DNA from: Gemmatimonadota bacterium
GTDB lineage: Bacteria; Gemmatimonadota; Gemmatimonadetes; Gemmatimonadales; Gemmatimonadaceae
DNA length: 34,736 nucleotides
Direction: 5' to 3'
Assembly: GCA_016874035.1 (NCBI GenBank)
Contig: VGVM01000027.1
Coordinates: forward strand, 1 to 34,736
Under the pieces are notes generated by a model. That model had not been told where the DNA came from and did no database searches. It saw only the letters and a program-made list of their open reading frames with translations. Below, piece by piece: positions 1-34,736 of this stretch (position 1 is its first letter; every line of letters begins with the position of its first letter). The position numbers and the translations under genes were made by a program.

Positions 1-261
1 GCGGGACTGCCGGTCTTCTCCAGCCTTGCGGGAGAAACCGCCAGTCGCATAGACGAAGCTCGGTGTGGCTGGACGTACCGAAACGGCGACGCCTTGGAGG
101 CGGCCCGTCTGATCTCGGAGATGCCGACGTGTGAGGAGCAACGACGGCAGATGGGCGCGGCGTCGCGCCGACTGTTCGAGGCGCGATACGCGGCGGAGAG
201 AGTGTACGCGCACTATGCCGATTTCATCGAGGAGGTCGTCGCTCGGCACCGCGCGGGATGA
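1..261 (+). CDS. Glycosyltransferase family 4 (GT-B), C-terminal fragment
   Basis: This frame is open from the left edge and ends at TGA 259-261, so only the last 86 residues are present. It begins AGLPVFSSLAGET, and the following GCGWTY and GDALEAARLI segments match the end of the GT4 nucleotide-sugar binding domain (GLPV..s..GE, then a Gly-rich turn and a D..la..i helix). It then ends in the usual C-terminal helix rich in Arg and Glu. The family transfers sugars from NDP donors to lipid-linked glycans at the cytoplasmic membrane face. It converges on the minus-strand GT2 gene, with 15 bases between the two stops. The donor sugar cannot be told from this fragment. Confidence 0.72.
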   Translation, partial: AGLPVFSSLAGETASRIDEARCGWTYRNGDALEAARLISEMPTCEEQRRQMGAASRRLFEARYAAERVYAHYADFIEEVVARHRAG

Positions 262-276
262 TTTTCGCGAAGGAAA

Positions 277-1311
277 TCAGCGATTCAGGGGCGCGCCGAG
301 CCGGCGGGTCCACCCGCCGGTGACAAGGCGTGCGACTCCTAGGAGTGTGCCGAGGCCATAGGACAGATGAAACCCGGCGAAGGCCACGACGCAGCACGCC
401 CAGTCGATCGGTCCGCGCGCGCCGGATATGGCGCTCGCGCTGATCAGTATCAAGTAGGCGGCGAGCGGCGCGAGTAGCAGCCGTGCCGGGCCCCAAGCGC
501 TTCCCAGCGCGATGACGAGGCCGCCCAGGTAGATCACGAAGAACGCGGGGACGAGGCGGCGCCAGCGCAGCGCGCTCGGATACAGTCGCGCGGCATACAC
601 CATCCACTGCCCGGTAAGAAAGGCCTGACGCATGAGACCGCGTGCGGTGTCCCGTCCGCGGTACGTGACGACGATATCCGGGTCAAACACGATTCGCTTG
701 CCGGCGGCGCGAATGCGCGCGTTAAAGGCGCTGTCCTGTGCGCGCGTGAGTCGCTCGTCGAATCCGCCCAACTCTTCGAAGAGCTCACGCGGGAACGTGC
801 CGAACGGGACGGTGTCCGCGTCGCCGGCGGCACCGCCGACCCGAAACCGGCTCTCGCCGACGCCGGCGCGGCTCGATACGACCCGCGCGAGCGCGCGTGA
901 CCACACGTCGTGTGAAGTCGGCGCCGCGACGACTCGGCCCCCGGCGTTGGCCGCCCCGTGCGCGCGGAGAAGCCCAACACACCGTGCGATGTAGTCGCGC
1001 GGGTAGACCGCGTGGGCGTCGGCTCGCATCACAACCGCGCCTTTGGATTCGCGAAGGCCGATGTTGAGGGCGAAGGGCGCGGTCAGTCGTCGGTTGTCGA
1101 GCACTCGGATTCGAGCGTCTCGCGAGGCGAACTCGTCGAGAATGGCACGGGTACCGTCCGTGCTAATGCCGTCGATGATGAGAAACTCCACGGCACCGTC
1201 TCGATATTCGTTGGCGAGGAGCGACTCCAGGCACTCCCGCACGAACCGGGCCTCGTTCCGGCAGGGCACGATGACGCTCACTGCGTCAAGGCCTGTCATG
1301 GCTTCAGCCAT
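277..1311 (-). CDS. Glycosyltransferase family 2, ExoA-like
   Basis: A 344-residue GT-A enzyme. The N-terminal domain opens with SVIVPCRNEA (residues 12-21), followed by EFLIIDGISTDGT (about 42-54) that binds the nucleotide, then RADAH (96-100) in the place of the metal-binding DXD. RAQDSAFNARIRAAG matches the acceptor/base region of the succinoglycan ExoA type. The last ~100 residues hold three or four hydrophobic segments, so the enzyme is membrane anchored. The family extends lipid-linked exopolysaccharide or O-antigen units in the cytoplasm. Its start overlaps the end of the upstream phosphotransferase gene by 16 bases, which indicates co-transcription. An alternative start is Met5. Sugar and linkage are not predictable. 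Confidence 0.88.
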   Translation of the reverse strand: MAEAMTGLDAVSVIVPCRNEARFVRECLESLLANEYRDGAVEFLIIDGISTDGTRAILDEFASRDARIRVLDNRRLTAPFALNIGLRESKGAVVMRADAHAVYPRDYIARCVGLLRAHGAANAGGRVVAAPTSHDVWSRALARVVSSRAGVGESRFRVGGAAGDADTVPFGTFPRELFEELGGFDERLTRAQDSAFNARIRAAGKRIVFDPDIVVTYRGRDTARGLMRQAFLTGQWMVYAARLYPSALRWRRLVPAFFVIYLGGLVIALGSAWGPARLLLAPLAAYLILISASAISGARGPIDWACCVVAFAGFHLSYGLGTLLGVARLVTGGWTRRLGAPLNR

Positions 1312-2339
1312 GGTTCGGATTCGGGCCTAGGTTGGCCCTCTCGGCGGCGGATCCATCCGCTCAATGCAACGAAGACTATTCCCCACGCCACACCGGCCGC
1401 CCACTGCAACACCGGGCCGCGCTTGTGCACGAGGATCGCGGACGCAGAAGTCATCGCCGTGAGCGACATGACCACGATCGACACCTGGGCGTGCGAGTAG
1501 CCTAGGCGAACGGCTCGCTGATAGACATGGTCCACATGCGCCTCAAACGGCGAGTGCCCTTGCGCGACCCGGCGGACCAGAGTCGATGTAGTGTCCCACA
1601 GCACGGGCGAGAAGATCAAGACGGCCACCCAGACGGGCATGACTCCGTCGCGCCGTGCCCATAGCGTGAACGCCGCGATGACATAGCCAAGGAGGGTTGA
1701 GCCCAGATCTCCGAGGAACAGGCGCGCCGGCGACCAGTTGAAGGGGAGGAGGCCCAAGCAGGCGGCGCTCGCCAGTGCCGCGGACTGCGAAAAACGGGGC
1801 GATCCGGACTCAAATCCGATCCATGAGAACGCGGCAAGCCCGACGACTCCCACCCCGCAGGCGAGCCCGTCAATCCCGTCCGTGAAGTTGTAGAGGTTGA
1901 CCGTCCAGACGATGAATAGCAGGGTCACTGGAACGGCCACCCATGCCGGGAAACTCCCGCTCAGCCCCGGGACGACGTCGGCCCCGATCGCCATTCCGCT
2001 CTCCACAACGACGACGGCAGCGAGCGAGTGCACCAGCAGTCGATAGCCGGCCGGAAGGCCGACGATGTCGTCGAGAAGAGACACAACGGCGATGGCCGCG
2101 CCTGCCGCCAGGAAGCGGATTGGGACCAGGTTGGCGGCCAGCACCGGACCCAGGCCCGTGACAAGGGCGAGGCTGGCAATAATCGCGATGCCACCCGAGC
2201 GGGAGATACGGCGCAGCCCACCCGGGCCCCTGTGTGCCTCCGCGCGCATCATGACCGAGACCTTGGTGAGGCGCCAGGAGATGGCAAAGCTCGCCAGAGC
2301 CGAGAGCGCAACGAGGCTCCATCCCGAGGAGAGTTTCAC
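1296..2339 (-). CDS. WecA/MraY-family polyprenyl-phosphate phosphoglycosyl transferase
   Basis: A 347-residue polytopic membrane protein (about ten hydrophobic segments) of the family that moves a sugar-1-phosphate from a UDP-sugar to undecaprenyl phosphate and so starts a glycan. Family motifs are intact: LLDDIVGLP with the Asp pair, NLYNFTDGIDGLACG with the catalytic Asp, LFLGDLGSTLLGY, and the cytoplasmic HVDHVYQRAVRLG loop with its histidines. Length fits WecA/WbpL-type enzymes; nothing here fixes it as MraY, and the setting beside glycosyltransferases argues for a polysaccharide role. It lies 12 bases downstream of the methyltransferase gene and overlaps the GT2 gene, so the three form a minus-strand operon. 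Confidence 0.88.
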   Translation of the reverse strand: MKLSSGWSLVALSALASFAISWRLTKVSVMMRAEAHRGPGGLRRISRSGGIAIIASLALVTGLGPVLAANLVPIRFLAAGAAIAVVSLLDDIVGLPAGYRLLVHSLAAVVVVESGMAIGADVVPGLSGSFPAWVAVPVTLLFIVWTVNLYNFTDGIDGLACGVGVVGLAAFSWIGFESGSPRFSQSAALASAACLGLLPFNWSPARLFLGDLGSTLLGYVIAAFTLWARRDGVMPVWVAVLIFSPVLWDTTSTLVRRVAQGHSPFEAHVDHVYQRAVRLGYSHAQVSIVVMSLTAMTSASAILVHKRGPVLQWAAGVAWGIVFVALSGWIRRREGQPRPESEPWLKP

Positions 2340-2351
2340 GAATCGCGAGTC

Positions 2352-3251
2352 CTAGGCCCTGCTTGCAAGGACATAGAGGACCTTGAATCCGGAGGCGTCG
2401 ACACCCGGTACTAGCCGCGTGCGCGGGGCCTCGTCCTGGAATCCAGGACGGAGCTCACTCGGCAGCTCCAGGAGGTTCCGGTACACCAGCCGCTTGAGAA
2501 GCGCGCGGCCGGCCAACGTGCGTGGCACGAGGTGCCACCGCTCGGCGGTACGCCGCAGGAAATCAATGACCACCTGACGCCGCCGTGCACCCCTGGTCGG
2601 CGCCGCTGTCGGGAACGTCCCGAACACCTCGGCTGTGAAGCCGCACGCCGCGAGCACTCGGCAAAACTCCGCGGCGGTGTGGTAGGTGTGAGCTAACGGC
2701 GAACGAATGAACGCTGGACGATCGGGGTTCGCGCTCACGATGGCGAAATTCCCTCCGGGCGCCAGCACGCGGTGCGCCTCCCGAATTACCGCCTGTGGGT
2801 TCCGCATATAGTACAAGGCCTCAAACAGCAGCACGAGGTCGAACGCGTGGTCGGCGAAGGGGAGTTCAGCCGCGTCGAAGCAGCTGAGCCAAGCCTGCCG
2901 CTTACCAGTGCTTGTCGCGCGCCTCAGCAGCTGAATCGAGAGGTCACCGCCGACAACAGACTTCGCCGTTGATCTCAGCATGGACAGGCCGGTGCCTGCG
3001 CCGCAGGCGATTTCCAGTACCCGGCGTCCGGGCGCGAGGGAGCTCGCCCATGCGTATCGGGAGTAGACCATCCCCGCTCCTTCGCGGGTCATTCGGGTGC
3101 CTCCCGTCTCCGTCAGTCCGACAAACCCGCTGCCGGGCTCGGCGTGGTCCTGCGGCGCGTGCGTTTGGTGAGTCATGACCGGGAGTGACGCCGGAGGATT
3201 AAGGGCGCGCAAGGTTCCGCGCAACGTTCGTTTCAATATTACCGTCGGCAC
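2352..3251 (-). CDS. Class I SAM-dependent methyltransferase
   Basis: A methyltransferase of the Methyltransf_11 type, 299 residues from a GTG start at 3251. Motif I is VLEIACGAGTG (about residues 78-88), followed by VVGGDLS (acidic ribose-binding end of beta 2), FDLVLLFEALYYM (motif II region) and EAHRVLAPGGNFAIV (motif III). The GTG start has a GGAG about six bases upstream; an ATG at 3176 (residue 26) would also give a complete domain. The substrate is unknown. As first gene of a minus-strand operon with a phosphoglycosyl transferase and a GT2, it may methylate a sugar or a lipid-linked glycan end. This is inference from context. Confidence 0.82.
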   Translation of the reverse strand: MPTVILKRTLRGTLRALNPPASLPVMTHQTHAPQDHAEPGSGFVGLTETGGTRMTREGAGMVYSRYAWASSLAPGRRVLEIACGAGTGLSMLRSTAKSVVGGDLSIQLLRRATSTGKRQAWLSCFDAAELPFADHAFDLVLLFEALYYMRNPQAVIREAHRVLAPGGNFAIVSANPDRPAFIRSPLAHTYHTAAEFCRVLAACGFTAEVFGTFPTAAPTRGARRRQVVIDFLRRTAERWHLVPRTLAGRALLKRLVYRNLLELPSELRPGFQDEAPRTRLVPGVDASGFKVLYVLASRA

Positions 3252-3300
3252 CTCGCGGCTCCAGCGGCCAGTCGCCCCTGATGGTGGGCCCTGCGCGCTG

Positions 3301-3309
3301 TGCTATTAT
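3301..3309 (+). promoter_or_regulatory. Candidate extended -10 promoter for the polysaccharide operon
   Basis: TGCTATTAT fits the TG-n-TATAAT extended -10 pattern with one mismatch in the hexamer, in the short region between divergently transcribed genes. No good -35 is seen 17 bases upstream, which is usual for extended -10 promoters. If used, transcription would start near 3316, downstream of the ATG-type codons at 3281 and 3308, and would favour the TTG start at 3410 of the next gene. Confidence 0.35.
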
Positions 3310-3409
3310 GTTCCGTCGCAAACCCGCGACGTACCGTCCCCCTTTCCACCGAAACGCCAGCGGGCAACAAGGGAAACCAGCGCACTGCCGGCTTGGTGCC
3401 ATCTCGCAC

Positions 3410-4069
3410 TTGCTCAAACGACTCTTCGACCTGCTTGTGAGCGTCTCTGCACTGCTGGTGCTCGCGCCGCTCCTCATCGTGATCGCCGTGTGGGTGAAGG
3501 CTGACTCGCCTGGGCCTGTGTTCTACCGCGGGCAACGCGCGGGCCGTGGCAACCGCCCCTTCGGCATCTACAAATTCCGGTCCATGGTGGCGGACGCCGA
3601 GTCAGTCGGCGGGTCGTCAACCTCCGGTAGCGACCGCCGCGTAACCAAGTCCGGCCGTTTCATTCGGAAATACAAGATCGACGAGCTCGCCCAGCTGCTA
3701 AATGTGGTCGCCGGGCACATGAGCCTTGTCGGCCCACGACCCGAGGTGCTCTTTTATACCTCAAAGTATGCCGGCGAGTACCTTGAGATCTTCACGGTGC
3801 GCCCGGGAATCACTGACTGGGCATCGATCTGGAACGCCGATGAGGGGGCCGTCTTGGCTGGCGCGCGCGATGCAGACCGCGCTTATGAGGCCTTGATTCA
3901 ACCGACGAAACTTCGCCTTCAGCTGCGATACGTGCGTGAACGCTCCATGCTTACCGATATTCGCATCCTCGTCCACACGCTTGGACGTATCATTAACCCG
4001 GATCACGTGCCGCGCGAGCTCAGCGATACCCCGCCTCTTGCCCCCGGGGCTGGTTCCGATGTTGCGTAG
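3410..4069 (+). CDS. Undecaprenyl-phosphate sugar-1-phosphate transferase (WcaJ/PglC type)
   Basis: A monotopic phosphoglycosyl transferase (bacterial sugar transferase family). From TTG 3410 the protein begins LLKRLFDLLVSVSALL, the usual N-terminus with its re-entrant hydrophobic helix. Then come DSPGPVFYRGQRAGR, IYKFRSM, the catalytic DE of KIDELAQLLNVV, and MSLVGPRPE, all diagnostic. The reading frame is open further up, to 3281 or 3308, but the added residues lack family similarity and a likely promoter lies within them, so the shorter form of about 219 residues is preferred; no strong ribosome binding site decides it. It charges undecaprenyl phosphate with the first sugar phosphate. It is the first gene of the plus-strand operon. 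Confidence 0.88.
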   Translation: MLKRLFDLLVSVSALLVLAPLLIVIAVWVKADSPGPVFYRGQRAGRGNRPFGIYKFRSMVADAESVGGSSTSGSDRRVTKSGRFIRKYKIDELAQLLNVVAGHMSLVGPRPEVLFYTSKYAGEYLEIFTVRPGITDWASIWNADEGAVLAGARDADRAYEALIQPTKLRLQLRYVRERSMLTDIRILVHTLGRIINPDHVPRELSDTPPLAPGAGSDVA

Positions 4070-4099
4070 TCCCGTCCATCCCCGCCCAATCCCCGCCTC

Positions 4100-5239
4100 G
4101 TGAACACCATGATGGATCGGTCGACGTCGACTACGCGCGATGTTCCATTCTTTAACTACCGAGGTGCGTTCGCGGAAATCGAAGCGCCGCTCGTCGCGGT
4201 CATTCGTGACGTCATAAGTCGTGGTGCGTTCATCATGCAGCGGGACCTGAAGGAATTTGAGGCGGCGTGCGGCGCGTTCCTTGGAGTCAAGCACGCGTTT
4301 GGAGTCGCGAATGCGACGGACGGGCTGCACATGGCGCTGCGCGCGGCAGGGATCAAGCCCGGCGATGAGGTAATCTTCCCATCGCACACCATGGTTGCGT
4401 CTCCGGCCGCGGTGCACTTCGCCGGCGGCGTACCGGTGCCGGTGGATATCGGTCGGGACCGCCTGATCGATCCTGAACTCGTCGAACGCGCAATCACATC
4501 CCGAACGCGGTTCATCATGCCCGTGCACGTGAACGGCCGGTCGTGTGACATGCGGGGCCTCGGTGAGCTGGCGACGAGGTATGGGCTTCAAATCATTGAG
4601 GATGCAGCGCAGGCGCTGGGGTCTCGTTTTGAGGGGCGCTATGCGGGGACGTTTGGCTCCGCCGGAGTCTATAGCTTTTATCCCGCCAAGGTTCTGGGAT
4701 GTCTCGGCGATGGCGGGCTCGTTGTCACGAATGACGATGGGATCGCGGCCCGGCTCCACGAGTTGCGTGATCATGGACGCGACAGGGATGGCAACACAAT
4801 GAGCTGGGGCCTGAACTCGCGCCTTGACAACCTTCAAGCGGCAGTCCTCCACCTCCAGTTCAAGACGTACGAGAGCGTCATCCGCCGAAGGCGAGAGCTG
4901 GCGGCAGCATACCACCGGTCACTCAGCGACGTACCCGAGCTCGTTCTCCCGGCGCCTCCGCACTCCGACCCGGCCCGACTCGATGTTTACCAGAATTATG
5001 AGATTGAGGCGGAGAGTCGCGACGAACTGCGCGAGTTTCTGAAGGGAAATGGAGTCGGAACGCTCATTCAATGGGGCGGGGCAGCGGTGCACCAGATTTC
5101 CGCCTTGGGTTTCGCGGCGCGGTTGCCGGTCACCGAACGATTCTTTACCCGCTGCCTCATGCTTCCCCTGAACATGATGGTGACCGACGACGACGTACGA
5201 TACACCGTGGCCGCAATTCGTCGCTTCTACCGCCGATAG
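4100..5239 (+). CDS. DegT/DnrJ/EryC1/StrS-family PLP aminotransferase
   Basis: A 379-residue sugar aminotransferase of aspartate-aminotransferase fold. It shows GVANATDGLHMAL (phosphate/cofactor region), DEVIFPSHT, IIEDAAQALGS (Asp168 on the pyridine nitrogen) and SFYPAKVLGCLGDGG with the Schiff-base lysine at 197. The lysine marks it as a true transaminase, unlike the histidine variant at 12095. It should transfer an amino group from glutamate to C3 or C4 of an NDP-ketosugar; given rmlA/rmlB downstream the substrate is plausibly a dTDP-keto-6-deoxyhexose. GTG 4100 is used here; ATG 4109 or 4112 are equally possible and change only 3-4 residues. Regiochemistry cannot be read from sequence. 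Confidence 0.88.
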   Translation: MNTMMDRSTSTTRDVPFFNYRGAFAEIEAPLVAVIRDVISRGAFIMQRDLKEFEAACGAFLGVKHAFGVANATDGLHMALRAAGIKPGDEVIFPSHTMVASPAAVHFAGGVPVPVDIGRDRLIDPELVERAITSRTRFIMPVHVNGRSCDMRGLGELATRYGLQIIEDAAQALGSRFEGRYAGTFGSAGVYSFYPAKVLGCLGDGGLVVTNDDGIAARLHELRDHGRDRDGNTMSWGLNSRLDNLQAAVLHLQFKTYESVIRRRRELAAAYHRSLSDVPELVLPAPPHSDPARLDVYQNYEIEAESRDELREFLKGNGVGTLIQWGGAAVHQISALGFAARLPVTERFFTRCLMLPLNMMVTDDDVRYTVAAIRRFYRR

Positions 5240-5281
5240 ACTGAGATGCCAACTCCACCTATTCGCGGGGCTCGCTGACCT

Positions 5282-6358
5282 TTGAGCGAGATTCGCATCC
5301 CTAGCCGGTTCTTCCCGGGCGCACCGTCGCTACCGACCGGTCTGGCAGACCCGTTGGTTCCGGTGCCGGATCCCGTGATTTCCGGAGACCTGTCTCGGTT
5401 CGTCGAGGCGCTGGAGCGGATGGTGTTGATTCGTCTGGCCGAGGTACGTATTGGCGAAATGGTCGAGCGCGGCGTGATAAAGTGTCCGTGCCACCTTGCT
5501 ATCGGGCAGGAGGCGCCTGCCGTCGGAGTCGCCATGCATCTCAGGTCGACGGACCGCGCCTTCGGGTCGCACCGCTCACACGGTCATTACCTGGCTGTCG
5601 GGGGGTCGCTGCACCGCCTCTTTGCGGAAGTTCTCGGCCGCGACACGGGTGCATCGCGAGGTATGGGTGGATCCATGCACCTTCAGGCGCGGGAGCATGG
5701 GTTCGTAGCTTCGGTTCCCATTGTGGCGGCGACGATTCCCATCGCCGTCGGAGCCGGGCTGGCAGCCAGGATGGACGGCACTGGTGACATCGCTATCGCG
5801 TTTTTTGGTGACGGCGCTACGGAGGAGGGTGCATTCCACGAGTCGATGAACTTGGCGATGATGCTGCGCGCTCCGGTTTTGTTTGTCTGCGAGAACAACC
5901 TGTTCGCGAGCCACCTACACATCGGCCTGCGCCAGCCTGCTGACTCGCTCGTGCGCTTCGCCGAGGCACACGGAGTTCCTAGCGCCCGTGTGGACGGCAA
6001 CGACATCGCTCAGGTGACGGATGCCGTCGGAAGAGTCCTCCCCGGGATGCGAGCCGGCGGCGGTCCCTTCTTCCTGGAATGCGTTACCTACCGGTGGCGT
6101 GGTCATGTCGGTCATCGCGAGGACGACGACGTTGGAGTCAAGCGGAGCGAGGATCTGGGCCACTGGAAACTCCGTGACCCCATCACTCGGCTCGCGCGCG
6201 CACTCTTGGCCGCGAAGTCCCTGCCGCCCGGGGGGCTGGAAGGAATCTTCGCCGGGACGCAAATCCTGGTTGATGAAGCGTGGAGTGCTGCGGAGCGGGA
6301 TCCCTTTCCGGCCGAGGATCGCCTGGTTCAGCGGACCTACGCCGAGCGAAACGGATAG
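5282..6358 (+). CDS. Thiamine-diphosphate dehydrogenase E1 component, alpha subunit
   Basis: About 358 residues, matching E1-alpha of the pyruvate/branched-chain 2-oxoacid dehydrogenase family. The ThDP motif is intact: GDG at 176-178, continuing ATEEGAFHESMNLA, to Asn206 of CENN. HLAIGQEA (71-78), FGSHRSHGHYLA and RGMGGSMH are E1-alpha hallmarks. TTG 5282 is the longest start; the domain core begins near residue 38. It would decarboxylate a 2-oxoacid and hand on a two-carbon acyl or aldehyde unit together with the beta subunit encoded three bases downstream. No E2 or E3 gene is nearby; the neighbours are sugar genes, so an ordinary dehydrogenase complex is unlikely. See the finding on branched sugars. 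Confidence 0.87.
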   Translation: MSEIRIPSRFFPGAPSLPTGLADPLVPVPDPVISGDLSRFVEALERMVLIRLAEVRIGEMVERGVIKCPCHLAIGQEAPAVGVAMHLRSTDRAFGSHRSHGHYLAVGGSLHRLFAEVLGRDTGASRGMGGSMHLQAREHGFVASVPIVAATIPIAVGAGLAARMDGTGDIAIAFFGDGATEEGAFHESMNLAMMLRAPVLFVCENNLFASHLHIGLRQPADSLVRFAEAHGVPSARVDGNDIAQVTDAVGRVLPGMRAGGGPFFLECVTYRWRGHVGHREDDDVGVKRSEDLGHWKLRDPITRLARALLAAKSLPPGGLEGIFAGTQILVDEAWSAAERDPFPAEDRLVQRTYAERNG

Positions 6359-6361
6359 TCG

Positions 6362-7339
6362 ATGCGCGCCACGTACGCAGAAGCTATTCGCGAGGCGTTT
6401 GAGTATCTCTTGGACTCGCACCGCGAGGTGTTTGTCGTCGGGCAGGGGCTTTGGAGCCCGTGGTATGTCGGAAGCTCGATGAATGACCTTGAGAAGCGGT
6501 ATGGTACTGCCCGGGTCATCGACACTCCCGTCTCGGAGCTCGCGACGACGGGCGCAGCGCTTGGCGCGTCGCTTTGCGGCTACCGCCCCGTCGTGGTGCA
6601 CCCGCGCGTTGACTTCATGCTGCTCGCGATCGATCAACTGGTGACGCAGGCAGCGAAGTGGCGTTCCATGTTTGGGGGTGATGTTTCGGCGCCCGTCACG
6701 ATCAGGGCGATCGTCAATCGTGGCGGACAGCAGGGGGCGCAGCATTCGCAGTCCCTCCAGTCCTGGTTTGCACACGTACCCGGTTTGCGAGTCGTGATGC
6801 CAGCTACGCCGCAGGACGCTCGTGATCTGTTGATCGCAAGCGTGCTCTGCGACGACCCTGTCCTTTACATCGACGACCGCTGGTTGTACGAGGAGCAGGC
6901 CGACCTGCCGCCAGTTGGCGATCTGGCCCTTGCGGGGCAGGGGCCACGGATCATTCGTGCCGGAAAGGACGTCACGCTGGTCGGTTGCGGCTACGCCACG
7001 AGAGTCTGCATTGAGGCGGCGGATACGCTGGCTCGTGACGGTATTTCGGCGGAGGTCATTGACCTCAGGGTGCTCAACCCATTCGCGCCGGACCTGATCA
7101 TCGAGTCAGCGGCCAGAACCAACAGGCTCGTCGCCGTTGACGGCGATTGGCGCACGTGCGGCATGAGTTCGGAGATTCTGGCCAGCGTTGCCGAACGGCG
7201 CGACGCCGGGGCCCCCGCCCTTCGAACCGGCAGGGTCACACATCCGGATGCCCCTGCACCCACTAGTGCGCCGCTTGAGAGCGCTTTCTACTTCTCCGCC
7301 GGCGATGTAGTCTCGTTGACGCGTCGGCTTTGCATGTGA
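6362..7339 (+). CDS. Thiamine-diphosphate dehydrogenase E1 component, beta subunit
   Basis: A 325-residue E1-beta/transketolase-pyrimidine-domain protein. YAEAIREAF opens the domain; RVIDTPVSEL includes Glu59, the residue that activates the ThDP aminopyrimidine. AIDQLVTQAAKWRSMFGG, NRGGQQGAQHSQSLQSWFAHVPGLRVVMPATPQDA follow the family pattern, including the QHSQ stretch. The C-terminal transketolase domain carries VTLVGCGYA, VIDLRVLNPFAPD and VAVDGDW. It starts three bases after the alpha-subunit stop and should form an alpha2beta2 enzyme with it. The residues HPRVDF replace the usual E-F-DF segment of pyruvate dehydrogenases, so the substrate may differ. Confidence 0.87.
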   Translation: MRATYAEAIREAFEYLLDSHREVFVVGQGLWSPWYVGSSMNDLEKRYGTARVIDTPVSELATTGAALGASLCGYRPVVVHPRVDFMLLAIDQLVTQAAKWRSMFGGDVSAPVTIRAIVNRGGQQGAQHSQSLQSWFAHVPGLRVVMPATPQDARDLLIASVLCDDPVLYIDDRWLYEEQADLPPVGDLALAGQGPRIIRAGKDVTLVGCGYATRVCIEAADTLARDGISAEVIDLRVLNPFAPDLIIESAARTNRLVAVDGDWRTCGMSSEILASVAERRDAGAPALRTGRVTHPDAPAPTSAPLESAFYFSAGDVVSLTRRLCM

Positions 7340-7366
7340 GGGGCTTCGCGTGACGGCCAAGCCTGC

Positions 7367-8440
7367 ATGAAGATACTGGTAACGGGTGGCTCCGGGTTCA
7401 TCGGAGTGTCGCTGGTCAGACATCTGATCGACGTCGCGGGCTCCGAGGTCGTCAATGTCGACAAGCTTACCTACGCGGCTACCCCCGGCGCTCTCGAGAC
7501 GTACGAGAAGCATTCACGATATCGCTTTGAGCGCGCGGACATCTGTGACGCTGCCGCCATGAATACGCTTCTGCAGCGCCACGAGCCGGACGCCGTTGTG
7601 CATCTGGCGGCAGAATCGCACGTGGACCGCTCCATCGATGCGCCAGCGGCCTTCGTGCAGACCAACGTCGTGGGGACGTTCACGATACTTGAGGCGGTGC
7701 AACATTACTGGTCACGGCTTCCTGGTGTTCGAGCCGCCGCGTTCAGGTTCCTGCACGTTTCGACGGACGAGGTGTTCGGTAGTCTCGGCGACACTGGGAC
7801 GTTCTCGGAAGCCAGCCGCTACGACCCCAACTCTCCCTATGCCGCCACGAAGGCTGCCTCCGACCACCTCGTGCGCGCGTGGCATCGAACCTATGGCGTG
7901 CCCGTCGTCATCACGAACTGCTCGAACAACTTCGGACCATATCAGTTCCCGGAGAAACTCATCCCGCTGACGATTCTCAGCGCGATAGAAGGCCGACCGA
8001 TACCGGTATACGGTGATGGGAGACAGGTGCGAGACTGGCTGTTCGTCGACGATCACGCGCGAGCACTTGATGTCGTGCTGCAACGCGGCGAGATCGGATC
8101 GACGTACAACATCGGCGGCGGCAACGAACGCGCCAACATCGATGTCGTTCGGTTGATCTGCAGCGCGCTGCAGCGCCAGCTCGGCCACAAGCTCGGGGAT
8201 TTCGGCAGGTACGAGGACCTCATCACCTACGTTCCCGACCGGCCAGGGCACGACCGACGATATGCAATTGACTCGACCAAGGTTCGGCGGGAGATTGGCT
8301 GGTCGCCCCAGGAGTCGTTCGAATCCGCAATACAGCGGACGGTTACTTGGTATCTCTCTCACCTCGATTGGGTGGACGAGACGCGCAAGCGCGGGTATCG
8401 CGGAGAGCGGCTTGGGATGATCGGCGCGGGCGCGAAATGA
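7367..8440 (+). CDS. rmlB: dTDP-glucose 4,6-dehydratase
   Basis: A 357-residue short-chain dehydrogenase/reductase-fold enzyme that converts dTDP-glucose to dTDP-4-keto-6-deoxyglucose. GGSGFIG (7-13) binds NAD. VDKLTYA (31-37), [10 protein letters not shown] (81-90), the catalytic Thr133-Asp134-Glu135 (STDEVFG), and Tyr158/Lys162 (YAATK) are all present; [17 protein letters not shown] and [15 protein letters not shown] complete the family signature. Its TGA overlaps the ATG of rmlA, so translation is coupled. The product is the branch point for rhamnose and for amino or deoxy sugars made by the DegT enzyme upstream. Confidence 0.95.
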
Positions 8441-9309
8441 GCCTCAGGGGAATCGTACTGGCCGGGGGATCGGGGAGTCGACTATATCCTGTGACGCTTG
8501 GCGTGTGCAAGCAACTACTGCCGGTGTATGACAAGCCGATGGTGTACTACCCACTGAGTACACTGATGCTCGCGGGGATACGCGATGTGCTGGTCATCTC
8601 GACGCCACAGGACACGCCGAGGTTTTCGCAGCTGCTCCGTGACGGACACCAGTGGGGAATGTCCATCTCCTATGCGGTGCAGCCCAACCCCGGTGGATTG
8701 GCAGAGGCATTCCTGATAGGCAGCGACTTCATCGGGGGAGCACGCTCCGCCCTCATACTCGGCGACAACATCTTTTACGGACACGAGCTCATCCGGTCCT
8801 TGCAGGCCGGCGCGGCGCGGACCAGCGGAGCGACGGTTTTTGCTCATCCCGTTCATGATCCACAGCGGTACGGGGTGATCGAGTTCGATTCCGCCGGACG
8901 CGTCCTCAGCTTGGAGGAGAAGCCGACGCGCCCGCGCTCGCGGTTCGCTGTGACGGGCCTGTACTTCTATGACGAGCAGGTCGTGGACATTGCACGCTCG
9001 CTGCGTCCCTCCGCACGCGGAGAACTCGAGGTCACCGACGTGAATCTCGAGTACCTCCGGCAAGGTGCGCTAACCGCGGAGATTCTCAGTCGCGGGATGG
9101 CTTGGCTAGACATGGGCACCACTGAGTCGCTGCTGGAGGCCGCGCAGTTCACGCACGTGCTGCAGAAGCGGCAGGGCCTCAAGATTGCCTGCCCTGAGGA
9201 AATCGCCTGGCGGCTGGGTTGGATCGATGCCGAGGCGCTCCGGAAGCTGGCTGCGCCCCTGGCTAAGACAGAGTACGGCGCGTACCTCAACGGTTTGCTC
9301 GATGGCTGA
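8437..9309 (+). CDS. rmlA: Glucose-1-phosphate thymidylyltransferase
   Basis: A 290-residue nucleotidyltransferase making dTDP-glucose from glucose-1-phosphate and d[16 protein letters not shown] (8-20) is the nucleotide-binding signature, followed by [28 protein letters not shown] and [10 protein letters not shown] with metal-binding Asp110. It lines up with RmlA over its whole length. The chosen ATG at 8437 overlaps the rmlB stop (ATGA); an in-frame open stretch reaching back to 8347 lies wholly inside rmlB and is rejected. It is inhibited by dTDP-rhamnose in studied family members, which would set flux through this branch. Confidence 0.95.
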
Positions 9310-9880
9310 TGATCCGGCACTGGTCATGCGGACGCCTCTCGACGGCGTCTTATTGATCACTCCGGCTTCGTATCGGGATGAGCGCGGGCTGGTGCTCGAA
9401 CGGTATCGGTTCGAGAGGTACCAGCATGCCGGGATCATGCGCCCGTTCGTGCAAGACAACGTGACGCAATCGATGCGCGGAGTGGTACGCGGGTTGCATT
9501 TCCAGATCGGAGCCCCTCAAGACAAGCTTGTCGACGTGTCGAGGGGAGCAATCTGGGATGTCGCAGTTGACCTACGCCCAGGCTCGCCCTCGTTCGGCGA
9601 ATGGTTTGGCGCAGACCTGAGCGAGGACAACCGGACGCAGATGTTCATCCCGGCGGGTTTCGCCCATGGGTACGCAGTGACATCGGCGATCGCAGATGTG
9701 CATTACAAGTTTACGGAGTATCATCGCCCCGAAGCCGCCCATGGAGTGGCTTGGGATGACCCCGCAATCGGAATTACGTGGCCAAAGCTGGGCCCGCCGA
9801 TCCTCTCGGCGCGGGACCGCGCCCACCCAAGGCTGTTCGAGCTCACGGACGCACTGCTGAGCTCGTTCAGGTTTCAGTGA
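9302..9880 (+). CDS. rmlC: dTDP-4-dehydrorhamnose 3,5-epimerase
   Basis: A 192-residue cupin that epimerises C3 and C5 of dTDP-4-keto-6-deoxyglucose. [18 protein letters not shown] carries the catalytic His66. Then come [47 protein letters not shown] and [11 protein letters not shown], in family order. The full motif set argues for RmlC and against the shorter 3,4-ketoisomerase cupins. ATG 9302 overlaps rmlA by eight bases (ATGGCTGA). The next enzyme for rhamnose, the RmlD reductase, is not encoded in the window. Confidence 0.93.
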
Positions 9881-9903
9881 CCAGTGTCGTGGAGAATCCC
9901 CGA

Positions 9904-10920
9904 ATGCCGTTGCCGAAGCGGGCGCTGATCACCGGTGTGACGGGCCAGGACGGTTCGTACTTGGCCGAGCTGCTGCTCGACAAGGGATACACAGTGCACG
10001 GGCTGATTCGGCGTTCATCGAGCTTCAACACTTCCCGCATCGACCATTTGCTCTCGAACGATGCCCTCCAGGGTCGTTTCGTTTGCCATCACGCTGACAT
10101 GACCGAGGGCTCGCGGCTCCGCACACTGATCGACGCAATCGAGCCGGACGAGATCTACCATCTCGCGGCACAATCGCATGTCAAGGTTTCGTTCTCGGAG
10201 CCGGAGTTCACCCTGAACGTGATTGCAATGGGTTCCGTTCGTTTGTTCGAGGCGGTGCGGGATCACTGCGAGAAGGTGGGTCGCGCGATCCGCGTATACA
10301 ACGCTGGCTCATCCGAGATGTTCGGATCGGCGCCGGCGCCACAAGACGAATCGACGGTGTTTCACCCGCGCTCACCATACGCTGTGTCGAAGGTGGCGGC
10401 GCATTGGCTCGCTGTGAATGCCCGCGAGTCGTATGGGCTCTTCATCGCTAACGGTGTGTTGTTCAACCATGAGTCTCCTCGTCGCGGGGAAACGTTCGTT
10501 ACGCGCAAGATCACGCGCGCCGTCGGCAGGATCGCCATAGGAACGCAGAAGGGATTGGTGTTGGGAAACCTGAACGCAGAGAGGGACTGGGGCTTCGCGG
10601 GCGACTACGTGGACGCGATGTGGCGCATCGTTCAGCAACCCAAGGCTGATGACTTCGTGATTGCCACTGGGGAATCACATTCCGTTCGTCAGTTTCTGGC
10701 GCACGCGTTCGGTCACGTCGGGCTGCGGTGGGAAGATCACGTGACGGTGGATCCGCGATACTTCCGACCCGCTGAGGTGGATGCTCTCTGCGGGGATGCC
10801 TCGAAGGCCCAACGGGATCTGGGCTGGCGGCCGAGTACCGGGTTCGAGGCGCTCGTCGGTCTGATGGTGGACCATGATCTTGATCTTGCCATGCGGGAGC
10901 GCGATGCGGGTGTGAGGTAG
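9904..10920 (+). CDS. gmd: GDP-mannose 4,6-dehydratase
   Basis: A 338-residue SDR enzyme converting GDP-mannose to GDP-4-keto-6-deoxymannose with NADP. GVTGQDGSYLAELLLDKGY (11-29) is the Gmd-specific dinucleotide loop, RRSSSFNTSRIDHL follows, catalytic residues are Ser136-Ser137-Glu138 (GSSEMFG) and Tyr159/Lys163 (YAVSK), and FNHESPRRGETFVTRKITRA is diagnostic. ATG 9904 gives the normal family N-terminus; a GTG at 9877 overlapping the rmlC stop (GTGA) is an alternative that adds nine residues. The product can feed fucose, rhamnose, perosamine or colitose routes. The histidine-variant DegT enzyme at 12095 points to the last of these. Confidence 0.94.
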   Translation: MPLPKRALITGVTGQDGSYLAELLLDKGYTVHGLIRRSSSFNTSRIDHLLSNDALQGRFVCHHADMTEGSRLRTLIDAIEPDEIYHLAAQSHVKVSFSEPEFTLNVIAMGSVRLFEAVRDHCEKVGRAIRVYNAGSSEMFGSAPAPQDESTVFHPRSPYAVSKVAAHWLAVNARESYGLFIANGVLFNHESPRRGETFVTRKITRAVGRIAIGTQKGLVLGNLNAERDWGFAGDYVDAMWRIVQQPKADDFVIATGESHSVRQFLAHAFGHVGLRWEDHVTVDPRYFRPAEVDALCGDASKAQRDLGWRPSTGFEALVGLMVDHDLDLAMRERDAGVR

Positions 10921-10962
10921 GCCGGCATCACGCCTCGGGCTCTACCGTTATAGCGAAAGGAT

Positions 10963-11820
10963 TCAGCCGGTAGTTCCGTCCGGTTCGGACAAGACATGCT
11001 GGGCCTCCCCTCGGCCGAAGCGGAGGAAGGCGTACGTGTCGCCGGACCGCGGATCGCAGGGCGGGAGGTCCACGAGCCGGCACCTGAGGCCGACCTCTTG
11101 CGCCATTAGATCGTAGGTCCGCACCGTGTGCCAGTACCCGTGGTCGCGGAGCTCTCCGCGCGCTGTGCGCTCTGCATATCCCGCAGCGGTCGACTTCCAG
11201 TGAAAGCTGAGGCTCCGAAGAGGCCCCGCGATCTGGCTGCTGCACATCATGAGTTGTGCTCGCGTTTCTGCGATCTTCCTGAGGAACGCGCCGAAGCGTT
11301 CCGGCGTGAACGCATAAAACACGTCCCATCCGATCACGAGGTCGAAGGCCTCAAGATCGCTGCCATCGATCGAATCGATGTCGAGCCTCACTTTCTCCAA
11401 ATGGTCGAGCGCCCGCACCGTATTCATGCGTTCGATCACAAGCGGGTCAAAATCGGACGCGACGTAGCGAAGCTCTGGGAGGCGAGCGCTAATGGCCCAA
11501 CTTGCGATCATCGTGCCGCACCCTACCTCGAGGACTGATCGGACCCCGGGTTGACCCGCGATCCAGTCGGCAAGGCGCCATCCTGAGATGAGCTTTCGTC
11601 GTTCCGGGCCAAATGCCCTGGCGAAGTAGACTTCGTCCCCACTGGGGGCTGCGCCGTCGTAACCGCGCTCGCGCGCGACCGTCCAGTCGTGCGCGGACAC
11701 GAGTGGACCCCGACCCTCGTCAAATGGCGTTGCGGCGCGATATGCGACGTAGCGGCTTGCGAACCACTGACCTAAGGCGATGTCAACGTTGACCGCGAGA
11801 CGTTTGAGATGTCGGTTCAT
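10963..11820 (-). CDS. Class I SAM-dependent methyltransferase
   Basis: A methyltransferase-like protein of 285 residues from ATG 11820; the frame extends to an ATG at 11838 and either is possible. Motif I is SVLEVGCGTMIAS, followed by LRYVASDFDPLVIERM (acidic end of beta 2), DSIDGSDLEAFDLVIGWDVFYAF and EVGLRCRLVDLP. It is on the opposite strand to its neighbours, converging on gmd with 42 bases between stops. The first ~100 residues, with many aromatic residues, do not match a family I recognise. A role in modifying the polysaccharide is suggested only by place. Confidence 0.7.
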   Translation of the reverse strand: MNRHLKRLAVNVDIALGQWFASRYVAYRAATPFDEGRGPLVSAHDWTVARERGYDGAAPSGDEVYFARAFGPERRKLISGWRLADWIAGQPGVRSVLEVGCGTMIASWAISARLPELRYVASDFDPLVIERMNTVRALDHLEKVRLDIDSIDGSDLEAFDLVIGWDVFYAFTPERFGAFLRKIAETRAQLMMCSSQIAGPLRSLSFHWKSTAAGYAERTARGELRDHGYWHTVRTYDLMAQEVGLRCRLVDLPPCDPRSGDTYAFLRFGRGEAQHVLSEPDGTTG

Positions 11821-11838
11821 TCCGGCCGGGATGGCCAA

Positions 11839-12094
11839 TCGTTGGTGGGCAAGCTCGGTGGGCGCGAGGCGAAAGCGCCCGTGAGGAAAGAAACAAATCT
11901 ATGCATAGTCAGCCACTCAGAAACGTACCGCCCGGCCGTCCGGAACGCTGCGCCACGCATAGCGGCGACCCGACTGCGCGGCAAGAGGACTCGAGACGTC
12001 GGCAACCTGCAGGTGCCGCATGATTCCGTGGCGTGATCGTGTGCCTGAGTGCAACTTAAGCGCTCAACGCTCTCGCACCCCTGACCACGAAAGC
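11839..12094. promoter_or_regulatory. Divergent intergenic region with a 10-base palindrome
   Basis: About 256 bases separate the minus-strand methyltransferase from the plus-strand DegT-fold gene, and both promoters are expected here. The centre, near 11885-11910, is locally AT-rich and holds CTATGCATAG at 11899-11908, a perfect palindrome that could be an operator or just chance. No clear -35/-10 pair was found. An open frame runs through the right part of it from 12020, but it adds no family-like residues to the DegT protein. Confidence 0.3.
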
Positions 12095-13291
12095 ATGCGC
12101 GTTCTCTACGCACAGGCAGTCTTTGGCGAAGAAGAGATCGAAGCCGTTATCGACGTTCTGCGCAATCGGCCGCTGTCGTTAATGGACGGTGAATCAGTTG
12201 CCGAGTTTGAGGGCGGCGTCGCCAAACTGTTCGGCAAGCGTCACGGCCTGATGGTCAACTCCGGGAGCTCCGCAAACGCGCTTGCCCTTGGCGCGCTGAG
12301 CCTTCCGGCGGGATCTGAGATCATCACACCGGTTTTGACGTTCGCCACAACGGTTTCCCCCATCGTCCAACAGGGCTACGTGCCGGCGTTCGTAGACGTC
12401 GAAACCGGCACGTACAACGTCGACGCGGCACACGTGGAAAGGATGATCAACTCGCGAACGCGCGCGCTCATGATACCAAACCTGATCGGGAATCTGCCCG
12501 ACTGGCGGGCTCTGCGTGACATTGCCGACAGACATTCGCTGATGATCATCGAGGATTCGGCCGACACGATCGGCAGTCTCATTCACTCCACGCCGTCCGG
12601 GCGGCTGACGGACGTCTCGACTACCAGCTTCTACGCCTCGCACGTGATGACCTGCGCCGGGTTCGGCGGCGCGGCCTGTTTTGGCCGGGATGACTTGGCC
12701 CGCCGGGCGAAGTTACTTCGAGGTTGGGGGCGAGCTTCAAGTGTCCTGAAGAACTCCGAGGATGTCGAGAGTCGGTTCGGCTCAGTGGTGGACGGCATCG
12801 AGTACGACGCCAAATTCGTCTTCGAGGCCATAGGATACAACTTCCTGCCGTCGGAGATCGCCGCGGCATTCGGCCTCGTGCAACTTCGCCGGTTGCCGGA
12901 GTATCTCGCCCGCCGCAAACGCAACTTCCAGCGCCTGCGAGAGTTCTTCTCCGCGTACGAGGAGTGGTTCATTCTTCCGCGTCAGCGCGCGGAGGTCGAA
13001 ACCGCTTGGCTTGCGCTCCCTCTGACCGTCCGGCCTGGGGCCCCCTTCAGCCGCCGCGAGATGCAGGTATTCCTAGAACAGAATAGCATCCAAACACGAA
13101 CCGTGTTCACAGGCAACATCCTGCGCCAGCCGGGCTTTGCGGGAATCAATCGGCGCGAAGCAAGTGGCGGGTATCCGAACGCTGACGCTGTCATGCGAGG
13201 CGGGCTGCTACTTGGCTGTCACCAAGGCATGACGGAGGCTCAGATGGACTACATGTGCGAACGTTTCAGGGAGTTCGCCAACCAACACTAA
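12095..13291 (+). CDS. DegT-fold PLP sugar 3-dehydratase, ColD-like (active-site His)
   Basis: A 398-residue aminotransferase-fold protein. It has NSGSSANALALGAL (55-68), DEVETG-type PAFVDVETGTYNVD, IIEDSADTIGS with Asp154 on the PLP nitrogen, and SFYASHVMTCAGFGG, where His183 takes the place of the Schiff-base lysine. A histidine here is the hallmark of 3-dehydratases: ColD (GDP-4-keto-6-deoxymannose) and RfbH/E1 (CDP-sugar). No E1-type cysteine cluster for iron-sulphur is evident and length is nearer ColD, so a PLP/glutamate-dependent ColD-like reaction is preferred. gmd upstream would supply the substrate, giving a GDP-3,6-dideoxy-4-ketosugar. ATG 12095 matches the family N-terminus; 12020 is an unlikely longer start. 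Confidence 0.82.
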   Translation: MRVLYAQAVFGEEEIEAVIDVLRNRPLSLMDGESVAEFEGGVAKLFGKRHGLMVNSGSSANALALGALSLPAGSEIITPVLTFATTVSPIVQQGYVPAFVDVETGTYNVDAAHVERMINSRTRALMIPNLIGNLPDWRALRDIADRHSLMIIEDSADTIGSLIHSTPSGRLTDVSTTSFYASHVMTCAGFGGAACFGRDDLARRAKLLRGWGRASSVLKNSEDVESRFGSVVDGIEYDAKFVFEAIGYNFLPSEIAAAFGLVQLRRLPEYLARRKRNFQRLREFFSAYEEWFILPRQRAEVETAWLALPLTVRPGAPFSRREMQVFLEQNSIQTRTVFTGNILRQPGFAGINRREASGGYPNADAVMRGGLLLGCHQGMTEAQMDYMCERFREFANQH

Positions 13292-13345
13292 CAGCCTCTA
13301 CGAGCGCTGGCGGCCGGCTCAGCTCGGCCCGCATGTGCAGGTCCA

Positions 13346-13419
13346 TGGGCGCCAAGGGACTCGAACCCCTGACCTCTGCTGTGTGAAAGCAGCGCTCTAA
13401 CCAGCTGAGCTAGGCGCCC
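13346..13419 (-). tRNA. tRNA-Val (CAC)
   Basis: The minus strand folds as a full cloverleaf: seven-pair acceptor GGGCGCC/GGCGCCC, D-arm with AGCTCAGCTGGTTAGAGC, anticodon stem CTGCT/AGCAG around the loop TTCACAC (anticodon CAC, reading GUG), and T-arm with GGTTCGAGTCC. Discriminator is A; no CCA is encoded. It stands 54 bases from the end of the polysaccharide locus. Confidence 0.93.
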
Positions 13420-13476
13420 GTACTCGAACAGCCGGAAAACTAGCGTAGCACCCCGCCGAGCGCACTAGTTTCCGGA

Positions 13477-14475
13477 ATGCTGCCGATCGAGCCGGCCCTG
13501 GCGGCCCGGACGCTCCAGACCACCCGCCTCGCGCGGTGGCGGCGCGCGCCCGGCGTGGTCAACACGCTGGCGGTGGGGATGGCAGCTCTGGCGCTCGCCT
13601 GCGCGAAGCCTGCCGAAGTCGCGGATGAGAGCGCCAAGGCGGCCCCGCTTCGCTCCGGCGGCATCATCCCATGGCCGGCCGATACCGCAGTCGCCAACCC
13701 GGCGCTGGCCCGCTCGGTCAACCGCGGCGCCGCGATCCTCCGCCACACGGCCGACTCGCTCCCCACGCACGTGGGGAACGGGCTCCAGTGCACGAGCTGC
13801 CACCTCTCAGACGGCCGCGTGGCCGGCGCCATGCCCTGGGTGGGCGTGTATGCGCGGTTCCCGCAGTACCGCTCGCGCTCAGGCGGCGTGGATGTGCTCG
13901 CCGACCGCATCAACGATTGCTTCCAGCGTTCGCTGAACGGCAAGGCAATGGACCCCGCCGGCGCGGACATGCGCGATATCACCGCGTACATGGCCTGGCT
14001 GTCTCGCGGGACGGTCCTCGGCAAACGCACGCCGGGGCAGGGGCTGGATTCAGTCGCCGCGGCCCTCACGCCGGACAGCGCCGCGGGCCGCGTGGCGTAC
14101 GTCGCCCAGTGCTCGCGCTGTCATGGCGCCAACGGCGAGGGCATGACCACGCGCTCACCGGGTGTGCCCGACTGGGCCGGCGTCGCCCCGCCGCTCTGGG
14201 GGCCGCGGTCGTACAACATCGGCGCGGGGATGGCCCGTGTGCGCGCGGCCGCCGCATTCATCCGCCACCAGATGCCGCTCGACACGCCGGGGTCGCTGTC
14301 GGACCAGCAGGCGCTCGACATCGCCGCATTCGTCAACGCGCAGCCGCGGCCGGACTTCGCCGACAAGGTCAACGACTGGCCGCTCGGCGGCGAGCCATCG
14401 GACGTTGCCTACACGACCAACCGGATGAAGCGCGAGGCAGGGGGCGCGGGGCCGGGCAGGGGGCGCGGGAACTGA
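13477..14475 (+). CDS. Diheme c-type cytochrome lipoprotein, TsdA-like
   Basis: A 332-residue exported protein. The N-terminus has basic residues then a hydrophobic run ending at Cys42 (ALAC), a likely lipoprotein site. Two heme c sites are seen: CTSCH (105-109) and CSRCH (212-216). Between them, FPQYRSRSGGVDVLADRINDCFQRSLNG resembles the thiosulfate dehydrogenase/tetrathionate reductase TsdA, in which a cysteine after the first heme is its distal iron ligand; Cys148 is placed for this. Met266 (HQMP) may ligate heme 2. So the protein may oxidise thiosulfate or accept electrons in the periplasm. It is a single gene between two minus-strand tRNA genes. Heme binding is certain; substrate is inference. 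Confidence 0.8.
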   Translation: MLPIEPALAARTLQTTRLARWRRAPGVVNTLAVGMAALALACAKPAEVADESAKAAPLRSGGIIPWPADTAVANPALARSVNRGAAILRHTADSLPTHVGNGLQCTSCHLSDGRVAGAMPWVGVYARFPQYRSRSGGVDVLADRINDCFQRSLNGKAMDPAGADMRDITAYMAWLSRGTVLGKRTPGQGLDSVAAALTPDSAAGRVAYVAQCSRCHGANGEGMTTRSPGVPDWAGVAPPLWGPRSYNIGAGMARVRAAAAFIRHQMPLDTPGSLSDQQALDIAAFVNAQPRPDFADKVNDWPLGGEPSDVAYTTNRMKREAGGAGPGRGRGN

Positions 14476-14510
14476 GCGGCAGTCAGCCGTCGGACGTCGC
14501 GCCGCACCGA

Positions 14511-14582
14511 TGGGCCCTGCAGGATTCGAACCTGCGCACGTCGGATTATGAGTCCGCTGCTCTACCGCTGAGCTAAGGGCCC
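14511..14582 (-). tRNA. tRNA with CAT anticodon, probably tRNA-Ile2 (lysidine type)
   Basis: The minus strand folds with acceptor GGGCCCT/AGGGCCC, D-arm GCTCAGCGGTAGAGC, anticodon loop CTCATAA (anticodon CAT) and T-arm GCAGGTTCGAATCCTGC. Discriminator is A. The acceptor and the GCGGACTCATAATCCG arm resemble the lysidine-modified isoleucine tRNA (AUA reader) more than elongator methionine tRNA; it is not an initiator, since it lacks the three G-C pairs next to the anticodon loop. Identity as Ile2 is inference. Confidence 0.85.
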
Positions 14583-14705
14583 TGCACCGGTCGAAACCTA
14601 GTACGCCGAGCCACCCTCGGACGTAACCCGCGATGCCCCTCAGCCGTCTATTGATGTCGGCCCATTAACTTTCGGTCTGTGTTCACCTCTCCGGAGCCGC
14701 TGATC

Positions 14706-15560
14706 ATGACGCGTCCCCAGCTCAAGAACATCCTCGTCCCGGTCCTGGCGCTTGCCGCGGCAACCGCCGTCTCGACTCCCGCCGGCGCGCAGGCCGCCGC
14801 CAGCCGCTTCAGCACGCAGGTGCCGGCCGCCACGCTGTCCGGTGGGTTCGGCGACATGATCCGCTCGGTCCCGGGCTTCACGGCCAGCAGCCCGAACGCG
14901 TTCGGGCTCGGGCTCGGCGACATACTCTTTGTCGGGAACTACGCCCAGATGGGGCGGAACGCGATCGTGAATGGCGCGTTCGCACCCGACGGCCCGGATG
15001 AGGGCAGTGCCAGCTTCGCCTTCGGATTGGGCAACACGAGCGGCATCGCGCTCACCACGACGATCTCCACGAACTTCACGTACAAAGCGGACCGCCTGCG
15101 GCAGACGGGCATTTCGCTCCAGGCGTCGCACCATGTGGATGCGACGCTTGCGGTCGCAGTCGGTGTCGAGAACGGCCTCGCAGCAGGAGGCTCGAACCTC
15201 GACGGCGCGGACTCCTGGTACGGCGTCGTGACCAAGGTGTTCAACCAGCCGATGAAGTCCTCGACCTGGCTCAAGTCGGTGACCATCTCGACCGGTGTCG
15301 GCAACGGACGGTTCGAGCGCATTGACCTCGACGGCAGCAATACGATTGACGCGATGGTCTTCGGTTCCGTGTCGGCCGCGGTACACGAGCAAGTCTCGCT
15401 GTTCGGCGACTTCACCGGCGCGGATATCAACTTCGGTGCGTCGGTGGTGCCGCTCAAGCGCGTCCCGCTGGTGTTCACGCCGATCATCGCCGACATCACG
15501 ACGACGGCAAGCCGTACCGCGCGGTTCGTGATGAACGCCGGCTACGCGCTGCACTTCTAA
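14706..15560 (+). CDS. Predicted outer-membrane beta-barrel protein
   Basis: A 284-residue protein starting at ATG 14706, with GGAG nine bases upstream. A signal peptide (LKNILVPVLALAAATAVS) ends near AGAQA. The mature part is rich in Gly, Ala, Ser and alternating hydrophobic residues (GIALTTTISTNFTY, SVTISTGVGNGRF) and ends in aromatic F, the usual last residue of outer-membrane barrels. I do not recognise a named family. It is the first gene of the ten-gene operon; the two following genes also encode predicted barrels. An upstream ATG-type start at 14679 adds nine residues and weakens the signal peptide. Confidence 0.75.
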   Translation: MTRPQLKNILVPVLALAAATAVSTPAGAQAAASRFSTQVPAATLSGGFGDMIRSVPGFTASSPNAFGLGLGDILFVGNYAQMGRNAIVNGAFAPDGPDEGSASFAFGLGNTSGIALTTTISTNFTYKADRLRQTGISLQASHHVDATLAVAVGVENGLAAGGSNLDGADSWYGVVTKVFNQPMKSSTWLKSVTISTGVGNGRFERIDLDGSNTIDAMVFGSVSAAVHEQVSLFGDFTGADINFGASVVPLKRVPLVFTPIIADITTTASRTARFVMNAGYALHF

Positions 15561-15573
15561 CCGGGTCCCGCCA

Positions 15574-16776
15574 GTGGTCCGGAATCGCCGATTCGCGGCG
15601 CGCACTCGGGCGTTCGCGACCGCTGCGTTCGCCGCCGGCGCCGCCAGCGCGGCATTGATCCTGGCTGCGCCGCTCGCCGCACAGTCGTCGGGCGACGCGC
15701 GCACGCCTTCCGCGTACACGTCCACCGTCATGTTCGGCACCGGGTTGATCATCATCCCGGTGGCGTGGGTTTCCCCTGAATCCGGCGACCTGTTCGCGTC
15801 GTTCTCCGCGCGCATCATCGGGCAGGGCGACATCACGCCCAAGGCGAGCGGCTCGCTCTGGGACCTGACGCAATCGGTCGAGGCGCATCTGGGCGGCCGC
15901 GTGTCGGTCGGCGCCTCGCTCTACAGCACAAAGCACCAGCAGATCGGCGGCTTCGCGCAGGCCCTTCTTGTCAGGCAATCGGACGGCGGGCCGGGATGGC
16001 TACCCTCGATTGCTGTCGGCGCGCGCAACCTTGGTTCCAGCAAGTATCAGGACCGGTTCGTCACGGGAGACAAGCGGGCCATCCACGTGCTCGAAGGCGC
16101 CGTCCAGGCGGGCCAGGGCGAGTTCAACGGGTCGCCCACGCTGTACGCCGTCGCCACGCGCGACTTCCGCGCCGGCGGCAGGCGCTCGCTCTCGCTGACA
16201 GCAGGCTATGGCAACGGGCTCTTCAAGGAAACGGGCAACCTCGGCACGGTGTACAACAAGACGGGGACGCTCGCGTCCGGCGTGTTCGGCGGAGTGCGGT
16301 TCGCGATCCCGTGGAAAGAGACGCGGCTCATCACCTTGATCGGCGAAAATGACGGATTCGATTACAACGCCGGCGCCACGATGACGCTGGGGCATCTCTC
16401 GGTGGGGTTCTACTTCACGGAACTCGAGGAGCGCCACAAGATCCCCGTCGGGCTCACGTTGGCGAACTTCACGAAGACCGCGTTCCGCCTTTCGTACAAC
16501 TCGACGTTGCAAGGCGTGATGCGCGGGGCGCGGCAGCGCGCAGAGGCATCGGACGCCAAGCTGGAACTGCGGCGCCTGCAGCAGGAAATCGCGCAGCGCC
16601 GGGCGATCACGGCACGGCTCGTTGCGGACCTGTCCAAGGCCGAAGCAGCCGCGAGCGCCGCGCGTGAAGCCAAACGTGCCACGCTCCTCAAGGAACTCGA
16701 AGCCGAGCGAGCCGCGCTGAAGGCTGCAGCGGACCGCCTCGAACAGTTGCAGCGCAAGCCGCCGGAGCGCCCATGA
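15574..16776 (+). CDS. Predicted outer-membrane barrel with C-terminal coiled coil (paralogue A)
   Basis: A 400-residue protein from GTG 15574, 13 bases after the previous stop. The signal peptide is long (hydrophobic about 16-32, cleavage near PLAAQ). Residues about 45-310 look like a beta-barrel: alternating strands and turns such as WLPSIAVGARNLG and LSLTAGYGNGLFK. From about 325 to 400 the protein is a charged heptad-type coiled coil (ELRRLQQEIAQRRAI, LEAERAALKAAADRL) ending RKPPERP. The next gene is clearly homologous over barrel and coil. A barrel in the outer membrane with a helical tail could reach into the periplasm and touch partners. Function is unknown; the resemblance to gliding-complex porin-like proteins is one of setting, not sequence. 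Confidence 0.72.
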   Translation: MVRNRRFAARTRAFATAAFAAGAASAALILAAPLAAQSSGDARTPSAYTSTVMFGTGLIIIPVAWVSPESGDLFASFSARIIGQGDITPKASGSLWDLTQSVEAHLGGRVSVGASLYSTKHQQIGGFAQALLVRQSDGGPGWLPSIAVGARNLGSSKYQDRFVTGDKRAIHVLEGAVQAGQGEFNGSPTLYAVATRDFRAGGRRSLSLTAGYGNGLFKETGNLGTVYNKTGTLASGVFGGVRFAIPWKETRLITLIGENDGFDYNAGATMTLGHLSVGFYFTELEERHKIPVGLTLANFTKTAFRLSYNSTLQGVMRGARQRAEASDAKLELRRLQQEIAQRRAITARLVADLSKAEAAASAAREAKRATLLKELEAERAALKAAADRLEQLQRKPPERP

Positions 16777-17885
16777 GCCGCCTGCCACTCGCGCGTACCG
16801 TGCTGGCGGGCCTGGCCGTGGCCGCGGGCTCCGCGCAGGCCCAGCGACCCGTGTACGGGCCGACGATGTTCTGGGAATCCGGACTGGTGAATATCCCGGC
16901 GGCCTACGTCGCTCCGCTGGGCGGCGACCTGAACGTCAGCTTCACGCGCCTGAACCTGAGCGGCACCGAGGTCGGCAGCGCGCAGTTGCTCACGGCGAGC
17001 CAGAACATCGCGCTCAGCGCCTCGCTCTGGGGCCGCGCCGAGGCGGGGATTTCCGTGTTCTCGGGCGACCTGCGCAACGGCTTCTTCGCGAAGGCGATGC
17101 TTGTGGATGAAACCGATGGCATCTGGCGCCGCGGGCTGAGGCACTGGCTCCCGAGCGTCGCGGTCGGCGTGCGAAACCTCGGCACCGAGAAGCAGCTCGA
17201 CCGGCTCGCGCTGACGGGGAACGCGAACGTCTCGACGGCGCCTTCCATGTACGGCGTGGCCACGCGGACGTTCGTGCTCGCGAAGGGGACCGACGCCGCG
17301 CACCCGAAACTCCAGGTTGGCCTGACGGCCGGCTACGGGACAGGGTTGTTCAAGGATGACGGTGGGCTCGGCGAGCGGTACGCCGCTGCGCCGACGGGCG
17401 GGGCGTTCGGCGGCGCGGTCGCCGACATCGCGCTCGGACGGAACAGTTCGCTCACGCTGATGGCCGAGCAGGACGCCTGGGACGTCAACGCGGGTGTGCG
17501 CCTGGACGTGCGCGGGCTCCGCATCGCGTATTCGATCATCGAGCTCGGCGCCGCCGAGGAACTCAAGAACGGGATCACCACGGTGGCGTCCCGGAAATCT
17601 TCGGTGACGATCGGCTGGCAGACGAACATCCTCTCGCTGGTCCGCGGGAACCGCCTCGAGGAGCGCACGGCCCGCACCGAGCAGGCGCAGGGCGACCTGC
17701 AGCGGCAGGTGCAGATCGCGCAGCAGCGCATTGACGCGATCTCGGGCCAGCTCGACGCATTGCGCGTGGTGACCGGCGCCGACCGTGCGGCGGAGCGCGC
17801 CGCACTCGAACGGCAGCTGCGCGAGGAGCAGGACACACTCAAGCGCCTGCAGGACCTCATCAAGAATCGCAAGCCGCCCGAATGA
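16773..17885 (+). CDS. Predicted outer-membrane barrel with C-terminal coiled coil (paralogue B)
   Basis: A 370-residue protein whose ATG overlaps the preceding stop (ATGA). Signal peptide is MSRLPLARTVLAGLAVAAGSAQAQ. It aligns with the previous gene product along its length: GLVNIPAAYVAP against GLIIIPVAWVSP, HWLPSVAVGVRNLG against WLPSIAVGARNLG, and LTAGYGTGLFKDDGGLG against LTAGYGNGLFKETGNLG. The coil from about residue 290 differs in sequence but ends in the same motif, RKPPE. Tandem duplication followed by divergence is the plain reading, and the pair may form a hetero-oligomer. Function is unknown. Confidence 0.73.
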   Translation: MSRLPLARTVLAGLAVAAGSAQAQRPVYGPTMFWESGLVNIPAAYVAPLGGDLNVSFTRLNLSGTEVGSAQLLTASQNIALSASLWGRAEAGISVFSGDLRNGFFAKAMLVDETDGIWRRGLRHWLPSVAVGVRNLGTEKQLDRLALTGNANVSTAPSMYGVATRTFVLAKGTDAAHPKLQVGLTAGYGTGLFKDDGGLGERYAAAPTGGAFGGAVADIALGRNSSLTLMAEQDAWDVNAGVRLDVRGLRIAYSIIELGAAEELKNGITTVASRKSSVTIGWQTNILSLVRGNRLEERTARTEQAQGDLQRQVQIAQQRIDAISGQLDALRVVTGADRAAERAALERQLREEQDTLKRLQDLIKNRKPPE

Positions 17886-18580
17886 CGCACAGCGCAGTCG
17901 GGCGTATGCAGTTGGCGGGAGGGCGCGCGGGCAGGTCACTGCTGGTCGCGCTTGCCCTGATTGCCATCGGTTCGGGCGCAAGTCCAGGGAGCGCAGCGGC
18001 GCAGGGCGCGCCGCCGCGCACGTTGCAGGATTCGCTGGAGGCCGCGCGCCGCGAGCGTTTGGCGCTCGAGGCCGCCGTGGAGCGGCAGCTGGCCGCCGGC
18101 ATGGCGGAGCGGGCACGCGCACTGGCAATGAGCCCGGAAGCCACGGCGCTGCTCAGGCTGGAGGCGCTCCTGGACTCGGCGCAGCACCGGCTCACCGCGC
18201 AGCGTGACCGGATCCGCCAGCTTCGCGATGCGACGGTGCCCACGGACAAGGCCGTCTTGGTCATCATGCTCAAGGCCGAGGGCCTGGCGGGAACCGATTT
18301 CGGCGCCACGCTGGTGATCAACGGGGTGCAGCGCGGGCCGGTGGTGTTCGCGCCGGATCGCGTACGTGCCCTCGCAGGTGGTGCCGCTGAGGAGTTGTAT
18401 CGCGGCGATGTCCCGCCGGGCGACCAGCGGATCATGATCGCGGTAGCCGGGCAATCGCTCACGGCGACCGAGACTATCGCGATGCCGGTGGCGCTGCGGG
18501 AAGTGCGCTACGTCGAGTTCGCGCTCCGCGGCGGGCGACTCGTGCCGACGTCATGGATCAGTCGCGCGGCGTCGCCCTGA
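17882..18580 (+). CDS. Exported coiled-coil protein of unknown function
   Basis: A 232-residue protein coupled to the gene before it (ATGA overlap). A signal peptide (RSLLVALALIAIGSGASPGSA) is cleaved near AAAQG. Residues about 47-120 are strongly helical and heptad-like (LEAARRERLALEAAVERQL, LEALLDSAQHRLTAQRDRI). Residues about 122-220 form a likely beta domain (KAVLVIMLKAEGL, DQRIMIAVAGQSL, VRYVEFALRGGRL). No family was recognised. Being periplasmic and between barrel and repeat-protein genes, it may link the outer-membrane parts to the rest of the machine. This is inference. Confidence 0.72.
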   Translation: MTHSAVGRMQLAGGRAGRSLLVALALIAIGSGASPGSAAAQGAPPRTLQDSLEAARRERLALEAAVERQLAAGMAERARALAMSPEATALLRLEALLDSAQHRLTAQRDRIRQLRDATVPTDKAVLVIMLKAEGLAGTDFGATLVINGVQRGPVVFAPDRVRALAGGAAEELYRGDVPPGDQRIMIAVAGQSLTATETIAMPVALREVRYVEFALRGGRLVPTSWISRAASP

Positions 18581-21500
18581 AGCTCGCGATCGCTGCGTTG
18601 GCGTGGGCGGTTGGCCAGCCCGCGCAGGCGCAGCTCCCGCTGGCGGATCTCCCTCAGGGCCAGCTGCCGCAGGCGCAGCCGACACAGCAGCCGGGCGCGT
18701 GCTATCGGGCTGTCCCGGCGGGCTCCCTCGCTGACGACCAGACGCTGGGACTCGAACGCGCGGCAGCGCTCGCGGACCTGACGGCGGGCAGGCCGTTCGC
18801 GGCGATGGATCGGCTCGAGCGGGTGATCGGGGACGTCAACTCGGGGAGCCTGCGCGGCGCCCGCGCGGCTGCGGTCGCGACGTTGGCGCGTGCATACGAC
18901 CGCTCGGGCTGCCGGGAGGCGTTCCGTGGCGTCGCCGCCAGGCTTTCGGGCACTGCGGACCTTTCCCAGGCCGATCGCACATGGCTCGACGCGCGGTCCC
19001 AGCTGAACAGCGGTCGCGCCGCCGAGGCGGCGGCAAGCGCGCCGGTGGACTCGACGACCTCGCCGTTGGCGCGGTGGAGTGCACGGGCCTCGCAGGCGAA
19101 CGCGGCGCTGGCCGCCGGGCAGACAGCGCGCGCGATCGCGCTGGTGTCGGCGTCGCTCGATTCGGCCCGCGCGCTGTCGGCTGCCGTTGACGGCGTGGTA
19201 AGTGGGCCGGGCGTTGCTGCATTCGCGCGCAATGTGGTGGCGCGGCGCGCATGGGGCGTGCTCTGGGCGCCTGCCGTTGCGGCGGGCGCTGCGGCCGGCG
19301 AAGTCGTGGCCGCCGCGAACGCCGGCGAGCTTCCCGCGGCCAGCGACACGCGCATTGCGCGGCCGGCCGATGTCCACGACGCCTTGCGCGCACTCGGCGT
19401 CCCGGGAACCGACGCCGCGATCACCTCGCTCGTGTGGGCCGATGGCGGGTCGCTCGACGAAGTGCGAACGATGGGCGACTCAGTGCGGGAGGCCGATGCA
19501 AGGTCGGCACGCGCGGCGTATCGCGCGGCGGCGCTGCGCTCAGGCCGTGCGGAACGGCTGGCGGCGGGCGCGCGATTGACGGCCGCGGTGCGCGCGACGG
19601 CCGACTCCCTGGCGCGTGAAGAGGCCACGCTGCGTGTGCTGCGCGATTCGGTCGCGCGGCAGGATTCGGCGGTGGAGCGCGGGCTGCGCACCTTCCGCAC
19701 GCAGATCGCAACGAAGGCGGCGGCCGTCCAGAACGCGGTCGCGGAGCACCTGCGCGTGCTCGACACGGTACAGGCGCAGGCGCTGCGAGTCGAAGCCACA
19801 CGGCGGATCCACGACGGCGATCGCGCGGCTGCCTCGGACTACCGGGCCGTCGCGGAGGTGACGCTCCGAACGCTGGACGGCGCGCTCGCGAGCCTGGACA
19901 TCGCGCGGCAACGCGACAGCGCGCGGGCGCGGGTCGCGCGGGTTTCGGCCTCGCTCGCTGCGGCGCGCGCGGCGCAGGACTCGGCGCTCACGATCGCGAT
20001 CGCGGCAGAGCGGCGCATCGCGGCGGACGCGGACGCCGAGATCGCGGCGGCCGACGCCGAGGTGCGGGCCGCCGACGAATCGCGATCGGCGCTAATCCAA
20101 CGGGCCACCACGACGGTCACTCAGGTGCTTGGCGCGCGGGCCCCGGCGCTGAAGGCACTCGCGGGTCAGGTCGCGGTGACCGTGGGCTTCGCGCGGGCGC
20201 ATGCGCTGTTCTTCGCGAGTGTCGAGGGCGACACGTTGCGGGCGCCGTCCGCCGAAGTGGCGCGGCGCCGCGACGCCGCGCTGGCCGCGGCGACGGAAGT
20301 GGTGGATGCCAACCAGGGCCACGCGCTCAGGCCGGCCGTGCTGTACGAACTCGGCGAGCTCCTGACCCGCAAGGCGGACGCCGACTTTGCCACCGCGCAG
20401 CGCGCGGGCAGCAACGTCGAGCGCCCGGATTACGGGCCGGCGATCGCGCGCTTCGATTCGCTGCTGACTCGCTACCCGACGGACCCGCGCGTGGATGCCG
20501 CGGCGTACACGATGGGTACGCTCGCGTTCGCGAGCGCGCGCTACGATGACGCGGCGCGCGCGTTTGGCGTGGTGATGGCGAACGAGCGCTCGGCGTTCCG
20601 CGCCGAGGGCTACTTCCGTGATGGCGACGCGAAGTTCGAGCAGGCCGTGAAGGTGGGCAGCACGACGCGGCGGGCGGCGCTGGTGTCCGCGGCGGCGTCC
20701 TACGCGCGCGTGATCGAACTCGCGCCCGGCGGCGACCTGTACTTCATGGCGCTCTACAAGCTCGGTTGGAGCAACTACATGCAGGCCGAGCGCCAGAACT
20801 CGGACGAGTATCGCGCGGCGGTGGAGCAGTTCTCGCGCCTGGTGCGTGAGGTGGACGCGCTGCCCGCCGAGCGTCAGGCCCGGCTTTCGCTGCGTCAGGA
20901 GGCGATTGACTACCTCGCGATCGCGATCACGCAGCTGGGTGGGGCGGAGGAGGCGGTGCGGTACCTGGGCGCGATCCCGGACGTGACGACGCGCATGCTC
21001 GTGCTGCGCCGTGTGGCGCACGCGTTGCGCGACCAGGGCGAGTTCGCGAGTGCCGTGATCGTGTACCGCGGCGCCGTGGAGCAGGTGCCGATGCACCCGG
21101 CGGTGCTCGACACGCGCGTGGAGTTGGTGGACCTGTTCCAGTCGCGACTGCTCGAACCGGCGCGCGCGCAGGCGGCGCGGCTGGAACTGATCGAGCACCT
21201 CGCGCCGACGTCGCCGTGGGGCACCGCGAACGCGGACAGCGGCGTGCGGCGGCGGACGGCGGTGGCGCGCGAGCGCGCGCTGCGCGAGGCGGGTTCGTAC
21301 GCGATGACGCAGCGCGGCTACGCTGACGCCGCACGGCTGTTTGCCCAGTACATGGGCGAGTTCGCCGCGGCGGATTCGGCGCAGCGGATCAGTGCGCTCG
21401 AGGGCGACGCCCGGTTCGGCGCGCGCGACTGGTACGGCTCGGGGCTGGCGCACGCGCGCACGTCCACACGCTGGGCGCGGGATTCCGTGCTCGAGGCGGC

Positions 21501-23133
21501 CGCACGGCGGAATGCCGTGGTGGCGTTCGACTCGGCGCTGGTGACGGCGCGGCGCGACGGCGCGGCGCGGCCCGCGCCACTCAAGGAAATTGAGGACTCG
21601 CTGTTCGCGGCGACCGAGCGATTCGTCGTGCGCGCGCCGCGGGCGGACGCGAAGCAGGCCCTGATCACGATGGGCCGCCGGGCGAGCGAAGCGCAGCGCT
21701 GGGACGTCGTGGTGAGCGCGTTTGCACGCGTCGCGGACGAGTGGCCGACGGACGCCATCGCGCCGGACGCGCGAAAGTTCGTTGCCGATGCGCGGTACCG
21801 GCTCGGCCAGTATGCGGCGGCACAGGCGGAATGGACGCGCGCCCGGGAGCAGGCGCTCAGGGCCACGCCGCCGCGGCGCGCGCTGGCCGATTCGATCGTG
21901 ACGGTGCGCGTTGCTGCCGCGGCGGCGGTGGCCGACTCGCTGGTAAGACGGGGCATGTTCGTGGCAGCGGCGGATTCGATCCTCGCGCCGGTTGCAGCGG
22001 ATATCGGTGACGCCACGCGGGCGGCCGACGTGCTGCGGAACGTGATCGAGGTGCACCTGGTTGCCGACAGCGTTGCCCGCGGGCGGGCGGATACCGTGGG
22101 GAGCCGGATCGCGCGAACGCGGGCCATCCGGGCGATCGAAACGCTGGCCTCGCGGTACCCGGTGTACACGCACACGCTGACCTACTCGGCGCTGCGCGCG
22201 CGGCTGCTGGTGGATGTGGGTCAGCCTGTGGATGCGGCGATGGCGCTGGAGACCCTGGCCACGACCAATGCAACCTGGGCCGGGCGCGCCGATGCGATGG
22301 TGCGCGCGGCCGTGCTGCTGGACTCGATTGGCCAACCGCGCGAGGCCGCGGCGGCGTTTGAGCGGTTTGCGGCGGCCTACCCGCGCGACGCCCGCGCGGC
22401 GGATGCGCAATACAACGCGGCGGTGATCCTGCGCGATGCGAAGCTCCCGGCGGATGCGGCGCGGGCCTTCCAGGCGTTCGCGTCGCGCTTCCCGGCAGAC
22501 ACTCGAGTGGGCGACGCGCTCGCGGCCCGCGTGCTCGCGATTCGCGCCTCGGGTGACACCACGGCGATCGCCACCGACTTGATCCGGCTGTGCGTGCGTC
22601 CGGCGGCGTCGCTTGCGGCGCTGGGCGCGGCGGCCGGGACGATCTGTGCGGACCGTACTGGCGCGCGGGAGTTCGCTGCCGGCATGACGCAGTGGGACCG
22701 GTACGCCGCGCTCAAGCTCGAGATTCGTACGCGCGCGCAGCTGACCCGCGCCGGCGTGGATGCGGCTTCTGCGACCAAGCTCGCGGTCCTCCGCTCGATA
22801 ACTGGGAGTTTCTCCCGAGCCGTGCAGACCGGTTCGGCGAACTGGGTGGCGGCCGGCACGTTCCAGTCGGGGCTCGCGCAGTGGTACTACGGTTTGTTCC
22901 TGCGCGATGTGGTGCTCCCGGCCGACCTGAGCGACGCCCAGCGGGACGGAGCGCGCAACGGCAGTGCGCAGCAGGCCCAGCAGTACTTCGACGCGGCGAT
23001 CGCGGCGTGGACAGCGCTGGTGCAGAAGGCGGAGGCCGAACAGCTGAGCGGCGCGTGGGTCGACAAGACCCGCGCGGCCCTCAAGGGCGAAGGGATTCCC
23101 CCGCGCACGCTGGCTCCGGGGGGAACGCCATGA
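18553..23133 (+). CDS. Giant exported helical-repeat (TPR-like) protein
   Basis: A 1526-residue protein whose start overlaps the previous gene by 28 bases. Signal peptide LKLAIAALAWAVGQPAQAQ is followed by a Gln/Pro-rich linker. Residues about 60-230 and 590-840 contain helix pairs like those of TPR and TolA-binding (YbgF-type) proteins: ALYKLGWSNYMQAERQ, AAYTMGTLAFASARYDDAARAF. A long Arg/Ala/Asp coiled-coil stretch fills about 270-520. More repeats run from about 1000 to 1330 (AADAQYNAAVILRDAKLPADAARAFQAFASRFP). Such proteins act as periplasmic scaffolds. The operon, with ExbB/ExbD genes after it, recalls TPR proteins of the myxobacterial Glt complex, though no orthology can be shown here. 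Third-position GC is extreme. Confidence 0.78.
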   Translation: MDQSRGVALKLAIAALAWAVGQPAQAQLPLADLPQGQLPQAQPTQQPGACYRAVPAGSLADDQTLGLERAAALADLTAGRPFAAMDRLERVIGDVNSGSLRGARAAAVATLARAYDRSGCREAFRGVAARLSGTADLSQADRTWLDARSQLNSGRAAEAAASAPVDSTTSPLARWSARASQANAALAAGQTARAIALVSASLDSARALSAAVDGVVSGPGVAAFARNVVARRAWGVLWAPAVAAGAAAGEVVAAANAGELPAASDTRIARPADVHDALRALGVPGTDAAITSLVWADGGSLDEVRTMGDSVREADARSARAAYRAAALRSGRAERLAAGARLTAAVRATADSLAREEATLRVLRDSVARQDSAVERGLRTFRTQIATKAAAVQNAVAEHLRVLDTVQAQALRVEATRRIHDGDRAAASDYRAVAEVTLRTLDGALASLDIARQRDSARARVARVSASLAAARAAQDSALTIAIAAERRIAADADAEIAAADAEVRAADESRSALIQRATTTVTQVLGARAPALKALAGQVAVTVGFARAHALFFASVEGDTLRAPSAEVARRRDAALAAATEVVDANQGHALRPAVLYELGELLTRKADADFATAQRAGSNVERPDYGPAIARFDSLLTRYPTDPRVDAAAYTMGTLAFASARYDDAARAFGVVMANERSAFRAEGYFRDGDAKFEQAVKVGSTTRRAALVSAAASYARVIELAPGGDLYFMALYKLGWSNYMQAERQNSDEYRAAVEQFSRLVREVDALPAERQARLSLRQEAIDYLAIAITQLGGAEEAVRYLGAIPDVTTRMLVLRRVAHALRDQGEFASAVIVYRGAVEQVPMHPAVLDTRVELVDLFQSRLLEPARAQAARLELIEHLAPTSPWGTANADSGVRRRTAVARERALREAGSYAMTQRGYADAARLFAQYMGEFAAADSAQRISALEGDARFGARDWYGSGLAHARTSTRWARDSVLEAAARRNAVVAFDSALVTARRDGAARPAPLKEIEDSLFAATERFVVRAPRADAKQALITMGRRASEAQRWDVVVSAFARVADEWPTDAIAPDARKFVADARYRLGQYAAAQAEWTRAREQALRATPPRRALADSIVTVRVAAAAAVADSLVRRGMFVAAADSILAPVAADIGDATRAADVLRNVIEVHLVADSVARGRADTVGSRIARTRAIRAIETLASRYPVYTHTLTYSALRARLLVDVGQPVDAAMALETLATTNATWAGRADAMVRAAVLLDSIGQPREAAAAFERFAAAYPRDARAADAQYNAAVILRDAKLPADAARAFQAFASRFPADTRVGDALAARVLAIRASGDTTAIATDLIRLCVRPAASLAALGAAAGTICADRTGAREFAAGMTQWDRYAALKLEIRTRAQLTRAGVDAASATKLAVLRSITGSFSRAVQTGSANWVAAGTFQSGLAQWYYGLFLRDVVLPADLSDAQRDGARNGSAQQAQQYFDAAIAAWTALVQKAEAEQLSGAWVDKTRAALKGEGIPPRTLAPGGTP

Positions 23134-23576
23134 CGATCGCATCACGCCGGCCAAGGCTCGTCGTCTTCGGGCTGCTGGCGCTGGCGGCCAGCGCCTCGAT
23201 GGCCCGCGGCCAGGCGGTGCAGGGAAGCCAGCCCCAGGGACAGTCCCAGGGGCAGCCCCAAGCAGCGACCCAAGGTCCGCCGCAAGGCGCGGGTCAGGCA
23301 CGCCCGGCCGCGCAGGGGGCCGCAACGGCTCGCGACAGCACGCCGCGGCTGGGCCGCCGTCGCGCGCTGGACATCCGGGCAACGGCACCTGCGCCCGAGG
23401 TGGTCACGATCCGGCCACGAGCGATCCCGGCCTTCGACCGCGCCATGGCGCTCGACTCGGTCCTCGCCCTCAGCCTGCCCCGTGGCAACGGAATGCGGGG
23501 GACAGTCGTCCTACTGCCAGGGGTGTTGCCGTTCGTCCGCCCCGATTCCGTCACCCGTCCCAACCCGCCCGAATGA
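23130..23576 (+). CDS. Small exported Gln/Gly-rich protein
   Basis: A 148-residue protein coupled at both ends by ATGA overlaps. The signal peptide (LVVFGLLALAASASMARGQA) is followed by a low-complexity tract of about 40 residues in which Gln alternates with Pro, Gly, Ser and Ala (SQPQGQSQGQPQAATQG). The rest, about residues 70-148, has no motif I know: ALDIRATAPAPEVVTIRPR and ALDSVLALSLPRGNG. A frame open further upstream lies inside the giant gene and is not used. The strict coupling argues that it is a working part of the machine, perhaps a flexible periplasmic linker. Confidence 0.7.
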   Translation: MTIASRRPRLVVFGLLALAASASMARGQAVQGSQPQGQSQGQPQAATQGPPQGAGQARPAAQGAATARDSTPRLGRRRALDIRATAPAPEVVTIRPRAIPAFDRAMALDSVLALSLPRGNGMRGTVVLLPGVLPFVRPDSVTRPNPPE

Positions 23577-24190
23577 GCACGCTCATCGAATGGTACCGCG
23601 CCGGCGGCCCGGTCATGCACGCGATCCTTGCGGTCGCGATCCTTGGCTTGGCCGTCTTCATCGAGCGCGTCTATGTCATCACGACCAACTCGCGCGGCAG
23701 CGATCGCGATTTCATTGACAAGGTCGTGGGGCTCGCGCGCACCGGAAAGACCGACGAGGCCGCGCGCCTCTGCGTCGAGCACAAGACGGCGCTCGCGTAC
23801 ATCGGCGAGCTGGTGCTCAAGAGCCCCAGCCGCAGCGAGGCCGACCTCCAGAACTCCGCGGACGCGGCGAGTGTTGCGGCCCTGCCATCGTTGACGCGCC
23901 GCCTGCATTACCTCCCGATGCTCGCGAACGTGGCGACGTTGATCGGCCTGCTCGGGACGATCTTCGGGCTGCGCGAGGCCTTCAGTTCGGTCGCGCTGGT
24001 CAGCGCGGCGGAGCGGTCCGGCAAGCTGGCGAGCGGCATCGCGGTCGCGCTGAACGCGACGGGGTTTGGCCTGATGGTGGCGATCCCGCTTTCGCTGGCC
24101 CACGGGTGGCTCACGTCGCGCGCCGAGCTGTTGATCGAGCGGGCGGACGAGTTCTCGGTCAAGCTGATCAACGCGCTCAGCGCGCGGTAA
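23573..24190 (+). CDS. MotA/TolQ/ExbB-family proton-channel (stator) protein
   Basis: A 205-residue inner-membrane protein with the three-helix layout of ExbB/TolQ/AglR: helix 1 about 14-36 (AILAVAILGLAVFIERVYV), a cytoplasmic domain, helix 2 about 118-140 with NVATLIGLLGTIFGLREAF, and helix 3 about 158-180 with ALNATGFGLMVAIP. The GLLGT.FG and AL.AT..GL.VAIP signatures are those of the family. It forms a pentamer around two ExbD-type helices and conducts protons to drive movement in the periplasm. It is coupled to the gene before (ATGA) and sits 21 bases before the first ExbD-type gene. Confidence 0.93.
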   Translation: MSTLIEWYRAGGPVMHAILAVAILGLAVFIERVYVITTNSRGSDRDFIDKVVGLARTGKTDEAARLCVEHKTALAYIGELVLKSPSRSEADLQNSADAASVAALPSLTRRLHYLPMLANVATLIGLLGTIFGLREAFSSVALVSAAERSGKLASGIAVALNATGFGLMVAIPLSLAHGWLTSRAELLIERADEFSVKLINALSAR

Positions 24191-24211
24191 GCGAGAGGCA
24201 TCGGGGCGGGC

Positions 24212-24727
24212 GTGGCGTCCACCTACTTCCACCGCACGCGGCTCCGCCGCAAGGCGCAGAAGGCGGCACTCGGCGAGGAGATCAACCTCGTGCCGCTGGT
24301 GGATATCCTCACGTCCATCGTGTTCTTCTCGCTGCTCACCTACGCGGGCAGCGCGCTCGCGGCGCTGACGAGTTTCGACCTGACGCTCCCGCCGACCGTG
24401 GTGAACCAAGCGCAGGCGGCGCAGCTGCGCGAGAAGGAAGTGCTGAACCTCCTGCTCGCGGTGCGGGTCTATGACGACCGGCTCGAAATCGAGCATTCCG
24501 CGGATGGCGGGTACCGGCGCGTGATCTTCGGCATCGCGGGCGTGTCGCTCGACACGCTCGAGACCGAGATGGCCGCGATCCGCGAGAAGTACCCGGAGAA
24601 CCGCGACGTGCTCGTGGTTCCCGCCGACGGGATCAGCTATGATGGCATCGTGCAGATCCTCGAACGGCTAAAGCGCGCGCGCTACAGCGGCATTGCGCTC
24701 GGCACGCGGTCGCGGGCCCGCTCATGA
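24212..24727 (+). CDS. ExbD/TolR-family protein, copy 1
   Basis: A 171-residue protein from GTG 24212. A basic cytoplasmic N-terminus leads to one membrane helix, INLVPLVDILTSIVFFSLL, with Asp31 at the proton-binding place of ExbD/TolR/MotB. The periplasmic part, about residues 55-165, has the family end YDGIVQILERLKRARYSGIALGT. It should pair with copy 2 in the ExbB-type pentamer. Compared with usual ExbD the INVTPLID segment is altered to INLVPLVD. GTG is taken as start since it keeps the short basic leader; no strong ribosome binding site decides it. Confidence 0.9.
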   Translation: MASTYFHRTRLRRKAQKAALGEEINLVPLVDILTSIVFFSLLTYAGSALAALTSFDLTLPPTVVNQAQAAQLREKEVLNLLLAVRVYDDRLEIEHSADGGYRRVIFGIAGVSLDTLETEMAAIREKYPENRDVLVVPADGISYDGIVQILERLKRARYSGIALGTRSRARS

Positions 24728-25296
24728 GCCGCGCGCGCGAAGAGCGCCGCATGCGGCGTATCAAGCAGTTCGCGAAGTTCCGGATCGTCCAGCTGAACCT
24801 CGTGCCGCTGGTGGACACGTTCGTGTCGATCGTGTTCTTCGCGCTCACGACCTCCAGCGTGGGCGAGCTCGCGCCCGTCGTGCCCGGCGTGACACTGCCC
24901 CAGGCCAGCGTCGGGATGAACGCGCTCTCGCAGTTGACGCTGGGAGTGGGCGCGGACGTCACGTTGGCGAACCGCCCGGTCATGAGCACCGTTGATGCCG
25001 CGCTGTCGGCTTCGGACGATCCGGGCCAGCCGCTCAAGATTCCCCAGCTGTACAGCGAGCTCCGCACCATGGCGGATTCGCTGCGGCGCGCGCGCGGCCT
25101 GCCGGCGGACCAGGATCTCGACACGCCGCTCGCGATCCAGGGCGACAAGACGATGCGATTCGACCTGTTGTCGCGATTCATGCAGACGGCGCGACTGGCG
25201 GGTTTCCGGCGGATCTCGCTGCAGGTTGAGCGCGTGTCGCCACCGGACGAAGCCGCGGCCGGCGCCCCTGCGCCGACAGGCCCGGGACCGGACTGA
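24724..25296 (+). CDS. ExbD/TolR-family protein, copy 2
   Basis: A 190-residue protein coupled to copy 1 by an ATGA overlap. The basic leader is followed by LNLVPLVDTFVSIVFFALT with Asp31 at exactly the same place as in copy 1. The periplasmic part has diverged: the last helix (FDLLSRFMQTARLAGFRRISLQVER) is kept, but an insertion around residues 60-120 and a Pro/Ala tail are different. Two unlike ExbD proteins with one ExbB protein is the pattern of AglR-AglQ-AglS and of some Tol/Exb variants, and suggests a hetero-pair inside the stator. Confidence 0.9.
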   Translation: MSRAREERRMRRIKQFAKFRIVQLNLVPLVDTFVSIVFFALTTSSVGELAPVVPGVTLPQASVGMNALSQLTLGVGADVTLANRPVMSTVDAALSASDDPGQPLKIPQLYSELRTMADSLRRARGLPADQDLDTPLAIQGDKTMRFDLLSRFMQTARLAGFRRISLQVERVSPPDEAAAGAPAPTGPGPD

Positions 25297-26165
25297 TGGA
25301 CGAGACCCGCCCGCTGATCATCTCGCAGGCCGTGTCGGTCTCGATCGGCCTCGCGTGGCTGGCGCTGGTGTACTTCACGCCCGTGCCGCCGCCCGCGATC
25401 GCGCTGATCCGGCCCGAGGAAGCGGCCGCTGTCGAAGTGGAGTTCGAGGACGAGCGGCCGAAGCCGAACCAACCGGAGGCGCCCAAGCCGGAGGACACCG
25501 CGCCGACGCCTGAAGCAAAGGCCGAGGCGCGGGCAAAGCGTGAGGCCCAAGAAGCCGGCGACGCGTTTGGCGGCGCCGCACCTGCGCCCGTCGCGGACAT
25601 CACGAATGCGCTGCGCGGCGTTGAGGTGGGGCGTGGTGGCGGCGGTGCGGGCGCAGCCGGCGGGGCGGGCACGGGCGGTGGCAAGGCGGTCATCGCGTAC
25701 GGCGACGGCGGTGCAGGGTCGCGCACGCCGGGCCGGGGCATGGACCCGTCCGTTGCGGCGGCCGGCGAAGGGATCGGGCGCGTGGGAGCGAGCGGCAGTG
25801 TCTCGCGCACGAACATCGCCGTCTCGGCGCCAACCGTCGTGCGCTCCGCCGACGGCGGCGCGAGCGGGCGCGACATGGCGCGGCTTGGCACGTTCGCGCG
25901 CGGTCGCCAGGCGCAACTGCAGTTCTGTTACCGTGACGTCGGCCTCAACGTGAACCCGAACCTTAGTGGTTCCGTGAGTGTCGCCATCACGCTCGACGCG
26001 GCGGGGCGCGTGAGCGAATCGCGCATCGCCAACCGGACGTGGAGCGGCGCCGGCGTGCAGGAAACCGAAGCGTGCATCCTTTCGCGCGTGGACAGCTGGG
26101 CGTTCCCGGCCTCGTCGAAAGCGGGCGCCGAGACCTACAACTTCTCGTTCATCTTCAACAAATGA
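25296..26165 (+). CDS. TonB-like protein with AgmX/GltJ-type C-terminal domain
   Basis: A 289-residue protein that starts one base into the previous stop (TGATG). One membrane helix lies near residues 8-28. An acidic/proline-rich spacer (VEVEFEDERPKPNQPEAPKPE) recalls TonB, then comes a glycine-rich tract about 108-195. The C-terminal domain, about 200-289, follows the AgmX/PglI pattern: QLQFCYRD, NPNLSGSVSVAITLDAAGRV, a Trp, Cys260 and WAFPAS, ending NFSFIFNK. Cys211 and Cys260 are placed to form a disulfide. It would carry force or signal from the ExbB/ExbD motor across the periplasm. GltJ of myxobacteria has a similar end; the cytoplasmic zinc-finger part of GltJ is missing here. Confidence 0.83.
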   Translation: MDETRPLIISQAVSVSIGLAWLALVYFTPVPPPAIALIRPEEAAAVEVEFEDERPKPNQPEAPKPEDTAPTPEAKAEARAKREAQEAGDAFGGAAPAPVADITNALRGVEVGRGGGGAGAAGGAGTGGGKAVIAYGDGGAGSRTPGRGMDPSVAAAGEGIGRVGASGSVSRTNIAVSAPTVVRSADGGASGRDMARLGTFARGRQAQLQFCYRDVGLNVNPNLSGSVSVAITLDAAGRVSESRIANRTWSGAGVQETEACILSRVDSWAFPASSKAGAETYNFSFIFNK

Positions 26166-26779
26166 GATCGTTCGATTTCGCGCGTTGCGTGAGACTGGCT
26201 GCGATAATCGTGTCCGCCGGCGTTGGCGCGGCCGGCTGTGGCGGCGATTCGGGTTCCGCCGCGGGTGGGGCGGCAGCGTCGGGTGCGACGGGCGGTGCGA
26301 GCGCCGTGGACAGCAGCGCGATGGCCGCGCCCGGTGGTGCGGCCGCTGGCGGTGCGGCTGCGATCGTTGCCGCGCCGGAGCCTGCGAAGCCCGTGGATCT
26401 CTCGAACCTCAAGGCGAACATCCCGAAGGCGTCGAGCGAAACGTTCACGTTTCGGCCGCTCAAGGTCGAGCAGATCGCCGATGCGCCGCCTGCGCTCATG
26501 GATGCCGCGGAGCGTGAGCAGGGGATTTCCCGGTTCTGCTACCAGGAGTTCGGCCAGAAGGTTGACCCGAAGTTGATCGGCGCGGTGGCGCTCGTGGTGA
26601 CGGTGCGGGCGAACGCAATCGTGGACATCCGGATCGGCGCCGACGACTGGTCGTCGTCCGTGGGCCGCGCGGTGGACCGCTGCCTGATCCAGAAGACGCC
26701 GCAGGCCTGGAAGCTCCTGCCCGACGCGCGCGTGGCGGACGGGCGGTACGTCGTCCAGCTGCAGTTCCGGCCGAGCTGA
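26162..26779 (+). CDS. Lipoprotein with a Cys-pair domain related to AgmX C-terminus
   Basis: A 205-residue protein coupled to the gene before (ATGA). Signal peptide ends at AAGC, so Cys26 is a likely lipidation site; an Ala/Gly-rich linker follows to about residue 75. The folded end has RFCYQEFG, VDPKLIGAVALVVTV, a Trp, then RCLIQKTPQAWKL. Cys126 and Cys174 are 48 residues apart and the NP/DP-x-L-x-G-x-V and Trp landmarks match the C-terminal domain of the preceding protein. It is probably the outer-membrane-anchored counterpart of that protein. A further minus-strand relative is at 28888-29382. Confidence 0.78.
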   Translation: MRSFDFARCVRLAAIIVSAGVGAAGCGGDSGSAAGGAAASGATGGASAVDSSAMAAPGGAAAGGAAAIVAAPEPAKPVDLSNLKANIPKASSETFTFRPLKVEQIADAPPALMDAAEREQGISRFCYQEFGQKVDPKLIGAVALVVTVRANAIVDIRIGADDWSSSVGRAVDRCLIQKTPQAWKLLPDARVADGRYVVQLQFRPS

Positions 26780-26802
26780 GCCGCCGCCGCTTCTCGGCAA
26801 GG

Positions 26803-26818
26803 GTCCGCGGGCGCGGAC
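26803..26818 (+). terminator. Possible stem-loop after the ten-gene operon
   Basis: GTCCGC and GCGGAC pair around a GGGC loop, 23 bases past the last stop of the operon. There is no T-tract, so a factor-independent terminator is doubtful; the 76-base gap may hold instead the promoter for the kinase gene. Confidence 0.2.
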
Positions 26819-26855
26819 TCGGGCGAGGGCGCACGCACGCGCTACCTTTCGCGCG

Positions 26856-27881
26856 ATGCCGAGTGACCTGATTTCACGTGACCGGTTGCGCGCACTCCTG
26901 GAGGGTGCGCGGGGCAAGCGCGTGGCGGTGATCGGCGACGCGATGCTGGACGTGTACCTGCGAGGCGACGTCGAGCGGATTTCGCCCGAGGCGCCGGTCC
27001 CCGTGGTGCGGGTGCGCGAGCGGCGGCTGGCGCTCGGCGGCGCGGCGAACGTCGCGCAGAACGTCGCGGCGCTCGCGGCCACTCCGGACCTGGTCGCGGC
27101 GATCGGGAACGATTCGGCCGGCGCCGATGTCGTGGCGGCCCTCGAAAAGCTCGGTGCGCCGACCTCGGGGCTCGTACGCACCTCGCGCCCTACCACCACC
27201 AAGACGCGTGTGGTGGCCCGCGGCCAGCAGGTGCTCCGCTTCGACGAAGAAGTTGACCATGCGTTCGCCGCCGCCGATGCCGCCGCGCTTGGCGACGCCG
27301 TGCGCGCCGCCGTCGCGCGCGCCGATGCCGTCGTGCTCGAGGATTACAACAAGGGTGTGCTTGGCGAGTCGCTGATCGGTGCGGCGATCGCGGCGGCGAA
27401 GGCACGCGGGGCGCCGGTTGTCGTGGACCCCAAGTACCACAACTTCTTTGCGTATCGCGGCGCGTCGTTGTTCAAGCCGAACCGCCGCGAGCTTGACGCC
27501 GCGCTCGGTGCGGCGGTGAACGTGGAGCAGCCGGACGCGCTGCATGAGGCGGTGGAACGACTCGACGTCGGGGCCCTGTTGCTCACGCTGAGCGAGAAGG
27601 GCATGGCGCTCGTGACGCGCGGGTCGAAGCAGATTCACCGCATCCCCACGACGGCGCGCGAAGTGTTCGACGTCGTCGGCGCCGGCGACACGGTGACGGC
27701 CTACCTCGCCTTGATGCTTGCCGCGGGCGCGACGCTGCTCGAGGCGGCAGTGGTCGCGAACTTTGCCGCCGGCGTCGAGGTCGGGAAGAGCGGCGCGGCG
27801 ACGGTGACGGCGGACGAAGTGCTCGCGGCCTTCGATGCACATCGCGCGGCCGGCGCCGCCGGCACGCCCGCGACGCGGTAG
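26856..27881 (+). CDS. hldA: D-glycero-beta-D-manno-heptose-7-phosphate kinase (PfkB family)
   Basis: A 341-residue ribokinase-fold kinase that phosphorylates heptose-7-phosphate at C1 for the lipopolysaccharide inner core. RVAVIGDAMLDVYLRGDVERISPEAPVPVV is the RfaE N-terminal signature (first ~45 residues), GGAANVAQNVAAL binds substrate, and VFDVVGAGDTVTAYLAL has the PfkB catalytic Asp. DYNKGVL and VDPKYHNFFAYRGASLFKPN also match. The adenylyltransferase half of the E. coli fused HldE is absent, so HldC should be elsewhere. It is 76 bases after the envelope operon. Related sugar kinases of PfkB type are the alternative, less likely given the N-terminus. Confidence 0.88.
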   Translation: MPSDLISRDRLRALLEGARGKRVAVIGDAMLDVYLRGDVERISPEAPVPVVRVRERRLALGGAANVAQNVAALAATPDLVAAIGNDSAGADVVAALEKLGAPTSGLVRTSRPTTTKTRVVARGQQVLRFDEEVDHAFAAADAAALGDAVRAAVARADAVVLEDYNKGVLGESLIGAAIAAAKARGAPVVVDPKYHNFFAYRGASLFKPNRRELDAALGAAVNVEQPDALHEAVERLDVGALLLTLSEKGMALVTRGSKQIHRIPTTAREVFDVVGAGDTVTAYLALMLAAGATLLEAAVVANFAAGVEVGKSGAATVTADEVLAAFDAHRAAGAAGTPATR

Positions 27882-27893
27882 CAGCGACCGCGC

Positions 27894-28895
27894 ATGCACC
27901 CGCAGGCGCTGGAACTCGACGTCATCGTCACGCGCGGCCCGCTGACGGAGTCGCGGCACCTCGTGCACGGCGCGGCGGTTTCCTTCAATGGCGACATCGT
28001 GGCGTCGGCGCGCAATGTCGAGCTCGAGACGATGTGGCGCTCGTGCTCGAAGATGTTCCAGGTGATCCCGTTCCTCGCCTCGGGCGGCTTCGACCAGCTG
28101 CAGTGGACAGCCGAGATGCTCTCGCTGGCCTGCGCGTCGCACGGCGGCGAACCGGAGCACGTCGCGCTGGCGGCGAGGATGCTGGAGTCCGCCGGGCTGA
28201 CCGAGAGTGACCTTGCCTGCGGGCCGCATGAACCGCTTTCCGTGCGTGGCGAGCGGATCGCGCGCGAGTCGGGGGCTCCGCTTACGCGGCTACACAACAA
28301 CTGCTCCGGGAAACACGCGGCGATGCTCGCGCGCGCGAAGACTGCGGGATGGCCCACGCATGGTTACGAGAAGGTCCAGCATGCGGTGCAGCAGTCGTGC
28401 CTCGCCGAAGTCGCCATGTGGACCGATGTCCCGGTCGGCGACCTGCGGCTCGGCGTGGACGGCTGTGGCGTGGTCGTGATGGGGCTGCCGCTCGACCGAA
28501 TGGCGCTGGCCTACGGCCGCTGGGCGCAGGCGATCGCGACCGGCGACGAGATCCCCTCGCGCACTGCGGCGGCAATCGCCGCGCACCCGCACTTGCTCGG
28601 CGGCACCGACCGGTTCGACACGATCCTGATCGAGGAGACGAACGGCGCGGTCATCTCAAAGGTCGGCGCGGAGGGCGTCCATTGCGCCGCAGTGCCCGGT
28701 TTGGGGCTTGGCGTGGCGATAAAGGTCGAGGACGGTTCGCTGCGCGCGCAGCATATCGCCATCCTCACCGCGCTTCAGGCCGTGGGTGCGCTTCCGGCGG
28801 TCCTGCCGCCACGCCTCGCCGACTGGCTCGAGAAGCCGGTCAAGAACACGCGTGGCGACGTGGTCGGCGCGGTCCGGTCAGCCAGGCCTATTTGA
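27894..28895 (+). CDS. Asparaginase, Rhizobium etli type (AsnA/ReAV family)
   Basis: A 333-residue cytoplasmic enzyme that hydrolyses asparagine to aspartate and ammonia. It is of the family unrelated to E. coli asparaginases. Ser50 and Lys53 (RSCSKMFQ) and Ser82 (CASHGGE) align with the catalytic Ser-Lys tandem known in ReAV, and the zinc-site residues are seen as Cys138 (NNCSGKHAAML) and Asp190/Cys192 (DGCG). The start follows the kinase gene by 12 bases, so the two may be co-transcribed. It converges with the minus-strand lipoprotein gene, their ends overlapping by eight bases. Confidence 0.87.
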   Translation: MHPQALELDVIVTRGPLTESRHLVHGAAVSFNGDIVASARNVELETMWRSCSKMFQVIPFLASGGFDQLQWTAEMLSLACASHGGEPEHVALAARMLESAGLTESDLACGPHEPLSVRGERIARESGAPLTRLHNNCSGKHAAMLARAKTAGWPTHGYEKVQHAVQQSCLAEVAMWTDVPVGDLRLGVDGCGVVVMGLPLDRMALAYGRWAQAIATGDEIPSRTAAAIAAHPHLLGGTDRFDTILIEETNGAVISKVGAEGVHCAAVPGLGLGVAIKVEDGSLRAQHIAILTALQAVGALPAVLPPRLADWLEKPVKNTRGDVVGAVRSARPI

Positions 28896-29382
28896 ACTGC
28901 GCCTGCGTGATGTAGGACGCGGGCTTGCCGAAAGTGGCGTCAAGCTTCCACTTCGCGGCCGCAAGGTTCAGGCATGAGTTCACGATGTTGCCGGCCTGCG
29001 ACGTCCACTGGCTTTCCTGAACGCGAATCACGTTCGTGCCCACCACGCTCATGAACGTGAAGAACGTGACCGTACCGGCGAGGTATGGGTCTGCCTGACG
29101 ACCGTTCAGGAAGCACTCGGTCTTGCCGGCCAGCGCGGCCAGCGTGTCGCGCAGCCGCACGCTCCCGACCTCGTAGCCCGCCCCGAGCTTCTGCACCACG
29201 GAGCTGGCGGTGACCGCCTGGTTGAGCACCGAATCCGCGTAAGCCTGCTGCGCCTTGCGGAAGTCGTCGGGCGATACGGTTGGCTTGTTCGCGGCCGGGT
29301 CGGCCGGCTTCGAATCGCCGCCGCAGGCCGCGAGGCCGGCGATGAGGAGTGCCGCAACAAGTCTCTGGGGAATCGTGTTCAT
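28888..29382 (-). CDS. Lipoprotein with Cys-pair domain, third relative
   Basis: A 164-residue protein on the minus strand with GGAG about ten bases before its ATG. Signal peptide ends LAAC, so Cys20 is probably lipidated; the next residues GGDS are the same as in the lipoprotein at 26162. The end of the protein has Cys90, then DPYLAGTV, a Trp, Cys137 and LAAAKWKL, with 47 residues between the cysteines. This matches the landmarks of the two operon proteins. It may work with the same machine although it is transcribed apart from it; no family name was recognised. Confidence 0.78.
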   Translation of the reverse strand: MNTIPQRLVAALLIAGLAACGGDSKPADPAANKPTVSPDDFRKAQQAYADSVLNQAVTASSVVQKLGAGYEVGSVRLRDTLAALAGKTECFLNGRQADPYLAGTVTFFTFMSVVGTNVIRVQESQWTSQAGNIVNSCLNLAAAKWKLDATFGKPASYITQAQFK

Positions 29383-29450
29383 GGGGTCAGGTCTCCAGCG
29401 GGAAAGCTATCGGATTGCCACTCATGGAATAAACCGGTACGTCGCGGAAG

Positions 29451-29473
29451 GTTTCGATTCACGAAACGTTTCG
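29451..29473. promoter_or_regulatory. Operator-like triple half-site
   Basis: Three half-sites lie in the 126-base gap between divergent genes: GTTTCG (29451-29456), CGAAAC (29462-29467) and GTTTCG (29468-29473). The last two form a perfect palindrome, ACGAAACGTTTCGT at 29461-29474, and the first two make an inverted repeat with a five-base spacer. GAAACGTTTC cores are common in LacI-type operators. It could control the lipoprotein gene, the CMD gene or both. Confidence 0.45.
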
Positions 29474-29508
29474 TCCCGCCGCCGACGGCCCGGTAGATTG
29501 CCCGCATC

Positions 29509-31114
<1,606 letters not shown>

Positions 31115-31119
31115 ACCAC

Positions 31120-32040
31120 ATGGAGCGCGACCAGCCGACGGCGCTCGCCGCTGGCGGCGAGGCGCCCGAACCGCGCTCCACCGGGCCGAGGCGGGTCCTC
31201 AGCGGCGCGCCGGAGTACCCGGAGGCTCTCAGCTGCCTAGAGAGCCCGCCCAAGGCCCTCTTTGCCCTCGGAGACCTCCGGTTGCTGGAGTCGGCCCCGG
31301 TAGGCCTCGTAGCGATCGTGGGGACGCGCGATGCGTCGGCCTACGGGCTGCAGACGGCCGAACTCCTAGCCTCGGCTGTGGTGCGCCACGGGGGCATCGT
31401 CGTATCGGGCATGGCCCGCGGGGTGGACGCCGCCGCGCACCGCGCGGCAGTCCGTGCGGGCGGCCGAACGATTGCCGTGACGGGCACTGGTGCTGACGTT
31501 CCCTACCCAGCGAGCCACCGGGCGCTGCATGCCGTTCTGGCTGAGCGCGGCTTGGTCGTTTCGGAGGCCAAGCCGGGGCAGGGCGCGTTCAAGGGCTGCT
31601 TTCCGCTCCGGAACCGGATCATCGCGGCACTCTCGTCCGTTACGGTGGTGGTCGAGGCGGGGTTCAAGTCCGGTGCGCTGAACACGGCGACCCACGCGCT
31701 GAATCTGGGGAGGGGGGTGGCGGCCGTCCCAGGCCGGATTGACGATCCCCGAGCCGACGGCTGCAACCTGCTGATCCGCGATGGGGCCCACCCTATCACC
31801 GACCCCGCCGAGCTCCTGCAGTTGGCCGGACTGTACAGGAAAACGACGGCCCATGGTGGCCTTGAGCTCTCGGCGTCGGCGCGTGCCATCGCCGACGCAG
31901 TCAGGGCCGGCGCTGATTCGGCCGACGCAGTTTCCGCGCTGACTCAGTTGCCGGTCAGAATTGTGATGACCGAGCTTGGCGTGCTGGAGTTGGCTGGGGT
32001 CGTCGTTGGTACGCCCTCCGGCCGACTTCGGGCCGCGTAA
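31120..32040 (+). CDS. dprA: DNA-processing protein DprA (Smf)
   Basis: A 306-residue protein that loads RecA onto single-stranded DNA during natural transformation. The Rossmann-like domain shows VAIVGTRDASAYG, IVVSGMARGVDAAAHRAA, FPLRNRIIAALSSVTVVVEA, SGALNTATHALNLGR and VAAVPG. The C-terminus (about 255-306) is a winged-helix-like domain (LPVRIVMTELGVLELAGVV..GRLRA). The N-terminal SAM-like part is short. Presence suggests competence for DNA uptake or recombination repair. It follows obg by five bases and is followed by an AT-rich gap. Confidence 0.93.
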   Translation: MERDQPTALAAGGEAPEPRSTGPRRVLSGAPEYPEALSCLESPPKALFALGDLRLLESAPVGLVAIVGTRDASAYGLQTAELLASAVVRHGGIVVSGMARGVDAAAHRAAVRAGGRTIAVTGTGADVPYPASHRALHAVLAERGLVVSEAKPGQGAFKGCFPLRNRIIAALSSVTVVVEAGFKSGALNTATHALNLGRGVAAVPGRIDDPRADGCNLLIRDGAHPITDPAELLQLAGLYRKTTAHGGLELSASARAIADAVRAGADSADAVSALTQLPVRIVMTELGVLELAGVVVGTPSGRLRAA

Positions 32041-32163
32041 AGCGCAGGCCACTGCGTTTCGAGATATGCGTCGTAACTCTATGTCCTATAGTGGTTTGAG
32101 AAAATACTTTAAGTCATTCTCAACACCCGATATTCGGCGCTTCGCGGCGCGCAAGCTACGGAC
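32041..32163. promoter_or_regulatory. AT-rich spacer with inverted repeat, before hemW
   Basis: In 32071-32130 only 22 of 60 bases are G or C, far below the rest of the window. The spacer holds an inverted repeat at 32096-32123: arms TTGAGAA and TTCTCAA with an inner ACTT-T-AAGT pairing, which could be a hairpin or operator. A short frame (32066-32167, 33 codons, basic product) ends in TGA overlapping the hemW GTG start. A promoter for hemW-hrcA-dnaJ is likely here, but no clear -35/-10 pair was found. Confidence 0.4.
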
Positions 32164-33297
32164 GTGAGCTCTCCGATTGAGGCCGCCGGTCTGCGGCACC
32201 TGTACGTCCACGTCCCGTTCTGCGCGCGGCGTTGTTCATACTGCGATTTCAACATCGCGGTCAGGCGCCGAGTGGATGCCGACGGCTTCGCGGAATCGGT
32301 CAGGATCGAGCTCGGTACTCTGGCTCTGGAAGCGGGTCCGTCACGTTTGGACACGATCTACCTGGGCGGCGGTACGCCATCTCAGCTGGGCGCGGCTGGG
32401 ATCACAAAGTTGTTTTCCACGCTGCGTGACGCAGGTGCAACCGCAGGTCCTGATGCCGAGGTGACCATCGAGACCAACCCCGACGACGTCGATCAGGACT
32501 TCGCGTCGGCGATAGGTCCGCTTGGGATCAACCGGGTGTCGCTGGGTATCCAGTCATTCGATGATTCGGTGCTGGCCTGGATGCACCGAGTTCACGATGG
32601 CGCGACTGCCAAAGGGGCGTTCCGGATCCTGAGGGGGGCCGGGCTGGCGAACATCTCGCTGGACCTGATCTACGGGCTGCCGGAATCGGTCGGGCGGTCG
32701 TGGGAGCGCGATCTCGACGCCGCGATCGAACTCGACCCCGAGCACGTGTCGGTGTACGGGCTAACCAAGGAGCCACGCACGCCCTACGCCCGGTGGGCGG
32801 ACGCGGGTAAGGCAACCCCGGCGACGGACGCTCACGCCGAGTCGCAGTTCATGCTCGCCCATCAACGCCTCACGGCGGCGGGGTACGAGCACTACGAGGT
32901 GTCCAACTACGCCAAGCCGGGGCGACGCAGTCGCCATAACTCAGCCTACTGGACCCGCGCCCCCTATCTGGGTGTCGGGCCGTCGGCGCACTCCTTCGAT
33001 GGGCTCGAGCGGCGGTGGAATGTGCCTCATTTGGCCGCCTGGGAGGCCGCCCTTCGCGAGGGACGGACGATTGTCGGCGGCACTGAGGTGCTTTCGCCTG
33101 CGCAGGTAGAGACCGAGCGGCGGTATCTGGGCCTCCGCACCACGGCCGGCTGCGCGGTCCCGGAGCAGGCGAGCGCCACTGCCTCGCGTTTCGCCGGCGA
33201 AGGGTGGGGAACGCTTCGCGACGGGTGGCTGACACTGACCCCGTCCGGCTGGATGCGACTCGACGCGATAGCCGCTGCACTCGAACCGCGTCATTAG
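32164..33297 (+). CDS. hemW: Radical SAM protein HemW (heme chaperone)
   Basis: A 377-residue protein of the HemN/HemW family. HVPFCARRCSYCDFN has the iron-sulphur cysteines Cys20, Cys24 and Cys27 in the CxxxCxxC spacing. GGGTPS, TIETNPDDVD, INRVSLGIQSFDDSVL and LDLIYGLPE are the family's SAM and core motifs; EVSNYAKPGRRSRHNSAYW is HemW-like. HemW is thought to carry heme to respiratory targets rather than to act as coproporphyrinogen oxidase. GTG 32164 is the start. hrcA follows after 12 bases, an arrangement seen in many bacteria. Confidence 0.93.
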   Translation: MSSPIEAAGLRHLYVHVPFCARRCSYCDFNIAVRRRVDADGFAESVRIELGTLALEAGPSRLDTIYLGGGTPSQLGAAGITKLFSTLRDAGATAGPDAEVTIETNPDDVDQDFASAIGPLGINRVSLGIQSFDDSVLAWMHRVHDGATAKGAFRILRGAGLANISLDLIYGLPESVGRSWERDLDAAIELDPEHVSVYGLTKEPRTPYARWADAGKATPATDAHAESQFMLAHQRLTAAGYEHYEVSNYAKPGRRSRHNSAYWTRAPYLGVGPSAHSFDGLERRWNVPHLAAWEAALREGRTIVGGTEVLSPAQVETERRYLGLRTTAGCAVPEQASATASRFAGEGWGTLRDGWLTLTPSGWMRLDAIAAALEPRH

Positions 33298-33309
33298 AAT
33301 TCCTCGCTT

Positions 33310-34356
33310 ATGGCGATCCCGGAACTGACCGAACGCGAGCGTCAGGTTCTTGCCGCGGTAATCCGTTCATATGTCGAGACGGCGGAACCGGCCGGCTCGC
33401 GCACGGTCTCGCGCCGGTTCGGGCTTGGCGTCTCGCCCGCGACGATCCGCAACACGATGAGCGACCTGGAGGAGAAGGGCTTCCTCTTCCACCCGCACAC
33501 ATCGGCCGGGCGGATCCCCACGGACAAGGCGTACCGCCTGTACGTGGACGAAATGCTGCGCGTGGCGCCGGTCGAGCCGGGCCACCGTGCACGCCTGGCC
33601 GCGGAAATCCGCGGCGGCACCGCGACGCTCGAGAGCATCCTCAAGCGCGCCGCGCAGAGCCTGGGTGTGCTCTCCCAGGAACTCGGCGTGGCACTCGGAC
33701 CGCGGCTGGATGAGACGGTGCTCGAGCGCATCGAGCTGATGCGGCTCTCGTCCGAGCGGCTCATGCTCGTGCTGTCACTTCGCGGCGGGGCGGTCCGCAC
33801 GATCTTCATCGAAGTGCGCGGCGATCTCGGTGACGACGCCCTCGCGGTCGTCCAGGTGGTCCTGAATGAACGCTTGGGCGGGCTCACGCTGTCGCAGGTG
33901 CGCGCGTCGCTTGGCGAGCGCCTTCGCGATGCCGCGTCAACGACCGACTCCCGCGAGTTGCTGAACATCTTCGTGCAGGAAGCGGATCAGCTGTTCGATG
34001 TCCGGTCCTCTGATGTGGCGGACGCCGTCGTGCTCGGGCAGGCGTCCGTACTCGCGGACCAGCCTGAGTTTGCCACCGGCGACCGGATGCGCCGCTTGAT
34101 CGAACTGACCGAGACCCGGACAGGGCTCGCACAGATCCTGAGCGCGCGCCGCGCCGAGACGGGCGTGCAGATCTCGATCGGCGACGAGCACGCGGGCGCG
34201 CTGCCGGGCGGACTGACCTTGGTGACGGCGCAGTACAGCTCGGGCTCGCTGAACGGCGTGATCGGGGTCATCGGGCCGACGCGAATGCCGTACGACAAGG
34301 TGGTCGCGCTCGTGCGCCACACTTCCTCGCTGGTGACAGACCTCCTCGATGGCTGA
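33310..34356 (+). CDS. hrcA: Heat-inducible transcription repressor HrcA
   Basis: A 348-residue repressor of heat-shock chaperone genes, which binds the CIRCE operator. The N-terminal winged helix has [52 protein letters not shown] and [16 protein letters not shown]. The middle and end ([41 protein letters not shown]) are the HrcA domain. No CIRCE palindrome is visible in the 12-base gap upstream, so the repressor probably acts elsewhere or on the AT-rich spacer before hemW, where no CIRCE match is seen either. dnaJ overlaps its end. Confidence 0.95.
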
Positions 34357-34736
34357 TTTCTACGACACGCTTGGCCTTCCGCGCACGGCGACCGACGACG
34401 ACATCAAGCAGGCGTATCGTCGCCTCGCGATGCAGTACCACCCCGACAAGAACGGCGGGGCCAAGGACGCCGAGGAGAAGTTCAAGGCGGTGACGGAGGC
34501 GTACGACACGCTGCGCGATCCGCAGAAACGCGCGGCGTACGATCGCTACGGCGAGGCCGGGTTGCGCGGTGCCGGGCCGGCAGGCGGGTTCCACCACGTG
34601 GACCTCTCCGAAGCACTGAACATCTTCATGCGGGACTTCGGGCTCGGCGACTTGTTCGCCGGCGCCGCCGGCGGTCGGCCGTCGAACGGCCCGCGCGCTG
34701 GAGCGGACGTGAAGGTGGACCTCCACCTGACGCTCG
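34349..34736 (+). CDS. dnaJ: Chaperone protein DnaJ, N-terminal part
   Basis: The start ATG overlaps the hrcA stop by eight bases (ATGGCTGA), and the gene runs off the right edge after 129 codons. Residues 1-70 are a J domain: [21 protein letters not shown], the HPD triad at 31-33, [23 protein letters not shown] Gly-rich linker follows ([13 protein letters not shown], then [17 protein letters not shown]), and the visible end [11 protein letters not shown] starts client-binding domain I of DnaJ. It is the co-chaperone of DnaK and is coupled to its likely regulator. Confidence 0.93.

Follow-up and report, generated by a model that had tools for sequence, protein, structure and literature searches.

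A conserved gene block in Gemmatimonadota that probably encodes an Agl-Glt core-class machine driven by the proton motive force

An eleven-gene operon in a Gemmatimonadaceae genome

The window analyzed here is a 34,736-nucleotide stretch of a Gemmatimonadaceae draft genome. A check of its open reading frames showed that this soil-type bacterium carries an operon on the forward strand at positions 14706–26779 (G1 to G11, Table 1), which comprises eleven genes rather than the ten of the original prediction, as ten junctions were counted. The junctions themselves were recovered exactly as first described: six ATGA overlaps (at 16773, 17882, 23130, 23573, 24724, and 26162), one TGATG overlap (25296), one 28-base overlap (18553–18580), and two intergenic gaps of 13 and 21 bases, the shorter lying between G1 and G2. 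A sigma-70 promoter scan found no promoter. Polysaccharide genes are located upstream in the window, and tRNA and cytochrome genes stand between them and the operon.

Table 1. Features of the operon, with positions in the window and the basis of each assignment
Feature	Position	Strand	Basis
G1, exported barrel-like protein, 284 aa; locus neighbor, not core	14706..15560	+	Homologues elsewhere near hldE
Conserved block of nine genes (G2, G3, G4, G5, G6, G7, G8, G9, G10)	15574..26165	+	Gene-order comparison
G2, outer-membrane barrel B with long C-terminal helix	15574..16776	+	AlphaFold model, PDB matches
G2 C-terminal helix of ~80 residues, predicted periplasmic coiled coil	16507..16755	+	Model; conserved in alignment
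G3, outer-membrane barrel C, G2 paralogue with coiled-coil tail	16773..17885	+	BLAST, alignment
G4, periplasmic helical hairpin and beta-sandwich	17882..18580	+	Model, pLDDT 80
G5, TPR scaffold, 1526 aa	18553..23133	+	TIGR02795, 1e-21
G6, small exported protein, poorly conserved outside one motif	23130..23576	+	In every spanning locus
G6 conserved TonB-box-like motif, RALDIRATAPAPEVVTIRPRAIPAFDR	23361..23441	+	26/26 homologues
G7, ExbB/TolQ/AglR-type stator	23573..24190	+	PF01618 (MotA_ExbB), 2e-21; tree
G8, ExbD line 1, Asp31 in TM helix	24212..24727	+	PF02472, 1e-10
G9, ExbD line 2, Asp31 in TM helix	24724..25296	+	PF02472, 1e-11
G10, inner-membrane-anchored TonB/GltG-like transducer	25296..26165	+	One predicted TM helix, Pro/Gly-rich linker, AgmX C-terminal domain
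G10 AgmX-type C-terminal domain; Cys211 and Cys260 invariant	25896..26159	+	NF033768, alignment
G11, lipoprotein with second AgmX-type domain (residues about 111–204); Cys126 and Cys174 invariant	26162..26779	+	hhalign with G10

The three predicted outer-membrane barrels fared unequally. The AlphaFold model of G2, which is present in all spanning loci, is a barrel of about 12 strands (mean pLDDT 63.6) followed by a helix at residues 312–394 (pLDDT mostly 76–92), and outer-membrane barrels made up nearly all of its top matches in the PDB. G3 is supported by paralogy, with BLAST matches to G2 orthologues at 1e-32 to 1e-47. The case for G1 is a weak homology, in that its relative in locus L026 matches G2 at 4e-6. 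Homologues of G1 sit near hldE in same-genus genomes that lack the operon (L170, L168, and L172), and none were found in other genera at the compared loci. Hence, G1 was rejected as a machine part and is regarded as a neighbor of the core. We also rejected, as a general rule, that such barrel genes are always paired with motors, because remote homologues from a different family of the same class have no motor genes beside them. Several of these motor-less homologues occur in an apparent cytochrome c biogenesis neighborhood.

Conserved gene order and homology to gammaproteobacterial clusters

The order of G2 to G10 was identical at each of the 15 loci spanning the block and was contradicted in none, which argues that it is not due to chance; across all 26 loci, gene order was intact as far as the contigs reach. 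In this comparison, barrel B, barrel C, and the repeat gene were never separated from the motor genes, as expected from the original prediction. Gammaproteobacterial clusters identified with the GltG profile share this order and carry homologous genes at almost every position; these clusters correspond to the published Agl-Glt core complex. The Agl-Glt core complex ("Group B") comprises gltC, gltD, gltE, gltG, aglR, aglQ, and aglS, and is clustered in one region in Gammaproteobacteria (PMC3169522), as are the genes at the 26 loci. One scan of genome contigs found no myxobacterial locus, and the operon is linked to AglR and GltG via the gammaproteobacterial clusters and NCBIfam models.

Homology extends to the periplasmic components. 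G4 aligned with the protein that opens most gammaproteobacterial clusters (hhalign probability 96.2%, E 2.6e-9), and a fold search returned a beta-sandwich (best Z 8.7), a fold too common to give a family name. The TPR/YbgF-like repeats of G5 bear out its description as a repeat protein, although the single 1526-residue chain proved to be a fusion of two proteins, which most relatives encode as separate genes (G5a and G5b). G5b corresponds to the large, GltD-like periplasmic TPR protein of the gammaproteobacterial clusters (hhalign 100%, E 7.5e-50, 882 columns), and G5a may correspond to their Ta as a candidate GltC-like second TPR protein (96.5%, E 7e-10, a match in which repeats can mislead). 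No GltE-like TPR lipoprotein is encoded among the operon genes. The gammaproteobacterial clusters have a TPR protein before ExbB, which matches GltE at 3.6e-11 in L134. Among 26 homologues of G6, mean identity was 76% over the first 21 residues of the motif versus 29% for the rest of the protein. Homology of G6 to the gammaproteobacterial small protein was not significant (hhalign probability 7%), and the motif is suggestive only.

Stator, ExbD pair, and transducer

Domain searches upheld the assignment of one ExbB and two ExbD proteins (Table 1), and Asp31 is invariant in both the G8 and the G9 alignment. G7 has Val at residue 158 in place of the TM3 Glu of ExbB/TolQ, a loss common to G7 and the gammaproteobacterial core stators. 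The stator tree places the G7 line with the gammaproteobacterial clusters, apart from Tol/Ton (bipartition 100/96; 99/95 and 100/100 when outgroups were varied). Likewise, the G8 line grouped with gammaproteobacterial ExbD1 (93/89) and the G9 line with ExbD2 (97/84). G7 thus resembles an AglR-type stator, as judged against gammaproteobacterial core stators, and the pairing of the ExbD lines, together with the conserved Asp, indicates two ExbD proteins of the AglQ/AglS kind.

One stator with two ExbD proteins had been listed among the parts of the Agl-Glt motor. As a mark of that motor, this set was rejected as non-diagnostic because the same genome carries, on contig C41, a TonB-ExbB-ExbD-ExbD operon with the same set and a TonB-like transducer. 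The C41 operon differs from G7 to G10 in its separate tree lineage, its retention of the TM3 Glu, and the lack of barrel, TPR, or G4 genes beside it. The proposed likeness to the Agl-Glt parts list was nonetheless exceeded, given the homologous genes in the same order in gammaproteobacterial clusters and the grouping of the stator and ExbD lines.

The call of G10 as a TonB-like, AgmX-domain protein was borne out by NF033768 (59.9 bits, cut-off 40; 1e-15) and by the GltG model NF033760 (1.4e-14, 53.6 bits against a cut-off of 650), the latter over the C-terminal part only, with the FHA part absent. Profile comparison linked the G10 line to gammaproteobacterial transducers (E 1e-12). The G10 TM helix shows no conservation of the His through which TonB/TolA bind the motor, and the GltJ model matched no operon protein up to E 1. 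G11, described originally as a Cys-pair lipoprotein, retains that description, as its lipobox and Cys pair are seen in relatives; to this we add the second AgmX-type domain, which aligned with G10 over 90 columns (hhalign 97.9%, E 5e-13). Profiles of G10, G11, and G4 retrieved nothing useful from PDB sequences.

A probable force-transducing machine and its alternatives

We consider that the operon probably encodes an envelope-spanning machine of the Agl-Glt core class that is driven by the proton motive force and is related to the gliding motor of myxobacteria. This sequence-based assignment draws on the conserved G2–G10 order, the gammaproteobacterial homology and gene order, the trees, the shared loss of the TM3 Glu, Asp31 in both ExbD proteins, the AgmX/GltG domain, the barrel model, and the genome's separate Ton and TolQR genes. 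Features shared with the Agl-Glt/Agl-Nfs core and the gammaproteobacterial clusters are gene order, stator and ExbD lineages, a large TPR scaffold, a GltG-type end domain, and location in one region. The Gemmatimonadota operon differs in its paired barrels, its lipoprotein twin of the transducer domain, its fused TPR proteins, the lack of a transducer FHA part and of a GltE-like gene, and its phylum. By analogy, G2 and G3 resemble GltA and GltB, two paralogous barrels with a TPR protein (GltC) as binding partner (PMC4488436), but they have long C-terminal helices and belong to a Gemmatimonadota barrel family also found without a motor. TonB-like character has been described for GltG and GltJ, and possible TonB boxes for GltAB (PMC5349195). 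The TPR-TolQ-TolR-TolR-vWA clusters of PVC bacteria likewise combine two unlike TolR genes and a single stator with a TPR gene and a tethered transducer, although that transducer has a vWA end and a conserved TM His (PMC12204202), whereas G10 has an AgmX/TonB-type end.

We infer the assembly, direction of force, and output of such a machine as follows. G7 with G8 and G9 would form an inner-membrane stator-type motor that drives G10, whose flexible linker would cross the periplasm. The TonB/AgmX-type end of G10 may then cyclically grip a partner in the periplasm or outer membrane, for which the G6 motif and G11 are the likeliest candidates. The G5 scaffold and the G4 hairpin-sandwich would pass force to G2 and G3 via their coiled-coil tails, and the outer-membrane complex would thereby be pulled or shifted. 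The output we favor is the moving or loading of a surface polymer or adhesin.

Gliding, for which the support is homology, is possible as an output but not favored. A gliding-motility engine, in which, as in Myxococcus, the motor would drive barrels bearing an adhesin or slime contact along the cell, would fit the relationship to the Agl-Glt core, the paired barrels as in GltA/GltB (PMC4488436), and the presence, at another site of the genome (L176), of an MglA-like/MglB-like gene pair. We nonetheless consider it unlikely: bacteria for which gliding is not known also have the core, whose genes do not confer motility on their own (PMC3169522), GltJ is unmatched in the operon, and no report in the literature searched combines gliding with this system in Gemmatimonadota. 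It appears rather improbable that the operon is a dedicated TonB-like energy system serving an outer-membrane uptake channel formed by the barrels or by nearby or distant TonB-dependent receptors. G10, the G6 motif, and SusC-like genes located downstream at seven loci from other genera (with receptor domains shown for one) point in this direction, but neither the window operon nor its nearest relative (L036) includes a receptor, and the nearby receptors are mutually unlike (27%–28% identity between groups). Moreover, proteins of the TPR and G4 kinds do not belong to Ton systems, ExbB and ExbD equivalog scores were 27.7 and 13.4 bits against cut-offs of 206 and 153, and the genome has its own TonB operon.

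That the operon is a second Tol-Pal-like system, acting in division or in tethering of the outer membrane, is very improbable. TolQ and TolR are the best NCBIfam equivalogs of G7 and G8, and G5 matches YbgF/CpoB repeats, but the scores are far below the cut-offs (64 versus 221 bits and 26 versus 127 bits, respectively), the trees separate the G7–G9 lines from Tol, and contig C43 carries genes for TolQ and TolR. As originally noted, TolB, Pal, and a TonB receptor are missing from the eleven genes.

Returning to the Agl-Glt core class, the new elements here are a pair of barrels in tandem that bear long C-terminal helices, a lipoprotein with a second AgmX-type domain, and the TonB-box-like motif of G6. 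A bolder and doubtful extension is a Glt-type machine beyond the known phyla with a rebuilt outer-membrane end, in which the Cys-pair domains shared by the inner-membrane transducer G10 and the lipoprotein G11 would meet across the envelope, G6 would provide a TonB-box-like grip, and the paired barrels would be moved for polymer transport or gliding. No such machine in Gemmatimonadota was reported in the literature searched, and in bacteria other than gliders the core genes have been described as having an unknown function (PMC3169522). The operon, which would extend the machine to Gemmatimonadota, bears on the ancestral role of the Agl-Glt core, in that it ties this core within one conserved gene set to a defined barrel pair, a lipoprotein twin of the transducer domain, and a short conserved grip-like motif. 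It thereby offers concrete, testable contacts through which the force of a proton motor may reach the outer membrane.

Gene content and conserved order

The window is an entire contig (C27) of a draft genome (3.08 Mb, 99.5% complete) whose closest named relatives are Gemmatimonadaceae MAGs. The original prediction described a ten-gene operon for an ExbB/ExbD-powered envelope machine; all ten gene junctions were confirmed, and the gene count is eleven. Sugar-nucleotide, sugar-transferase and glycosyltransferase genes upstream (280-13288) resemble a surface polysaccharide cluster.

Genes of the operon, with positions in the window
Gene	Positions	Predicted product
G1	14706-15560	Barrel A
G2	15574-16776	Barrel B
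G3	16773-17885	Barrel C
G4	17882-18580	
G5	18553-23133	TPR scaffold
G6	23130-23576	
G7	23573-24190	ExbB-type stator
G8	24212-24727	ExbD line 1
G9	24724-25296	ExbD line 2
G10	25296-26165	TonB/GltG-like transducer
G11	26162-26779	Lipoprotein

Pfam and NCBIfam searches bore out the predicted stator, two ExbD proteins, AgmX-domain protein and repeat protein: G7 matched MotA_ExbB, G8 and G9 matched ExbD, G10 showed an AgmX/PglI C-terminal domain and a partial GltG match, and G5 contained TPR/YbgF/BamD-like repeats. No family reached a credible score in these searches for G1-G4, G6 or G11. Motor aspartates are present in both ExbD proteins, and G10 combines one hydrophobic helix with a Pro/Gly-rich linker and finishes in a TonB/AgmX-type domain. 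G5 (1526 residues) is a fusion, as its halves (G5a and G5b) are separate genes in most related loci.

A scan of 84,980 species genomes with an ExbD2 profile recovered 26 Gemmatimonadota relatives and only two other matches, both distant gammaproteobacterial proteins, one of which (L062) is a generic ExbD with an MsbA-like gene next to it. The order G2-G3-G4-G5-G6-G7-G8-G9-G10 is kept in 26 loci and the window as far as contigs reach (complete in 15); barrels B and C and the repeat gene thus stay with the motor genes, as the original prediction would have it. The operon is absent from most searched genomes of the window's genus. One genome carries a solitary G10-like transducer (L118:6291-7115, G048 contig C96) with no motor genes found nearby, and the barrel-TPR half of its operon sits on a different contig.

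Relationship to Agl-Glt core clusters

A GltG profile search of 185 gammaproteobacterial genomes yielded candidate core clusters, of which ten were read, some reaching contig ends or missing single genes. Their order (G4-like, TPR, TPR, TPR protein or lipoprotein, ExbB, ExbD, ExbD, GltG-like transducer) fits the published core of the myxobacterial Agl-Glt gliding motor, which forms one clustered region in Gammaproteobacteria plus one extra gene (PMC3169522). A G4-like gene occurs in eight of the ten, and G4 may correspond to that extra gene; a small exported protein often precedes ExbB. DUF3570 genes immediately upstream of two clusters (L134:18501-19640, L136:28-1047) may encode their outer-membrane partner, in a position matching that of the barrels here.

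Gemmatimonadota and gammaproteobacterial profiles matched one another for G4 (E 2.6e-9), G5a (E 7e-10), G5b (E 7.5e-50) and G10 (E 1e-12). In trees, the stators and ExbD proteins of both groups fell apart from Tol/Ton proteins of the window's genome, E. coli and other Gammaproteobacteria (support: stator 100/96, ExbD1 93/89, ExbD2 97/84), and the stator split held with fewer outgroups, although exact branching depth is unsure because several branches are long. The GIAEAL-motif glutamate is missing from both groups' stators and kept in ExbB and TolQ of the window's genome and E. coli; this common loss supports a single stator class. The proposed likeness to the Agl-Glt parts list is therefore upheld indirectly, through gammaproteobacterial order, profiles and trees. 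GltE was not found in the operon. One ExbB with two ExbD genes is not specific to Agl-type motors, since the genome's own TonB operon (L064:6866-9274) has this arrangement.

Outer-membrane and exported components

The prediction of three outer-membrane barrels holds for G2, whose model (mean pLDDT 63.6) shows some 12 antiparallel strands with an 80-residue helix after them and whose top Foldseek and VIA-align matches are nearly all such barrels (best Z 9.3). It extends to the paralogue G3; for G1 the assignment is tentative, resting on weak homology. The G2/G3 pair occurs in 22 of 395 phylum genomes, spanning ten genera of one family. The other families of this class also contain distant barrel homologues (L096-L106), those read being without motor genes; several lie in an apparent cytochrome c biogenesis neighbourhood. 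The G4 model comprises a helical hairpin and an eight-stranded sandwich (pLDDT 80).

An hldE-asparaginase-obg block is largely retained across the genus, whether the operon is present or absent. G1 homologues lie near hldE in operon-less genomes (L170, L168, L172), and where the operon adjoins hldE (L174, L173, window), G1 is on either side. This makes G1 most plausibly a resident of the locus that neighbours the operon.

G6 is weakly conserved except for one motif, found in 26/26 homologues (76% identity across 21 residues vs 29% elsewhere). Its core, TPQVVTV in most relatives and APEVVTI in the window, is presumably akin to a TonB box.

G11 is, as predicted, a Cys-pair lipoprotein; in addition, the C-terminal domains of G11 and G10 are homologous (hhalign 97.9%, E 5e-13), with the pair at corresponding positions in both families. 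G11 lies close behind G10 in the window's clade and a few kb downstream in other loci. In other genera (L043, L046, L051, L052, L054, L055, L057), TPM (YgcG-like), nucleotidyltransferase and LemA genes surround it, with no nucleotidyltransferase match in L046; farther downstream lie genes for SusC-like TonB-dependent receptors, which vary from group to group. The window encodes another small lipoprotein (28888-29382, minus strand), downstream of the asparaginase gene, whose Cys-pair pattern is like that of G11. Its counterparts in L036 and L038 score 48 and 56 bits against the G11 profile, and same-genus genomes without the operon retain it as well.

Putative force path

Proton flow through G7-G9 would drive G10, whose end may grip G6 or G11, and G5 and G4 would pass force to the G2/G3 tails (see PMC9389320); G4 and the TPR proteins are exported. 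The transmembrane-helix His common to TonB, TolA and vWA transducers (PMC12204202) is not conserved in G10, so its motor contact may differ. None of the literature searched describes such a system for Gemmatimonadota. An MglA-like/MglB-like pair is encoded elsewhere in the genome; such pairs are not known to be specific to gliders. Without thereby implying gliding, the sequence comparisons indicate a genuine, conserved Gemmatimonadaceae operon encoding a probable Glt-core-type envelope machine with a different outer-membrane end.
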